A DNA stretch of 60,563 nucleotides, from contig JAPOVS010000055.1 in NCBI GenBank assembly GCA_026708055.1, forward strand, positions 1-60,563. Direction: 5' to 3'. Both the position numbers and the translations under genes were made by a program. Each line of letters opens with the position of its first letter. The stretch's first letter is position 1. This DNA is from a bacterium (lineage in GTDB: Bacteria > Actinomycetota > Acidimicrobiia > Acidimicrobiales > CATQHL01). Of the stretch, positions 1 to 60,563 are shown piece after piece. The notes below the pieces were generated by a model, which saw nothing but the letters and a program-made list of their open reading frames with translations, searched no databases and was not told the DNA's origin.

Positions 1-1400
1 GGGCGGGATCCACCGGTTGGCCCGTCTTGTCCAGCACCCGGCTGTAGCGGCCCACCACCTCCATCGCCGGCCCGTACGCGGCCATCCGCTGATCCGCCAG
101 CGCCAGCCCGGCCTCCTCCCACAGCGGCGCCCGAGCCTCGATCTCGCGCCGCACCTCGGCGTCCACCTCGACCTGCCGGCCCACCGGGCGGTCGGCCGCG
201 GCGGGGCGGCACGCCAGGGTGAGCGTGGTCTCGATGTTGACCTTGCCCATCTGGCTGCCCGACTCGGTGCGGGCGGGCCACGACCCGGTGAGCACCAGCC
301 CGGCCTCGCCGATGGCGCCCAGCAGGCGCTGCCACACGTCGGGGTCGTCGTGGCCGAACATGATCGTCACCACACCGCCCGGCGCCACCACCCGCCGCGC
401 CTCGCCGAACGCCGCGGTGATGCAGCGGTCGTAGTGCTCGGGGGTGCGGTGGTCGCCGCTGTTGCGCCACGTCATCTTCACGACGGCCTCGTCGGTCTTC
501 TCCTGGAGACCGTGGGGGTGCGCGGTCGCCCCGAAGCCGGGATGCGAAGTCGCCAGCGCCCGCTTCAGCCAGACGTAGAGAATGTCCGAGCCGTCGCTGT
601 ACTCCACCATCGAGTCGTACGGCGGATCAGTGACCACCGCACTGAGCGACCGATCCGGCAGCGGAAGCCCCAGGGCATTGCCCCGCTGGATATTGGCGGA
701 ACGGCCCGGACGCCTGTCAAGTTGGTTGCGGAGCTCCCGGATTGTGTGAGCACCCAGCGATGGCCATGTGCCGGGGCCATCGCCGCAGCCGGTCTCGAAG
801 AAGTCGGTTCCGAATGGGACGGGTGGACCGTCTTGGAATATGTGCCAAAGATCCTGCTTTGGTATACCGATTCGAGCACCTCGAGTGCTGTACTTGATCC
901 GCCGTACCAGGTTTGCACCGACATAGCCGCAGAGCGCCGCTACGTAGTCAGCCGACGCCCCCTCGCGTTGCGCCGCGCTTCTGGCATCGAGGTAGCCGGG
1001 CTCTCCTCCTGCTTCCGCGGGTAGGCGTCCGACCCCCGTTACCTTGTTGGGTGGCCCCGGCGAGGCGGGCGGCCTCCAGCGGGATCACGGCGCGGCCCGA
1101 GAAGGAGTCCGCCAGCGAGGCGCCGTCGGGGTGGTGGCGCGCCAACTCCTCGGTGAGCTCGCTATGGCAGGCGTCCCGGCCCTCCATGGCGCGGCGTACC
1201 AGGTCGCAGAGGCGTTCCTGCTCGGCGGGCGCCTCGGGCCATTCCAGCAGCGAGCAGATCACCGCGGCGCGGGCCTGCGCCAGGGGCCGAGTGGCGAACC
1301 AGGTGAACAGCGTCTTCTCCGACCGCCCCGATCCCCAGCCCGACTTCGAGCGCGCCGTCACGTCCGCGCACGGGAACCAGCGCTCGATCATGCGGGTCAT
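1..1400 (-). pseudogene. Broken DUF1156 (COG1743-type) adenine-specific DNA methyltransferase, C-terminus off the left edge
   Basis: The N-terminal part (948-1400) begins with the DUF1156 signature MTRMIERWFPCADV and continues through SEKTLFTWFA and LADSFSGRAVIPLEAARL. The homologous reading then stops and resumes in a different frame. The second part, readable from about 1060 down to base 1, contains ADYVAALCGYVGANLVRR, FFETGCGDGPGTW, the catalytic TDPPYDSMVEYSD (DPPY class) and the late APGGVVTIMFGHDDPDVW block. The two parts join near 1020-1065. The family normally has several hundred residues between them, including a zinc-ribbon region, and these are missing. The C-part frame has a TGA at 1085-1087, so it cannot be read from the N-terminal start. 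From family knowledge, such enzymes modify adenine in multi-gene defence systems with SNF2 helicases. The gene is inferred to be inactive unless the assembly is wrong here. Confidence 0.85.
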
Positions 1401-1711
1401 CGCCTGTCACCCCGACCAGGACGATGCCTCGCCGGGACGGCACCGTACCGGCGAACCGATTCCACAAGGGTCGCCGCACGCCGCTCCCTCAGGAAATGCC
1501 CATCACCACTACCCCATCCGCCCGTTGCGCCAACAGCGAACCGTGCCCCGATCACGGCCGCAGCGTAGGAGCCGGCCGAGGCATCGGCCCAATCGTCCCC
1601 CGGTGCGCGTTCGCACCACCGGCCGAGCGGGTCAAGAAACCCGCGCAACCTCCGAACCAGCCATCCTCCGTCGCTCGGCGGGGCCGGCGTGTGCCAGGTC
1701 GATCCGTTCAT
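1397..1711 (-). CDS. Hypothetical 104-aa protein or remnant upstream of the DUF1156 gene
   Basis: This open frame ends in a TGA that overlaps the ATG of the DUF1156 gene (ATGA at 1397-1400), an arrangement typical of translational coupling and used by several real genes in this window. The predicted product is rich in Arg, Ala and Gly, and I recognise no domain. It could be a degraded end of an upstream defence gene or a chance frame in GC-rich DNA. The coupling geometry and strand are the only support. Without it, the 1401-1807 stretch holds nothing I can identify. Confidence 0.25.
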   Translation of the reverse strand: MNGSTWHTPAPPSDGGWLVRRLRGFLDPLGRWCERAPGDDWADASAGSYAAAVIGARFAVGATGGWGSGDGHFLRERRAATLVESVRRYGAVPARHRPGRGDRR

Positions 1712-1807
1712 CCGTGCCGCGCCGTGATGCCCGGCGCGGCATCCATCGACCCCGCGGCGAGGTCCCTGCAGGCAGCGTAGGGCGAGCTCGGTGCCGCCTG
1801 GCGGCCC

Positions 1808-2164
1808 TCAGAGTCGGAGCTTCGCTCGCTGCAAGCACTCGTTCACAGGGTCGACCTTGAAGCCGGTCGATTCCAGCGCCGTAAGTCCCAGGAGCGGCTC
1901 GGCGTCATCCGGGCCGAACACGACGGTGCTGGCCGACCACTCACCGAGGAACTCGACCAGGGCGGCACCGATCTCGGCCTGATGCTCGCTGCCGTCCGCC
2001 AGCCCGTAGGTCCTGTGGCCGATTGGTTTCAGACCGATGGACTCGAGGTGCCGGCGCGGCACGACCGAGTTCGTCGCGCCGGTGTCGACGACGAACTCGC
2101 CCTCCCAGGACCGGTCGGGGTCCGCCGGGTTGCGGATCGTCACGTCCACTCTGGTCTCGCCCAT
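1808..2164 (-). CDS. Clan AA (retropepsin-like) aspartic protease, 118 aa
   Basis: This small single-domain protein has the clan AA catalytic motif FVVDTGATNSVVP at about residues 24-36 and the second conserved block PLLGLTALESTGFKVDP near residues 89-105. That is the DTGA...LLG pattern of retropepsin-like bacterial proteases, which work as homodimers with one Asp per subunit. Length and motif spacing are complete, so the gene appears intact although both large neighbours on the same strand are broken. A good sigma-70-like promoter lies 66 bases upstream. Its substrate is unknown. Proteins of this kind are common in mobile and toxin-like regions, and a link to the adjacent defence genes is only positional. 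Confidence 0.8.
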   Translation of the reverse strand: MGETRVDVTIRNPADPDRSWEGEFVVDTGATNSVVPRRHLESIGLKPIGHRTYGLADGSEHQAEIGAALVEFLGEWSASTVVFGPDDAEPLLGLTALESTGFKVDPVNECLQRAKLRL

Positions 2165-2229
2165 ATCAACTCCCCTGGTCGACCTGTGTTCTCGTTCAGC
2201 TGCACGGCCTCGACGAGGCTCATGAATTC

Positions 2230-2258
2230 AGTCTAGCACCCTGCGTAGCAGTATCCAA
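2230..2258 (-). promoter_or_regulatory. Candidate sigma-70 promoter of the aspartic protease gene
   Basis: On the minus strand a TTGGAT box (2253-2258) is separated by exactly 17 bases from a TAGACT box (2230-2235). The pair lies in the most AT-rich stretch of the left end (about 2165-2290) and points at the protease start at 2164. The boxes match the -35/-10 consensus well for a GC-rich genome, but no transcription evidence is available. Confidence 0.45.
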
Positions 2259-2290
2259 TGTTCTTCCTGTATTGTCATGTTATCTAATAA

Positions 2291-4571
2291 CTATTCCAAC
2301 ATCTCGGACTTGGCTCGTCGGGCCGCGGCCAGGTCGGAACCCTTGATCCGCACGACCGTCTGGTCCTCGGCGGCGTCGGCGAATACTGCGGCGGGGTTCC
2401 GGTAGGCGGCGTAGAGACGCCCGCCGTTGGCACAGTCGTCCACCACGTAGAGCCAGTACTCGTCGCCGAGGAGTCCGGCCTTGACGATCTCGTTGCCGGT
2501 CAGTGTGATGCCTCGGGCCGATGCGCTGTCCCAGACACCCTTGACTTCGACGCAGCGTTGCTCGTGGCCGCGTCGGGCGAGCAGGTCGAACCCCTCGCCG
2601 GCGGTGTGCACGTCGGTCACACCCCAGGCGTCGCCGTTGAGCAGATCGCGCACGAAAGCCATGGAGGTGGCCTCGCTGTCCTTCTCCGTGGGCTCAGGTG
2701 GCACGCCCGCTCCGGTGACGCGGCACCAGCCGACGTGGCGCAGCGGACCGGACGTTGCGCTCGTCGTGGTTGCGAGCTCGCGCATTCGTAGGTTGACGGC
2801 CTCTTGCAGATGTGTGCGGCGGGCCCGGCGCTCGTCGGCGTCGGAGATGTCGCGGGTGAGGCTGTCGGGGAGGCGCTCCAAGTGGTGGCGCGCTCGGGCA
2901 CCCCAACCGGCGAGCGCGCTGTTCAGCTGATCGAGATCCTTCTCGAGTATCCGTTCGGCCGCCACGCCGGAGTCCGCCACCGATGCCGGGTGCTGCCTGT
3001 TCGCGGTCCCCTCTGCTCGTTCCAGGCAGGAGAGCACCTCCCAGGAGACCGGGCGCGCTCCTGCCTCGTCGCGCCGGACGAGGCAGGCCCAATCGGTGAG
3101 ACGCCCGCCGGTCTCGGTCTCAGAGGCATACACGTGCAGGTCGTAGTCGGTGATCGAGGTCGTGTCGCGCAACAGCCCGCCCTGGTACAGCGCCGGACGG
3201 CAGCGCTCCGAGACAGCGTCGGCCAACGCCCGGAACGCCGACTCGCTGGGGCCCAGGGCGACGGCGGCCCCGGCTCGCCCGTGCCCTGCGTCCAGCGCCT
3301 TGCGCCGAGCCTCACCGCTGGTGACCACCAGCGCTCGGCCATCCTCGTCGGGTTCGAGGGCGGGCGGCACAGCGAGGCTTCGGCTGGTGACGTACCAGAA
3401 ACCCTCATCGGCCAGGGCGGTCTGTTCGGCGCCGACCAGGCCGGCCGAGTCGATGCGGCGAAGGAACCGATCCACGACATGCGGGTTGATTCGATCGAGC
3501 CGCTGATCGTTCAGTGCTGCCAGCGCGGTCTCGCTGTCGATCGGGGTCTTGAGATGGGACTCCGCCCGGCGCTGTTCCTCGTGGATCTGCCGGAGGCGTT
3601 CAGGGGCACGGGCACGTTCCGGGCCTCCCGGGGTTTGAACAGCTTCGTGGCGCCGTCGAGGTCGGTGATCTCTTCCTTCATGCGCCGGAGGAAGTGCAGC
3701 GGCCCCGGCCGCAACCGGTGCGAAGCGTCGCTGTCGGTCTCGCTGGGCTCGGGGAACACGTCGGGATCGGTGAGATGCATGAGCGACCGGAAGAGCCGCT
3801 CACTGCCCCGGTGAGGCGTGGCCGTCATCAACAGCGCTCGCTTCGCGTTGTGGGCGAGCATCCTGCCGACCCGGTAGTACCGGACCGCGGTGGGTGTCAG
3901 ACGGTGGGCCTCGTCGAAGACCACCGTGTCGAATCCGGCCCGGTCGGGATGGATGGCCTCGTAGACCGCCTGATTCACCGCTGTCAGTTCGAGCGACACG
4001 ATCCACGTGTTGTGGGTGGTGGCGAGCGCTTCCTCGCGGACTGTCCCGGCGGTGATGCGGCGAAGGCCGCCACCGAAGAACCGCTCGAAGTCGGCCTGCC
4101 ACTTCGTGACGAGGTGAGCGGGGGACACGATGATCGCCCGATTGACGAATCCGAGGCGCTGAGCCTCTCGCAGCCACAGGCCGGCCATGATCGTCTTGCC
4201 GGTGCCCGGCTCGTCGGCCAGCAGGAACCGCAGACCCACCTGCGGAAGCATCGCCTCGTACACAGCGGCCACCTGATGCGGATACGGCTGCAGCGGCACA
4301 GTCGCCAACGCGGAGCCACGGGAGGTCGCCGCGGCCTGGCGCATCCACTCGGCCCACAGCCCCGCCAGCACCATCGCCGAACCAGCCCGCCGTCGGTGTT
4401 CAGAACCTCGACGCCAGCCGCCTTCGAAGCGGCGAGGCCAACCTGTTGCAGGCCCGCCGGACCGTTCACGAAGAGGGTCCACGACCCGTCCCCCGCCGGG
4501 ATCGCCCCAGCTACCTCCCGGTAGTCGCCCTCACCCGGCAGCCGGATCCGCTGCCCCTCGGTGAACTTCAT
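2291..4571 (-). pseudogene. Broken SNF2-family defence helicase with C-terminal DUF3883 domain
   Basis: The frame opens at ATG 4569-4571 (MKFTEGQRIRLPGEG) and runs to about 4385 (VEVLNTDGG). A small indel then moves the homology to another frame, starting AMVLAGLWAEWMRQAA. This part has Walker A DEPGTGKT, VVFDEAH and LLMTATPHRG, and ends at the block RNVPVPLN near 3600. Homology resumes in a third position with ERLRQIHEEQRRAESHLK and runs to 2291, ending in a DUF3883-like region (CVEVKGVWDSAS, NEIVKAGLLGDEYWLYVV). The whole second RecA-like helicase domain that should lie between RNVPVPLN and ERLRQIHEEQ is absent. Motifs V and VI are therefore missing and the protein cannot be a working translocase. 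Intact relatives are about 1,000 residues or longer; what remains here amounts to roughly 760 codons. Confidence 0.85.
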
Positions 4572-4696
4572 GCTGTCGCCGCGCTCTCTGACCTGTCCTT
4601 CCGCCGAACCGCCCGCGAGCGTAGGTGCTACATGTGACATCCTGAGAGGTTGTCCCTGGGTGGGCGGGATCGGGGGGTCCCTGCCCTCTCGGCTCT

Positions 4697-5779
4697 TCAG
4701 GCCCCCTGCGTCTGGGAGACGTCCACCCACCGGGCCAGCGTGGCGGCTGCGGCGCCGCTGTCGAGAGCGCCGGCTGCAAGCCTCAAACCCCCTGCCAGAT
4801 CCTCCGCCAGATCGCCCACGACGAGCCCTGCGGCGGCGTTCAGGCAGACGATGCCCCGCCATGGCACGGCTTCGCCCGCCAGCAGCGCCTCAGTCGCCGC
4901 CACCCCGGCGGCCAAGTCGGCGCCGGCAAGATCCGCCAGCCCGACGGTGGCCAGGCCCAGTTCCCCCGGCGTCACGGTGTAGCGCTCGATCCGGCCGCCG
5001 CGCAACTCGATCACCCTCGTCGGCCCGATCGTGGACAGCTCGTCCAGACCGGGGTAGCCGTGCACGACCATGGCCCGCTGCGTCCCGGTGACCGCTAGGA
5101 CCTCCGCCATGCGCTCGGCCATGGCCGCGTCGTTCACGCCGATCACCTGGCGGCGCACGCCGGCGGGATTCGCCATCGGACCCAGGTAGTTGAAGGCGGT
5201 CGGCAACCCGAGGCTGCGCCGGGTCGGGCCGGCGTGGCGCAGCGCCGGATGGAACAGGGGCGCCAGGCAGAAGGCGATGCCGGCCTGCTCGAGGCATCCG
5301 GCGACTCCTGCGGGCCCCAGATCGACCACCACGCCGAGGGCTTCCAGCAGGTCGGCCGAACCGCACGAGGAGGACACCGCGCGGTTGCCGTGCTTGCACA
5401 CGCGCGCCCCGGCGCCCGCCGCGACCAGCGCGGCCATCGTGGAGATGTTCAGCGAACCGCTGCCGTCGCCGCCGGTGCCGGCGGTGTCGATGAGCCTCAT
5501 CTCCTCGGCGTCGACGCCCACGTCGAGCGCCGCGGCACGCAGCCCTTCCAGCAACCCGGCCAGCTCGACGGCGGTCTCCCCCTTGGTCCGCAGGCCGATC
5601 AGCAGCCCGGCCATCTGCGCCTCGGTGGCGTTCCCCGCCAGCATGGCGTCCGCCGCCTCCCGCGCCTGCGCGCGGCTCAGATGCTCCCCGGCCACGAGCG
5701 CCTTCAGCAGCGCGGCGAAGTCCACGGGCCCCGCGCCCCGGTCGCCGGCGGCTCCGCCCGCATCGGTATCCTTGCCCAT
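4697..5779 (-). CDS. trpD: Anthranilate phosphoribosyltransferase
   Basis: It transfers the phosphoribosyl group from PRPP to anthranilate, the second step of tryptophan synthesis after anthranilate formation. The 360-aa product shows the PRPP-binding GTGGDGSGSLNIST and the family signature KHGNRAVSSSCGSADLLEALG in abbreviated order KHGNRAVSSSCGSADL, followed by FLAPLFHPALRH-like and NYLGPMANPAG blocks. I chose ATG 5777-5779 (MGKDTDAGG); an upstream ATG in the same frame would add 18 unconserved residues. No other trp gene is in the window, so the gene stands alone, as is common in actinobacteria. The 125 bases between it and the broken helicase contain nothing I recognise. Confidence 0.95.
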   Translation of the reverse strand: MGKDTDAGGAAGDRGAGPVDFAALLKALVAGEHLSRAQAREAADAMLAGNATEAQMAGLLIGLRTKGETAVELAGLLEGLRAAALDVGVDAEEMRLIDTAGTGGDGSGSLNISTMAALVAAGAGARVCKHGNRAVSSSCGSADLLEALGVVVDLGPAGVAGCLEQAGIAFCLAPLFHPALRHAGPTRRSLGLPTAFNYLGPMANPAGVRRQVIGVNDAAMAERMAEVLAVTGTQRAMVVHGYPGLDELSTIGPTRVIELRGGRIERYTVTPGELGLATVGLADLAGADLAAGVAATEALLAGEAVPWRGIVCLNAAAGLVVGDLAEDLAGGLRLAAGALDSGAAAATLARWVDVSQTQGA

Positions 5780-5977
5780 TGTGCGTCCTCGGTCGTCCAG
5801 CGGCCGCCGCAACCGAGCCGCGGCGGAACTCACGCCGGCAGGACCGTCCAGCGCCTGCCGGCAGAGTTACCTCTAGCATGCCAACCCGCTCCGGCAGTGA
5901 CGCATCCGCCCTCGGTGCCCCGCCGGCGGGGCGGTAGAGCGTCGCCCGGCGTTCGCGCCCCCAGGAGCCTCCGCGGA

Positions 5978-7414
5978 ATGAGGATCCTCGTCATCGACGT
6001 GGGCAGCACGAGCGTCAGGGCCGCGGTCCTCGACGAGGGCGGTCACCTCCATCACGAGCACCGCGTCGCGGCGCCCCGGTCGACGCCGGCGCCGGGGTTG
6101 GTGGAGTTCGATCCGGTCGCTCTCTGGGATGCCACCCGCCGGGCCGTCGCGGCGACCCTGGCCGCGGCCCCGGGACCCGACGCGGTGGGCATCGCCAACC
6201 AGCGAGCCTCCACCGTGGTGTGGCATCGCGCCGGCGGCGAACCGGCGGGCGTGGGCCTCGGGTGGCAGGACCTCCGGACCGCCGCCGACTGCCTGAGCCT
6301 GCAGAGCGAGGGACTCCGCCTGGCCCCCAACCAGCCCGCCACCAAGGCCGCCCACCTCGTCGCGGCCGCGGACCGGCCGCCGGACGAACTCTGCATCGGC
6401 ACACTCGACTCCTGGCTGGTCTGGAACCTCACCGGCGGGACGCAGCACCTCACCGACGCCACCAACGCGGCGATCACCGGACTGACCCATGGGGATCGCG
6501 TGGAGTGGGATCTCGCCGTCGCCGAGAGGCTCGGCATCCCCGCCGCGGGCCTGCCCCGCATCGTCGACAGCAGCGGTCCGCTGGCCGAGGCCACCGCGTT
6601 GCCAGGGGGCCCTCTGATCACCGGCCTCGCGGGCGATCAGCAGGCGGCGCTCGTCGGCGCCGGCTGTGTCGGACGCGGCGACGTGAAGATCACCTTCGGC
6701 ACCGGCGGCACCCTCGACGCCTGTCTGGGGCCCGGCGACCCGCCGGCGGAGATCCGGGGCCCCAGCGGCACCTTCCCGATCGTGGCCTGGCAGCGGCAGG
6801 GACAGGTGGTCTGGGGCATCGAGGCCATGATGCTCAGCGCCGGCAGCTGCGTGAGATGGCTCTGTGAACTCGGCCTGATCGAGAACCCGGGCGATTCCGA
6901 TGCCGTCGCCGCCGCCTGCGCCGACAGCGGGAGCGTGAGCTTCGTCCCCGCCCAGATGGGCCTCGGCACCCCGGACTGGGACTTCGGCGCCCGCAGCGCC
7001 TTCGCCGGCATGACGACCGCCACCGGCCACCCGCAGATGGTTCGTGCCGTGCTGGAGGGCGTGGCGCACCGCGGCACCGACCTGCTCGAAGCGGCCCGAT
7101 CCGACAGTGGACTGGAGCTGGCGGCGCCGGTCGTGGACGGGGGCATGAGCGCCAATGCCACCTTCATCCAGGCATTCGCGGACGCCGCCGGATGTGCCGT
7201 CCGGGTGGCACCGGAGATCGAATGCACGGCACTCGGCGCCGGCTTCCTGGCGGGCCTGGGAATCGGATTCTGGAGCGACTGGGACGAGGTGGCTTCGCTT
7301 CGGTCGCCGCGGCGGACCATCGAGCCGCGCCGGCAAGCTGACCGGGCCGCCTGGCAGGAGGCCAAGCAGCGAGCCGCCGGCTGGCACCCCGACCTCAGCG
7401 CCGTCTCCTTCTGA
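5978..7414 (+). CDS. FGGY-family carbohydrate kinase, glycerol kinase-like
   Basis: A cytoplasmic ATP-dependent sugar or polyol kinase of 478 aa. The N-terminal phosphate-1 loop is VIDVGSTSVRAAV. GIANQRASTVVWHR resembles the GlpK substrate region, and LAGDQQAALVGAG carries the catalytic Asp typical of FGGY kinases. The later TFGTGGTLDACLG and VVDGGMSANATFIQAFAD blocks bind nucleotide. The closest resemblance is to glycerol kinase, but the protein is a little shorter than usual, so the substrate should be left open. The ATG at 5978 is preceded by AGGAG at 5963-5967, which decides the start against longer in-frame extensions that run antisense over trpD. It is divergent from trpD. Confidence 0.85.
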   Translation: MRILVIDVGSTSVRAAVLDEGGHLHHEHRVAAPRSTPAPGLVEFDPVALWDATRRAVAATLAAAPGPDAVGIANQRASTVVWHRAGGEPAGVGLGWQDLRTAADCLSLQSEGLRLAPNQPATKAAHLVAAADRPPDELCIGTLDSWLVWNLTGGTQHLTDATNAAITGLTHGDRVEWDLAVAERLGIPAAGLPRIVDSSGPLAEATALPGGPLITGLAGDQQAALVGAGCVGRGDVKITFGTGGTLDACLGPGDPPAEIRGPSGTFPIVAWQRQGQVVWGIEAMMLSAGSCVRWLCELGLIENPGDSDAVAAACADSGSVSFVPAQMGLGTPDWDFGARSAFAGMTTATGHPQMVRAVLEGVAHRGTDLLEAARSDSGLELAAPVVDGGMSANATFIQAFADAAGCAVRVAPEIECTALGAGFLAGLGIGFWSDWDEVASLRSPRRTIEPRRQADRAAWQEAKQRAAGWHPDLSAVSF

Positions 7415-7490
7415 ACGCCCGAGCCGCGCCGGCGACCGCCGGAGCGCACAGTGCCGGGGCCCGGCGACTCTGGCAGACTGTCAGCGGCGG

Positions 7491-7852
<362 letters not shown>

Positions 7853-7855
7853 CCG

Positions 7856-8341
7856 TCACCGACGCCGGGGGGGGCGGGGCGCGACCGTCAGCCTCCCGGC
7901 GCGCCGGAAATCCCGCCGGCGCGCCGGATCGGCCAGCCCGAAACGCCGCCACGACCACCACAACGCCGCCGCACCGATCAGTTCCATGATGACCGGCAGC
8001 CAGATCGGCCGCAGGCCCCTCCCGGCCACCTCGCCGGAGCCCAGCGGCCACCAGAACGTTCCGGTGCGCAGCCAGGCGCCGTCCAACACGAGATGGCAGA
8101 AGAGGCCGATCGGCACACCCAGCCAGCGGCGCTGCACCAGACGCCTGCCCCACCCTCCAACCATGACCGCGGCCATCACCGCGATCGGCAGCAGCAGCGA
8201 GTCCATGATCCACAACGCCGCCACGGCGAGCGCCAGGGAGGGCGCCACGGTGCCGGCCAGCACGAAGCGGTAGTCCAGCCCGCGGCTTGAGAACACCGCC
8301 GCAACAGCGGGGACGCCCAGCCCGGCGAACCAGAGCAGCAC
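7856..8341 (-). CDS. Small integral membrane protein, unknown function
   Basis: This 161-aa protein has several hydrophobic segments: about residues 1-16, 28-48, 50-66 and 116-130. The recurring pattern DYRFVLAGTVAPSLALA, WIMDSLLLPIAVMA, HLVLDGAWLRTGTFWWPLG resembles membrane proteins of actinobacteria whose His/Asp residues near membrane ends recall YdjM/DUF4184-type metal-dependent hydrolases. I cannot identify a reaction. It ends 3 bases from rnpB and lies 4 bases downstream of the zinc-ribbon gene on the same strand, so the two are probably co-transcribed. Confidence 0.7.
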   Translation of the reverse strand: MLLWFAGLGVPAVAAVFSSRGLDYRFVLAGTVAPSLALAVAALWIMDSLLLPIAVMAAVMVGGWGRRLVQRRWLGVPIGLFCHLVLDGAWLRTGTFWWPLGSGEVAGRGLRPIWLPVIMELIGAAALWWSWRRFGLADPARRRDFRRAGRLTVAPRPPRRR

Positions 8342-8345
8342 AGGC

Positions 8346-9089
8346 TCAGATGACCAGGATGCGCCCGCAGGAGGGGCAGGTGGCCGTCCCCTTGTCGTCC
8401 TCTCCCGGGGAAGCCTCGCCCACCTCGGGAAGCCTTCGCAGCCGATCCACCTCCATCAGAGGCAGCGTCAGATAGCAGCCCATGCAGCTCGTCGCCTCGA
8501 GACGTGCGACGGCCACGCCGCCGATCTGGGACCGGAGGCGCTCGTAGCGTTCGAGCAGGACGGAATCCACGTCCTTGCCGACATCGGCGCGGGCGAGGCG
8601 AACCTGCTCGAGTTCGGCGTCGATCTCGGCGGCCGCGGCCTCGAGTCGCACGTTGACCGAATCCATCCTCGACCCCAGCTCCTGGTGGCCCTGGCGCAGC
8701 GTCGCCAGTTCGGTGGCGGCGACCTCCAGGTCCTCCATGACCTCCAGCAATTTGTCCTCGACGACGCGCTGACGCCTCCCGAGCGCGGCCACCTCCTCCT
8801 CGAGACCCTGCAACTCGCGGATTGCGGTGACCTCGCCGGAGTAGAGCAGGTTCCTCTCGCGGTCCCGTTTCGCCAGAACCATCGCCAGATCGTCGTCGTA
8901 GCGTCGTTGGTGCCGCTCCAACTCCGCGTGCTGCTGCCGGGCCGCCTCGATGCGCTCGGCGAGTTCCTGGCTCTGGCTCTCGAGCGCCTGCAACTCGGCC
9001 CGTTCGGGCAATTGCGCGTGGCGATGCTCGAGCTGCGCGATCCGGGTGTCGTGTGCTTGGAGTTCCAGGAGGCGTTCCAGAGGGTTCAC
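8346..9089 (-). CDS. Coiled-coil protein with C-terminal C4 zinc ribbon (COG1579/DUF164-like)
   Basis: The 247-aa product is almost entirely heptad-rich helix (residues about 1-185, many Glu, Leu, Arg, Gln). It ends in a four-Cys zinc ribbon: CMGCYLTLP (first pair) and ATCPSCGRILVI at the very C-terminus (second pair). This arrangement matches the CT398/COG1579 family, proposed to bind nucleic acid or act in protein complexes; its biochemical role is not settled. It is complete in length. The position beside rnpB and a membrane protein is consistent with conserved backbone context. Confidence 0.85.
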   Translation of the reverse strand: MNPLERLLELQAHDTRIAQLEHRHAQLPERAELQALESQSQELAERIEAARQQHAELERHQRRYDDDLAMVLAKRDRERNLLYSGEVTAIRELQGLEEEVAALGRRQRVVEDKLLEVMEDLEVAATELATLRQGHQELGSRMDSVNVRLEAAAAEIDAELEQVRLARADVGKDVDSVLLERYERLRSQIGGVAVARLEATSCMGCYLTLPLMEVDRLRRLPEVGEASPGEDDKGTATCPSCGRILVI

Positions 9090-9559
9090 GTCTCGCCGCT
9101 CGGTTCTCGCCTGTGCCTTGTCATTGCCGTCCGCGACCCTAAACGAGACCGGCGGGGGGGCTCAACAACACCCGGCCGAACCCCGGTCCCGAATAGACGA
9201 CGCCCCGCCGAGGGGGGGACTTCGACGGGGCGTCCATTCACCATCACGGCAGGCTGTGCCGGGGGTGAATTCCTGTGCCGCTGGTACGGCAAATTGTGAC
9301 GGGCAGGCTAACGAGCCCGCGCCGCGCCCTCGCCGCCGGAGGTGTGACATCGGCCACAGCAGGTGATCCGCCGCGGCGCGGCCGGAACCACGTGGGGTCC
9401 CGATTGGCCGGATGGACCGCGAAGGGTGTACACTAGGCGTCGCGACCATGTCGTCCTTCGGAGGGGATGGCGGGTCTGGAGAGAATCTCGCTGATCCCGG
9501 CTGCTCCAACAGTCCCAGGCCCGCCTCCTCCACCGCAAGCCCGCTCGCAGGAGATCCGG
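9090..9559. other. Gene-free stretch with one strong hairpin
   Basis: I see no convincing gene in these 470 bases. At 9198-9234 a perfect 9-bp inverted repeat (GACGCCCCG...CGGGGCGTC) can form a stable hairpin. It has no T-run on either side, so it is at best an atypical terminator or a transcript-end structure. A weak -10-like TACACT occurs on the plus strand near 9430, with no gene after it. Confidence 0.5.
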
Positions 9560-9634
9560 TGGGCGCTGGCGGACTCGAACCGCCGACCTCTTCCTTGTAA
9601 GGGAAGCGCTCTGGACCAACTGAGCTAAGCGCCC
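9560..9634 (-). tRNA. tRNA-Val (anticodon TAC)
   Basis: The minus strand folds as a standard tRNA. The acceptor stem is GGGCGCT/AGCGCCC, the D arm AGCTCAGTTGGTCCAGAGC, the anticodon stem CTTCC/GGAAG around loop CTTACAA (anticodon TAC), and the T arm GGCGG-TTCGAGT-CCGCC, with discriminator A. The CCA end is not encoded (ACCG follows). It lies just downstream of the inositol-phosphatase-like gene on the same strand. Confidence 0.97.
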
Positions 9635-9645
9635 GGAACCGCAGG

Positions 9646-10389
9646 CTACCCACCGCACGCCTCGCGCAAGTCGGCCAGCAGGCTCCCGGTGGCCGCCGCC
9701 AGCAAGCGCCGGCGGGCGCCCGCGTCGGTCGTCGTGAGTTCTCTGCCCGCGGCGTCCACGACCCGTGCACCGGCCTCCCGGCACACCAGCATCGCCCCGA
9801 GGTAGTCCCACGGTCCGTGCGAATGGCAGTCCACGAAACCGTCGAGGCGACCGTCGGCCACGGCGCACAGATCCAGCGCGGCTGCGCCGAGCGCCCGGTA
9901 CTGGCGCCAGCGCAGGTGCCGGGGCGGGTAACCGGAGAGACCGATGAGTGCCTCGGACAGGCTGCCGACCGACGAGGGCCGGACCGGCCGGCCGTCCCGG
10001 CGGGCCCCGCCGCCGCGGGTCGCGCTGTAGCGCTCACCGGAGGCCAGGTTCACCACCAGCGCCGCGAGCGCCCCCCGGTCGTCCACCGCGCAGAAACTCG
10101 TGGCATACCAGGGGATGCCCTGCGCCGCGTTGGTGGATCCGTCCAGGGGGTCGAGTACCACGATCACGGGACGGTCCTCGCCCTGTAGCCCGGACTCCTC
10201 GCTGCAGACCCCCAGTCCGGCCTCCAGCAGCGCTCCGGTCGCCACCTCGTCGGCGACGATGTCCGAGCGGTGCTGGCCGGGCCGGGTTCCTGCCGGTCCC
10301 CAGTTCGTCAGCGACGCCAAGGCATCGCTCACAGCGCGGGCGGTCTCCGCGAACAGCGACAGCAGGTCCTCCGGCGCGATGGCTGCCAC
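9646..10389 (-). CDS. Inositol monophosphatase family protein
   Basis: The protein is Mg-dependent, Li-sensitive-type sugar phosphatase superfamily (IMPase/FBPase/CysQ fold). The metal-binding signature VLDPLDGSTNAAQG is present, with an upstream Glu pair in CSEESG and the C-terminal WDYLGAMLVCREAGARVVD that completes the active site. The 247-aa length is normal. I use GTG 10387-10389 (VAAIAPEDLL) as the start because the longer ATG-initiated frame would overrun the divergent gene's start region. The substrate could be inositol phosphate, histidinol phosphate or PAP; the sequence does not decide. It is divergent from the next gene, with 94 bases between starts. Confidence 0.85.
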   Translation of the reverse strand: MAAIAPEDLLSLFAETARAVSDALASLTNWGPAGTRPGQHRSDIVADEVATGALLEAGLGVCSEESGLQGEDRPVIVVLDPLDGSTNAAQGIPWYATSFCAVDDRGALAALVVNLASGERYSATRGGGARRDGRPVRPSSVGSLSEALIGLSGYPPRHLRWRQYRALGAAALDLCAVADGRLDGFVDCHSHGPWDYLGAMLVCREAGARVVDAAGRELTTTDAGARRRLLAAATGSLLADLREACGG

Positions 10390-10483
10390 GCTAGGCCGAC
10401 TCCGGGCACTCGGGTACCCAGTACTGACAGGTAGGGTGGTCCCGCCCCAACGCCAGCGATCCCACACGCCGAGGAGCCGTCCA

Positions 10484-11047
10484 TTGTCCATCGTCGACTT
10501 TCCCGGATTCGTCACCGACCTCAAATTCCATGCGGCCGAAGGGGGGTTCCACTACCACGAGGATCACCACTGCATCGACATCACCACGGGACGTCAGTGG
10601 TGGGAGATCCACCTCCATCCGGATTACGACTGCGATGGGCCCTTGGAGTTGCACATCCTCGCCGACCTGGACCCGAGGGTTCAGATCGCCTTCGAGGACG
10701 AGGTGAACAAGCGGCCCGAGGACGCGGAGTGGCCAGAGGAGGGGTTCGACCTGATCCTGCGCTTCCACTGGCGGATGCCGCCGCTGCCCAACAGCCCCAA
10801 CCTGCTGGAGTTGGCCACCGAACTCTCCGCCATCGGCGGAACGGCGCTTCCCGTGCACGTCTGGGCGGCGGACACCATCGCCACGGTCACCGACGACGTC
10901 GCCAGGTCCGTGCACGTGGAATCGGAGCGGTCGGTGCCGCTGGCACATCTGGTCGGTGAGCACGACTTCCTCGACGAGACGTTCGGTCTGATCGGCACCG
11001 TCACCCGCTACCTGCACGATCGGGCGCCCGCCTGGCTGGGCGAGTGA
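10484..11047 (+). CDS. Conserved-looking hypothetical protein, 187 aa, TTG start
   Basis: I do not recognise this family. The soluble, acidic protein has an aromatic- and His-rich N-terminal third (FHYHEDHHCIDI, WWEIHLHPDYDC) that looks like a beta-rich ligand or metal-binding surface, then alternating beta/alpha character. The start is TTG 10484-10486, preceded by GAGGAG at 10471-10476 with 7 bases between. No ATG or GTG with a comparable ribosome site exists nearby. Codon use and GC bias look like real coding. The first tRNA gene downstream is on the opposite strand, so this is a monocistronic gene. Confidence 0.7.
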   Translation: MSIVDFPGFVTDLKFHAAEGGFHYHEDHHCIDITTGRQWWEIHLHPDYDCDGPLELHILADLDPRVQIAFEDEVNKRPEDAEWPEEGFDLILRFHWRMPPLPNSPNLLELATELSAIGGTALPVHVWAADTIATVTDDVARSVHVESERSVPLAHLVGEHDFLDETFGLIGTVTRYLHDRAPAWLGE

Positions 11048-11093
11048 CCCGCCGCGGCGCGGTTGCCGAGGCCCGGATCCGCACCTCGGGCCG

Positions 11094-11166
11094 TGGGCTC
11101 GGTGGGGATCGAACCCACGACCGAACGATTATGAGTCGTCTGCTCTGACCACTGAGCTACGAGCCC
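11094..11166 (-). tRNA. tRNA with CAT anticodon, probably elongator tRNA-Met
   Basis: The acceptor is GGGCTCG/CGAGCCC with discriminator A. The D arm is AGCTCAGTGGTCAGAGC, the anticodon stem GACGA/TCGTT with loop CTCATAA, and the T arm GTGGG-TTCGATC-CCCAC. It lacks the three G-C pairs of an initiator anticodon stem, so it is not fMet. A lysidine-modified Ile2 tRNA also reads CAT and cannot be excluded from sequence alone. CCA is not encoded. Confidence 0.85.
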
Positions 11167-11231
11167 GGCGAAAACCTAGCCCTCCGGTCGCGGCGCGCCG
11201 GCACGGCAGGCTGTCGCGGCAATCTCCAGTG

Positions 11232-11304
11232 CTCCGGGGGTGGGGCTCGAACCCACGACAAACGGCTTAACAGGCCGGCGCTCTGCCAACTGAGCTACCC
11301 CGGA
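11232..11304 (-). tRNA. tRNA-Asn (anticodon GTT)
   Basis: The acceptor is TCCGGGG/CCCCGGA with discriminator G, the D arm AGCTCAGTTGGCAGAGC and the T arm GTGGG-TTCGAGC-CCCAC. The anticodon stem CGGCC/AGCCG around TGTTAAG gives anticodon GTT. It lies between the tRNA-Met gene and the sigma factor gene, all on the minus strand. Confidence 0.95.
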
Positions 11305-11333
11305 TCGGGGCCCCACGATACCAGCGGGGCAAC

Positions 11334-12260
11334 TCAGGATTCTCGCATGAGTTCTCGGAGTTCCTCCCCCAGACCGCTACGGCGCAGCCGGGAAAGAGTG
11401 CGCGCCTCGATCAGGCGGAGGCGCTCCTTCGTGACACCGAACTGGCCGCTCAGTTCGGCCAGGGTCCTGATGCGACCGTCGACGAGCCCGAACCGCAGGC
11501 GCAAGAGCCGCCGCACACGTTCATCGTCCACCGCGGCGAGCGCCTCCTCGGCCGCCTCGCGCACCGCCGCGTTGTGCAGTCGCTCGATCACCACGTCGTC
11601 GGGGCCCGAGTCCGGGCCGTCCGAGAGCATCTCCCCCAGCGACCTGTCCTCGCCGACCGGCGACTCGAGGGAGACAGGCAAGGCACGCAACTCGCGCACC
11701 TGCGCCACCTGATCCTCGGAGATGTCGCAATAGCGCGCCAGTTCTGCCAGCGTGGGCGCCCGATGATTCTCCTGCTCGAACGCCTGCTCGGCGCGGTAGA
11801 TCTGCGTTGCCGCTGCCGCCAGGTGGGACGGCATGCGCACCACCGCCGCCTGGTTCTTGATGGCACTGAGCATGGCGCTGCGGATCCAGGATCCCGCGTA
11901 GGTCGAGAACCGCCAGCCCTTGTCCGGACGGAATCTGGCCGCCGCCGCCATGAGGCCCACGTTGCCCTCCTGGACCAGGTCGGCGAACGGAACCCCTCGC
12001 CCCTGGTAGCCCCTGGCGAGGTAGACGACGAGACGCAGATTCGCCTCGGTCAGCCGGCGCCGTGCCGCCTCGCCTTCCCGCACCCGCCGCTGGAGATCCC
12101 TGCGAGACGCCGCCTCCGGCTCATCGGCCCCATCGCCGTCCAGGATCGCCTCCGCCGCCAGCCCGTCCTGCACCTTGCGGCCCAGCGCACACTCCTCCTC
12201 GGCGCTCAACTGCGCCAGGCGGCCGATGCCGCTGAGGTAGGTGGTGAACCCCTCGGTCAT
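11334..12260 (-). CDS. RNA polymerase sigma-70 family factor (RpoD/SigA-like)
   Basis: This 308-aa sigma factor has region 1.2 (TTYLSGIGRLAQLSAEEE) and region 2 (LRLVVYLARGYQGRGVPF, DLVQEGNVGLMAAAARF, WRFSTYAGSWIRSAM). It also has a region 3 with TLAELARYCDISEDQV and region 4 with LRLRFGLVDG and FGVTKERLRLIEARTLSRLR. There is no region 1.1. Its start overlaps the stop of dnaG by 4 bases, reproducing the classical dnaG-sigma pairing. That argues for a principal or near-principal sigma. Region 2.4 reads STYAGSWIRSAM rather than the usual STYATWWIRQAI, and region 4.2 lacks the usual RIRQIEAK, so its promoter preference may differ. Confidence 0.85.
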   Translation of the reverse strand: MTEGFTTYLSGIGRLAQLSAEEECALGRKVQDGLAAEAILDGDGADEPEAASRRDLQRRVREGEAARRRLTEANLRLVVYLARGYQGRGVPFADLVQEGNVGLMAAAARFRPDKGWRFSTYAGSWIRSAMLSAIKNQAAVVRMPSHLAAAATQIYRAEQAFEQENHRAPTLAELARYCDISEDQVAQVRELRALPVSLESPVGEDRSLGEMLSDGPDSGPDDVVIERLHNAAVREAAEEALAAVDDERVRRLLRLRFGLVDGRIRTLAELSGQFGVTKERLRLIEARTLSRLRRSGLGEELRELMRES

Positions 12261-14197
12261 GGGCGGGGGTCCCCGGCGCCCGCCACGTCGGTGACAGGGG
12301 GTCCTTCGAATTCGGAGTCGGGCGACTCCTCGTAGAAGCGCTCCTCCTCGCCCGGCGCCCCGTCCGCTCGTACCGGCTCCCCGAAGGGTTCGGTTGCGCC
12401 CGCGAGATCGTCCGCGAGATCATCCAGCAGGCCGACCAGCCGCTCAGCCACCGCCAGTGACCAGCCGCTCGCGAGCAGCTCGTCGCGTGCGAGCTGCGTC
12501 TCGGCCCAGCGGCGGCCCAATTCGGCATCACCACTGCGGCGAGCCTCCCTGACGAGGTCGGCTATCCGGCGCATCGCAGCGTTGTACACGAACCGACCGA
12601 TCACCGCGTCCGCTTTCTCCGGGGGCTCACAGACCGCCAGACGAGCCACCGTGGGAGCAACCTCGTCGCCAGCGACGTCCTGCAGATCCCGCAGCGAGGC
12701 CCCGCCGGCCAGCGCGACGAAAATCCGCCGTTCGACATCCGATTCGAAGAGCCGGGCAGTCACCCAGTCGGGAAGGTCCGGTGGGGCGTGCAGGCGCAGC
12801 AGCAGGACCTGCTCGGCGATGCTGGGACCGGCGGACTCGTCGGTCTCGATTCCGGCGAATCCATCGCTCCGGGCTGCGCGGCCCCCGCGGGCGGCCTGCC
12901 GGGCGGCGCGGAAGCGCTCGACGGTCGACCGCAGGAGATCCGGATCCAGTTTGCACCTGTCGGCCACAGGCACCAGGTACCGGTCGCGCACGAGTTCGCT
13001 GGGATGCTCGTCCAGCGCTGCGAGGGCCGCGTCGGCGAAGCGCACGCGGCCTTGGGCCGTCGCCCCCTCGACTCCTTCGAGTGCCCTGTCGATGCGGTAA
13101 TCGAGGAACTGTCGGGGCTCGTCCAGCTTCTGCCTCAGAACCTCCGGCGCCCGGCGCGCCAAGTCGTCGGGATCGGCGCCCTCGGGAAGCTCGGCCACGA
13201 ACACGTCGAGTCCGTAGCTGCTCTCCCAGCGGTAGATGCTGGCGGCCGCCGCCGAGCCCGCGGCGTCTGCGTCGAACGCCAGCAGGATCCGCTTGGTGAA
13301 CCGGCTCAGCGTCTTCACGTGATCCTCGGTGAGTGCCGTGCCGCATGTGGCGACCGCCCGGGGGAGACCGGCGGCGTGGAGACCGATCACATCGGTGTAG
13401 CCCTCGCACACGATCACCTCGCCTGCACGCACGATGGCGTCCTTGGCCCAGTTCAGCCCGTAGAGCAGTCGGCTCTTGACATACAAGGTCGAATCCGGCG
13501 TGTTCTTGTACTTCGGTCCCGCCGGGCCGTCATCATCGGGCAGGATGCGCCCGCCAAAGCCAACCGGGTCACCCCGCACATCGAAGATCGGGAACAGCAC
13601 CCGGCTATGGAAGTGGTCCGTGAGGCGGCCCCGTTCGTTCTGGCGCGCCAAGCCCGCGTCGATCAGCACTTCGGCGGAGACCTTCGAGCGCAGGGCGCGG
13701 CTCAACTTGTCCCAGCCCTCGGGAGCCCAGCCCAACTTGAAGGCCCGCACCTCATCCCCGCTCATACCCCGCGAGCGCAGGTAGCCCCGCGCCGCCCCGG
13801 CGTCTGCGTGCTGCAGCAGGCGCTCGTGATACCACTCCACCGCCGCCGCCACCGCTTCGATCAGCTTCTTGCGGCGCCCGCTCTGGGCGGCTTCCCCCTT
13901 GCTGTCATAGCGAAGGGTGATGCCGGCCCGGGCGGCCAGCATCTCCACGCCGGCGGCGAAGTCGAGCCCTTCGGTCTGGCGCACGAAGGTGATGGCGTCA
14001 CCCGAGGCACGGCAGCCGAAGCAGTAGTAGAGCCCCTCCTCGGCGTTCACCGAGAAGGACGGCGTCTTCTCGGAGTGGAAGGGGCAGAGGCCCTGCCAGC
14101 GCCGCCCCGACTTGCGCAGCGCCACGGTGTTGCTGATGAGGCCGACGATGTCGGTGGCCTCGCGGACCCGGGCCACGTCCTCGGCGAGGATCCCCAC
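12257..14197 (-). CDS. dnaG: DNA primase
   Basis: It synthesises RNA primers for the replication fork. The 646-aa protein starts with the CHC2 zinc-binding domain (LCPFHSEKTPSFS and LYYCFGC, about residues 38-63). The primase-associated region and the TOPRIM core follow (VIVCEGYTDVIGLHAAG with the catalytic Glu, and RILLAFDADAAGSAAA with the acidic metal ligands). A C-terminal helical region of about 200 residues should contact the DnaB helicase. The length is normal. The last 4 bases overlap the sigma factor start (ATGA), so the two genes are translationally coupled. Confidence 0.97.
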   Translation of the reverse strand: MGILAEDVARVREATDIVGLISNTVALRKSGRRWQGLCPFHSEKTPSFSVNAEEGLYYCFGCRASGDAITFVRQTEGLDFAAGVEMLAARAGITLRYDSKGEAAQSGRRKKLIEAVAAAVEWYHERLLQHADAGAARGYLRSRGMSGDEVRAFKLGWAPEGWDKLSRALRSKVSAEVLIDAGLARQNERGRLTDHFHSRVLFPIFDVRGDPVGFGGRILPDDDGPAGPKYKNTPDSTLYVKSRLLYGLNWAKDAIVRAGEVIVCEGYTDVIGLHAAGLPRAVATCGTALTEDHVKTLSRFTKRILLAFDADAAGSAAAASIYRWESSYGLDVFVAELPEGADPDDLARRAPEVLRQKLDEPRQFLDYRIDRALEGVEGATAQGRVRFADAALAALDEHPSELVRDRYLVPVADRCKLDPDLLRSTVERFRAARQAARGGRAARSDGFAGIETDESAGPSIAEQVLLLRLHAPPDLPDWVTARLFESDVERRIFVALAGGASLRDLQDVAGDEVAPTVARLAVCEPPEKADAVIGRFVYNAAMRRIADLVREARRSGDAELGRRWAETQLARDELLASGWSLAVAERLVGLLDDLADDLAGATEPFGEPVRADGAPGEEERFYEESPDSEFEGPPVTDVAGAGDPRP

Positions 14198-14338
14198 GTT
14201 CAGCCTCCCGCGGCGCCCGGACCTGCGGCAATAGTGGCCTGCGGCAGGCGGGAGCGGGTCATGGCGGCAAGTTACCAGCCGTCATTTTCCCCCGGGGCAA
14301 GGTCGCCGGCCTGCGGCGCCGCCGTCGGGGTCCCGGAC

Positions 14339-15712
14339 TCAGCGGGCAAGCCGTTCGTGCAGGTATCCCACCAGGTCGGCGATCGCCGGGCGGTCCTGGG
14401 CCATCGAGTCCCGCTCGCGCACGGTCACGGCGCCGTCCTGGAGTGTCTCGAAGTCCACCGTCACGCAGTACGGCGTGCCCAACTCGTCCTGGCGGCGGTA
14501 GCGGCGGCCGATGGACTGGGTCACGTCGAAATCCACCATCCAGTGCGGCACCAGCCTCTCCAGCACATCCCTCGCCCGTTCGATGAGATGCTCCTTGCGC
14601 GACAGCGGCAGCACCGCCACCTGGTACGGGGCGAGGCGGTGGTGCAGGCGGAGCACGGTCCGGGTCTCGCCGCGCACCTCCTCGGTGTCGTACGCGGCCA
14701 GCAGGAAGGCCATCATGGCCCTCGTCGCCCCGGCCGCCGGCTCGATCACGTGGGGCACGTAGCGCTCGTCGGTGGCGGGGTCGAAGTACTCCAACTTCTC
14801 GCCGGAGTGCTCGGCGTGGCGCCGCAGGTCGTAGTCGGTCCGGTTCGCCACGCCCTCCAGTTCGCCCCAGCCCCAGGGATAGCGGAACTCCACGTCGGAG
14901 GTGGCCTCGGAGTAGTGGCTGCGCTCGTCGGGGCCGTGGGGGCGCAGCCGCAACAGCTCGCCGCGGATGCCCAGATCCACGTACCAGCGCAGCCGCTCGG
15001 CGCACCAGTACTCGAACCAGCGGGAGGCCTCGGCGGGAGGCACGAAGAACTCCAACTCCATCTGCTCGAACTCCCGCGTCCGGAAGATGAAGTTGCCGGG
15101 GGTTATCTCGTTGCGGAACGACTTGCCGATCTGGGCGATGCCGAAGGGGGGCCGCAGCCGGCACGCCCGCTGCACGTTGGCGAAGTTCACGAACATGCCC
15201 TGGGCGGTCTCGGGCCGCAGGTAGACCTCGGCGCCGGTCTCGACCACCGGTCCGGCGTGCGTGCGGAACATGAGGTTGAACTGGCGGGGCTCGCTGAGGG
15301 TCCCCCGCGAGTCGCAGTCGGGACATTGCCGGGGATCCTCGAGCTGGTCCTCCCGGTGACGGCGCCCGCACTCGCGGCACTCGACCAGCGGATCGGTGAA
15401 GCTCTCCAGATGACCCGACGCCTCCCAGACCGCCGGCGGCGAGAGGATCGCCGCGTCGATGCCCACCACGTCCGGGCGCAGCTGCACCATGGCACGCCAC
15501 CAGGCCTCCTTCACGTTGCGCAGCATGAGGGCGCCGACCGGCCCGTAGTCGTAGGTGGACCGGAAGCCTCCGTAGATCTCCGCCGACCGGAAGACGAAGC
15601 CGCGCCGCTTGCACAGGTTCACGACCGCGTCGAGCCGCTCGCCGTTCTGCTCGGCGGCGACGTCGCCCACCGGGGTGCCTGCGGTGGATGCGGACGGGGC
15701 TGTCTCGACCAC
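14339..15712 (-). CDS. glyS: Glycyl-tRNA synthetase (homodimeric type)
   Basis: It charges tRNA-Gly with glycine. The 457-aa class II synthetase has motif 1 (GFVFRSAEIYGGFRSTYDYG region), a zinc-binding CRECGRRH...CPDCDS insertion, motif 2 (GKSFRNEITP, FRTREFEQMELEFF) and motif 3 (GATRAMMAFLLAAYD), followed by an anticodon-binding domain (LAPYQVAVLPL). This is the alpha2 form found in actinobacteria, archaea and eukaryotes, not the alpha2beta2 form. The first 20 residues are a low-complexity tail. It lies 9 bases downstream of recO and is probably part of a uppS-recO-glyS transcript. Confidence 0.95.
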   Translation of the reverse strand: MVETAPSASTAGTPVGDVAAEQNGERLDAVVNLCKRRGFVFRSAEIYGGFRSTYDYGPVGALMLRNVKEAWWRAMVQLRPDVVGIDAAILSPPAVWEASGHLESFTDPLVECRECGRRHREDQLEDPRQCPDCDSRGTLSEPRQFNLMFRTHAGPVVETGAEVYLRPETAQGMFVNFANVQRACRLRPPFGIAQIGKSFRNEITPGNFIFRTREFEQMELEFFVPPAEASRWFEYWCAERLRWYVDLGIRGELLRLRPHGPDERSHYSEATSDVEFRYPWGWGELEGVANRTDYDLRRHAEHSGEKLEYFDPATDERYVPHVIEPAAGATRAMMAFLLAAYDTEEVRGETRTVLRLHHRLAPYQVAVLPLSRKEHLIERARDVLERLVPHWMVDFDVTQSIGRRYRRQDELGTPYCVTVDFETLQDGAVTVRERDSMAQDRPAIADLVGYLHERLAR

Positions 15713-15721
15713 GCCCGCAGG

Positions 15722-16525
15722 CTACCGGTGGGTGCGTCGCCCCCTCGCCTCCCCGCTGCCGCCCCCCGCGGCGCCGACGGATCCGAGCAGGGGCGGCACG
15801 CGCAGACGTCGCTCCGTGTGCTGCTCCAGCACCGCCACGCCGAGTCGCTCCACGGCGTCGGCGGCCGCGCCCGGCGGCCGCGCCAGCGCCTCCGCGAGAT
15901 GCCCCCCGAGGATCTCCTGCAGAGCCGTGACGGTCTCGGCGTCCACTGCCAGCGCCGCCGGCGGCCGGCACTCCCGGCAGGTCAGGCCGCCGTGGGCGAT
16001 GTCGAGGGCGACGAGCCCGGCAACCGAGCCGCAGTGAACGCAGCCCGCGACGTCCGGCGCCACTCCTTCGAGTTGCGCCAGGCGCCACAGGAATGCGCCG
16101 ACGCTGAGCGCCGACGGACGGGTCACGAGCGATTGCAGCCCACGCAGCAACCTGTCGTAGAGGTCGGGGGCCGGCGTTCGTTCGAGGGTCAGGCGATCCA
16201 CGGCTTCCAGCATCGCCATCGCCCGGCCGAGGAGCGCCAAGTCCTCCCGGAGAGCGGTGAGCTGCTCCACGTCGCCGGCACTGTCCGCACCGGTGATGGT
16301 GTCGAGCTCTCCCCGCCCCCGCCACAGCGAGATGTCGACGAGGCTCGCCGGCTCCAGGCGCGCCCCGAATCGGCTGCGGGTGCGGCGAACGCCCTTCGCC
16401 ACACCGCGGATCTTTCCGTGTTCCCGCCCCAGCAGGACGATGATGCGGTCCGCTTCAGCGAGGCGGTAGGTCCGCAGCACCACCGCCCGATCCCGGTACG
16501 GCCCCGTCCAGTCGGGCGCGCTCAC
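15722..16525 (-). CDS. recO: DNA repair protein RecO
   Basis: It loads RecA on SSB-coated single-stranded DNA with RecR in recombinational repair. The 267-aa protein begins with the OB-fold domain (DRAVVLRTYRLAEADRIIVL, HGKIRGVAKGVRRTRSRFG). The helical part and a four-Cys zinc module follow (CVHCGS...LTCREC, about residues 162-186). The C-terminal 30 residues are low complexity (Gly/Arg) and not conserved. It is flanked closely by uppS (34 bases) and glyS (9 bases) on the same strand, an arrangement often seen in actinobacteria. Confidence 0.93.
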   Translation of the reverse strand: MSAPDWTGPYRDRAVVLRTYRLAEADRIIVLLGREHGKIRGVAKGVRRTRSRFGARLEPASLVDISLWRGRGELDTITGADSAGDVEQLTALREDLALLGRAMAMLEAVDRLTLERTPAPDLYDRLLRGLQSLVTRPSALSVGAFLWRLAQLEGVAPDVAGCVHCGSVAGLVALDIAHGGLTCRECRPPAALAVDAETVTALQEILGGHLAEALARPPGAAADAVERLGVAVLEQHTERRLRVPPLLGSVGAAGGGSGEARGRRTHR

Positions 16526-16559
16526 GGGTACGCCCGCGACGCCCGGACCCGGCAGCCGT

Positions 16560-17279
16560 TCACCGGTCCAGCCCTCCGAAACGGCGCTCGCGTCGCTGGT
16601 ACTCGGCGATCGCCTCGAACAGGTGGGCCCGGCCGAAGTCGGGCCACAGCACGTCCAGGAACACCATCTCGCTGTAGGCCACCTGCCAGAGCAGGAAGTT
16701 GGAGAGGCGATGCTCGCCGGAGGTCCGGATCACCACGTCCGGGTCGGGCATGTCGGCGGTGGCGAGATTGGCGCGGATGGTCTGCTCGGTGATCTCGTCG
16801 GGCCGCGTCCCGGCGGCGACGATCCTGCGCACCGCCTCGGTCAACTCCGCCCGACCCCCGTAGTTGAACGCCACCGTCAGGGTGAGCCGCTTGTTGGCGG
16901 CGGTGAGTTCGGCCGCCGCGTCCATCTCGGCCAGCAGGCTCCGGGCGAGGCGGCGGTCGCGCCCGCCGATGAACCGCAGCCGCACGCCGCGCCCGTGCAT
17001 CTCGTCGCGCCGCGCCGCCAGGATCGACCGGTTGAAGTCCAGCAGGAAACGCACCTCGTCCTGCGGGCGGGTCCAGTTCTCCGTCGAGAAGGCGTAGACG
17101 GTCAACCACGGCACACCGATCTCCAACGCCCCGTCGACAGCGTCGAACAGGGCGTCCAGCCCGGCTTCGTGTCCGGCGGTGCGCGGCAGCCCGCGCCGCG
17201 CCGCCCAGCGCCCGTTGCCGTCCATGACGCACGCCACATGCGCCGGGACGGTGGAGAGATCAACAGCGGAATCGCTCAT
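16560..17279 (-). CDS. uppS: Undecaprenyl (polyprenyl) diphosphate synthase
   Basis: This cis-prenyltransferase makes the lipid carrier for peptidoglycan and other cell-wall polymers. The 239-aa protein has the catalytic ACVMDGNGRWAARRG with its essential Asp, YAFSTENWTRPQDEV for allylic substrate binding, FNYGGRAELTEA, and the C-terminal PDVVIRTSGEHRLSNFLLW and VFLDVLWPDF blocks. ATG 17277-17279 (MSDSAVDLS) is chosen; the open frame continues much further upstream, but only as antisense of the helicase gene. It is the first gene of the uppS-recO-glyS run and is divergent from the DinG-like helicase. Confidence 0.96.
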   Translation of the reverse strand: MSDSAVDLSTVPAHVACVMDGNGRWAARRGLPRTAGHEAGLDALFDAVDGALEIGVPWLTVYAFSTENWTRPQDEVRFLLDFNRSILAARRDEMHGRGVRLRFIGGRDRRLARSLLAEMDAAAELTAANKRLTLTVAFNYGGRAELTEAVRRIVAAGTRPDEITEQTIRANLATADMPDPDVVIRTSGEHRLSNFLLWQVAYSEMVFLDVLWPDFGRAHLFEAIAEYQRRERRFGGLDR

Positions 17280-17448
17280 GGGGCACCTGTCGGGCAACTC
17301 GGCACAGCGCCGTTCGTCAACGTCATTTGTAGCAGTAGCGGCGCGGGATGAGTGGTCTCCCGCGCCGGCGAGTTGCGGCTCGACGCCGCTCGTGGGGGTG
17401 CCGGAACAACCGAGATACGGCGCCGGGCCGCGCACGACGGCGACCTCG

Positions 17449-17564
17449 GCAACCATCCGGCGGGCTGCGGGCAGGGGATTGGTACGCGATGAAGCGGCCC
17501 CGCCAGGTGTCGCCGCTGTGGCGGCAGCCCGCAACCGTCCGGCGGGCTGCCGGGGGATTGGTAC
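17449..17564 (+). repeat. Imperfect direct repeat in front of the DinG-like helicase gene
   Basis: Copy 1 (17449-17485) and copy 2 (17531-17564) share GCAACCNTCCGGCGGGCTGC followed by GGGGATTGGTAC. They differ by one substitution and a 3-base length difference in the G-run. Copy 2 ends 9 bases before the GTG start of the helicase, so one copy covers its leader or ribosome-binding zone. The spacing between copies is 82 bases. It could be a local duplication of a regulatory site. The rest of the 294-base divergent gap holds nothing else I can name. Confidence 0.8.
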
Positions 17565-17573
17565 CCTGCGGGG

Positions 17574-19520
17574 GTGAGTCTCGCCGAGCGGAGCCTCGCC
17601 CTGCTGGCAGCGGCCACCGAGGCGCTCGGCTCCGCAGGCGAGCGACGCGCCGGCCAGGAGCAGATGTGCGCGGCCACCGCCGAGGCGTTCGAGCGCGGAC
17701 GGCACCTGGCGGTCGCGGCCGGCACGGGAACGGGAAAGTCGCTGGCCTACCTCATTCCCGCCGTCCTGATCGACCGGCGGGTGGTCGTGGCCACGGCGAC
17801 GAAGGCGCTGCAGGACCAGCTTGCGACCAAGGAGTTGCCGTTCCTGGCCGGGCTGGCTGAGACGCGGCGACTTCGTCCCGGCGGGCGGCCGTTCCGCTGG
17901 GCCGTGCTGAAGGGGCGCTCCAACTACATCTGCCGTCAACTCGTGGCCGAGGCGACCCGGGCCGGACTCCAACTCGAGCTGGGCGACACGGGCGAGGCGA
18001 ACCGCCCCCGGGACGGCGCCGACGGGCCGACCGGGGCCGGTGGCGCACCCGCGTCCGGCGCCGGGGACGTCGCCCGGCTGCTCGCCTGGTCTGACCGGGC
18101 CACCACCGGAGACCGGGCCGACGTGGACTGGGAACTCCCGCCGGGGCTGTGGGAACGCCTGAGCGTGAGCGCCGCGCAGTGTCCCGGCCGCACCCGCTGC
18201 CCGGAGGGCGGAGCCTGCTTCGCCGAAGCCGCCCGGGAGCGCGCCGACCGCGCCGACATCGTCGTCGTCAACGCCCACCTGCTCGTGCTGCACCTGCTCG
18301 GCACTCCCCTGCTGCCCCCCCACGATCTCGTGGTGATCGACGAGGCGCACCAGTTCGAGGAGACCGTCACCGCCATCGCCGGCGTCAGCCTTGCTGAGCG
18401 CAGCCTGCGCAACGCCGGCCAGGAGGTCAATGCCGTGATCGCCCAGTCGGGGGCTCCTCTGGCGAACTCCGGCCGGCGCATCGCAGAGATCCTCCGGGAA
18501 CACCACGGCAGGCGCCTGCCGACCGACGGCCCGCCCGAACTCGTCGAGGCCCTCACGCTGGCGAGCGGTCGTCTGGAGGCGGTCAGTGCCGAACTCCGCG
18601 CCGCGCAGCCCAGCGGCGGCGATGCCGAGGCACAGCGACTGCGGGCGCTCGGAGAGGTGTCGTCGCTGAGCGAGAGCGTGGCCGCGCTGCTGCAGCGGCC
18701 CGGCGGGACGGTGGCGTTCGTGGAGGGGGCGCCCGGCGCACCCGAGTTGCGCCTCGCCCATCTGGAGGTCGGCGGGCTCCTGCGTGAACCCCTCTTCGAG
18801 GAGCGGACCGTCGTCATGACCTCAGCGACGCTGGGGTCCGCCACTCCCACCGCACTGGGCCTGGAAGGTGACGACTACCGGCATCTGGACGTGGGCAGCC
18901 CGTTCGACTACCGGTCGGCCGGACTCCTCTACTGCGCCACCGACCTCCCGCCGCGCAACTCCCCGGAGTTCGCGCCCCGGGCGATCGACGAGCTGGAAAC
19001 GCTGATCAACGCCGCCGGGGGTCGCACCCTGGCGCTGTTCACCAGCCACCGCATGCTCGAGGGGGCCGCCGGCGCGCTCCGGACTCGCCTGCGCTGGCCG
19101 CTGCTGCGTCAGGGCGACCTCCCGCCGGCGCAGCTGCTCGAGCGCTTCGCCGCCGACGACGCCACCTGCTTGTTCGCCACCATCGGCTTCTGGCAGGGAG
19201 TGGACGTGCCCGGCCCGGCGCTGACGCTCGTCACCCTGGACCGCCTGCCTTTCCCCCGTCCTGACGATCCGCTGCTGGCGGCGCGGCGGGAGCACATCGG
19301 CGACGACGCCTTCCGGCTGGTGGATCTCCGGCGTGCCGGCATCCTCCTGGCGCAGGGAGCCGGCCGGCTGATCCCTTCCGAGGCCGACCGGGGAGTGGTC
19401 GCCGTGCTGGATCCCCGCCTGGCGACCGCCCGCTACCGGACGGAGCTGCTGGAGGAGGTGCCGCCGCTGCGCCGCACCACCGAACGTGCCGATGTGCTGG
19501 ACTTCCTGGCATCGCTCTGA
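17574..19520 (+). CDS. dinG: DinG/XPD-type ATP-dependent DNA helicase
   Basis: A superfamily 2 helicase of 648 aa that should unwind DNA 5'-to-3' in repair. Walker A is AAGTGTGKSLAYLIP (about residues 46-60) and the DEAH box is VVIDEAHQFEETV (about 252-264). Motif VI-like elements occur in QGAGRLIPSEADRGVV near residue 595. Between motifs I and II lie four cysteines, NYIC, and CPGRTRCPEGGAC, spaced as in the iron-sulfur domain of XPD-family helicases. The start is GTG 17574-17576; an internal ATG is far into the Walker region. It is the only plus-strand gene between uppS and era. Confidence 0.9.
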   Translation: MSLAERSLALLAAATEALGSAGERRAGQEQMCAATAEAFERGRHLAVAAGTGTGKSLAYLIPAVLIDRRVVVATATKALQDQLATKELPFLAGLAETRRLRPGGRPFRWAVLKGRSNYICRQLVAEATRAGLQLELGDTGEANRPRDGADGPTGAGGAPASGAGDVARLLAWSDRATTGDRADVDWELPPGLWERLSVSAAQCPGRTRCPEGGACFAEAARERADRADIVVVNAHLLVLHLLGTPLLPPHDLVVIDEAHQFEETVTAIAGVSLAERSLRNAGQEVNAVIAQSGAPLANSGRRIAEILREHHGRRLPTDGPPELVEALTLASGRLEAVSAELRAAQPSGGDAEAQRLRALGEVSSLSESVAALLQRPGGTVAFVEGAPGAPELRLAHLEVGGLLREPLFEERTVVMTSATLGSATPTALGLEGDDYRHLDVGSPFDYRSAGLLYCATDLPPRNSPEFAPRAIDELETLINAAGGRTLALFTSHRMLEGAAGALRTRLRWPLLRQGDLPPAQLLERFAADDATCLFATIGFWQGVDVPGPALTLVTLDRLPFPRPDDPLLAARREHIGDDAFRLVDLRRAGILLAQGAGRLIPSEADRGVVAVLDPRLATARYRTELLEEVPPLRRTTERADVLDFLASL

Positions 19521-19552
19521 GCACCCCGGCCCCCCAGCGGGATGTCGCTCCC

Positions 19553-20407
19553 TCAACCGCAGTAGCGCTCCACGGCGCCCGGGCGATCCTGCCAGTTGGG
19601 ATCCACCGAGACGTGCAGCTCGAGGTAGGCCCCCGGCGGCAGCTGCTGGCGCACCTCGGTTCCCACCCGCTTCAGCACGTCGCCGCGGTGCCCGATGACG
19701 ATGCGGCGCTGCGAAGCCCGCTCCACGAGGATCTCGCAGCGGATGCGCGGCCAGTCCCACTCGGTGACCTGTGTGGCGATGGCGTACGGCAGCTCGTCGC
19801 GCACCACCGCCAGGAGCTGCTCCCGCACCAACTCCGCCACCGCCACCTCGTCGGGTATCGCACTCACCATGCCCTCGGGGTAATAGGGCGGACCCGGCGG
19901 CATCCGCGCCAGCAGATGCTCCACGAACGCCTCGACACCCTCGCCGGTGCGCGCCGAGAGCGGGAAGTACGCCGCCGCGGGCACCTCCGAGACCCGCGCC
20001 AACTGCTCCAGAAGTCGGGCCGGCGAGGCGGCGTCGATCTTGTTCACCACCACCACGCCGGTGGCGGGGAGCTTGCTGGCCACGAAGCGATCGCCGGGAC
20101 CGAACGGGGCGGTCGCCTCGACGACCAGGCAGGCCACGTCCACGTCGTCGAGCGCCTCGGTGGCGGTGGCATTCAGACGAGAACCCAGGGCCGTGCGCGG
20201 CTTGCCGATGCCGGGCGTGTCCACGAAGACGACCTGCACGCCGGCGCGATGCAGCACCCCGTGGATGGCGCGCCGGGTGGTCTGCGGCTTGTCGCTGACG
20301 ATCGAGACCTTCGTGCCGCACAGCCGGTTCAGCAGAGTCGACTTGCCGACATTCGGCCGCCCGACCAGCGTCACGAAGCCAGACCGGAGATCGCCCTCAG
20401 AACTCAC
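19553..20407 (-). CDS. era: GTPase Era (ribosome assembly)
   Basis: It binds 16S rRNA near the 3' end during 30S maturation. The 284-aa protein has G1 VGRPNVGKSTLLNRL, the switch region KPQTTRRAIHGVL, G3 VFVDTPGI, G4 VVNKIDAA and G5 LSARTGEGV. A C-terminal KH domain follows with QRRIVIGHRGDVLKRVG. It is complete and of normal size. It is the last gene of the bldC-like-phoH-ybeY-corC-era run, separated from the CorC-like gene by 137 bases that contain an inverted repeat. Confidence 0.97.
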   Translation of the reverse strand: MSSEGDLRSGFVTLVGRPNVGKSTLLNRLCGTKVSIVSDKPQTTRRAIHGVLHRAGVQVVFVDTPGIGKPRTALGSRLNATATEALDDVDVACLVVEATAPFGPGDRFVASKLPATGVVVVNKIDAASPARLLEQLARVSEVPAAAYFPLSARTGEGVEAFVEHLLARMPPGPPYYPEGMVSAIPDEVAVAELVREQLLAVVRDELPYAIATQVTEWDWPRIRCEILVERASQRRIVIGHRGDVLKRVGTEVRQQLPPGAYLELHVSVDPNWQDRPGAVERYCG

Positions 20408-20451
20408 GCTGCCCTCCGAGCGCGCTGCCCGGACTCACGACAACCGAGGAA

Positions 20452-20515
20452 GGGGCCGGGGGCCGATTTGCGACGCCTCGCGCCCGCGCGAAGGAGCAAA
20501 CGGCACCCCGGCCCC
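20452..20515. other. 10-bp inverted repeat between the corC-like gene and era
   Basis: GGGGCCGGGG (20452-20461) and CCCCGGCCCC (20506-20515) are perfect complements separated by 44 bases, and could form a long-range hairpin in the transcript ahead of era. There is no T-run, so it may be an attenuating or processing structure rather than an intrinsic terminator. Confidence 0.4.
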
Positions 20516-20544
20516 CGACCGGACACACACGGCCCCGCCCGGGC

Positions 20545-21798
20545 TCACGCAGGTGACCCGGCCTCGATCTCGGTCACGAGGACACGGGCGATGCGACGCC
20601 GCTGCACCCGCTCGACGAGGAAGCGATGGCCGTTCACGTCGAGGCTCTCACCCTCCTGTGGGACCCGCCCCAGCAGGGTGAAGATCAGCCCTCCCACCGT
20701 GCTCCAGCGTCCCGAGGGCAGTTCCGCTTCGAGCGCTTCGGACAGCTCGCTGAGTGGCACCCGGCCGCTCACCCGGTACCTGCCCTCCTCCAGCTTCTCC
20801 ACCAGTGCCTGCTCCACATCGAACTCGTCGGTGATCTCACCCACCATCTCCTCGAGCAGATCCTCGAGGGTGACGAGGCCGGCGGTCCCGCCGAACTCGT
20901 CGATGACGATCGCCAGATGGGAACGCCCGCCCTGCATCTCCGCCAGCAATTCGGCGGTCCGCTTGGTGTCGGGGACGAATCCGATCTCGCGCATCACCTC
21001 GCCGACGGGCCTGTCGTCACCCTCGTCCCGTACCGCCGCGATGAGGTCGCGCACGTGCGCGAAGCCCACGATGTCGTCGATTCCCTCGCCGTAGACGGGG
21101 ATGCGGGTGAGGCCGTTGAACAGGGCCACATCGAGCGCCTCGGAGACGCTGAAGGTGCGCTCGATCGCCACCATGTCGGGGCGCGGCACCATGACCTCCC
21201 TGGCGATCGTGTCCCCGAACGAGATCACCGACTCGATGAGACGGTGCTCCTGGGCTTCGATGCTCTCATCCGCGGCCGCCAGCTCGGCGACGGCCAGCAA
21301 CTCCTCCTCCGAGACCGCCTCGGGCTCGTCCCGTTCGCTCTGACCGAATCCCCCCGCTCGTCGCGGCAGGTCCACGAGCCAGCGCAGCGGCGTGAAGACC
21401 ACCAGGGTCCGCAGGAACGGGGCGACGAGGCGCGCCACTCGCTCGGGCCGGCGCATGGCCGGGGACTTCGCCCCGACGCCGATGGCGAGGTAGAGCACGA
21501 CCAGCTCGACGGCGAATGCCACACCCAGCGCGCCGGCTCCCCAGCGTCGCTGCGCCAGGAAGGCGACGAGGGTGGCAACGCCCAGGTGGCTGGCCAGGAC
21601 CAGCCCCAGGACCAGGCCGAGAACCTGCCGGCGGCGTTCCAGCAGCCAGCCCAGCGGGCTGGTCCCGGTGGGCTCCTCCTCGATCAGCACCCTGGCTTGG
21701 CTCTGGCGCAGCCGGGTGAGGCTCGTCTCGGCGGCCGACAGCACGACCGCGCACAGGCTCAGAACCGCCACGGCCGCGATCGCCAGCGCCTCGGCCAC
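20545..21798 (-). CDS. CNNM/CorC-HlyC family membrane protein with CBS domains
   Basis: This 417-aa protein has the usual three-part plan. An N-terminal DUF21 membrane domain begins with a hydrophobic helix (LAIAAVAVLSLCAVVL) and has further segments to about residue 150. A pair of CBS domains follows (REVMVPRPDMVAIERTF, VYGEGIDDIVGFAHVRDL), then a C-terminal CorC_HlyC domain (VDEFGGTAGLVTLEDLLEEM, YRVSGRVPLSEL). Relatives are proposed Mg2+/Co2+ exporters or regulators; the old hemolysin name is misleading. Its place between ybeY and era is a widely conserved arrangement. Confidence 0.92.
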   Translation of the reverse strand: MAEALAIAAVAVLSLCAVVLSAAETSLTRLRQSQARVLIEEEPTGTSPLGWLLERRRQVLGLVLGLVLASHLGVATLVAFLAQRRWGAGALGVAFAVELVVLYLAIGVGAKSPAMRRPERVARLVAPFLRTLVVFTPLRWLVDLPRRAGGFGQSERDEPEAVSEEELLAVAELAAADESIEAQEHRLIESVISFGDTIAREVMVPRPDMVAIERTFSVSEALDVALFNGLTRIPVYGEGIDDIVGFAHVRDLIAAVRDEGDDRPVGEVMREIGFVPDTKRTAELLAEMQGGRSHLAIVIDEFGGTAGLVTLEDLLEEMVGEITDEFDVEQALVEKLEEGRYRVSGRVPLSELSEALEAELPSGRWSTVGGLIFTLLGRVPQEGESLDVNGHRFLVERVQRRRIARVLVTEIEAGSPA

Positions 21799-21827
21799 CG
21801 TTCAGACCGCCCGCCGGCCCTCGCCGG

Positions 21828-22466
21828 TCACGGCAGAGGCGCCGGCCGAAACGGGCCGGTAGAACCGGGCGAAACGGGCCGGTAGAGCCGGGCGAGCAGG
21901 GTCCGGGTTCGCCGCTTCATCCTGAGGAATTCCAGCGGGCCGGCGTGGTCGTGTCCCAGCAGGTGCAGCACGCCGTGCACGATGAGCAGCGCCAACTCGT
22001 CGGCCAGCGCGTGGCCCGCCTCGCCCGCCTGGCGGGCCGCCACCGGCGGGCAGACAACGACATCGCCGATGAGTAGCGGGGGGTCTCCGGCGGGCGCGGC
22101 GCGGCGGGCGCGCCGTGCGCTCACCTCCACCGGGAACGCCAGGACGTCGGTCGGATGGTCGCTCCGAAGCCAGTCGGCTGCCAACCCGGTGATCTCGTCC
22201 TCGTCCACGAACGCCAGGCCCAGTTCGGCAGGGCGCCGGACCCCTTCGCCGTGGGCGGCGGACGCCGCCAGCAGACCCCACCGGTCGAGGTCCAGGTCCT
22301 CCCACCCGGGTCCGCCGGGAGCGGAGTCGGGGCCGCGCCGGTCCTCCACCTCGACGGCCACGGGTCCGTGCACGACCCGCCGGCGGCGCTGTGGGTTCTC
22401 GTCCCGGTGCCCGGCGGGAGGTCGGCTCCGGTCACCCGGAGAGTCCGCAGGCCCGTCCTCACTCAC
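21828..22466 (-). CDS. ybeY: Endoribonuclease YbeY (rRNA maturation)
   Basis: A zinc-dependent RNase acting in 16S rRNA 3' maturation and ribosome quality control. The metal site HGVLHLLGHDH (His-x3-His-x5-His) lies near residue 165, preceded by DVLAFPVE and LGLAFVDEDEI. The first 45 residues are a charged, unconserved extension. The last 20 residues are encoded by a 23-bp tandem duplication and look unlike a normal YbeY tail. The start overlaps the phoH stop by 4 bases (ATGA), so it is translationally coupled to phoH. Confidence 0.93.
   Translation of the reverse strand: MSEDGPADSPGDRSRPPAGHRDENPQRRRRVVHGPVAVEVEDRRGPDSAPGGPGWEDLDLDRWGLLAASAAHGEGVRRPAELGLAFVDEDEITGLAADWLRSDHPTDVLAFPVEVSARRARRAAPAGDPPLLIGDVVVCPPVAARQAGEAGHALADELALLIVHGVLHLLGHDHAGPLEFLRMKRRTRTLLARLYRPVSPGSTGPFRPAPLP
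21848..21893. repeat. Tandem 23-bp duplication at the 3' end of ybeY
   Basis: Two adjacent 23-base units (21848-21870 and 21871-21893), each containing CGGGCCGGTAGA, differ at one position (A64/G87 in the last two digits). The unit length is not a multiple of three, so an extra copy shifts the reading frame at the end of ybeY and gives it a novel C-terminal tail. Confidence 0.85.
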
Positions 22467-23461
22467 CCCGACCGGCCCCGCACGGGCCCATTGCCCGCCT
22501 CGCTGCTGGCCTTGTCGTAGGCGTTCACGATGTCGGTCACGATGGGGTGCCGGACGACGTCCCGGCTGCTCAGATGCACGAAACGAACGCCCTCGATGCC
22601 GGCCAGCAGCGCCTCCAGGTTGTCGAGGCCGCTGCGGCCCCCGGCGACGTCCACCTGGGTCACGTCACCGGTGACCACGGCCCGCGAGCCGAACCCGATG
22701 CGGGTGAGGAACATCTTCATCTGTTCGGGCGTCGTGTTCTGGGCCTCGTCGAGGATGATGAAACTCCTGTTCAGCGTGCGCCCGCGCATGAACGCCAGCG
22801 GCGCCACCTCCACAACCTCCTGTTCCAGGAGCCGCTGGACCCCCTGCAGGTCCAGCATGTCGTACAGCGCGTCGTAGAGCGGTCGCAGGTACGGATCCAC
22901 CTTGGCGGCGACGTCACCGGGCAGGAACCCGAGCCGCTCGCCGGCCTCGACTGCGGGCCTGGTGAGGATGATCCGCTCCACCTCGCGCGCCTGCAGCGCG
23001 GCGATCCCTGCGGCGACCGCCAGCCAGCTCTTGCCCGTCCCGGCGGGACCGATGGCGAAGGTCACGGTGGCAGAGCGAATGGCATCGACGTACATCTTCT
23101 GACCCCGCGAGCGGGGCCGCACCGCCGACCCGCGGGCATGACGGAGCACCTCGTCGTTCAGGACCTCGCTGGGGCTCTCGTCGGCAGCCACCAGGTCGAT
23201 GACGTGCACCACGGACCGGGAGTCGACCGGCTGTCCCTGGCGCACGAGGGTGATCAACTCCTCGAGGACCCGCGCCACGCTCGGCGCGTCCGGACCGCTG
23301 ACGGTCACCTCGTTGCCGCGCACGTGGATACCGGTCTGCGGGAACGCCGCCTCCAGCAGCCGCAGATGGCGATCAGCCGGCCCGAGCAGGGCAGGCAGCA
23401 GGTGATTGCCGGGGATCGTGACCCGGCAGTGGCTCACGGGTTGCTCAGTCACCGAGGACAA
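22463..23461 (-). CDS. phoH: PhoH family ATPase
   Basis: A 332-aa RNA-associated ATPase. Walker A is AIGPAGTGKSWLAVAA and Walker B SFIILDEAQNTT. RPAVEAGERLGFLPGD and VTGDVTQVDVAGG are the family's other hallmarks. The first 100 residues hold a KH-like domain (IHVRGNEVTVSGPD). PhoH and YbeY are functionally linked in many bacteria in RNA processing. Here the genes overlap by 4 bases, which supports a shared role. The upstream BldC-like gene is 89 bases away on the same strand. Confidence 0.95.
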   Translation of the reverse strand: MSSVTEQPVSHCRVTIPGNHLLPALLGPADRHLRLLEAAFPQTGIHVRGNEVTVSGPDAPSVARVLEELITLVRQGQPVDSRSVVHVIDLVAADESPSEVLNDEVLRHARGSAVRPRSRGQKMYVDAIRSATVTFAIGPAGTGKSWLAVAAGIAALQAREVERIILTRPAVEAGERLGFLPGDVAAKVDPYLRPLYDALYDMLDLQGVQRLLEQEVVEVAPLAFMRGRTLNRSFIILDEAQNTTPEQMKMFLTRIGFGSRAVVTGDVTQVDVAGGRSGLDNLEALLAGIEGVRFVHLSSRDVVRHPIVTDIVNAYDKASSEAGNGPVRGRSG

Positions 23462-23550
23462 AGCAACCTGGTCGGTGCGGCCGGATTCCCGCTTGCAGTT
23501 CGGAGTGGGCGCCGGTCAGCGCGCCGCCCGTGAGGAGGTCCGGCAAGCGA

Positions 23551-23829
23551 CTAGCTCTCCGGTGACGACTCTTCCTCGCCTGCGCCGGAGGCCTGCGCGG
23601 GAATCGGATCCGGATACAGATGCTTCAGGGTGCCGGGCTCGACGCGTGACTGCTCGATGAACGCGTCGACATCGCTCGCCTTGAACCGGAAGACCCGCCC
23701 GAAGCGATACGCCGGAAGCTGCCCGATATCCACAAACCTGTAAATCGTCCGGGTCGTTAGGCCGAGACGCCTTGCCGTGTCCTCAGTGCTGAGCCAATCG
23801 ATATCCGACTCTACCATGTCCTCTACCAT
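23551..23829 (-). CDS. BldC/excisionase-type helix-turn-helix DNA-binding protein
   Basis: This 92-aa protein carries a MerR-like winged helix: WLSTEDTARRLGLTTRTIYR for the HTH, then YRFGRVFRFKASDVDAFIEQ for the wing, the pattern of BldC and phage excisionases. I chose ATG 23827-23829 (MVEDMVES). The open frame continues upstream with an unconserved Cys/Trp/Arg-rich stretch. It lies upstream of phoH on the same strand, which suggests it is a resident regulator rather than a phage remnant; no integrase or attachment site is visible. Confidence 0.85.
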   Translation of the reverse strand: MVEDMVESDIDWLSTEDTARRLGLTTRTIYRFVDIGQLPAYRFGRVFRFKASDVDAFIEQSRVEPGTLKHLYPDPIPAQASGAGEEESSPES

Positions 23830-24006
23830 GTCCGTGATCCTCGCAACCTCGTATCGTTCCCATCCCCCTAGTGCATTGGTGCTGCACAACGGAGACAAAC
23901 GGTCGTAGCACCTTGTGACAAGCTGCCCGCCGCCCCGGAAACGAAACCAACGACATGATGTTAGTTGATGTCCTGGAACCGAGGGCGGCAATCGCTTCGG
24001 GCCGGC

Positions 24007-25878
24007 TCAGGGGGCGGCGTCGACCTCTTCCGGCGTCACAACGTCGAGCAGGATCTTACCGAAATTTTCATTGGATTGCATGTAGATGTGCGCGTCGACG
24101 GCCTCGTTGAGGCCATAGCGCCGGTCGATCACGGTCCGGAGCCGTCCCGACTCGAACAGCGGCAGGATTTCGGTGGCGAAACGCCTGCTGAGAGCGATCT
24201 TCTCCTCCAGCGGACGTGCCCGCAGCACGGTACCCGCGAGACGGGCCCGTTTGGACATGAGGCGCCGTAGCGGGACGGTCGCCTCGCCGGCTCCGAGCAG
24301 CCCCACCTGCACGATCGAGCCGCACGTCGCCAACGCCGACAGGTTGCGAGCCAGGTTGTCACCGCCGACGATGTCGACCACCACATCGGCGCCGCGCCCG
24401 CCTGTGTGTTCGCGGGTCGCCTCGACGAAGTCCTCGCTGCGGTAGTCGACCGCCAGGTCCGCGCCGAGTTCGCGGCATCCAGCCAGCTTTGCCGCCGAGG
24501 CGGTGGTTACGACAGTGGCTCCCAGCGCCTTGGCAAGCTGGATTGCGGCGGTCCCCACGCCCGAGCCACCGCCGTGCACCAGCGCGACGCGCCCCGATGT
24601 GAGCCCGCCCTGGCAGACGAGTGCATCCCAGGCCGTGATCCAGACCTCGGGAATCGCCGCCGCGTCGGCCAGCGGCAGACCGGCGGGCGGCCGCAGGGCC
24701 ATGCGCTCGTGGGTGACGAGCTGCTCGGCGTAGGCACCGCCGTTGACGAGTCCCATGACGGGATCCCCGACGGAGAGACCCGCCACCCGCGCGCCGACCG
24801 CGGCGACTCGGCCCGCGTACTCGAGCCCCAGGATCTCGACGGTGGTCTCCGGCCCCGGATACCGGCCCATGCGCTGCAGCAGATCGGCCCGGTTGAGGGC
24901 CGTCGAGACGACGTCCACGAGTACCTCGTCGGGCCCGGGGACCGGCGAGGGGATCTCCACCGGCCGCAGGACCTCGGGTCCGCCGTAACCGGCCAGAACG
25001 ACAGCGCGCACCTGGGCGAGCCTACCGCTGCCGTCGCCGGCGGGCGGCGGCCCGTCGTCGGGACTCTCGGGCCCGCCGGATCGGCCGGCTGGACGATCGG
25101 GCCCCCGCAGCGCGTCGCGGGCCATCCCCAGGGCGATGGCGATCAGCAGGCCGGCGAAGAGTCCGGTCGCGACGTCCGGTGCGATCACGCCCGCCAGGAG
25201 CCCGCCGCCGAAGGCCGAGAGCACTCCCCCCGCTCCGGCCACGAGCGCGCCCCGTAGATCCACGTTGCCGTTGCGCAGGTTGCGCAGGGTGCCGATGAGC
25301 GCGGTCGGGAGCACCACCAGCAGCGACGTGCCCTTGGCGGTCACGTTGCCCACCTCGAAGAGCAGGACGAGCGCGGGAACCACGATCACGCCCCCTCCGA
25401 CACCCATCAGACCGGCCACCAGGCCGACGGCCAGACCCAACCCCACCAGGGCGAACGCCACGGCCACGGTCAACGAGAGGTCGCTGTCACTCTCGCTGGT
25501 CCCCGCCAGCAGGCGCCCCGCGGTGACGGCCAGCAACACCACGAAGGCCACCTGCAACGTGCGGATGCGCACCCGGTCGAGCAGGTCGGCACCCACCAGG
25601 ACCCCGAGGCTGGAGCCGCCGAATATCAGCATCGCGGCGACGACGTCCACCGCCGAGTTGAGCGCGTACGCCACGACCCCGGCGGCGGCGAAGAGTGCGG
25701 ACGTGGCGAGCGAGGTGCCGTGCGCCACCCGGTGCGGGAAACCCCCCAGCAGCATCAGCCCGGGAGCGATGAAGATTCCCCCGCCGACGCCGAACAGCCC
25801 CGCGATGAAGCCGGCGAACAGGCCCACGACGGCCAGAACCCAAGGTGGGCGATCTGCCTGGCCGCCGGCCCCCTTCAC
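24007..25878 (-). CDS. Fusion of a TauE/SafE-type permease and an NAD(P)H quinone oxidoreductase
   Basis: One uninterrupted 623-aa frame encodes two unrelated domains. Residues about 12-255 form an eight-helix TauE/SafE anion exporter with its duplicated motif: LFGVGGGIFIAPGLML and LMGVGGGVIVVPALVLL. A Pro/Gly-rich linker (about 262-288) leads to a PIG3/zeta-crystallin-like zinc-free quinone oxidoreductase (290-623), with ILGLEYAGRVAAVG and the Rossmann motif ALVHGGGSGVGTAAIQLA. A GTG at codon 290 (25009-25011) could be an internal start for the reductase, but no stop separates the parts. The GTG start overlaps the stop of the Fe-S subunit gene (GTGA), tying it to the formate dehydrogenase genes. 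TauE relatives export sulfite, sulfoacetate and other small anions. Confidence 0.8.
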   Translation of the reverse strand: MKGAGGQADRPPWVLAVVGLFAGFIAGLFGVGGGIFIAPGLMLLGGFPHRVAHGTSLATSALFAAAGVVAYALNSAVDVVAAMLIFGGSSLGVLVGADLLDRVRIRTLQVAFVVLLAVTAGRLLAGTSESDSDLSLTVAVAFALVGLGLAVGLVAGLMGVGGGVIVVPALVLLFEVGNVTAKGTSLLVVLPTALIGTLRNLRNGNVDLRGALVAGAGGVLSAFGGGLLAGVIAPDVATGLFAGLLIAIALGMARDALRGPDRPAGRSGGPESPDDGPPPAGDGSGRLAQVRAVVLAGYGGPEVLRPVEIPSPVPGPDEVLVDVVSTALNRADLLQRMGRYPGPETTVEILGLEYAGRVAAVGARVAGLSVGDPVMGLVNGGAYAEQLVTHERMALRPPAGLPLADAAAIPEVWITAWDALVCQGGLTSGRVALVHGGGSGVGTAAIQLAKALGATVVTTASAAKLAGCRELGADLAVDYRSEDFVEATREHTGGRGADVVVDIVGGDNLARNLSALATCGSIVQVGLLGAGEATVPLRRLMSKRARLAGTVLRARPLEEKIALSRRFATEILPLFESGRLRTVIDRRYGLNEAVDAHIYMQSNENFGKILLDVVTPEEVDAAP

Positions 25879-26789
25879 GCGGGCGGACTCGTGTCCCGAC
25901 CGGCTGCGGGGTCCACCCCCGGCCGCTCACGCCGCCCGCCGCCCGCGTACTCGAAGCCGAAGCGACCCTTGATGCAGAGGTGCCCGGAGGTGACCTCGTG
26001 ATCGTCCGGCGACGTGACCCGGAAGATCTCGTCGTCCTGGGTGTGCAGTTCCAGGTTGCAGCCGACGCCGCAGTAGGGGCAGACCGTCGTGGTCATCGTC
26101 TGGATCTCGGGGTCGAACCGGCCCGATTCGCGGAGGTCGAATTCCCGGGTGAAGATGAGCGCTCCCGTCGGGCACACCCCGATGCAGTTTCCGCAGTACA
26201 CGCACGCCGACTCGGGCAGTTCCACGTCGTACTCGGTGGATATGCGGGCATCGAACCCCCGACCCGCCACGGCGATCGCGAACGTGTACTGGGCCTCGGT
26301 GCCGCAGGCGTCCACGCACTTGTAGCAGAGCACGCAACGGTCGTAGTCCCGGACGTACAGCTCGTCGTGGCGCCGCACCGGCTCGCTGACCCGTGCCCGG
26401 TCGGGTCCATGGCGTTCGGGGTCGGTTCCGTACTCCTTGAGCCAGCGCAGGATGTCCACCTCGGCGCGGGAGAGATCCACCGAGGAGGCGAGCAACTCCA
26501 GAACCATGCGGCGCGAGGCCCGCACGCGGTCGCCGCCGGTGCGGATCTCCATGCCTTCGGTCACGCGGCGTGAGCAGGCCGGGACCAGCGTGCGCGAGCC
26601 CTCCAACTCCACGACGCAGACCCGGCATGCGTTGACGGGTGTGATCGTCGGGGCCCAGCAGATCGTCGGCACCTCCACCCCGGCGTCGCGGCAGACGTCC
26701 AGGATCGTGCTGCCCTCGGCGGCGGACCGCTCGGCGCCGTCGATGTGTACCGTGACCTTGCGGCGCGGGATCGGCACCGGAGTGCTCAT
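25875..26789 (-). CDS. Iron-sulfur subunit equal to the N-terminal part of formate dehydrogenase alpha
   Basis: The 304-aa protein carries four cluster sites in the order found at the N-terminus of FdhA. A [2Fe-2S] domain has C44, C55, C58 and C72. Two [4Fe-4S] ferredoxin sites use C152/155/158/162 (CVLCYKCVDAC) and C196/199/202/206 (CVYCGNCIGVC). The molybdopterin-oxidoreductase Fe4S4 domain uses C237/240/244/272 (CPYCGVGCNLELH, LCIKGRFGFEY). In FdhA the catalytic core follows directly; here a 23-residue Gly/Arg/Pro tail and a stop follow. The missing core is encoded at 39545-41434, which in turn starts at the next conserved block. The protein should pass electrons from the molybdenum or tungsten site to the NuoF-like subunit. 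Its start overlaps that gene's stop (ATGA). Confidence 0.85.
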   Translation of the reverse strand: MSTPVPIPRRKVTVHIDGAERSAAEGSTILDVCRDAGVEVPTICWAPTITPVNACRVCVVELEGSRTLVPACSRRVTEGMEIRTGGDRVRASRRMVLELLASSVDLSRAEVDILRWLKEYGTDPERHGPDRARVSEPVRRHDELYVRDYDRCVLCYKCVDACGTEAQYTFAIAVAGRGFDARISTEYDVELPESACVYCGNCIGVCPTGALIFTREFDLRESGRFDPEIQTMTTTVCPYCGVGCNLELHTQDDEIFRVTSPDDHEVTSGHLCIKGRFGFEYAGGGRRERPGVDPAAGRDTSPPA

Positions 26790-28552
26790 CGCCCCGCTCC
26801 GGCGCCTTCGAGCAGTCCCAGACGCCGGGCGGAGCCCACCGCCGAGGCCGCCGTGTGTCCCAGCCCGCAGATCGAGGCGTCGCTCATCACCGTGTCCAGG
26901 TCGTCGAGAAGGCCGGCGTCGCCCGGTTGCGCCGCGCCGGAGCGCAGGCGCACGATCGCCTCGTTCTGGCGGACGGTGCCCACCCGGCACGGCACGCACT
27001 GCCCGCAGGACTCGTCACGGAAGAAGGAGGTGATCCGCTCCACGACGTCCCCGATGTCCGCGGCGGCGCCGAAGACGGTGACCGCCCCCGAACCCAGCGT
27101 GAGGTCGGCCGCTCGAACGTCCTCGAAGGTCAAGGGCACGTCGCTCGCCCCGGGGGGCACGAAGACTCCGGCGGCCCCGCCCAGCAGCACGGCCCCGGGC
27201 GAGGCCGGGGCGCCGGCGAGTGCCAGAAGCTCGCCGAGAAGCGTGCCGAACGGCACCTCGTAGACACCCGGACCGCCCACGTCGCCGGCCACCGAGAACA
27301 GTTTCGTGCCGGGACTCTCGGCGGTGCCCACGGCGCGGAACCCCGCCGCGCCGGAGCTGAGGATCACCGGCACATTGTGGAGCGTCTCGACGTTGTTGAC
27401 GACGGTGGGCCGGCCGAACAGACCGACCTCGGTGGGGAACGGCGGCTTCGACCGGGGCTCGCCCCGGTACCCCTCCAGCGAGTTGAAGAGCGCCGTCTCC
27501 TCACCGCAGATGTAGGCGCCGGCGCCGCGGCGGACCTCGAGGTCGAAGCTCAGGCCGCTGCCGGCCACGTCGCGCCCCAGCAGGCCGCGCCGGCGCGCCT
27601 GGTCGATCGCGCCGACGATCCGCTCCTCGGCGGTCGGATACTCGCCCCTGATGTAGACGTAGCCCCGTCCGGCGCCGACGGTCACCCCGGCGATCGTCAT
27701 GGATTCGACCAGGGCGAAGGGATCTCCCTCCATCAGCACGCGATCCTTGAAGGTGCCCGGCTCGGACTCGTCCGCGTTGCACACCACGTAGCGCTCCCGC
27801 TGCGCCGAGGCCGCCACGGCCCGCCACTTCACGCCGGTCGGGAAAGCGGCTCCTCCCCTGCCGCGCAGCCCCGAGTCGGCGATCTCACGCAGCACCGCCT
27901 CCGGGCCCATGGTCAGCGCGGTCCGCAGCGCCCGGTACCCGCCGTGCGCCCGGTACTCCTCCAGGCTGGTCGGATCCACGACGCCGACGCGGCCCGTCAG
28001 CCAGGCCTCTCCGGCGGCGACCACCCGAGGCGGCGCCTCCGGCGCACCCTCGCCGGCGAGCGCCTCGGCCACTGATCCCGTGGCCGTCCAGCGGGCCGCG
28101 TCGTCCCCGGCGCGCTGCACGAACAGGGCAGGGGCCCGGTCACACCGGCCGAGGCACGGGCTGGGGTGCACGCCGACCGGCTCGTCACCGTCGTGACCGG
28201 TGTACGCCGCGGGATCGCGGTACGCGGGGTGGACGCGGCAGGCGACGTCGTCACAGACGTGGACGACCGTGCGGGGACCCGTCTCGGTGCGCAGCAGGGC
28301 GTAGAACGTGGCGACTCCGAAAGCCTCGGCGCGGGGCACCTCGATCCGCGCGCAGAGTTCGGCCAGCGCTTCCGGGCTGATCCAGCCGACGCCGTCCTGC
28401 AGGGCGTGCAACGACGGCAATAGCAGGTGCCGGCGATCGGGGCCGCGCCGGATCACCCGGCTGTCGACAGGGTCGTGGCGACGCCCGACGGCCTCGTCGA
28501 GCACACGCGTCTCTGCCGCGGTCGGCGCGGCGGCCGACCGTCTCGACTCCAT
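26786..28552 (-). CDS. NuoE-NuoF fusion, NAD-reducing (diaphorase) subunit of formate dehydrogenase
   Basis: This 588-aa protein joins a thioredoxin-like [2Fe-2S] NuoE domain (about 1-165; FGVATFYALL, VCDDVACR, PSPCLGRCDRAPAL) to a NuoF domain. The NuoF part has SGLRGRGGAAFPTGVKW, CNADESEPGTFKDR for FMN, GAGAYICGEETALFNSLEG for NADH, and the [4Fe-4S] ligands ESCGQCVPCRVGT with a distal Cys in SICGLGH. The same plan occurs in FdsB/FdhB of NAD-dependent formate dehydrogenases and in HoxF. No nuoA-N or hydrogenase genes are present, and the Fe-S gene downstream is FdhA-like, so formate dehydrogenase is the best reading. Confidence 0.9.
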   Translation of the reverse strand: MESRRSAAAPTAAETRVLDEAVGRRHDPVDSRVIRRGPDRRHLLLPSLHALQDGVGWISPEALAELCARIEVPRAEAFGVATFYALLRTETGPRTVVHVCDDVACRVHPAYRDPAAYTGHDGDEPVGVHPSPCLGRCDRAPALFVQRAGDDAARWTATGSVAEALAGEGAPEAPPRVVAAGEAWLTGRVGVVDPTSLEEYRAHGGYRALRTALTMGPEAVLREIADSGLRGRGGAAFPTGVKWRAVAASAQRERYVVCNADESEPGTFKDRVLMEGDPFALVESMTIAGVTVGAGRGYVYIRGEYPTAEERIVGAIDQARRRGLLGRDVAGSGLSFDLEVRRGAGAYICGEETALFNSLEGYRGEPRSKPPFPTEVGLFGRPTVVNNVETLHNVPVILSSGAAGFRAVGTAESPGTKLFSVAGDVGGPGVYEVPFGTLLGELLALAGAPASPGAVLLGGAAGVFVPPGASDVPLTFEDVRAADLTLGSGAVTVFGAAADIGDVVERITSFFRDESCGQCVPCRVGTVRQNEAIVRLRSGAAQPGDAGLLDDLDTVMSDASICGLGHTAASAVGSARRLGLLEGAGAGR

Positions 28553-28618
28553 CGTCTCAGCCTACGAGCGCGTGCCGGAGCCGCAGGGTCACCCGAGGGC
28601 GCCCGGCGGGAACGCTCC

Positions 28619-31009
28619 TCAGCCGGCCGAATGCCCTCGCAGCAACTCGCGTAGGCGCGGCGGGCTCAGGTTGGCCTGCGTGATCGGCACGCCCAGCGGC
28701 CTCAGCGCATCATGCACCGCCGCGGCGAGCGCCACCGGCGTCACGATGAGCGCCCCCTCGCCGGCACCGCGATAGCCGCCGATCAGATCCGAGGGGGTCT
28801 CGCGGTGGACGATCTTCGGCTCTACGACGTCCGCGAACGTCGGGATCGCGTAGTCCAGCAGCGTCGTCGTGAGCGGCTGCCCGTTCTCGTCGTAGTGGAG
28901 TTCCTCGAGGAACGTCTGCCCGACCGCCTGCATGACCGCGCCGTGGATCTGCCCGTCGAGTATCACCTGGTTCATCACGGTCCCGCAGTCGTGCACGATC
29001 GTGAGGTCACCCACGCTCACCACCCCGGTGGCGGGATCGACCTCCACGACCGCGGCCGCAGCGGCCGTGGCATAGGTGGCGGCCACGTTCATCTTGCCGC
29101 GCTCGTCGGGGAAGGGGCTCGTGTTGAACGAGTCGTAACCCACGATGACCGACAGGCCCGGGTCCATGCCCGGTGGCAGCAGGAAGGTGTGGAGGTACGC
29201 AGCCGAAGCGATCTGGGCGAACGGGATGGCCGCCTCGCCCAGGCGGAAGAAGCCCTCGGAAACCTCGATCCGATCGGCGGGCGCGTCCAGCAGTCCGGCG
29301 GCGATGGCGACCATCTTGTCGCGAACCTGCCGCGCGGCCTTGATCACCGCTCCGCCACCCATGACCACCGAACGGCTTCCCCAGGTCCCGCTGCCGTAGG
29401 GCAGCACCCCGGTGTCGCCGTCGCTGACGGTGACGTCGTCGGGGCTGATGCCCAGTTCGTCCGCCGCCGCCTTGGCGAATATGGTCTCGTGGCCCTGGCC
29501 CTGCGACTTGGTGCCGACCACGACGTTCACCTTGCCGTCGGGCTGCACGGCCAGCATCGCCATCTCGTAGACGCCGAACTGACCGGCCAGACCGTGGATG
29601 TTGGGTGCGGTGGCCTCCACCATCTGCCCGATCCCCACGCCGACCAGACGGTCCTCCGCCCGCGCCGCGTCGCGCTCCCGGCAGGCACCGTCGTAGTCCG
29701 CCGCCTCCAGCAGGTCCGAGAGTTGATCATGGAAGCTGCCGCAGTCCAGCACGGCACCCGTGGCCGTCACGTAGGGCCGTTGCTCGTCGGGGATCATGTT
29801 GACCCGGCGCATCTCCACGGGATCGATGCCGAGCTTCTCCCCCACCAGGTCCATGACCCGCTCGATCAGGAACACGGCCTGTCCCTGGCCGTAGCCGCGG
29901 TAGGCGCCCATCGGCGCCTTGTTGGTCGCCACGCAGCGCAGTTCGAAGGCGTAGTCCTGCAGGTCGTAGCAGTTCGGCACGATCGCCGTGGTGACGATCG
30001 CCGGACCGGCGCCCAGGATGTAGAGCTCCGGCGATCCGACGTCCGCGATGATCTCGGCGCGCAGCCCCAGGATCCGCCCGTCGTTGCGGTACGCCGCCTC
30101 CACGTTGTGGACCTGCTGGCGCGAGTGCACGCTGGCGGTGAGGCTCTCGGTGCGGTCCTGCTTCCAGACGACCGGGTGGCGGACCCGCATCGCCAGCACC
30201 GCCACCAGCGCCTCCTCGCGAACCATGTGGACCTTGTTGCCGAAGCCGCCCCCCATGTCGGGCGCCACGACCCGGATCTTGGCCTCGCTCAGTCCGGTGA
30301 TCTCGGCGAGCACGGTGCGCAGGAAGTGCGGGATCTGGGTCGAGGCGTGCAGCACCAGACGCCCCGTGGCGGGGTCGAACTCGCCGAGCGCACCGTGGCC
30401 GTCCAGCGGCAGGCCGATGATGCGGTGGTGCGTGAACTTCTCCTGCAGGACGCCGTCGGCGTCAGCGAACGCCGTCTCGGTGTCGCCGTGGGGGCCCGGG
30501 ATGTACAGGAAGACGTTGTCGCCCCAATCCTCGTACAGCTGCGGTGCGTCGGCCTCCAGCCCCGCCTCCACGTCGCTGACCGCGGGCAACTCCTCGTAGT
30601 CGACCTCGATGAGCTCGAGGGCGTCCTCAGCGATGTAGCGGCTGTCGGCGACCACCGCGGCGACCGGCTCGCCCACGAAACGCACCTTGTCGACCGCGAG
30701 CACCGACCAATTGAGTTGGCGCAGCGTCGGGATCGCCTCCAGGTGGTGGTTGAACGTGCCGGTGTCGGCGGCCAGCTCGGGCCCGGTGAACGCCCCGATC
30801 ACTCCGGGCAGCGTGAGGGCGCCCGAGACGTCGATGCCGCGGATCCACCCATGGGCCAGCGGGCTGCGCAGGATGGCGATGTGCTTCAGGTCGGGGCGCT
30901 GCACGTCACCCAGATACTCACCCTGGCCACAGAGCAGCCGGGTGTCCTCGCGCCGGAAGGTTCCCGTGGTGGTCTCCGGCGGCGCCACCGGGGGCGCGAC
31001 GGCGGTCAT
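28619..31009 (-). CDS. Large (Mo-binding) subunit of a xanthine dehydrogenase/CoxL-family hydroxylase
   Basis: This 796-aa molybdenum hydroxylase catalytic subunit has a first Mo-cofactor segment DMGGGFGNKVH at residues 251-261. The active-site loop GAYRGYGQGQ lies at about 368-377, and the C-terminal GAGEGALIVTPVALAAA carries the catalytic Glu. True CO dehydrogenase (form I) has AYRCSFR; this loop has Gly instead of Cys, so CO oxidation is not expected. Relatives hydroxylate purines, nicotinate, isoquinoline and similar heterocycles. ATG 31007-31009 overlaps the small-subunit stop (ATGA). It follows the FAD and Fe-S subunits in one operon with the Rieske gene. Confidence 0.92.
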   Translation of the reverse strand: MTAVAPPVAPPETTTGTFRREDTRLLCGQGEYLGDVQRPDLKHIAILRSPLAHGWIRGIDVSGALTLPGVIGAFTGPELAADTGTFNHHLEAIPTLRQLNWSVLAVDKVRFVGEPVAAVVADSRYIAEDALELIEVDYEELPAVSDVEAGLEADAPQLYEDWGDNVFLYIPGPHGDTETAFADADGVLQEKFTHHRIIGLPLDGHGALGEFDPATGRLVLHASTQIPHFLRTVLAEITGLSEAKIRVVAPDMGGGFGNKVHMVREEALVAVLAMRVRHPVVWKQDRTESLTASVHSRQQVHNVEAAYRNDGRILGLRAEIIADVGSPELYILGAGPAIVTTAIVPNCYDLQDYAFELRCVATNKAPMGAYRGYGQGQAVFLIERVMDLVGEKLGIDPVEMRRVNMIPDEQRPYVTATGAVLDCGSFHDQLSDLLEAADYDGACRERDAARAEDRLVGVGIGQMVEATAPNIHGLAGQFGVYEMAMLAVQPDGKVNVVVGTKSQGQGHETIFAKAAADELGISPDDVTVSDGDTGVLPYGSGTWGSRSVVMGGGAVIKAARQVRDKMVAIAAGLLDAPADRIEVSEGFFRLGEAAIPFAQIASAAYLHTFLLPPGMDPGLSVIVGYDSFNTSPFPDERGKMNVAATYATAAAAAVVEVDPATGVVSVGDLTIVHDCGTVMNQVILDGQIHGAVMQAVGQTFLEELHYDENGQPLTTTLLDYAIPTFADVVEPKIVHRETPSDLIGGYRGAGEGALIVTPVALAAAVHDALRPLGVPITQANLSPPRLRELLRGHSAG

Positions 31010-31479
31010 GACTGCGCCTCGGCGGTACCGGCGAGCGCCTCCAGCGCGCTGACGATGTTGATGTAGCCGGTGCAGCGGCAGAGATTGCCCGCCATCCATT
31101 CCACGATCTCGTCCCGGCTGGGGTGCGGGTCGGTCTCGAACATCTCCAGCGCCGTGAGGACCATGCCCGGCGTGCAGTAGCCGCACTGCAGGCCGTGGTG
31201 GGTCGACAGCGCCTGCTGGATCGGGTGCAGCGCTCCCGGCGATCCGACGCCCTCGATGGTCCGTACCTCAGCACCGGTGGCCTGGACGGTGAACATCAAG
31301 CAGGAGCGCACGCTGGCGCCGTCGACGAGGATCGTGCAGGCACCGCAGGCACCCTGCTCGCATGCTGCGTGAGCCCCCGTCATGGAGAGGCGGTCCCGAA
31401 GCGTGTCGAGCAGCAACTCGCGCGGCTCGACGTCGACCTCCGCGGCCTCACCGTTGAGCGAGAACCTGACATCCGTCAT
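31006..31479 (-). CDS. Small (2x[2Fe-2S]) subunit of the molybdenum hydroxylase
   Basis: The 157-aa CoxS/NdhS-type protein has a plant ferredoxin-like cluster CEQGACGACTILVDG...C in the first half and the second cluster LQCGYCTPGMVLTA with GNLCRCTGYINIVSA in the helical second half. It shuttles electrons from the molybdenum site to FAD. Length and all eight cluster cysteines are normal. It sits between the FAD subunit (47-base gap) and the large subunit (4-base overlap). Confidence 0.95.
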   Translation of the reverse strand: MTDVRFSLNGEAAEVDVEPRELLLDTLRDRLSMTGAHAACEQGACGACTILVDGASVRSCLMFTVQATGAEVRTIEGVGSPGALHPIQQALSTHHGLQCGYCTPGMVLTALEMFETDPHPSRDEIVEWMAGNLCRCTGYINIVSALEALAGTAEAQS

Positions 31480-31526
31480 GACGTTCGACTCCTCATGGGT
31501 TCCTCCTTGTCGTGATCGGCTCGCGC

Positions 31527-32408
31527 TCAGCCGCGGCCGGGCGATCCCGCCCGTCCCCAGGCTCTTCGCACGGCATCGGTGGCCAGCACGGCGGCGAGCT
31601 CACGGCGGTATTCCGCCGAGCCGTGCACGTCGCCGGACGGATCCGACGCCGCCGCCACCCGTCTGCCCAGTTCGTCCGCTCCGCCGCCGGTCAGGGCGGA
31701 CTCGCCCAGCAGGAACTCCCCCGCCGCGCTCAGGTCCACCGGGGCGGGGCCGAGACCGCAGCCGGCGACCCGCAGCCCGTCACACGCACCATCCTCGTCA
31801 CGGTGCAGGATCACGACCACACCCGCCGTGGCGAAGTCGCCGTGGCGGAGGACGAACTCCGAGAACGCGCCGCCGTCGCCCTCGCGGTGAGCGGGGACCT
31901 CCACTGCACTCAGCAGTTCGGCGGGCTCGAGGCTGGTCGTGAAGGGCCCCTCGAAGAGCTCGGCGGCGGGAATGGTCCGCTCACCCGCGGCGCTGCTGGC
32001 GATCACCTGCCCACCCAGCGCGACGAGCAGTGCCGGCAGCTCCGCCACGGGATCGGCGTGGGCGAGGCTGCCGCCGAGCGTCCCCCGGTTGCGGATCCCG
32101 ACGTGGCCGATGAGACCCGCCGTCTCGGCGAAGATCGGAGCCTTCTCGCGCACCAGCGGATCCGTCTCCAGGAAGCGATGGCGGCACATGGCGCCGAAGC
32201 GCAACGTGCCGTTGCCGGCCTCGAAGCCGGCCAGCGACGCCACGCCGTTCACGTCCACGAGCAGGCTCGGACGCGCCAGGCGGAGGTTCATCAGCGGTAC
32301 GAGGCTCTGCCCCCCCGCCAGTATCCGGGCGTCGTCGGCGCCGGCGAGCGCCTCAGCGGCCTCGGCGACCGACGTCACGGCGACGTAGTCGAATCTTGCG
32401 GGTTTCAC
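31527..32408 (-). CDS. FAD-binding (medium) subunit of the molybdenum hydroxylase
   Basis: The 293-aa CoxM-type protein has the FAD motif ARILAGGQSLVPLMNLRLA near the N-terminus and the second FAD motif IRNRGTLGGSLAHADPVAE. A CO dehydrogenase flavoprotein C-terminal domain follows. The start is GTG 32406-32408, overlapping the Rieske stop (GTGA) and preceded by an AGGAG-like ribosome site. It passes electrons to an acceptor; the fused quinone oxidoreductase downstream is one speculative partner. Confidence 0.93.
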   Translation of the reverse strand: MKPARFDYVAVTSVAEAAEALAGADDARILAGGQSLVPLMNLRLARPSLLVDVNGVASLAGFEAGNGTLRFGAMCRHRFLETDPLVREKAPIFAETAGLIGHVGIRNRGTLGGSLAHADPVAELPALLVALGGQVIASSAAGERTIPAAELFEGPFTTSLEPAELLSAVEVPAHREGDGGAFSEFVLRHGDFATAGVVVILHRDEDGACDGLRVAGCGLGPAPVDLSAAGEFLLGESALTGGGADELGRRVAAASDPSGDVHGSAEYRRELAAVLATDAVRRAWGRAGSPGRG

Positions 32409-33625
32409 CTTGTCGCTCCTATCCCCCCTGCCGCAGGCTCCCGCCGACCGATCCGCTGTCCGGAACTCGACGGCCAGCACCGCTCGTAGCGTCTCACCAG
32501 CCAGCGGTTGAACTGCGCCAGGGTCTCCTCCTGCCAGGAATAGCGACCGCGGGGCGCGAACACCGAGTTCAAGCCCTTCTGCACCATGCGGTCGGCGTAG
32601 ACATCCTGCACGTTGAAGTTATCAACCCCCTGCTCGGCCTGCTCGAAGAGGTACTCGAACATGGGATCGGCGAGCGCCGAGGGCTCGAAGCAATAGCCGA
32701 TGTGGATCGTGATCTCCCCCGGGCCGTCGGGGCTGATGATGAAGTAGGCGACCTCGTCGGGCACGATCGCCAGGGACAGGGTGGGCGGGATGAGCACGAA
32801 CGACCCGCGCCGCCGCTGCGCCTCGGTGAGGTTGGCGAAGGTGGGCAGGATGCACTTCTTCGTGGGGTTGAACGACCCGTCGATGTCGGTGAAGTGCTGG
32901 ACGCGGCCGATGGCCCCGTCGTCGTCGTCCCACCGCAGGTAGTCGTTGAGGTGGCTCGGGGCGAACGTCTGGAGCGGGCCGTGCAGCCGGCTGGCGTGGT
33001 AGGGGTCATTGAAGTTCTCCATCATGACCTTCCAGTTCCACGGCAGGTTCGGCAGCGTCTTGCCCTCGCGGGTCACCGTGTCCGACAGACCGAAGTTCTC
33101 CAGGATGTCGTCGATCTTCCCCAGGGTGGGCCCCAGTGGCTGAGCGTCGGCGTCGAAATTGCAGAACACGAACCCCTGCCAAAGTTCGGTGCGAAGGCGC
33201 GGCAGGCCATGGTCGGCCTTGTCGAACCCGACGGCGCGCTCCATCGCCGGCGCGCCCAGCAGTGCCCCGTCCAGACCGTAGGACCAGTGGTGGTAGGGGC
33301 AGGTGAAGCGGCGTGTGTTGCCGGACCCTTCCGCCAGCACCATGCCGCGGTGCTGGCAGACGGCGGAGACGACCCCGATCTCGCCGTCGCCGTCGCGCAG
33401 CATGATCAGCGGCTCCCCCGCGAGTGTGATGCAACGGAAGTCGCCCGGCTCGGGAACCTGGTCGGCCCGCCCGACACAGAGCCACTCTCGCTGGAACACC
33501 GCCCGCCGCTCGAACTCGTAGAACTCCGGGGACGTGTAGATGACGGGGGGGAGCAGGCATGCCTCGTCGACCGCCCCGACCGACGCGGCGAACGAGTCGC
33601 GCAGTTCCCTCGTCAGGACGGTCAT
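32405..33625 (-). CDS. Rieske non-heme iron oxygenase, alpha subunit
   Basis: The 406-aa catalytic subunit has the Rieske [2Fe-2S] ligands C90-x-H92 and C109-x2-H112 (SAVCQHRGMVL, FTCPYHHWSYG). The mononuclear iron site lies in NWKVMMENFNDPYHASRLH (H210, H215). Such enzymes dihydroxylate aromatics or oxidatively demethylate substrates such as betaines and methoxy compounds; the sequence does not identify the substrate. No reductase or ferredoxin partner gene is next to it, so electrons must come from elsewhere or from a neighbour. ATG 33623-33625 has a GGGAGG ribosome site. It heads a minus-strand run of seven genes ending with the TauE fusion. Confidence 0.92.
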   Translation of the reverse strand: MTVLTRELRDSFAASVGAVDEACLLPPVIYTSPEFYEFERRAVFQREWLCVGRADQVPEPGDFRCITLAGEPLIMLRDGDGEIGVVSAVCQHRGMVLAEGSGNTRRFTCPYHHWSYGLDGALLGAPAMERAVGFDKADHGLPRLRTELWQGFVFCNFDADAQPLGPTLGKIDDILENFGLSDTVTREGKTLPNLPWNWKVMMENFNDPYHASRLHGPLQTFAPSHLNDYLRWDDDDGAIGRVQHFTDIDGSFNPTKKCILPTFANLTEAQRRRGSFVLIPPTLSLAIVPDEVAYFIISPDGPGEITIHIGYCFEPSALADPMFEYLFEQAEQGVDNFNVQDVYADRMVQKGLNSVFAPRGRYSWQEETLAQFNRWLVRRYERCWPSSSGQRIGRREPAAGGIGATR

Positions 33626-33682
33626 GCGGCGCCTCCCTTCCGGCACTGCGACCCTGGCATCGGTGACGCGGACACAACGGGA

Positions 33683-33711
33683 ATTATGGTCGTCACCGGA
33701 GCGCCGCACAA
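33683..33711 (-). promoter_or_regulatory. Candidate promoter of the Rieske-molybdenum hydroxylase-formate dehydrogenase run
   Basis: On the minus strand TTGTGC (33706-33711) and CATAAT (33683-33688) are separated by 17 bases and lie 58 bases upstream of the Rieske ATG. The 385-base divergent gap (33626-34010) also has to hold the promoter of the plus-strand signalling operon. A TAGATT at about 33940 is one weak candidate. Nothing else in the gap is recognisable. Confidence 0.4.
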
Positions 33712-34010
33712 TCGGGGTGGCGCCACCGCCGACGCTCCGCCGTTGCTGCGACCGCGCCGGCGAGCGGGGCTATGACCCGTCGCGACCGGCGGCCGGCAGG
33801 AGCAACGGCGATCGTGAGGCCCACAGGATTGCGGCGCCGCTAGTGTCGGGAGGACGGGCCGGATTGCCGGGACCGCGGCGAACGGGACTATCGTTCTGCT
33901 GCGGGCCCGCGGGGGCGCCCCCATGGTCTCCCGGCACGGCTAGATTGTCGGAGCGCCCGGGACGGGTGCGGCGCAGCGGGGAATCACCAGATGGCAGGTA
34001 AGGAGCAGAG

Positions 34011-34352
34011 ATGATGGAAGTGACTTCCGAGCGGCGGGGTTCGACGGTGATCATCAACACCGCCGGCCGGGTCGACGGATCGAACGCCAGCGATTTCCAG
34101 GACGCCTTGGAGGCCAACATCGGCGCGGAGGACAGCGCCGTCATCCTGAACCTCGCCGAGTTGGACTACATCAGCAGCGCCGGACTGCGCATCATCCTGC
34201 TCACCGCCAAGAACCTCCGCCAGCGTAAAGTCGGCTTCTCCATCTGCTCGCTGTCCTCCTCGGTGCACGAACTCTTCATCATCAGCGGTTTCGACCAGAT
34301 CATCGCTATCCACAGCTCTCCCGAGACCGCCCTCGCCGCGCAGGAGGGCTGA
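34011..34352 (+). CDS. STAS-domain anti-sigma factor antagonist
   Basis: The 113-aa SpoIIAA/RsbV-like protein has the phosphorylation-site region LDYISSAGLRIILLTAKN near residues 50-67. In partner switching, the unphosphorylated STAS protein binds an anti-sigma kinase and frees its target; a PP2C phosphatase reactivates it. Both partner types are encoded in the next two genes. The ATG at 34011 follows AAGGAG; a second ATG at 34014 is equally placed. It is the first gene of a five-gene plus-strand operon. Confidence 0.92.
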   Translation: MMEVTSERRGSTVIINTAGRVDGSNASDFQDALEANIGAEDSAVILNLAELDYISSAGLRIILLTAKNLRQRKVGFSICSLSSSVHELFIISGFDQIIAIHSSPETALAAQEG

Positions 34353-34430
34353 CGGAGCAGCGCCCCAGCGACTCTGCGCGGACGAACCACGGAGCGACCC
34401 CGAGCGAGCGCGCCGGAGGGACCGGAAGCG

Positions 34431-35600
34431 ATGGCCAAAGCGACATACAAGATCCTCGTCGTGGACGACGAGGTCGACTTGGAACCGCTCATGCTCCAGC
34501 GGATGCGGCGCGACATCCGCTCCGGTCGCTACAGCTTCGTCTTCGCCCACAACGGCATCGAGGCCCTCGAGAAGCTGAACACCGACGACGACATCGACAT
34601 GGTGCTCTCCGACATCAACATGCCCCAGATGGACGGGCTCACGCTCCTGGAACAGATCCCCAGCGTCGACCCCAACATCAAGTCGGTCATCATCTCGGCC
34701 TACGGGGACATGAAGAACATCCGCACGGCCATGAACCGCGGCGCCTTCGACTTCGTCACCAAACCCCTGGACTTCGCCGACCTGCGCATCACCATTGAGC
34801 GGACCCTCGCCCACCTCACCGAATGGCGCGCCGCCCTGGCCTCCCGCGACCAGCTCGTGTCGCTGCAGAAGGAACTCGACGTCGCCAACAGGATGCAGAA
34901 GTCGATCCTCCCGACGCGATTCCCGCGCGAGGGTGACTACGAAGTCTTCGCCCACATGGAGCCGGCGCGCAATGTCGGAGGCGATTTCTACGACGTCATC
35001 AACCTCGAGGGGGGCCGCATCGGGCTCTGCATCGCCGACGTCTCCGACAAGGGGGTGCCCGCGGCCCTGTTCATGATGTCCAGCCGCACCCTGCTGAAGG
35101 GCGCCTCCATCGGCTGTGACAACCCCGGCGACGTACTGCAGGAGGTCAACGAACTGCTGCGCGAGACGAACGACACCGAGATGTTCGTCACGCTGCTCTA
35201 CGGGATCTACAACCCCGCCACCGGGGACTTCACCTACGCCAACGGCGGGCACAACGAGCCGCTCCTGATCCGACCCGATGGAAGCTCGTCGTTGCTCCCG
35301 CGCACCGGCGGGATCATCCTCGGGGTGATGGCCGGCGTGGAGTTCGCCCACAACACCGTCAACGTCGGGCCGGGCGACACCCTGTTCCTGTACACCGACG
35401 GTGTCAGCGAGGCCATGAACGTCGAGGCGGAGGAGTTCGGGATGGAGCGGCTGGCGGCGATTTTCGCCGAGACCCCGCCGAACGACGCGGAGGAGACGAC
35501 GATGACCGTCTTCAAGGCGGTCCACGGCTTCGCCGGCGAGACTCCGCAGTCCGACGACATCACCTGCCTGACGCTGCACCGAAGCGAGCCGGGGAGTTGA
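34431..35600 (+). CDS. Response regulator fused to a SpoIIE/RsbU-type PP2C phosphatase
   Basis: In this 389-aa protein, a receiver domain (residues about 5-125) has the acidic pocket LVVDDEVD, phospho-acceptor D61 in VLSDINMPQMDG and conserved Lys in FVTKPLDF. A coiled linker (about 130-165) leads to a PP2C-like phosphatase with the metal Asp sites RNVGGDFYDVI and CIADVSDKGVPAALFM, plus TDGVSEAMN and DDITCLTL. It should dephosphorylate the STAS protein when its receiver is phosphorylated by the histidine kinase at the end of the operon. The stop overlaps the next start. Confidence 0.93.
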   Translation: MAKATYKILVVDDEVDLEPLMLQRMRRDIRSGRYSFVFAHNGIEALEKLNTDDDIDMVLSDINMPQMDGLTLLEQIPSVDPNIKSVIISAYGDMKNIRTAMNRGAFDFVTKPLDFADLRITIERTLAHLTEWRAALASRDQLVSLQKELDVANRMQKSILPTRFPREGDYEVFAHMEPARNVGGDFYDVINLEGGRIGLCIADVSDKGVPAALFMMSSRTLLKGASIGCDNPGDVLQEVNELLRETNDTEMFVTLLYGIYNPATGDFTYANGGHNEPLLIRPDGSSSLLPRTGGIILGVMAGVEFAHNTVNVGPGDTLFLYTDGVSEAMNVEAEEFGMERLAAIFAETPPNDAEETTMTVFKAVHGFAGETPQSDDITCLTLHRSEPGS

Positions 35601-36022
35601 GCGCGCAATTCCGGCTGGAGGTCGGCGCCGCGCAGCACGAGTCCGTCGATGACGCCCTCCGGCACATCGAGGCGTCACTGGATGAGTTCGGCCGCCTCGA
35701 GCGCTGCGGTGACGATCTGGCCTTCAAGCTGCATCTCATCATCGAGGAACTGGCCCTGAACGCCATGACCTACGGCGGCGCCGAGAGCGTGCAGATCACC
35801 ATCACCACCGAGGCCGAGGCGGTCACCGTGGAGATCTCCGACGACGGCGTCGCCTTCGACCCGCTGAACGACGCCCCCCAACCCGACGTGAACGCGGCCC
35901 TCGAGGACCGTGCCGTCGGCGGGCTGGGGATCCATCTGGTTCGCACGCTGACCGACGACCTGAGCTACCGCCGGGACGGGGAGCGGAACCACCTGACCCT
36001 GGTCACGCGGCAGACGGAATGA
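35597..36022 (+). CDS. RsbW/SpoIIAB-like serine kinase ATPase (anti-sigma or switch kinase)
   Basis: This 141-aa GHKL ATPase (HATPase_c_2 type) has the N box EELALNAMTYGG, the G1 box ISDDGVAFDP and the G2 box AVGGLGIHLV. It would phosphorylate the STAS protein and hold a sigma factor or another effector. The start is TTG overlapping the previous stop (TTGA at 35597-35600). No sigma factor is encoded in this operon, so its target is elsewhere or is not a sigma factor. Confidence 0.9.
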   Translation: MSAQFRLEVGAAQHESVDDALRHIEASLDEFGRLERCGDDLAFKLHLIIEELALNAMTYGGAESVQITITTEAEAVTVEISDDGVAFDPLNDAPQPDVNAALEDRAVGGLGIHLVRTLTDDLSYRRDGERNHLTLVTRQTE

Positions 36023-37272
36023 TCGAACCGCTGCGGCGGAGGTTCCCCTCGGCTCTGGGGGTTCTCGCGCTGTCGGCGCTGGTGGCCGCAGCCTGCACCA
36101 CCGGCAGCGAACCGGATCAGCCCACCACCGGCTCGACGCAGCCTGCGCCGCTCGACGGGCCCCCGGCCGGCCCGGCCGCGACGGCGGCTTCCCAGGGCAT
36201 CTTTGAGGACTCGGTCCTCTTCGGCCAGTCGGCCGCTTTCAGCGGTCCCGCCCAGGAGCTCGGTCTGAACATGCGCCTCGGCATCGAGGCCGCCTTCGCC
36301 GAGGCCAACCGGAACGGCGGGGTCCATGGCAGGCGCCTGGATCTCGCCTCCCTGGACGACGCCTACGAGCCGGAGGCGGCGGTCACCAACACGCAGCAGC
36401 TCATCGAGTCCGACGGCGTGTTCGCGCTGATCGGCGAGGTCGGCACACCCACGTCACGTTCGGCCACCCCGGTCGCCGCCGCCGCGCAGGTCCCGTTCAT
36501 CGCCCCGTTCACGGGGGCGGAGTTCCTGCGCGACGACGACTGGCGCAACATCATCAACCTGCGCGCCTCCTACTACCAGGAGACCGAGGAGATCGTCGCC
36601 AGGCTGATCGCCGACCAAGGCGTCGACCGCATCGCGGTCATGTTCCAGGACGACTCCTTCGGCCGCGCCGGCTACCGCGGCGTGCTGCAGGCCCTCGACC
36701 GGCGGGACATGGAACCGGTCGCCATCGGTCTGTACCCCCGCAACACGACGGCGGTGCGCACCGCCCTGTTGGACCTCCAGTTGGGCGATCCCGACGCTGT
36801 CGTCCTAGTGGGCGCCTACGAGCCAGTCGCCGCGCTGATCGCCTGGGCGCGCTACCTCGGCGAGGACTGGACGTTCGTCACGATCTCCTTCGTGGGCGCC
36901 AACGCCCTGGCCGAGGAGCTGGGCCCCTTCGGCGACGGCGTGTTCGTGACCCAGGTCGTGCCCTTCCCCGATGACGACTCGCTGCCGGTCGTGGCCGCCT
37001 ACCGCGCCGCCCTGGAGGCGCACGATCCCGACGCCGCGCCGGGGTTCGTCTCGCTGGAGGGCTACTTGGCGGGCCGCATGGCGATCGTCGGACTCGAGCG
37101 CTGCGGGCGCGACCTGAGCCGGACCTGCTTCCTCAAGGAGATCCTGCGGGGCGAGCCGGTGGACATCGACGGTTTCGAGCTCGTTTTCGGCGGCAACGAC
37201 AACCAGGGCTCCGACGCCGTGTTCCTCACCATGATCCGCGACGGCCGCTACGTCGCCACCGGCTCGATGTGA
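36019..37272 (+). CDS. Periplasmic/extracytoplasmic ligand-binding lipoprotein (LivK-like ABC substrate-binding fold)
   Basis: The 417-aa protein starts with a signal sequence and a lipobox (ALVAAAC, Cys at about residue 29), then a Thr/Pro/Ala-rich tether. A type I periplasmic binding domain follows (VLFGQSAAFSGPAQELG, RLDLASLDDAYEPEAAV, ALIGEVGTPTSRS, FVTISFVGANALAEEL). These proteins bind amino acids, amides or small aromatics. No permease or ATPase genes follow; instead it is locked (ATGA overlap) to the switch kinase and sits just before a sensor kinase. It probably acts as a ligand sensor, as TorT does for TorS. Confidence 0.9.
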   Translation: MIEPLRRRFPSALGVLALSALVAAACTTGSEPDQPTTGSTQPAPLDGPPAGPAATAASQGIFEDSVLFGQSAAFSGPAQELGLNMRLGIEAAFAEANRNGGVHGRRLDLASLDDAYEPEAAVTNTQQLIESDGVFALIGEVGTPTSRSATPVAAAAQVPFIAPFTGAEFLRDDDWRNIINLRASYYQETEEIVARLIADQGVDRIAVMFQDDSFGRAGYRGVLQALDRRDMEPVAIGLYPRNTTAVRTALLDLQLGDPDAVVLVGAYEPVAALIAWARYLGEDWTFVTISFVGANALAEELGPFGDGVFVTQVVPFPDDDSLPVVAAYRAALEAHDPDAAPGFVSLEGYLAGRMAIVGLERCGRDLSRTCFLKEILRGEPVDIDGFELVFGGNDNQGSDAVFLTMIRDGRYVATGSM

Positions 37273-37336
37273 GGACGGTCGGTGACGTGAGCGCCCCCGA
37301 GCAGCGGGCGGTCCCGGCCTCCGGGGAGGTCCACGC

Positions 37337-39523
37337 ATGCTGAGAGACCGGCTGCGCGTCCTGGTGGACTTCGCCCTGCGGATCTCGACGCAGATGTACG
37401 TGGCGATCGGCGTCCTCGTCTCCCTGACCGTCGCCGCCATCGCCGTGAGTTGGCTGTCGTTCAACAGCATCGAGGGCACCCAGGACCGCGTCAACACCGA
37501 GAGCCTGCCGCGGATCGTCACCGCCTTCCGGGTCACCGAGCTGAGCGGCCGGCTGGTCGCCGCAGCCCCGCGCCTGACCGTGGCGGCCACACCCGAGGAG
37601 CTCGGCGCGGTCTCGGCGGAGATCGTGGAGACCCAGGAGGAGTTCCGCAGGGAGTTGGAGCTCCTCGAGCAGCAGGACATCGATGCGGCGCTGTTCGTGG
37701 CGATTCGCTCGCGCGCCCGGCAGCTCGAGTCCAACATCGCCCAGATCGAGGCCGAGATGCCGACGTCGTTCGCGCTCGCCGTCGAGATCGAGGCCCTGCG
37801 CGTGCAATTGGCCGAGATCAGCCGGAAGCTGGACGACATCCTGCTGCCGGCACTCGACGAGCAGCTCTTCTACCAGATGACCGGCTACCGGCAGATCGGC
37901 GAGCCCCCCGCGCCGCGCGAGCGGCACTTCACCGAGGCGGAGGTCATCCGCTACCGCCACCTGCTGGCCCTGCAGACCGACACGGCCATCGCCACCCAGC
38001 TGCTCTCCAGCGCTTTCAGCGTCTCCAACGCGGCCCTCATCGAGCCCCTGCAGGAGAGCTTCGAGTCGGTGACCGACCGCATCGAGATCAGCGCAACCGC
38101 CATCGGTCTGATCGCCCAGCGCGGCTACCTGGTGTCGGTCCTGACCGACCTGTTCGCGTTGGGCGTCGGCGCCGACAGCGGCTTCGCCCTGATCACGGCG
38201 CAGCTGGAGCTCGGCGAGCGCCAGCGCGAGCTGCTGGCCCAGAACCGCGTCCAGGCCGCCGAGTTGGCGACCGGGGTGCAGGAGTTGATCAGCAACGCCC
38301 GCAGCGACGCCGACGACGCCACCACGGCCTCCGCCGACGCCATCGGGACCTCGCGCGTCCTGCTGCTGGTGATCGCCGGCGTCAGCGTGGTCGTGGGGCT
38401 CGCGATCATCCTGGGATTCGTCAGCCGCCTGCTGCTGCGACGGCTCAACCAGCTCTCGAACCGCATGCGCCGCATGGCCGACGGGGACCTCGAGGACGAG
38501 GTCGTCATCAGCGGCCGCGACGAGGTGTCGGAGATGGCCCACGCCTTGGAGATCTTCCGCCGCCACGCCCTGGAGGTCCAGCGCCTCAACCTGGTCGAGA
38601 AGCTGGCCGAGGAGCTCGGCGAGAAGAACAGCGAGCTGGAGCAGGTCCTGGAGGAGCTGCACAGGGCCCAGGATCAGATCGTCATGCGGGAGAAGCTGGC
38701 CGCGCTGGGCGAGGTGACCGCCGGGGTGGCCCATGAGATCCGCAATCCCCTCAACTTCGTGAAGAACTTCTCCGAGGTCTCCGCCGAACTGGTCGAGGAG
38801 CTCCAGGAGGTGCTGGAGGAGGCCGGGGACACCCTCACCGACGAGCAGCGGGAACTCATCGCTGACATCGCCGCCGACATCACCGAGAACCTCGAGCGCA
38901 TCGGCTCGCACGGCGCCCGCGCCAACACCATCGTGCACGACATGCTGATGATGAGCCGTGAGACCGGCGAGTGGCGGCGCGCCGACATCAACGGGCTCAT
39001 CGAGGAGCACGCCAGGCTGGCCTTCCACAGCGCCCGCGCCGTCGATCCGGACTTCCAGCTGAACCTGGAGTTCGACCTGGATCCCGAGGTGGGCGAGCTC
39101 GAGGTGCTGCCCCAGGACCTCGGCAGGGTGTTCATCAACATGGTGGGCAACAGCTGCCACGCCACCGACCAGAAGCGCAAGAGGCTGGTGGAGGCGGGCG
39201 AGGGTTCCTCCTACATGCCCACGGTCCGCACCAGCAGCCGCCGGACCCCCGACGGCGTCGAGATCAGGATCCGCGACAACGGCGACGGCATCCCCGCCGA
39301 CGTGGTGGACAAGATCTTCAACCCGTTCTTCACCACGAAGCCCACCGATCAGGGGACGGGCCTGGGCCTGGCGATCACCAACGACATCGTCCGCGAGCAC
39401 GGGGGCAGCATCGGCGTGGACACCGCCCCCGGCGAGTACACCGAGATGACCATCTCGCTGCCCGCGCAACGGACGGAGGCCGCAGCGGAGGATCCGGCGG
39501 AGGCCGCCCCCGCCGAGGAGTGA
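37337..39523 (+). CDS. Membrane sensor histidine kinase with large extracytoplasmic helical domain
   Basis: In this 728-aa kinase, the first transmembrane helix (about residues 18-40) and the second (about 339-363, VLLLVIAGVSVVVGLAIILG) enclose a roughly 300-residue helical sensor region like those that read out periplasmic binding proteins. A HAMP domain follows (RRMADGDLEDEVVISGRDEV), then a coiled coil and the H box AGVAHEIRNPLNFV with H466. The ATPase part has IRDNGDGIPADVVDKIFNPF and GTGLGLAITNDIV. The C-terminal tail is Ala/Glu-rich. It is the natural kinase for the response regulator-phosphatase in the same operon. Confidence 0.92.
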   Translation: MLRDRLRVLVDFALRISTQMYVAIGVLVSLTVAAIAVSWLSFNSIEGTQDRVNTESLPRIVTAFRVTELSGRLVAAAPRLTVAATPEELGAVSAEIVETQEEFRRELELLEQQDIDAALFVAIRSRARQLESNIAQIEAEMPTSFALAVEIEALRVQLAEISRKLDDILLPALDEQLFYQMTGYRQIGEPPAPRERHFTEAEVIRYRHLLALQTDTAIATQLLSSAFSVSNAALIEPLQESFESVTDRIEISATAIGLIAQRGYLVSVLTDLFALGVGADSGFALITAQLELGERQRELLAQNRVQAAELATGVQELISNARSDADDATTASADAIGTSRVLLLVIAGVSVVVGLAIILGFVSRLLLRRLNQLSNRMRRMADGDLEDEVVISGRDEVSEMAHALEIFRRHALEVQRLNLVEKLAEELGEKNSELEQVLEELHRAQDQIVMREKLAALGEVTAGVAHEIRNPLNFVKNFSEVSAELVEELQEVLEEAGDTLTDEQRELIADIAADITENLERIGSHGARANTIVHDMLMMSRETGEWRRADINGLIEEHARLAFHSARAVDPDFQLNLEFDLDPEVGELEVLPQDLGRVFINMVGNSCHATDQKRKRLVEAGEGSSYMPTVRTSSRRTPDGVEIRIRDNGDGIPADVVDKIFNPFFTTKPTDQGTGLGLAITNDIVREHGGSIGVDTAPGEYTEMTISLPAQRTEAAAEDPAEAAPAEE

Positions 39524-39544
39524 CGGCCGCCCGGGGACGGGCCG

Positions 39545-41434
39545 TCAGCCGGCGAGAGGCTCGACGCGCACCGCCGTGGCCTTGAAGCCCGCGGTCCCCG
39601 AGAGAGGATCCCAGTCGTCGGGCACGAGCAGGTTCGTGTCTACTTGGTCGGGGAAGTGGAAGGTCAGGAACGCCAGGCCCTCGACCAGATCGGGGTCGAA
39701 GCGCACCGGGGCCTCCACGGCGCCGCGCCGGGACACCACCCGCACCACCTCGCCCTCGGCGATCCCCAGGCGGCGGGCGTCGGCGGCGCAGAGGTCCAGC
39801 TCCTCCCGGCGGCGCAGCGGCGAGGCGAACGATCCCGACTGGACCCCCGTGTTGAACGAGTCCAGGCGCCGCCCCGTCGTCAGCCGGATGGGGAACGCCT
39901 CGTCGAGGGTGTCCAGCGGCGCCTCCCACTGCACCGGCACGAACGGCACCCGCGGCCCTTCGAGGGGATCGGCCCAGAGCCGCCCGTGCAGGAACTGCGA
40001 CCCCGGGTGCTCCTCGTCGGGGCACGGCCAGCGAATGCCGCCCAGCGCCTCGAGCCGCCGGTAGGTCATCCCGGCGTGGTAGCTCGAGAGCGAGCGCAGC
40101 TCGTCCCAGACCGCCTCCGCGTCGGGCTCGCCCCAGTCGTGGCCCAGCTCGCGGGCCAGGGCGAAGGTGATCGCCAGGTCGTCGCGCGCCTCGCCGGGGG
40201 GCGCCACGGCGGCCCGCACGAGCTGCACGCGCCGCTCGCTGGAGGTCACGGTGCCGGTGGTCTCGGCGAAGCTGGCCGCGGCGGGCAGCACCACGTCGGC
40301 CAGCTGCGCCGTGGCGGTCAGGAAGATGTCCTGCACCACGAGGAACTCCAGGTCGGCGAGCACGCGCCGGGCGTGCGCCACGTCGGCCTCGGAGTCGGCG
40401 GGGTTCTCGCCGACCACGTACAGCGAGCGCAATCGCCGGTCCGCCATGGCCTCGAACATCTCCGAGAGGTGCCAGCCGGGCTGCGGCGGCACCGGGGCGC
40501 CCCAGGCCTCCTCGAAGCGGCGCCGCCCGGCCTCGTCGCTGAGGTCACAGAAGCCGGGCAGGCGGTTCGGCAGCGCACCCATGTCGCCGCCGCCCTGGAC
40601 GTTGTTCTGGCCCCGCAGCGGCGCCAGGCCGGAGCCGTAGCGCCCCACGTGGCCGCACAGCAGCGCCAGATCAATGAGCGCGAACACGTTGTCGGCGGCG
40701 TTGTGGTGCTCGGTGATGCCGAGTGTCCAGCAGAGCTGGGCGCGCTCGGCCGTGGCGTAGAGGTGGGCCAGCTCGACGATCGCCTCGGCGGGCAGGCCCG
40801 TGATCGACGCGGCCCGCTCGGGGGTGTAGGGGGCCACGGTGGCGGCGTAGTCCTCGAAGCCGGTCGTGGCATGGCCGATGAAGTACTCGTTGTGCAGCCC
40901 GGCGGCGATGATCTCGGCGGCCATGGCGTTCGCCAGGGCGATGTCGGACCCCACGTTCACGCCCAGCCACAGGTCGGCGAAGCTCGCCGAGGCGCTGCGC
41001 CGCGGGTCTACGACCACCAGCTTGGCGCCGTTGTTCCGGCCGGCCAGCATGCGGTGGAACATGATCGGGTGGGCAGCGCGGGCATTGGAGCCCCAGAGCA
41101 GGATCAGGTCGGTGTGCTCGAGTTCCTCATACGAGCTCGTCCCTCCCCCGACTCCGAAGACCGTCGTCAGACCGACGACGCTGGGGGCATGTCAAGTGCG
41201 GTTGCAGCTGTCGATGTTGTTCGAGCCGATGACCGTCCGGGCGAAGCGCTGCAGGGCGTAGTTCAGCTCGTTCGTGGCCTTGGAGCAGCTGAACGCGCCG
41301 AAGCTCTGCGCACCGTGGCGGCCGACCGACCGCTGCAGGCCCTCGGCGGCACAGGCGAGAGCCTCCGACCAGCTCGCGGGCCGCAGGTCACCGCCGCGGT
41401 CGCGGATCAGCGGCTCGGTGAGGCGTTCGGGCAT
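39545..41434 (-). CDS. fdhA: Catalytic subunit of formate dehydrogenase, selenocysteine-containing, lacking the N-terminal Fe-S domains
   Basis: Read with the in-frame TGA at 41192-41194 as selenocysteine, the product is 629 aa. ATG 41432-41434 has a GAGGAGG ribosome site and starts MPERLTEPLIRDRG. The block SNNIDSCNRTUHAPSVVGL places the TGA (residue 81) at the Mo/W ligand, next to the invariant His of formate dehydrogenases (E. coli FdhF U140-H141). The substrate Arg region PLRGQNNVQGGGDMGAL and the C-terminal cofactor-binding domain are intact. The usual preceding [4Fe-4S] domain is absent; it lies in the gene at 25875-26789. If TGA were a stop, a 505-aa fragment starting MFHRMLAG would remain without the metal ligand. 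It is divergent from the helicase gene by 56 bases. Confidence 0.9.
41162..41194 (-). promoter_or_regulatory. Selenocysteine UGA codon with bacterial SECIS hairpin
   Basis: The TGA (41192-41194) is followed after 11 bases by a perfect 7-bp stem, CGTCGTC (41174-41180) with GACGACG (41162-41168), closing the 5-base loop GGTCT. The loop begins 18 bases after the TGA. From established knowledge, the E. coli fdhF SECIS has the same apical GGUCU, also 18 bases after its UGA, and SelB recognises the GU in that loop. No selA, selB, selC or selD is in this window. Confidence 0.88.
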
Positions 41435-41490
41435 CGTGAGGCCTCCTCGATCGTCCCGGCGCTCCCCCACAGCCTACGGCCTCACCTGCG

Positions 41491-44400
41491 GTGTCTCAGC
41501 GCGACAGTACGGTTCGTGGTGTGAGCGGTCCGGGCGGCGGCGATCTGTTCATCGTCGACAACAGCATCTCCGGCTGGACGGCGCTGGAGTATCTGCGCCA
41601 ATGGACCGACGTGGCGCGGTCGTTCGACATCGCCACTGGGTTCTTCGAGATCGGGGCGCTGCTGGCGTTGGACGGGAAGTGGCAGCAGCTCGACAAGGTG
41701 CGGATCCTGATGGGCGACGAGGTGTCGCTGCGCACGCGTGACGCGTTCAAGGATGCGCTGCGGCGCCGGGTCGGCCGGCTGGACGACAGCCTGGAGGACG
41801 AGAAGGGTCCGAACCCGCTGCTGGAGGGTGTCGAGGCGATCATCGAGGCGATCGCCGAGGGGCGGATCGAGTGCCGGGTCTACCGCCGGGACAAGTTCCA
41901 CGCCAAGGCCTACATCACGCATGCGCGCTTCGACGTGATCGGGGCGCAGGCGTTGGTCGGTTCCAGCAACCTCACCCCGGCGGGACTGACCCGGAACGTG
42001 GAGTTGAACATCCAGATCCGCAGCGGCCGGGAGGTGTCACAGCTTCAGGACTGGTTCGATGCGCATTGGGCGGAGGCCACCGACGTCAGCGACGACGTGT
42101 TGCGCACCATCGCCCGCCACACCGCGGCGTACTCGCCGTTCGACGTGTACGCCAAGGCTCTGCACGAGTACTTCGGTGGCCGGGAACTCACCGCCGGGGA
42201 GTGGGACGAGTCGCGGTCGCGGATGTTCGGCCAGCTCGACCGGTACCAGAAGGAGGCGTACTGGTCGTTGATGAAGATCGCCCAGAGCCACGGCGGGGCG
42301 TTCCTGTGCGACGGCGTGGGGCTCGGGAAGACGTTCGTGGGGCTGATGCTGATCGAGCGTCTGGTGCTGCACGAGAACCGCCGGGTGGTGCTGTTCGCCC
42401 CGAAGGCGGCGCGGGAGGGCGTCTGGGAGCCGCACCTGCGGGACTGGCTGGGTCACATCGGCGGTGTGGGCGGCAGCGCCGACTTCTCCAACCTCACCGT
42501 CCTCAGTCACACCGACCTGCACCGCGGCGGCGCCTTCCCCGAGCGGTTCGCGCGGATCGCCGAGTTGGCCGACGCCGTCATCGTCGACGAGGCGCATCAC
42601 TTCCGCAACCGCGGCAGCCGCGGTGACGCCCCCGGCCCCGGAGGCCCGGCCGGTCTCGCTGCAAGCGGCGAAGGCCCCGGCGGCCGCGGCGACGACGAGC
42701 GGGACCGACGCTCGCGCTACTGGCGCCTGTTCGACCTGCTCGCCAGCGAGACGCGCCCCAAGTTGGTCTTCCTGCTGACGGCCACGCCCGTGAACAATCG
42801 CTTGGCCGACTTCCGGCACATGGCCGAGCTGTTCACCCGCGGCGACGAGGCCTATTTCGCCCGCCGCCTGGGCGTCAACAACCTGACGGCGCACTTCAAC
42901 AACATGGAGCGCCGCCTGTCGGAGTCGCTGGACGAGGGGCTCACCACCGAGGCGGCCGAGGCGCTGGCCGCAGACGAGGTGTTCTCGTCGCTCGTGGTGC
43001 AGCGCAGCCGCGCCTACGCCCGCGCCAGCCAGACCGCCGAGGGGGGCGCGGACACGGCGTTCCCCGAGCGTAGGCCGCCGCAGGTGGCCGAGTACTCCAT
43101 CCGGGCCTCCTACGGTGAGCTGCTGGACATGTTCAGGGAGGCTTTCGAGAAGAAGGACCCGCTGTTCTCCCTCGCCGTCTACTACCCGCTGGCGCACTAC
43201 ACCGGCCCCGACGGCAGCATCAATCCAATCGAGGAGAACCGCCAGCGCCAAGTGGTGGGCCTCATCCGAACCCTGTTCCTGAAGCGGTTCGAGAGTTCCG
43301 CCTACGCCTTCCAGGCGTCGCTCGACCTGCTGCTGCGCAAGCTGCTGGCGTTCGCGAAGGCCCACAGCGAGACCGACGCCGAGCGGGGCCGCTTCGAGGC
43401 TTGGCTGCGGGCCAACGCCGAGTTGGTCGGCTACCGGCCCGAGCAGCAGCTGCCGCTGGGGGAGATCCTCGACGAGCCCGCCCAGGGCGACGCCGACGAG
43501 GACGCCGAGGAGGACGTCGTGCCCCCCGAGCTGCTGGAGGCGGTCGCACACCTCCCCCGCGGCGACTACGACGTGCCGGCGATCCTCGAGAAGACCTTCG
43601 CCGACCTCGACGGAATCGTGCGGTTCATCGACGTGGTCCGCCGGCTCGAGCCCGCCCGGGACGACAAGCTCCGCAAGCTGGTTCGCCTCCTGCGCACCAA
43701 GGATCTGGCCGCCCGCAAGGTGCTGGTCTTCACCGAGTTCGCCGACACCGCCCGCTACGTCGAATCGCATCTGCGCGACGCCGGCATCGACGGCGTCGCC
43801 CGCATCGACGGCGGTTCGACCGTGAACCGGGCCGAGGTGATCCGGCGGTTCTCTCCCTACTACAACGGCAGCAGTTCGGCTGACCTGGCGGCGCGCGGCG
43901 ACACCGAGATCCGGGTGCTGATCTCGACCGACGTTCTCTCGGAGGGCCTCAACCTGCAGGACGCCACCCGGCTCATCAACTACGACCTGCACTGGAACCC
44001 GGTGCGGTTGATGCAGCGCATCGGACGCGTCGACCGCCGCCTCAACGCTGCCGTCGAGCAGCGCCTCACCGCCGACCATCCCGAAGTCGCCGGCGACCGC
44101 GGCACGACCCGCTACTGGAACTTCCTCCCCCCCGACGACCTCGAGGACATCCTGAAGCTCTACGAGCGAGTCGCCGGCAAGACGCTTCTGATCTCCCGCA
44201 CGCTCGGCATCGAGGGCCGCAAGCTGCTGCGCCCCGACGACGACTACGACCCGCTGCGGGAGTTCAACGCCACCTACGAGGGCGCGAAGACCTCGATCGA
44301 GGAGATGCACCTGGAGTATCAGGCGCTGCTGAGAGCCGACCCGGAGCTGGCGGCGCGCCTCGACGGCTTGCCCGGGGCGGTGTTCTCCGGCCGCCGCCGC

Positions 44401-44739
44401 CCCGCCGCCGGTGCCCGCGGCGTGTTCTTCTGCTACTCCCTGCCCGCCCTCGACGCCGACCGCGGCGCCTTCACCCTCGAGGCCGGACCGACCCGCTGGT
44501 ACCTCTACGACCTCGACAACGACACCGTCATGGAGTCGCCCGCAGACGCCGCCGGCATCGTCGCCGGCATCCGCTCCAAGCCGAACACGCCGCGGCGGTG
44601 CACGATGAGCGCCGCGACCCTCAAGGAGGTTCGCGACATGGTCCTCGGCCACATTCGCAACACCTACCTGAAAATGGTCAACGCGCCCATGGACGCGCCA
44701 GAGCCCAAACTGCTGTGCTGGATGGAGCTTAACCAGTGA
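41491..44739 (+). CDS. SNF2-family helicase with N-terminal phospholipase D-like nuclease domain
   Basis: The protein is up to 1082 aa (GTG 41491; an alternative GTG at 41521). Residues about 20-195 form a PLD-like domain with one HKD-type motif (KFHAKAYITHARF, ALVGSSNLTPAGL). The helicase follows: Walker A CDGVGLGKTFVGL (about 273), VIVDEAHHFRNRG (about 365), FLLTATPVNN, KVLVFTEFADTARYV, STDVLSEGLNLQ and motif VI QRIGRVDRR (about 842). A 35-residue Gly/Pro/Ser/Asp-rich insertion (about 374-408) sits just after the DEAH box. It overlaps the methyltransferase start by 4 bases (GTGA). The pair should act as a restriction or anti-phage system, with this protein translocating and cutting DNA; the role is inferred from domains. 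Confidence 0.9.
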   Translation: MSQRDSTVRGVSGPGGGDLFIVDNSISGWTALEYLRQWTDVARSFDIATGFFEIGALLALDGKWQQLDKVRILMGDEVSLRTRDAFKDALRRRVGRLDDSLEDEKGPNPLLEGVEAIIEAIAEGRIECRVYRRDKFHAKAYITHARFDVIGAQALVGSSNLTPAGLTRNVELNIQIRSGREVSQLQDWFDAHWAEATDVSDDVLRTIARHTAAYSPFDVYAKALHEYFGGRELTAGEWDESRSRMFGQLDRYQKEAYWSLMKIAQSHGGAFLCDGVGLGKTFVGLMLIERLVLHENRRVVLFAPKAAREGVWEPHLRDWLGHIGGVGGSADFSNLTVLSHTDLHRGGAFPERFARIAELADAVIVDEAHHFRNRGSRGDAPGPGGPAGLAASGEGPGGRGDDERDRRSRYWRLFDLLASETRPKLVFLLTATPVNNRLADFRHMAELFTRGDEAYFARRLGVNNLTAHFNNMERRLSESLDEGLTTEAAEALAADEVFSSLVVQRSRAYARASQTAEGGADTAFPERRPPQVAEYSIRASYGELLDMFREAFEKKDPLFSLAVYYPLAHYTGPDGSINPIEENRQRQVVGLIRTLFLKRFESSAYAFQASLDLLLRKLLAFAKAHSETDAERGRFEAWLRANAELVGYRPEQQLPLGEILDEPAQGDADEDAEEDVVPPELLEAVAHLPRGDYDVPAILEKTFADLDGIVRFIDVVRRLEPARDDKLRKLVRLLRTKDLAARKVLVFTEFADTARYVESHLRDAGIDGVARIDGGSTVNRAEVIRRFSPYYNGSSSADLAARGDTEIRVLISTDVLSEGLNLQDATRLINYDLHWNPVRLMQRIGRVDRRLNAAVEQRLTADHPEVAGDRGTTRYWNFLPPDDLEDILKLYERVAGKTLLISRTLGIEGRKLLRPDDDYDPLREFNATYEGAKTSIEEMHLEYQALLRADPELAARLDGLPGAVFSGRRRPAAGARGVFFCYSLPALDADRGAFTLEAGPTRWYLYDLDNDTVMESPADAAGIVAGIRSKPNTPRRCTMSAATLKEVRDMVLGHIRNTYLKMVNAPMDAPEPKLLCWMELNQ

Positions 44740-47700
44740 GCACAGAACGCCCCGACAGGGTCGAGACGCTTCGCCGGATCCGCATGTTCAAACAGGTGCT
44801 CTGGTACTTGATGGACGAGCGGGGTTGGCCACTGGGGGCCGACGCCCTCGAAGTGGAGGACCTCGAGTCACTGACCTACGACTGGGATCCGCAAGAGTTG
44901 GGCATTCCGGTCGAGGCGCTCGGCAACCTCAGGCAGCTGCGCCAGATGCGGCCCGTCACCGCGGACCAGCCGTGGGGCGTGTTCTTCCTGGAATTCACGG
45001 GGACGAGGCTGCCGATAACCCAGGTGCGACACATCCTGCGCGCGCTGGTCACCAAGAAGCGATCCGCCGACGGCAGGGGCCGGCCATCGTGGGATCTGGC
45101 CGACCTGCTGTTCATCGTCATGACGGGCCCGGCGGGCACGGTGGAGCTCCACTTCATCGCCTTCGAAGGCGACAGCCCGGCCACCGCGGAATTCCGGCCG
45201 CTGACGTGGCGGCCCGACTCGCCACCCGGCCATCTACGCCGCCTCGCGGAGGATCTGCTGCCGTGGCTTGACTGGCCCGACGACGACCGCGACGTGGAGT
45301 CGTGGCGCGCTGGCTGGCGCCAAGCGTTCAAGCTGCCGGCAGGCCAGGCGATCCGCGACGCAGCCCGGCTGGCCGAACGCATGGCGTCCACTGCCAGTGA
45401 CCTGCGGAGCCAGATCGCCGAGGCACTCGACGCCGAGGCGGGCGAGGGGCCGTTCTCGACGTTGCTGGGTGAGGTCCGCACCCAACTCGTCAGCGACGTC
45501 GACAGCGCTCGTTTCGCCGACATGTGCGCCCAGACGCTCACCTACGGCGTGCTCAGCAGCCGGGTGACCGACCCGGAGGGCTTCGGTTCGTCGCCGGTCT
45601 TCTCGTCGGTGCCGCTGGCGAACCCGTTCCTGGAGGCGTTCTTCGAGCAGATCCACGACCAGGCCGTCGCGCTCGACATACCCGGCAGCGGCCTCCCGCA
45701 ACTCGTGGCCGACCTGCGGGAGACGAACGTGGAGGCCATCTTGGACCAGTTCGGCGCCACCGCCAAGGGCGGCGACCCCGTCATCCACTTCTACGAGGAG
45801 TTCCTGAAACGCTACGACGCCAAGATGCGCGCCGACGCCGGCGCCTTCTACACCCCCCAGCCGGTCGTGGAGTTCATGGTCCGCCTGGTCGACGAGGTCC
45901 TGCGCACACGTTTCGGCCTGCCGCTGGGCATCGCGGACGCCGCCACCTGGGCGGAGGTGGCCGGCCGCAACGGCTTCGCGGTGCCCGAAGGCGTCGACCC
46001 CGACAAGCCGTTCGTCTCGATGATCGACCCCGCCACCGGCACCGGCACCTTCCTCGTCGAATGGCTGCACCGCGCCCAAGCAAGCTTCGGCGACGGCGCT
46101 GACGCCACCGGCGCGCAAGGCAGCCCTGCGACCAGTCCCATTTCGGCACGCGCTGAGGACTCACCAGCGACGGCGCCGGCGACCAGCACCGCCCCGCCTG
46201 CGCTCGCTCCTGGTTCGAGGCGTGCCGGTTCTGCCGAGGCTTCGCTGGGCAGCGACTGGCCGAACCATCTGCGCGACCATGTGCTGCCGTCGATGCATGC
46301 CTTCGAGAACATGCTGGCCCCTTACGCCATCGCCCATCTGAAGGTGGCTCTCGAGTTCCACAGCGCAGACGCCAGCGACGCGCCCGCGCAGATACTCCTG
46401 ACCGACACCCTCGACCACCGCGCCACCCAGCAGCAGTTCGCCGCCATGGCCGACCCGATAGCCGCCGAGGGCGAACGAGCCGCCGAACTGAAGGAGTCCG
46501 AGCGCTTCACCGTCGTAATCGGCAACCCGCCCTATGACCGCGAGCAGCGCGACGTCGGCGACACCGGGAGGCGCAAGGGCGGCGTGGTCCGCTACGGGGC
46601 TCCGGGCGTCGCGCCGCGTGGCCTCGGCCGCTCACCCGGCGTCTCGACGACCCGTGCTCCCCGGCGTGGCGCCCCGCTGCCAGCACTGCTCGACGACATC
46701 ACTGAGCCGATGCGCGCCGCCGGCGTGGGCCACCACCTGAAGAACGTCTACAACGACTACGTCTACTTCTGGCGATGGGCCGTCTGGCAGGCCACCGAAC
46801 TGCCCCCGGCCCCCGGCGTGGTCGCCTTCATCACCGCCTCGTCGTACCTCGACGGCGTCTCTATGGGAGGTGTGCGCGCCCTGCTGCGGGTCGCTTTCGA
46901 CGAACTGTGGATCGTCGACCTCGGAGGCGAGGGCCGCGGCGCGCAGACCGAGGAGAACGTCTTCGACATCCGCACGCCAGTGGCCGTCGCCATCGGCGTA
47001 CGCAACGGCACCGGCCCTACCGATGAGCTTCATGACGCCCGCATCGGCAGGGACGAAGCAGCGACCCGCGAGTCCGACCGCAGCACCTCCGGCGGCCCAC
47101 CGGACTCGCCCGCCCCGGCCGCTGGCTCCGCGGCCCGTGCTCAGACCGCCGGCGCGGCTACCGGCGGTCGAGGGGGAACGTCGAACGCGGACGCCAGCCC
47201 GGCGGCCAACGACAACGCTCGCGACGAGGGAACGGTTGGCGATTGCACCGTCCGCTACCTGCGGATCACGGGCTCCCGAGCCGACAAACTCGCGAGGCTG
47301 GGCGGAATCGGACTCGACGACCTGTCCGAGGAGGTCCCAGGCACGGGCCTCGACGGGCTCACGCCCCGAAGCGACACTGCGTACTACGACTGGCCCCAGG
47401 TCACCGACCTGTTCCCTTGGATCCGCTCGGGCTGCAAGCTGGGTCGTACTTGGCCGATTGCAGAGAGTCGTGCCCTCCTTGCGAGCCGTTGGGAACGCCT
47501 CGTCAGGGCGGTGCCGCGCAGTCGGTGTGAGCTGTTCGTCGAGACCAACACCGGCAAGAAGATGCACGACGCCCCCAAGCCTCTGCTGCCATCCGAGGAC
47601 AGTCTCCGACCGATCCAGGAACTCGATATCGGTGATGCTCCCGAAGGATTCGACCGGTACGGATACAGAAGCTTCGATCGCCACTGGATCATTGCCGATC

Positions 47701-48575
47701 ACCGGGTGGCTGATCGTCCAGGTCCTGGCCTTTGGGCGGCACGGGGTCCGAGGCAGGTCTTCCTCACGAGCCTGACGTCCACCAAGATCGGGCGAGGCCC
47801 GGCGCTGACCGTCACGCCCTACGTTCCCGACCTCCACTGCTTCCGGGGCTCCTACGGAGCGAAGGACATCATGCCGCTCTACCGCGACCGCAGCGGGCGG
47901 GCACCGAACATCGCCGAGGGCCTGCTCGCCGCCGTCGGTGACCGCCTGGGCGCCGAGGTCTCACCTGAGGATCTTCTCGCCTACGTGTACGCCCTCGCCG
48001 GCACTGCCGCCTTCACCGAGCGATTCGAGGACGAGTTGTCCGAGGCGGCCGGCCCGATCCACCTGCCGATCACCGCCGAACCGAACCTGTTCCAGCGCGC
48101 GGTGGAACTGGGCCGCGACCTTCTCTGGTGGCACACCTGGGGTGAGCGCTTCGCCCCACCCGGCCAGACCCGTCTCCCGCCCGGGCGAGCCCAGCAGACC
48201 ACCCCCGTCGGAGGCATGCCGGAGAAGTTCGGCTACGACCCCGACACCGAGACCCTCACGGTCGGCACCGGCACCTTCGGACCCGTCAGCCCCGAGATCT
48301 GGAACTTCGAGGTCTCCGGCCTGAAGGTCGTCAGCTCTTGGCTCGGCTACCGCATGAAGACCCGCAAGGGCCGAAAGTCCAGCCCCCTCGACGAAATCCG
48401 CCCCACCCGCTGGAGGGAGACCGACGAGCTCCTCCGCCTCCTCGCCATCCTCGAACACACCGTCGAGGTCACCGCCGGGGCCGCCGCCCTCCTCGACGAG
48501 ATCCTCGCCAACCCCCTGATCTCCGCCGCCGACCTCCCCCAACCGACTCCGGACCAGCGCAAACCCCCGGCCTGA
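44736..48575 (+). CDS. Type ISP-like adenine-specific DNA methyltransferase with target-recognition region
   Basis: In this 1279-aa protein, an N-terminal helical region (about 1-345) is followed by an N6-adenine methyltransferase: RADAGAFYTPQPVVEFMVRL, the SAM motif MIDPATGTGTFLVEWL (about 429) and catalytic VVIGNPPYDREQ (about 595). The C-terminal 450 residues (WPQVTDLFPWIRSGCK, SWLGYRMKTRKGRKSSPLDE) resemble the target-recognition part of single-chain type ISP enzymes (LlaGI type), here without the Mrr-helicase half. That function is supplied by the preceding PLD-helicase gene. Three low-complexity Ala/Gly/Pro/Ser-rich insertions (about 451-508, 612-645 and 756-835) interrupt the core. No separate specificity gene is seen. 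Confidence 0.9.
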   Translation: MSTERPDRVETLRRIRMFKQVLWYLMDERGWPLGADALEVEDLESLTYDWDPQELGIPVEALGNLRQLRQMRPVTADQPWGVFFLEFTGTRLPITQVRHILRALVTKKRSADGRGRPSWDLADLLFIVMTGPAGTVELHFIAFEGDSPATAEFRPLTWRPDSPPGHLRRLAEDLLPWLDWPDDDRDVESWRAGWRQAFKLPAGQAIRDAARLAERMASTASDLRSQIAEALDAEAGEGPFSTLLGEVRTQLVSDVDSARFADMCAQTLTYGVLSSRVTDPEGFGSSPVFSSVPLANPFLEAFFEQIHDQAVALDIPGSGLPQLVADLRETNVEAILDQFGATAKGGDPVIHFYEEFLKRYDAKMRADAGAFYTPQPVVEFMVRLVDEVLRTRFGLPLGIADAATWAEVAGRNGFAVPEGVDPDKPFVSMIDPATGTGTFLVEWLHRAQASFGDGADATGAQGSPATSPISARAEDSPATAPATSTAPPALAPGSRRAGSAEASLGSDWPNHLRDHVLPSMHAFENMLAPYAIAHLKVALEFHSADASDAPAQILLTDTLDHRATQQQFAAMADPIAAEGERAAELKESERFTVVIGNPPYDREQRDVGDTGRRKGGVVRYGAPGVAPRGLGRSPGVSTTRAPRRGAPLPALLDDITEPMRAAGVGHHLKNVYNDYVYFWRWAVWQATELPPAPGVVAFITASSYLDGVSMGGVRALLRVAFDELWIVDLGGEGRGAQTEENVFDIRTPVAVAIGVRNGTGPTDELHDARIGRDEAATRESDRSTSGGPPDSPAPAAGSAARAQTAGAATGGRGGTSNADASPAANDNARDEGTVGDCTVRYLRITGSRADKLARLGGIGLDDLSEEVPGTGLDGLTPRSDTAYYDWPQVTDLFPWIRSGCKLGRTWPIAESRALLASRWERLVRAVPRSRCELFVETNTGKKMHDAPKPLLPSEDSLRPIQELDIGDAPEGFDRYGYRSFDRHWIIADHRVADRPGPGLWAARGPRQVFLTSLTSTKIGRGPALTVTPYVPDLHCFRGSYGAKDIMPLYRDRSGRAPNIAEGLLAAVGDRLGAEVSPEDLLAYVYALAGTAAFTERFEDELSEAAGPIHLPITAEPNLFQRAVELGRDLLWWHTWGERFAPPGQTRLPPGRAQQTTPVGGMPEKFGYDPDTETLTVGTGTFGPVSPEIWNFEVSGLKVVSSWLGYRMKTRKGRKSSPLDEIRPTRWRETDELLRLLAILEHTVEVTAGAAALLDEILANPLISAADLPQPTPDQRKPPA

Positions 48576-48670
48576 GTGTCGCGCCCTGGGGGTGAACTGG
48601 CGCAATACGCTTAGGCCGCCTGGAATGCCCGACTGACGACAGGTCCGCTGTCACGCGAGAGGACGCCGCC

Positions 48671-49576
48671 ATGGGTACTCGACTCGTTCTTCGGCTCTGC
48701 GGAGACAATGCACAGTGGGGCAACGTGTATGTCTCGGACGTCGCGCGCCTGCTCAACGGCGTGGATCGAGTCGTAGGCCGTACCGCGTCTCAGCTAGCCG
48801 GTCGGGCACCCGGCAAGGCGGGGCCGCTCCCGCGGTCAATCGCTGAGGCGACGAAGCTGAGACTGAGTTCCGTTTCTGAGGGAAGTCTGGTCGTCGAGGT
48901 CGAAGTCCCCGACGCGCCGGCCGACGAGCCCCAGCTTGAGTTGGCCGATGCGCCGCTCGGGGAGTCCGCGGTCCGCACGGCCCTCGCCGTTCTTGCGGGC
49001 TCGGAGGCCAAGTTTCCCGAGACAACCGCTGCGTGGAGTCGATTGGCCGAGGAACTGAGCATCGGCGAACGTTACGACGAGCTCGCGTGCGCGCTCCCAT
49101 CAGACCCAACAGCGGCGGCTGTTCTCGACGCGCCCGCGCGAACGCGGCTCGCGGCCGCGGCGCAGCAGCGCTCAACAGGCGACAGGGCCGGCGACCTGAC
49201 CGGAGTCCTATACGAGGCCGACTTCGAGAAGTGCACAGGTCATCTGCGAACAGCGGTCGGCGACGCCGTGCGCCTGCGCTTCGATCACGAGCAGGCAGCA
49301 GAGATCAAGGAGGCGCTTCGGGAGAACTCGCGCCTCGGAGGCCAGATCTCCTGTACCGACGAGACGGCGGCTCTCGTCTCGGTCGAGTCGATCGAAGTCA
49401 TTCAGCCTCAGCGGCTCGCGCTCGGCCCGGAGATCAGCGACTTCTGGACCACACGGTCGCTTGCCGAGTTGGCTGAAGAACAAGGCGTCGACGTCGTCCA
49501 CGACGTTGCGGCGCTCCAAGACGAATCAATCAGCGACGAGGAGGCCGCGGCGTTCATCAGGGCGCTGGGCCTGTGA
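48671..49576 (+). CDS. Hypothetical 301-aa protein paired with a PIN nuclease
   Basis: I do not recognise this family. The N-terminal part is predicted alpha/beta with LRLSSVSEGSLVVEVEVP. The middle is Ala-rich and helical, and the C-terminal part has a strand-rich block (GDAVRLRFDHEQAAEIKEAL) ending in ISDEEAAAFIRALGL. ATG 48671 is preceded by GAGAGGA. Its stop is 3 bases before the GTG of the PIN gene. Gene order (small upstream partner, PIN downstream) resembles a toxin-antitoxin pair, but 301 aa is large for an antitoxin and no ribbon-helix-helix or AbrB motif is visible. Confidence 0.75.
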   Translation: MGTRLVLRLCGDNAQWGNVYVSDVARLLNGVDRVVGRTASQLAGRAPGKAGPLPRSIAEATKLRLSSVSEGSLVVEVEVPDAPADEPQLELADAPLGESAVRTALAVLAGSEAKFPETTAAWSRLAEELSIGERYDELACALPSDPTAAAVLDAPARTRLAAAAQQRSTGDRAGDLTGVLYEADFEKCTGHLRTAVGDAVRLRFDHEQAAEIKEALRENSRLGGQISCTDETAALVSVESIEVIQPQRLALGPEISDFWTTRSLAELAEEQGVDVVHDVAALQDESISDEEAAAFIRALGL

Positions 49577-49579
49577 ACT

Positions 49580-50095
49580 GTGAACTCCGAGGGACTGCTC
49601 GTGGACACCGATGTGTCCTCCTACGTCGCGTGGCAACGGCCGAAGGGGACGGCCTTCATCCCCATCCTCCGAGACAGGCTGCTGGCAGTCTCGTTCGCGA
49701 CCGTCGGGGAGTTGTACTTCGGTGCGGTGAAGGCGGGCTGGGGCGACCAGAAGATCCGAAGCTTGGAGACCATCCTGAAGCGCTACACCGTGATCCCGGG
49801 AACCTACGCCGTCGCCCGCGCCTACGGCGACATCAAGGCCGCCTTCAGGGAGCAGGTCGATGAGTGCGACATGTGGATCGCCGCGACTGCGCTCGTGCAC
49901 CAGTTGCCCGTTGTCACCAACAATCTGCGCCACTTCGAGCCGATGCGCGATCGTTTCGCCTTCGGCCTGCTCCACCCCGAGCGCACGTTGCCTGCCAACA
50001 CGATGTGTCCGAGCAAATCCGGGCATTGGGCGGCGGCCTCCGGGGGATCGAAGTACAACACACCGATCGGGCGACCCTGCCGCCGCGGCGTGTAA
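49580..50095 (+). CDS. PIN-domain ribonuclease (VapC-like)
   Basis: The 171-aa product has the PIN core LLVDTDVSSYVAWQR (first acidic residues), SFATVGELYFGAVKAGWG with the conserved Glu, DMWIAATALVHQLPVVTNN and LRHFEPM. The final acidic position reads TNNLRHF, with Asn where many PIN proteins have Asp; this is normal in this subgroup. The last 35 residues after LLHPERTLP are unconserved and look like read-through into non-coding DNA. The start is GTG 49580. It is co-transcribed with the 301-aa gene. The likely activity is metal-dependent RNA cleavage. Confidence 0.85.
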   Translation: MNSEGLLVDTDVSSYVAWQRPKGTAFIPILRDRLLAVSFATVGELYFGAVKAGWGDQKIRSLETILKRYTVIPGTYAVARAYGDIKAAFREQVDECDMWIAATALVHQLPVVTNNLRHFEPMRDRFAFGLLHPERTLPANTMCPSKSGHWAAASGGSKYNTPIGRPCRRGV

Positions 50096-50385
50096 CGCTC
50101 GTGACCGTCCGCGGCCATGTCAACGAGTCGCTGGATGAGCCGTTTCGGGGTGACGCAATGTTGCGCGCCGTCCAAGGCAGCACCGGTTGGAGCGGTATCG
50201 GGAGCGGCGGCAGCGGAGGAGGCAGACTGGCGTCCGCTCCACCGAGTTCGCCGACTTGAGCGACGGCCGCCGAGCGTCATCCGACGCGGAGTCGGAGGAA
50301 CCACCGCATCATGCGGCATCCCTCCGCAAGTGGGTTCTTCGGATCTGAGCCGCGAGGGAGCGGTCTCGGTGTTGCCTCGGTTGGC
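50096..50385. other. Gene-free gap between convergent PIN modules
   Basis: I see no gene supported on either strand here. Short open frames lack starts, ribosome sites or recognisable motifs. A small palindrome CCGCATCATGCGG occurs near 50304. The stretch may be the eroded edge of an inserted module, but no transposase or terminal repeats are visible. Confidence 0.5.
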
Positions 50386-50808
50386 TCAGTCGTCAGTCCA
50401 CGGGTTGGTGAGATCTACACCTGTACCGGTGAAGTCCCTGGTGTTCCGCGTCGCCACCGCCATGTCCTGCGAGCGGGCGATCGCGGCGATCTGCATGTCC
50501 GCTGTTGCGACGGGTCGGCCCGCGGCGCGGCGAGCGGCGGCGATCGCCGCGTAGGCGTGGGCCGCGGCGCTGTCGAACGGCAGGATGCGGCCGGCGAAGT
50601 CCTCGCGCAGCATTGCCTCGGTGGCCGCTTCGATCTCGTCCCGTCTCCTGCCGGGGTGCATGATCGCCACACCGAGACGCAACTCGGCCTCGGCCACCGC
50701 CGAGAAGAAGAGGGTCGTAGCGTCGCGCCGAGTGACCCAGGACACCACAGCCGGCGACGGTGCCGGGCGCATCAACTCGGAGACGACGTTCGTATCGAGA
50801 AGGATCAC
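50386..50808 (-). CDS. FitB/VapC-type PIN toxin
   Basis: The 140-aa PIN-domain RNase has MILLDTNVVSELMRP (first Asp), AVAEAELRLGVAIM (Glu), GRPVATADMQIAAIA (Asp) and VATRNTRDFTGTGV, all in FitB-like order. It lies 8 bases downstream of a ribbon-helix-helix antitoxin gene on the same strand, the classic fitAB/vapBC arrangement. Length and catalytic residues are complete. Confidence 0.93.
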   Translation of the reverse strand: MILLDTNVVSELMRPAPSPAVVSWVTRRDATTLFFSAVAEAELRLGVAIMHPGRRRDEIEAATEAMLREDFAGRILPFDSAAAHAYAAIAAARRAAGRPVATADMQIAAIARSQDMAVATRNTRDFTGTGVDLTNPWTDD

Positions 50809-50816
50809 CGGCCGGC

Positions 50817-51059
50817 TCAGTCGAGGCGAGGCGGGTCTCTCATCGGCTGCCTCGCCGGAATCTCCAACTCGACTCCGCCGAGGGGCGCGAAGCGATCGCG
50901 AACCGCGGTCACGAGATTCGTGGGGCCGCCATCGGACTCGACGGCCTCACGCAGGATCCGGCGCGCCTCCTCCTCCATCGAGTGTCCACGACCGGCGGCA
51001 CGCACCCGCAGGCGAGCCTTCACGTCGTCATCGAGATTGCGGATCGTGATGCTCGCCAT
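50817..51059 (-). CDS. FitA-type ribbon-helix-helix antitoxin
   Basis: The 80-aa protein has an N-terminal ribbon-helix-helix (ASITIRNLDDDVKARLRVRA) followed by GHSMEEEARRILREAV, as in FitA. The C-terminal tail (PLGGVELEIPARQPMRDP) should fold over the toxin active site. ATG 51057-51059 is chosen because it aligns the RHH strand at the N-terminus. A perfect 19-base palindrome lies upstream and is a probable binding site for its own repression. Confidence 0.9.
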   Translation of the reverse strand: MASITIRNLDDDVKARLRVRAAGRGHSMEEEARRILREAVESDGGPTNLVTAVRDRFAPLGGVELEIPARQPMRDPPRLD

Positions 51060-51100
51060 CGCCGCGTCCTGTCTTCCCGGCCCAGCCTGAGAGCGTGGGG

Positions 51101-51120
51101 ATGATTGCAGTGCAATCATA
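51101..51120 (-). promoter_or_regulatory. Palindromic operator overlapping the antitoxin promoter
   Basis: ATGATTGCA-G-TGCAATCAT (51101-51119) is a perfect inverted repeat. On the minus strand TATGAT (51115-51120) overlaps one arm and is a good -10 box for the fitA-like gene 56 bases downstream. An operator over the -10 box is what toxin-antitoxin autorepression requires. Confidence 0.6.
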
Positions 51121-51251
51121 GCCAGCGACACGAGGGCAACGTCATCAGCGCGCCGATCACGCCGCCTGAAGAGATCGACCCAGCGGAGCCGTTGGGCCAC
51201 AGCGGCTCACTCCCGGCCAGCGATCGGCGACATCAGCGGCGATTCGATGCG

Positions 51252-51668
51252 CTATGTGTGAACGGTGAAGGCTTGGCGGCGGTCGCGGCCGAACCGGTAG
51301 ATCAGGTAGTCCCGGTCGAACGAGATCGCCTCGTGCACGCCGAGGCGCTGCATGATCGACCAACTCGTACGATCCACGATCGAGAACTCCTGGTCCGCGA
51401 ACGCATCGTGAATCTGCGCGGCCACCTCCAAGTCGGCGACCCCGGCGACTTCGACGCGGGCCCGCCCGGCGCGGATCGCGTTGAGCAGCGTCTCGGCGAC
51501 CCCGGCACCGAGCCGGTTGGTGGCCAGGAACCACGTCTCGACGAGCACATGGTCGCTCGTCAGCAGGTCGCCGGAGAACTCGCTGAGCCGCTCGACGGCC
51601 CGACGGTGATGGACGTCGCTCACGTCGGCTGCCGCGTACCAAGCTGACGTGTCGACGAAGACGCTCAC
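51252..51668 (-). CDS. VapC-type PIN toxin
   Basis: The 138-aa PIN protein has MSVFVDTSAWYAAADVSD (first Asp), SDHVLVETWFLATNRL (Glu), IVDRTSWSIMQRLGV (Asp in the third position) and ISFDRDYLIYRFG (C-terminal acidic cluster). Its ATG overlaps the stop of the antitoxin gene (ATGA). It is complete and a typical member of the group that cleaves tRNA or rRNA; the target is not predictable here. Confidence 0.92.
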   Translation of the reverse strand: MSVFVDTSAWYAAADVSDVHHRRAVERLSEFSGDLLTSDHVLVETWFLATNRLGAGVAETLLNAIRAGRARVEVAGVADLEVAAQIHDAFADQEFSIVDRTSWSIMQRLGVHEAISFDRDYLIYRFGRDRRQAFTVHT

Positions 51669-51907
51669 GGCCTCGCAGCTCGGGCGGCGATCGCCTCGGC
51701 CGTCGCCCCCTTGCGGTCGACGGCGATGTCGCTGCCCCCAGAGTCCCCGATGCCGAAGATGTCTGAGATCTCGGCCCGAGGGCCTGCCTGTTTCAGGTCG
51801 CGCTCGACGAGACGGCGGATGTACTCGGCCATGCTGATGCCCAACTCGGCGGCCTTGTGCCTGACGAGCGCGTGCTGTTCTGCGTCGAGCGCAATCTGTG
51901 TACGCAT
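51665..51907 (-). CDS. VapB-type ribbon-helix-helix antitoxin
   Basis: The 80-aa protein has an RHH N-terminus (MRTQIALDAEQHALVRHKAA, then LGISMAEYIRRLVERDL) and a disordered Asp/Gly/Ala-rich C-terminus (IFGIGDSGGSDIAVDRKG) that would neutralise the toxin. It is upstream of and overlapping its toxin gene. A -10 box only 8 bases before the ATG suggests a nearly leaderless mRNA. Confidence 0.9.
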   Translation of the reverse strand: MRTQIALDAEQHALVRHKAAELGISMAEYIRRLVERDLKQAGPRAEISDIFGIGDSGGSDIAVDRKGATAEAIAARAARP

Positions 51908-51915
51908 GACGCTAC

Positions 51916-51943
51916 ATCATAACATCAGTATTGCCAGGTTGTC
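51916..51943 (-). promoter_or_regulatory. Candidate promoter of the vapBC-like pair giving a nearly leaderless transcript
   Basis: Minus-strand TATGAT (51916-51921) lies 16 bases after GACAAC (51938-51943) and 8 bases before the antitoxin ATG at 51907. Transcription would begin at or within 1-2 bases of the start codon; leaderless mRNAs are common in actinobacteria. The rest of the gap (51944-52213) shows nothing I can identify. Confidence 0.45.
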
Positions 51944-52213
51944 CGCCACGCCACCGAACGTCACCTCAAACGACGAGCCGCTCCCCCACCAGTCGGGGCG
52001 TTCGAAGGGGCGAGGTGTCGTGGGGCGGGGCACGGTCCTCGGCGACGCGTCGGCACGATGTGGCCGCGGTTGGGACTATTCCGGCCATATCGCAAGATAA
52101 GTGGCCGAAATGCTCTAAGAGTTCGGCGCTCGCCTAACTGGACGGACTGTCGCGGCACGAACTGCCGAGGGAGTCGTCGGGTCGTGGCGAGGGCCCGGGG
52201 GCCCGAAGGTCGG

Positions 52214-52540
52214 CTAGGCGCCTGTCAGGTCCGCGGCGGTGGGCACCGCCACGCCGGGGCGGTAGTGGATGAAGAGATCCTCGATGACCTGTCGCAACCC
52301 TGCGGTGTCGGCACCCTTGCTCATGTCGAGGGTGATGACGTTGGAGTTGATGTGGATGCCGTCGATGCGTCCGCTGGCGAACAGGCGCCGGGCCAACTCG
52401 TCGGGGGGCCGGGTGCGCGTCGCCGGCGGGGGCCCGTCGTAGTACTCGTGACCCATTCCCGTGAGTGAGCGGTTGATCTCGAAGCGCACCACGCCGGGGC
52501 GCGACGACGGTCGCTCGACGACGGTGACGGGCTGTCCCAC
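52214..52540 (-). CDS. NifU N-terminal-domain (Nfu_N)-like small protein
   Basis: The 108-aa product has the pattern VRFEINRSLTGMGHEYYDG, then a linker, LARRLFASGRIDGIHINSN, VITLDMSK and LRQVIEDLFIHYRPG. This matches the strand-helix layout of Nfu_N domains (first strand, LF...V..V core, ITV strand and final helix). There are no cysteines, so it is not itself a cluster scaffold. I take GTG 52538-52540 as the start; there is no strong ribosome site. It lies 11 bases downstream of rnhB on the same strand. Function unknown. Confidence 0.6.
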   Translation of the reverse strand: MGQPVTVVERPSSRPGVVRFEINRSLTGMGHEYYDGPPPATRTRPPDELARRLFASGRIDGIHINSNVITLDMSKGADTAGLRQVIEDLFIHYRPGVAVPTAADLTGA

Positions 52541-52551
52541 GGCAAAGGATG

Positions 52552-53319
52552 CTAGCGGTGCTCCAACAGACGGGGTTGGGTCGCCGCACCCTCGCCCGCC
52601 GGCGCACCGCAAGGGAGGTGTTCCATGAACGCCCACGATCGTCGATGGATGGCCGAGGGCCCCCAGGCGGCCAGCGCGGCGCGGTGCCGCGGGCACGGAT
52701 AGCCCTTGTTCCGATCGAAGTCGTAGGCCGGGTAGCGCGCCGCCTGCTGCACCATCAGGCCGTCGCGCCAGACCTTGGCGAGGATCGATGCCGCCGCCAG
52801 CGAGACGCAGCGGGCGTCGCCACCCACGACGGTGCGCACCGGTCCCTCGAATCCTCCGTCGCCGTTCGGGGCGCCGGTTGGTTCTGAGACGAAGTCCCAC
52901 CGCCCGTCCAGCAGCAGGGCGTCCGGATGGATCTCCAGTCCGGCCAGGGCGCGCCTTGCTGCCAGCCGCTGGGCCGCCGACATTCCCAGCTCGTCGCATT
53001 CGGCGGCGCTGGCGGATCCCACCGCCCAGCCGACACACGCCGCCGCCACCGATTCGAACAGTTCCCGGCGACGCGCCGGACTCAACTGCTTGGAGTCCCG
53101 GACCTCCCCGAGAGCGCCCCCGTGCCCATCGTCGGCACGCAGCGCCGCCGCGGCGACAACGAGCGGACCCGCCCAAGCGCCCCGGCCGACCTCGTCGAGC
53201 CCCGCCACGACCTCTGCACCGGCCTCCCACAGCTCCCGCTCGCGTGCGAGATCGGGCCGCCGCGGCACGGCGTGTGCGGTCTCCGAGGAGGCGGCGCCGG
53301 CGGGCGCCTGCGGGCGCAT
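52552..53319 (-). CDS. rnhB: Ribonuclease HII
   Basis: It removes single ribonucleotides and RNA from RNA-DNA hybrids. The 255-aa protein has VVAGLDEVGRGAWAGPLVVA (catalytic Asp-Glu), VRDSKQLSPARRRELF, DALLLDGRWDF and AAASILAKVWRD with the last acidic residue region, then YDFDRNKGYPCPRHRAAL. ATG 53317-53319 is used; the frame runs upstream without conserved sequence. The first 35 residues are an unconserved extension. Confidence 0.95.
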   Translation of the reverse strand: MRPQAPAGAASSETAHAVPRRPDLARERELWEAGAEVVAGLDEVGRGAWAGPLVVAAAALRADDGHGGALGEVRDSKQLSPARRRELFESVAAACVGWAVGSASAAECDELGMSAAQRLAARRALAGLEIHPDALLLDGRWDFVSEPTGAPNGDGGFEGPVRTVVGGDARCVSLAAASILAKVWRDGLMVQQAARYPAYDFDRNKGYPCPRHRAALAAWGPSAIHRRSWAFMEHLPCGAPAGEGAATQPRLLEHR

Positions 53320-53471
53320 CGGTCTCAGCCGGCTCCCGCGAGGACGGGCCGACCGGAAACGACCGGCAGGGTTCCACTCACGGGGCGACTGTAGGCGCGT
53401 GCGGGACTCGATTCGGTCACCCCGCGTGCCGGGGAGACGGCCGGCCATTGCCGCGGCTCACCCGGCTCGTC

Positions 53472-53514
53472 GTTCCGGCGCAGAGCCTGCCCCGGACTCG
53501 ATCCGGGGCCGGAA
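53472..53514. repeat. Dispersed palindromic repeat, long form with nested hairpin
   Basis: GTTCCGGC (53472-53479) and GCCGGAAC (53507-53514) enclose a second perfect inverted repeat CCCCGGA-CTCGA-TCCGGGG (53490-53508). The flanks CGTC before and CCGCC after match the other copies of this family in the window. The 337-base gap from 53320 to 53656 contains no gene; this element is its only recognisable content. Confidence 0.75.
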
Positions 53515-53656
53515 CCCGCCATCCAGCGGAACTCCAGCGAGTCGCTCGGCATTCCCGCTCCGAGGTGATGACCGCGCCGGACCGAAGGGCGGCACATCAT
53601 CGCCCGCGCTGTGCCGCGGCGGGAGGCGGCGTCCGATGCCTCGCAGGCGGGCCGGC

Positions 53657-55114
53657 TCAGCGGCGCAGCAGCGCCTCGCCGGCAAGCTCGCGCGTGCACC
53701 AACCAGCCGCCAGAGCGGACGCGGTGATCCGCAACGGCACCGGCGCGGCCAGTCCCGTCTCGCCGTCGCCGGCGAGGACGGCCGCCCAGGACTCGAGCCG
53801 GCTGTCCGGCGGCACCAACTCCCAGAGCAGCGCAGGCGACTCGTCGTGCCAGCGCACCGCGAACGACAGGACCCCGCAGCCGGTCGCGAGCCGATGCACC
53901 TCGATAGGCGGCCGCGAGCCGGCGAGGTCGGCACCGGCGCCTGCCAAGAGGTCAAGGCGGCCGCCCTGCTCGGAGACGAGCGTGTCCCGCACGGCGAGCA
54001 GGAAGGCGGCCCGCAACGCGGGGTCGTCCCCACCCCGGTCGCCGACCCAACCGCCGCCGGGACCGGCGTCGGCCGCCATCGCCTCGGCGGCTTCGGGCAT
54101 GGCGCCGAACGGAGCGGTGACCCGCGCCGCTTCCCGGCGGGCCATCCGGGAGACCCCGGAGGGGTTCCGGCCCGCCCGCACCGGGACGACCTCCGCGGCG
54201 CGCTGCGGGAATCCTGCCACCGCCAGCGCGGTGCCCACCAGCGCACGCTCCGCCGGCGAGAGCCGCCCGTCGGGGCCGTCACCGGCATCCGCCCCGACAT
54301 CGATGGCGAGCAGCCGGCGGATGGCGGTCGTCACCAGCGTCTCGATGCGCCCGTCCCGCAGCCCGGCGACCCGCAATCCCCCCGCGGTGTGCAGGTCCCA
54401 GCCCCGCCCCACCTGGGCGAGTGTCGGCACCACCGCCGGCTCGGGCGCCACGGTGTCGGCGGCTTGCAGCGGCAGCACGACCCGCAGCGTGCCGCCGTGC
54501 GTGACCGACCAGGTGAGTTCGGCGGCGGCTTGCCCGCGACGGCTGCGCACCCGCTGGAGGAGGCCGTTGCTTCCGCCGACCACCGGCGGTGAGCCCCGCG
54601 GCCCGGTGGGGGCCGTCACGTCCTCGAGCAGCCGCGCCGCGGCCGGCGGACGCTCCCACCACAGGGCCCTCGCGCCGTTCGCGAGCACACCGGCAGCGTC
54701 GATCTCCACGCACCAGAGCCCGTCGGGGCGCCAGTGATCACCGGGCCGCAAAACGAGCGTCACAGCCACCGGGGCGGAGGTGCGGTTGCGCACCTCCAGC
54801 ACGCCGAGCGCGCCGGCGGTCGCATCCGCCGCCACCGCCACGTAGGCCAACTGGGAGACATCGCCGTCGCCCGCTCGCACCACGGTCTCCAGAGCCACCG
54901 GCGCGGCGCCCTCGGCGCCGGCGGCGCGCTGGCGGCAGCTCGCGGCGCCACGAGGGGTGCAGCGTTGCTCGCCGGCGTGTACCTCCCAGTCGAGCGACCA
55001 GCCGACCCGGCCGGTGGCGAGCCGGCCGGCGCCATCGACCGCCAGAGCCCCCGGAGACCCGGCGGCAGCCAGCACCGTCCAGGCGCTCCCGAGCTCGCCG
55101 CTCCGGCGGCGCAC
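53657..55114 (-). CDS. Hypothetical 485-aa protein downstream of gpsA
   Basis: I do not recognise this family. The protein is Ala/Gly/Val/Arg-rich with alternating strand-like segments in the first 250 residues (VEVHA-like repeats, VSQLAYVAVAADATAG, VEIDAAGVLANGARALWW), suggesting a beta-sandwich or lectin-like fold. The second half is helical (RLSPAERALVGTALAVAG). There is no signal peptide or membrane helix. GTG 55112-55114 starts 8 bases after the gpsA stop, so co-transcription with gpsA is likely. Coding bias looks real over the whole length. Confidence 0.65.
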   Translation of the reverse strand: MRRRSGELGSAWTVLAAAGSPGALAVDGAGRLATGRVGWSLDWEVHAGEQRCTPRGAASCRQRAAGAEGAAPVALETVVRAGDGDVSQLAYVAVAADATAGALGVLEVRNRTSAPVAVTLVLRPGDHWRPDGLWCVEIDAAGVLANGARALWWERPPAAARLLEDVTAPTGPRGSPPVVGGSNGLLQRVRSRRGQAAAELTWSVTHGGTLRVVLPLQAADTVAPEPAVVPTLAQVGRGWDLHTAGGLRVAGLRDGRIETLVTTAIRRLLAIDVGADAGDGPDGRLSPAERALVGTALAVAGFPQRAAEVVPVRAGRNPSGVSRMARREAARVTAPFGAMPEAAEAMAADAGPGGGWVGDRGGDDPALRAAFLLAVRDTLVSEQGGRLDLLAGAGADLAGSRPPIEVHRLATGCGVLSFAVRWHDESPALLWELVPPDSRLESWAAVLAGDGETGLAAPVPLRITASALAAGWCTRELAGEALLRR

Positions 55115-55122
55115 CCCGGCTC

Positions 55123-56124
55123 CTACCCGGCGCGTTCGGGCTCGGGACGCAGACTCCGTCCCAGCAGGTTCCGGTAGGCCACCTGAGGGTCCCGGCCGCC
55201 GTCGAGCACCGCGCACAACTCGGCGGTGATCGGCATCTCCAGGCGGTGCTCGGCGGCCAGCTCCAGGACCACCCGAGCCGTCTTCGGGCCCTCCGCCACC
55301 TGCTGCATGGCGTCGGTTATCTCGCGCAACGTCCTTCCCCGCCCCAGTTCCACGCCCACGTAGTGATTGCGGCTCTGGGGGCTGAGGCACGTCGCCAGCA
55401 GGTCCCCCAGCCCGGCGAGGCCGGCGAACGTGGCCGGTTCGCCACCCATGGCGACACCCAGGCGGGTGAGTTCGGCGAGACCGCGGGTGATGAGAGCAGC
55501 CCGGCTGTTGTCCGCCAGTCCAAGCCCCTCGGCCATGCCCACGGCCAGCGCCACCACGTTCTTCAACGCACCCCCCAGTTCGCAGCCCACCACGTCGTGG
55601 CCCACGTACACCCGGAAGTGCTCGCGGGCGAAGCTCGGGACGAGCCGCTCCGCGGCGGCCACGTCACCCATCGCCAGCACGGCGGCAGCCGGCGAGCCGG
55701 CCAGAACCTCCCGAGCCAGATTGGGACCGGTCAGGACACCCACCGGGTGCCCCGGCGCCAGTTCCTCGACGATCTCCGACATGCGGCGGTGCGAGCCCTG
55801 CTCCAGCCCCTTGCTCAGGCTGATGACCGGCACGCCGGGCCCCAGGTGCGGCACGACCTCCGCCAGCACACTGCGGAACACGTGCGAGGGCACGGCCATC
55901 GCCACCATCGCGGCGCCGGCCAGCGCTGCGCCCAGATCACAGTCGGCCTCCAGCGACGGCTCCAGAGCGAAGCCCGGCAGGTACTGCTCGTTGGTGTGCC
56001 GGGCGTTGATCTCGGTGGCCAGCTCGCGGCGCCTGCACCAGAGCCGAACCGGTGCATTGGCCGAGACGAGTGAGGCCATCGTGGTTCCCCACGAGCCGGC
56101 ACCCACCACCGTCACGCGCTGCAC
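55123..56124 (-). CDS. gpsA: Glycerol-3-phosphate dehydrogenase [NAD(P)+]
   Basis: It reduces dihydroxyacetone phosphate to sn-glycerol 3-phosphate for phospholipid synthesis. The 333-aa protein has the Rossmann motif VTVVGAGSWGTTMASL, MVAMAVPSHVFRSVL, VISLSKGLE, LTGPNLAREVLAGSP and the catalytic Lys region CELGGALKNVVALAVGMAEG, with GLGDLLATCLSPQSRNHYVG completing the substrate site. It is complete, with its ATG at 56122-56124. It is the only lipid gene here apart from the glycerol-kinase-like gene far to the left. Confidence 0.97.
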   Translation of the reverse strand: MQRVTVVGAGSWGTTMASLVSANAPVRLWCRRRELATEINARHTNEQYLPGFALEPSLEADCDLGAALAGAAMVAMAVPSHVFRSVLAEVVPHLGPGVPVISLSKGLEQGSHRRMSEIVEELAPGHPVGVLTGPNLAREVLAGSPAAAVLAMGDVAAAERLVPSFAREHFRVYVGHDVVGCELGGALKNVVALAVGMAEGLGLADNSRAALITRGLAELTRLGVAMGGEPATFAGLAGLGDLLATCLSPQSRNHYVGVELGRGRTLREITDAMQQVAEGPKTARVVLELAAEHRLEMPITAELCAVLDGGRDPQVAYRNLLGRSLRPEPERAG

Positions 56125-56180
56125 CGGCGTGACAGTACCGTCCGCGCCTGCCCGCGGCGAAACCGCCGGGGCGGCGAGCC

Positions 56181-57443
56181 TCAGGAGATCACACCGGCGG
56201 CGCGCAGCGCCGCAACGGCGTCCGGGCCGCGCAGCCCGGCGATGATCTCGTCGGTGTCACGACCGGGTTCGGGGCCGTGGGGCTCCCACTCGGGCGGCGT
56301 ACCGGAGAATCGCACCGGCGGCCTCGTCTGGCGCAGCCGCCCCGCCGCCGGGTGGACGCTGTCGCAGAAGAACTCCCGGTGGGACAGCTGCGGGTGCTCG
56401 GGCAGGTCGCGGACCTCGACGGCGGGACTGTGCGGCACGTCGTGGGCCTCCAGGCGGGCACACGCCTCCGCGGTGGGCAGGGCCGCCAGGCGGGCGCGGA
56501 TCTCCCGCCAGACGTCACGTGCCAGGCCCCGGTTCTGATGGCGCCCGGCCATCGTCGCCAACCGCTGGTCCACCGCCACGTCGAGCGCCCCGCAGAGTCC
56601 GGCGTACTGGTCGTCGCTCAGCGCCACGATGTACATCCACCCGTCGGCGCAGGCCAGCGGCTTGACGTGCGCGGCCGGGTCGGAGCGCTGCGGGCCGTCG
56701 TAGTCGAGCAAGGTCTCCCGGCCCGCGGCGTCGATCCACAGGAAGGCGGCCGACACCTCCAGCATGGCGACCTCCACCAGCTGGCCACCGGCGCCCCGGT
56801 CCCGCGCCAGCAGCGCCGCGGTCGCCGCCTGCACCGCGTGCAGGGCGGTGAGCTTGTCCGAGACGGTGTGCCGCAGGCTGTGCGGCTCGCCCGTCTCGAC
56901 GTCCGCCTCGAGGGCTGCGATTCCCGATGCCGCCTGGATGATCCCGTCGTAGGCGGGACGGTCGGCATACGGCCCGGTCGGCCCGAAACCGGTCACCGCC
57001 ACCACGATCACGTCGGAGTTGACCGCGCGCAGGTGCTCGTAGGACACGCCGAGGCGCTCGGCGACGCCGGGCCGGAAGTTGCAGAAGACGATGTCGGCAC
57101 CGGCGGCGAGTTCGAGCGCGATGACCCGGCCTTCGGCGGTGGTGATGTCCACCGTGGCGGCCCGCTTGGCGCGGTTGGTCATCTGGTAGATGCCGGAGAT
57201 CCCCCCGACGGCCGGCCCGACGTGACGGAGGATGTCCCCGCCGCCGGGCGGCTCGATCTTGATGACGTCCGCCCCCTGCTCGGCGAGGATGCCCGCCGCC
57301 AGCGGCGCGGCCAGTGCCGTCGCCAGGTCGAGGACTCGCACGCCCGCCAGCGGCGGGGCGTTGGGAGACGGCCGCCCCCGCTCGGATGATCGCCAAGGGC
57401 CGGCCGAGGCCTGGCCGCTGCGGGAGGGGGATTCTCCGAGCAT
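56181..57443 (-). CDS. Family III CoA transferase (CaiB/BaiF)
   Basis: The 420-aa protein has VRVLDLATALAAPLAAGILA, ADVIKIEPPGGGDILRHVG, NRAKRAATVDITTAEG and FCNFRPGVAERLG, and the catalytic Asp region DRPAYDGIIQAASGIAAL. Family members move CoA between acids such as carnitine, oxalate, bile acid or succinate derivatives; the exact substrate cannot be read from sequence. ATG 57441-57443 is used; the first 25 residues are low complexity. It stands alone on the minus strand, with a divergent cofC beyond a 234-base gap that contains a palindromic repeat. Confidence 0.9.
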   Translation of the reverse strand: MLGESPSRSGQASAGPWRSSERGRPSPNAPPLAGVRVLDLATALAAPLAAGILAEQGADVIKIEPPGGGDILRHVGPAVGGISGIYQMTNRAKRAATVDITTAEGRVIALELAAGADIVFCNFRPGVAERLGVSYEHLRAVNSDVIVVAVTGFGPTGPYADRPAYDGIIQAASGIAALEADVETGEPHSLRHTVSDKLTALHAVQAATAALLARDRGAGGQLVEVAMLEVSAAFLWIDAAGRETLLDYDGPQRSDPAAHVKPLACADGWMYIVALSDDQYAGLCGALDVAVDQRLATMAGRHQNRGLARDVWREIRARLAALPTAEACARLEAHDVPHSPAVEVRDLPEHPQLSHREFFCDSVHPAAGRLRQTRPPVRFSGTPPEWEPHGPEPGRDTDEIIAGLRGPDAVAALRAAGVIS

Positions 57444-57514
57444 TGCGTCGATCCTTCCGTGGACATTCGAGCCTACGAGAACCCCGAATGATGCTGCGGC
57501 AGGCTTGATTCGTC

Positions 57515-57534
57515 GTTCCGGCGGAGGCCGGAAC
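57515..57534. repeat. Dispersed palindromic repeat, short form
   Basis: GTTCCGGC-GGAG-GCCGGAAC is a perfect 8-bp inverted repeat with a 4-base loop, flanked by CGTC on the left and CCACTGTTCAGC on the right, in the gap before cofC. It is the reverse-oriented relative of the copies at 59116-59224 and shares the arms of 53472-53514. Confidence 0.85.
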
Positions 57535-57677
57535 CCACTGTTCAGCGGCCTAGTCCGCGTTTCCCGCTGATCGCTCGGCGCACTCCTGGGAGAATGCGGT
57601 CACATCCAGCTGATCCCGTCGCCGGAGAGGGACTCCGGGCACGGGACCTCCCGGGGCGCCTCACTAGACTCGCGCCG

Positions 57678-58343
57678 GTGGACGAGGCGGCTGTGCTCGT
57701 GCCCGTCAAGGCCTTCCATCAGGCCAAAGTTCGCCTGGGGTCGGTCCTCTCGGGAGCCGAACGCGTTGACTTGGCGCGCCGCATGGCCGGCCACGTCGTC
57801 CGGGTGGCGGCACCCCTGCCCGTGGCGGTGGTATGCGACGATCCCGAGGTGGCAGCCTGGGCCGAGGCCGCGGGGGCAGAGGTGGTGTGGTGCCCCGGGA
57901 CGGGCCTGAACGGCGCGGTCACCCGCGGGGTCGCCGTCCTGGCGGGGCGAGGCGTCGGCGAGGTCGTGGTGGCACACGGCGACCTGCCGAGGGCCCGCGG
58001 CTTCGCTCACCTGACCGGCGCGGGCGGCGTGACCGCCGTGCCGGATCGGCGCGCCGACGGCACGAACGTGCTGTGCGTGCCCACCGGGGCGGGCTTCGGC
58101 TTCTCCTACGGCGCGGGCTCGTTCCGCCGGCACTGCGCCGAGGTCCGTCGCCTCGGGCTGCCTCTGCGCGTGCGCCGCGACCCCGAGTTGACATGGGACG
58201 TGGACGTGCCCGAGGATCTCTGGCGACTGCCGGCGGATCTGCGGGAGGCCGCCGTGGCCGCCTCCCGGATCGGGCACGCACCCGCTGGGGACGAGGGGCT
58301 CGTAGCAGATCCGCTCGCAGCAGGCACCGGGGGCACGGCGTGA
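57678..58343 (+). CDS. cofC: Phospholactate/phosphoenolpyruvate guanylyltransferase of F420 biosynthesis
   Basis: The 221-aa nucleotidyltransferase has the N-terminal LVPVKAFHQAKVRLGSVLSG, VVCDDPEVAAWAEAAGAEVV, GLNGAVTRGVAVL and VVVAHGDLPRARGFAHL with the metal Asp, and ends DVDVPEDLWRLPADL. The family (CofC/FbiD) makes the guanylylated precursor of coenzyme F420. The start is GTG 57678. Its stop overlaps the next gene's start (GTGA). An F420 gene fits an actinobacterial host. Confidence 0.92.
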   Translation: MDEAAVLVPVKAFHQAKVRLGSVLSGAERVDLARRMAGHVVRVAAPLPVAVVCDDPEVAAWAEAAGAEVVWCPGTGLNGAVTRGVAVLAGRGVGEVVVAHGDLPRARGFAHLTGAGGVTAVPDRRADGTNVLCVPTGAGFGFSYGAGSFRRHCAEVRRLGLPLRVRRDPELTWDVDVPEDLWRLPADLREAAVAASRIGHAPAGDEGLVADPLAAGTGGTA

Positions 58344-59065
58344 GCCTCAACCTGCCCACGCCGTCCAGCACCCTGTCGGTGTCGGCGCATCCGGACGACA
58401 CCGAGTTCGGCTGCGGCGCCACGCTGGCCCGCTGGGCCGCGGCGGGCTGCGTCGTGCATCTGGCGGTCTGCACCGACGGATCGAAGGGATCGTGGGATCC
58501 GCAGACCGACGCGGCCAGGCTGGTGGTGCGGCGCCAGGACGAGCAGCGCGAGGCGGCTCGGCGGCTCGGCGCCAGCGGCGAGGTGGTGTTCCTCGGCTAC
58601 ACCGACGGCGAGTTGCAGGCCGACCTGGGCGCTCGGGCCCTGCTGGCCTCGTGGATCCGCCGGTTGCGCCCCGCGGTCGTGCTGGGGCACGACCCGTGGA
58701 AGCGCTACCGGATCCATCCGGATCACCGCCAGGCGGGCCTGCTGGTCACCGAGGCCGTCGTGGCCGCCCGCGACCCGCACTTCTTCGCTGAGCAGAACCT
58801 GCCGGCGCACCGGCCCGAGCACCTGCTGCTGTTCGAGGCCGACGAGCCCGACCACTACGAGGACGCCGACGGTTGGGCCGACGCCAAGATCGCCGCCCTC
58901 GAGGCCCACGAGAGCCAGTTCGAATCGACCATGGGGATCGAAGCCGGCGACGACGGGACCCAGCGCGGCGCGTTCCGGCAACGCATCCACCGTGAGCTGG
59001 CCGAGGCGGGCGCGCCGGCGGGTCTGGCAACGGCCGAAGCGTTCAAGCTGCTGAGCGACCTCTGA
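58340..59065 (+). CDS. PIG-L family zinc-dependent N-deacetylase
   Basis: The 241-aa protein has the metal-binding signature VSAHPDDTEFGCGATLARWA (His-x2-Asp-Asp) and a second site RIHPDHRQAGLL with the later His. Relatives deacetylate N-acetylglucosamine-containing small molecules (mycothiol pathway), antibiotics or glycolipids. The GTG start overlaps the cofC stop, so the two are translationally coupled. The reason for this pairing is not evident from sequence. Confidence 0.92.
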   Translation: MSLNLPTPSSTLSVSAHPDDTEFGCGATLARWAAAGCVVHLAVCTDGSKGSWDPQTDAARLVVRRQDEQREAARRLGASGEVVFLGYTDGELQADLGARALLASWIRRLRPAVVLGHDPWKRYRIHPDHRQAGLLVTEAVVAARDPHFFAEQNLPAHRPEHLLLFEADEPDHYEDADGWADAKIAALEAHESQFESTMGIEAGDDGTQRGAFRQRIHRELAEAGAPAGLATAEAFKLLSDL

Positions 59066-59115
59066 GAGCCGGCCGTCCGGTGCGCCGGCAGGCGCAGGCG
59101 CGCACGCCCGGCGAT

Positions 59116-59224
59116 GGATTCCGGCCTCCGCCGGAATGACGACGCTCGCGACCTGACCGGAGGTGACGACAGCATCGCGTTCCTCGCGGATTCCGGCCTC
59201 CGCCGGAATGACGACGCTCGCGAC
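59116..59224. repeat. Two identical 37-bp copies of the dispersed palindromic repeat
   Basis: Copies at 59116-59152 and 59188-59224 are identical over 37 bases. Each contains the perfect inverted repeat ATTCCGGC-CTCC-GCCGGAAT followed by GACGACGCTCGCGAC. They are 72 bases apart and fill much of the gap between the convergent deacetylase and ABC permease genes, where such elements could act as a transcript barrier or be copies of a non-autonomous mobile element. Confidence 0.9.
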
Positions 59225-59254
59225 GCCACCGGGCGCAGGTGAGACGGGAGCGGG

Positions 59255-60103
59255 CTACTCCGCCGCTGCGGAACGGCGAGCACGGGGCATGCGAGGCATC
59301 CAGTCGAAGAAGCGCCAGGCCGCCAGCGCGCCGGCGACCCCCCAGGCGGCCAGGACGGCCAGATCGACGCCCCGCCAGGCGGGTGCCGGCACCGCCGGGT
59401 GGAAGGCCGCCGAGAACGAGTTGCCGAAATGCTTGAGCGGCAGCACGTCGCCCAGGATCCGCAGCCAGGCGGGCGGGTCCTCGGCGGGCACGAAAATGTT
59501 GGACACGAACGCCATCGGCAGGATCACGGCGTTGGCGATCGCCGGGGCGCCGTTGCCGCTCGGCGCCAGCGCGGCCAGCGCCAAGCCGAGTCCGGCGAAG
59601 GCGACCGTGCCCACGACGAAGGCGACGACCGCCGCGGGGATCTTCGCCGCGGCGGCGCCGACGTCGAAGAACAGCACGCCCACCAGCATCATGATGAGGG
59701 TCCCGAGGAGGGCGATCCAGACCGACGAGGCGACCGTGCCGCCCAGGAACGCGGACGGTGGCAGCGGTGTGCCCCTGACCCGCTTCAGCAGCCCGAACTG
59801 GCGCTGGAAGGCGAGCGTGATGCCCACGTTGGCCAGCGCCGCGTTGGCCGCCGTGAAGGCCGCCAGGGCGGGCGTGTAGAACTGCGCCGCCGGGACCGTG
59901 CCGAAACCCACGTCTACGTCCCAAGTGAACAGCGAGCCGAACAGCACCAGCATGATCAGGGGCAGCCCGAGGGTGAAGAAGGACGCCACGGGGTTGCGCC
60001 AGAACGTTCGGTTCTGGCTGCGCATGCTCGTCCAGACCAGGCGACCCCAGGATGGCCAGGCGCCGGCGGTCGCGGTCTCGGCGGCGACGCGGCTAGCCCG
60101 CAT
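59255..60103 (-). CDS. ABC-2 type transporter permease
   Basis: The 282-aa membrane protein has an N-terminal cytoplasmic stretch, a first helix (NPVASFFTLGLPLIMLVLFG), and further helices in ITLAFQRQFGLLKR (loop), VASSVWIALLGTLIMMLVG, AAVVAFVVGTVAFAGLGLAL and NAVILPMAFVSNIFV. The FVSNIFVPAEDPPAWLRILG block is the ABC-2 family hallmark. It overlaps the ATPase gene upstream by 11 bases, together forming a drug or lipid exporter. The substrate is unknown. Confidence 0.92.
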   Translation of the reverse strand: MRASRVAAETATAGAWPSWGRLVWTSMRSQNRTFWRNPVASFFTLGLPLIMLVLFGSLFTWDVDVGFGTVPAAQFYTPALAAFTAANAALANVGITLAFQRQFGLLKRVRGTPLPPSAFLGGTVASSVWIALLGTLIMMLVGVLFFDVGAAAAKIPAAVVAFVVGTVAFAGLGLALAALAPSGNGAPAIANAVILPMAFVSNIFVPAEDPPAWLRILGDVLPLKHFGNSFSAAFHPAVPAPAWRGVDLAVLAAWGVAGALAAWRFFDWMPRMPRARRSAAAE

Positions 60104-60563
60104 CGTCGGGGTCCCCGTCGGTCCCGATGAGTTGAAGGTAGGCGTCCTCCAGGCTCGGTGGGCTCACGGTCAGGTCCGCCAGTTCGATCCCCCGCTGCGA
60201 CGCCCAGCCGGTCAGCTCGGCCAGCAGCGCAGTGGGGCGCTCCGTGTTCACAACCGCGACGTCCCCGTCGATCTCGACCGTCGCCGCCACGAGCGCCGGC
60301 AGCTCGGCCCGGCCGGCGCCGGCCGGCAACCGGAAGCGAACGGTGGACCTCTCGCTCCCCAGGAGTTGCGAAGGCGGGGCGCAGGCCACGATCTGCCCGT
60401 CCATCAGCAGCGCCACCCGGTCGGCCAGGTGCTCGGCCTCCTCCATGTAGTGCGTCGTGAGGATGATGGTCCGCCCGAGGCTGCGCAGGCCCTTGATCAT
60501 GTCCCAGGCGGCCCGCCGGGCCTCGGGGTCGAAGCCGGTCGTGGGCTCGTCCAGGAACAGCAG
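60093..60563 (-). CDS. ABC transporter ATP-binding protein, N-terminus off the right edge
   Basis: The visible C-terminal 156 residues begin at the Walker B/D-loop (LLFLDEPTTGFDPEARRAA), then the H-loop IILTTHYMEEAEHLADRV. The C-terminal extension of DrrA-type exporters follows (SLEDAYLQLIGTDGD). Walker A and the signature motif lie beyond the window. It is coupled to the ABC-2 permease downstream. Confidence 0.95.
   Translation of the reverse strand: MLFLDEPTTGFDPEARRAAWDMIKGLRSLGRTIILTTHYMEEAEHLADRVALLMDGQIVACAPPSQLLGSERSTVRFRLPAGAGRAELPALVAATVEIDGDVAVVNTERPTALLAELTGWASQRGIELADLTVSPPSLEDAYLQLIGTDGDPDDAG

Follow-up and report, generated by a model that had tools for sequence, protein, structure and literature searches.

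The 60,563-nt stretch of DNA analysed here (hereafter the window; contig JAPOVS010000055.1 of assembly GCA_026708055.1) in all likelihood encodes a selenocysteine (Sec)-dependent, NAD-coupled formate dehydrogenase (FDH) of the FdsABG type, the alpha subunit of which is split over two genes; we put the probability of this reading at about 0.9. The genome holding the window (3.9 Mb in 87 contigs, 96% complete) belongs to a genus whose members are recorded publicly as metagenome-assembled genomes (MAGs) of Acidimicrobiia. The host is probably an uncultured, sponge-associated actinobacterium, its sponge origin being read from isolate names.

The catalytic (molybdopterin) subunit is specified by a gene on the reverse strand at positions 39545–41434, here called fdhA'; its product is a protein of 629 aa that has a single Sec at residue 81 and lacks a [4Fe-4S] domain. 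A perfect Shine-Dalgarno sequence, AGGAGG (41442–41447, reverse strand), lies upstream of its ATG at 41434. The in-frame TGA, a putative Sec codon for the Mo/W ligand, occupies positions 41192–41194 of the same strand; the frame is open for 80 codons on its 5' side and for 548 codons on its 3' side, as far as the stop at 39545, and there is no further stop among the 629 codons. The initial annotation had placed this TGA at the Mo-ligand site, directly before the invariant His, and the alignment with relatives bears this out: the context is NRT-U-HAPSVVGL and homology continues on both sides. It had also anticipated that ordinary annotation would truncate the protein, and a 505-aa ORF starting at 41062, the fragment that a gene caller would report, does exist. 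The interval it gave, 41162–41434, is correct for the 5' part of the gene, but the gene extends to 39545. Removal of the N-terminus of fdhA' by the adjoining restriction island (from 41491 on) was considered and rejected, since the N-terminus is equally short in all split relatives, which have other neighbours. That island (41491–48575), directly upstream of fdhA' and divergent from it, is probably a defence island and comprises genes for a PLD-SNF2 helicase and for a 1279-aa restriction-modification protein with a Type ISP C-terminal domain, classified as Type IIG in PADLOC.

Comparison with related genomes, proposed earlier as a check on whether Sec or Cys stands at this codon, returned TGA in all seven genomes of the genus in which the gene occurs (that of the window counted; the proteins of the others are 86–94% identical to that of the window) and in more than 100 others. 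The expectation that selenoproteins are rare in actinobacteria of this kind was not upheld, as well over 100 of the 395 genomes of the class carry a close TGA-bearing relative. Such relatives span several phyla and include isolates such as Pseudonocardia. Judged by these alignments, fdhA' is an ordinary member of a widespread Sec-FDH family. Some genomes of the class (G234, G129, G312) also encode a second type of FDH, ∼42% identical, in an open frame of ∼965 aa containing one TGA.

The hairpin downstream of the TGA has exactly the geometry described in the initial annotation. The putative SECIS stem-loop (41162–41180, reverse strand) starts 11 nt past the TGA and consists of a 7-bp stem, CGTCGTC/GACGACG, closing the loop GGTCT (41173–41169), which starts 18 nt past the UGA. 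The same arrangement, UGA-N18-GGTCT, had been ascribed to E. coli fdhF and was indeed found there (5,368 E. coli genomes checked). Taken singly, the RNA evidence is weak: two occurrences of TGA-N18-GGTCT in the window against 1.3 expected are at chance level, and the folding energy of the 45-nt hairpin region is no better than that of shuffled sequences (z = 0.22) in this GC-rich DNA. A scan of the window at Rfam gathering thresholds yielded no match to a SECIS-like family, and the element was therefore assessed by comparison with relatives, whose conservation decides the matter. The GGTCT loop is kept in 103 of 105 distinct Sec-type sequences, and so are all six core pairs (likewise 103/105), with two-sided changes at several pairs (C-G to G-C, G-C to A-T). 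Codon bias does not account for the fixation of GGT in the Sec genes, because this codon is rare in fdhA' itself (4 of 56 Gly codons). Among 15 relatives with Cys in place of Sec, the loop and the full stem each occur in one; the signal thus persists only together with TGA and is lost when the UGA becomes a Cys codon. Taken together, the comparison supports a conserved bacterial SECIS directly downstream of the fdhA' UGA.

As no sel genes lie near fdhA', the initial annotation held that the host genome must supply them, which proved to be the case. A genome-wide search for selA, selB, selD and selC gave profile matches to SelA (387 bits), SelB (284 bits) and SelD (337 bits) and a tRNA-Sec with the anticodon TCA (UCA; 64 bits); selB and selC, on which the Sec reading depended, are both present. 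The selA and selB genes adjoin on contig C26, ∼11 kb from the tRNA-Sec gene. Across 48 genomes of the test set, SelB scored over the cut-off in 26/26 genomes with an fdhA'-type gene and in 6/22 without one (Fisher p = 3e-8). The selD gene, on contig C40 (∼60231–61175, locus L028), has an in-frame TGA of its own in the motif YSHGAG-U-AGK, at the known Sec/Cys active-site position, so that selenophosphate synthetase itself would be a selenoprotein. The sulfurtransferase FdhD is encoded intact on contig C69 (144.4 bits against a cut-off of 140.9) with the motif SACGICG; it was rejected as a Sec protein, the TGA reported inside it being its normal stop. The contig with selAB and tRNA-Sec also carries, at 9179–10726 (L016), a gene for a shortened xanthine-dehydrogenase-like protein with [2Fe-2S] domains and a weak molybdopterin match.

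Could the TGA have arisen through faulty sequencing, or through a nonsense mutation in an FDH gene that is decaying? A lone in-frame stop in an otherwise intact MAG gene, from which a gene caller extracts a 505-aa fragment, might suggest so. However, seven independent assemblies of the genus and more than 100 other genomes, isolates included, share the same TGA, no second stop has accumulated in 629 codons, the Sec machinery is present and the SECIS covaries, which leaves this explanation with a negligible probability. That this organism has reassigned UGA, to Trp or Gly for instance, is equally hard to credit: the open frame itself speaks for it and nothing more, whereas TGA serves as the ordinary stop in 15 of the 15 window genes examined, from which it follows that the code has not been reassigned, the FDH gene contains no other TGA, and tRNA-Sec(UCA), SelA, SelB and SelD are all encoded. 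On sequence grounds, the reading of the fdhA' TGA as Sec is confirmed.

The initial annotation of a Sec-containing FDH is therefore supported, but it overlooked the absence of the N-terminal [4Fe-4S] domain from the catalytic chain and two partner genes in the window. The Pfam domains of fdhA' are PF00384 and PF01568 only. The protein matches the Fdh-alpha model TIGR01591 at positions 52–672 with 613.5 bits, below the curated cut-off of 666.25 bits as a single chain because positions 1–51 are absent from it. Positions 1–48 of the model are matched instead (54 bits) by a separate NuoG-like Fe-S subunit of 304 aa, encoded at 25875–26789 on the reverse strand and containing Fer2_4, a Fer4 pair and a C-terminal Molybdop_Fe4S4 domain. 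The latter (PF04879; residues 232–281, 25947–26096, reverse strand) is the domain missing from fdhA', and its ligands C237, C240, C244 and C272 as well as Lys274, the Lys of the CxKG motif, are invariant. In the catalytic chain, Sec81, His82 and Arg274 (within RGQNNVQG) are invariant in 24 sequences. Its predicted fold (pLDDT 88) matches over the whole length both Methylorubrum extorquens FdhA 341–981 (Z 46, rmsd 2.0) and Rhodobacter capsulatus FdsA 305–936 (Z 43.6); the AlphaFold model of the Fe-S subunit is of low confidence (pLDDT 52). R. capsulatus FdsA is accordingly divided between the two window proteins, the part up to residue 304 corresponding to the Fe-S subunit and that from 305/307 onwards to fdhA'. 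Of the 154 loci scored, 140 have the alpha chain divided between two genes. These alignments, together with the tree described below, indicate that a single fission separated the Fe4S4 domain from the molybdopterin domains, precisely at their boundary; the two halves now stand in reversed order.

The second partner is a NuoE-NuoF fusion of 588 aa (26786–28552, reverse strand), an FdsG+FdsB-like diaphorase with 2Fe-2S thioredoxin-like, FMN/NADH and 4Fe-4S domains; the gene for the Fe-S subunit overlaps it by 4 bp (ATGA). In the class outside the genus, the three genes are found together in ∼34 of 35 loci, nearly always adjoining and on the same strand, in the order Sec gene, NuoE-NuoF fusion, NuoG-like Fe-S protein; in nearly all relatives, the three make up a single operon. 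In the window, the partner genes lie downstream of fdhA', across a gap of ∼11 kb (28553–39544) with other genes on both strands, which places the Fe4S4-bearing Fe-S subunit gene ∼13 kb from fdhA'. A gap of similar size is present in the genus members whose contigs extend that far. On the minus strand the gap holds genes for Mo-hydroxylase L/S/M subunits and a Rieske oxygenase, and on the plus strand a block of STAS, response-regulator/SpoIIE phosphatase, HATPase, periplasmic-binding-protein and histidine-kinase genes.

By analogy with the FdsABG enzymes and with NuoEFG of complex I, this gene set suggests the following path. SelB and tRNA-Sec(UCA) would insert Sec at the UGA (41194–41192) by way of the hairpin at 41180–41162, and FdhD would mature the product by sulfur transfer. 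Sec-81 would ligate Mo (or W), with His-82 and Arg-274 completing the active site of a cytoplasmic enzyme. Formate would be oxidised at the Mo/W-Sec centre, and the electrons would leave the pterin through the [4Fe-4S] domain on the second polypeptide (25875–26789), run along the Fe-S chain of that subunit to FMN and finally reach NAD+, both on the NuoE-NuoF fusion (26786–28552). Since the partner genes lie 11 kb away, co-assembly of the three chains in the genus is inferred from relatives.

This distance invites the question of whether the catalytic subunit of the genus has left its complex and either uses another electron acceptor or dispenses with the remote Fe-S and diaphorase genes. A stretch of ∼11 kb of other genes before the partners is confined, in the loci examined, to the genus, and fdhA' has a strong Shine-Dalgarno site of its own. 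Nevertheless, the partner genes are intact, lie on the same contig and strand and are 59–66% identical to those of a class relative; the Fe-S gene persists in seven genomes of the genus and the fusion gene in eight; and invariant Fe4S4 ligands would not be expected in idle parts. We consider such a departure improbable. A further proposal is that the proximal [4Fe-4S] domain acts in trans across this widespread clade and that in the genus the catalytic half is still more loosely coupled to its Fe-S half, the Sec subunit perhaps being expressed on its own or having more than one electron-transfer partner; it has a low probability, although a higher one than complete departure. Slightly less probable than that departure is that the enzyme is mainly a CO2 reductase, or acts on another substrate, rather than a catabolic NAD+-reducing FDH. 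FDHs of this kind can be reversible, as are E. coli FdhH and the Desulfovibrio enzymes, which favours the reductive role. The NADH module of NuoE/NuoF type points the other way, as does formate removal in Actinomycetospora chiangmaiensis, which is oxidative and Se-dependent (PMC7176365). An NAD-coupled FDH thus remains the preferred reading.

The closest described counterpart of the window enzyme is FDH3 of A. chiangmaiensis DSM 45062, composed of FdhA3 (640 aa, Sec-containing), FdhB3 (614 aa) and FdhC3 (316 aa), a cytoplasmic enzyme annotated as NAD+-dependent; formate removal is reported to require Se, and the proteins were detected by proteomics (PMC7176365). The two systems share three subunits of matching sizes and order, a likeness drawn from sizes and order rather than sequence. 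They differ in that the operon of A. chiangmaiensis is intact according to the cluster description in that paper, the main text of which makes no remark on a split alpha chain (PMC7176365). Sulfobacillus possesses a cytoplasmic Sec-containing FDH adjoining NuoEFG homologues, and thus, by description, resembles the window enzyme in Sec, location and neighbours (PMC4378227). The FdsABG enzymes (R. capsulatus, 6tg9; M. extorquens FDH1, 7vw6/8j83) have the same domains overall, including a NuoE/F-like diaphorase, and their catalytic fold matches that of fdhA' with Z 44–46 at 36–38% identity. However, their alpha subunit is one chain of 950–990 aa, whereas that of the window is encoded by two genes in reversed order; in the window enzyme, moreover, gamma and beta are fused and Sec is present. 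E. coli FdhF carries Sec at the same site, with identical SECIS loop and spacing and the same catalytic fold (Z 44.6; 1fdi), but its chain includes the [4Fe-4S] domain and it acts within formate hydrogenlyase. In the main texts of open-access papers no description of a split alpha chain was found; open-access searches likewise returned nothing on Sec-FDHs in Acidimicrobiia or FDHs in sponge Acidimicrobiia, and a single unrelated paper on selenoproteins in Acidimicrobiales.

In a phylogenetic tree, quickly built and with some long outgroup branches, the split forms are all set apart by a single branch (support 87). Their neighbours are fused Sec enzymes from Bacillota that retain the Fe4S4 domain; the nearest unsplit relatives (L184, L188 and L193, including Alicyclobacillus tolerans) are 55–58% identical. 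The Cys forms constitute one clade, that of the Nocardiopsidaceae (support 100), consistent with a single change from Sec to Cys. This set comprises 15 loci from Nocardiopsis, Streptomonospora and their kin (L166, L167, L169–L174, L177–L180, L182, L183 and L194), with a catalytic subunit ∼60% identical to fdhA' and the same V-A-G-L residues. Another candidate, L163, was rejected as Cys-type, its Cys having come from another aligned piece and its best match containing TGA. Like fdhA', the split FDHs of Nocardiopsis and Streptomonospora lack the Fe4S4 domain and have the same partner genes; unlike it, they have Cys for Sec and have lost the SECIS. As far as can be read from these genes, the Nocardiopsidaceae and their kin represent a clean natural replacement of Sec by Cys in which the RNA element is lost and the protein motif kept.

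Work on Sec-dependent FDHs has dealt mainly with anaerobes and with catalytic subunits that form one chain. In the present family, which is very common and occurs mostly in Actinomycetota, the Fe-S domain beside the metal site is the product of a separate gene, and it is this split architecture rather than the Sec codon that we regard as the more interesting part of the finding. The split offers a natural cut for the engineering of FDH and CO2-reduction modules, and the Cys forms of Nocardiopsidaceae a natural comparison between Sec and Cys. For the Acidimicrobiia, the use of selenium emerges as a normal trait, one that annotation pipelines stopping at UGA would conceal.
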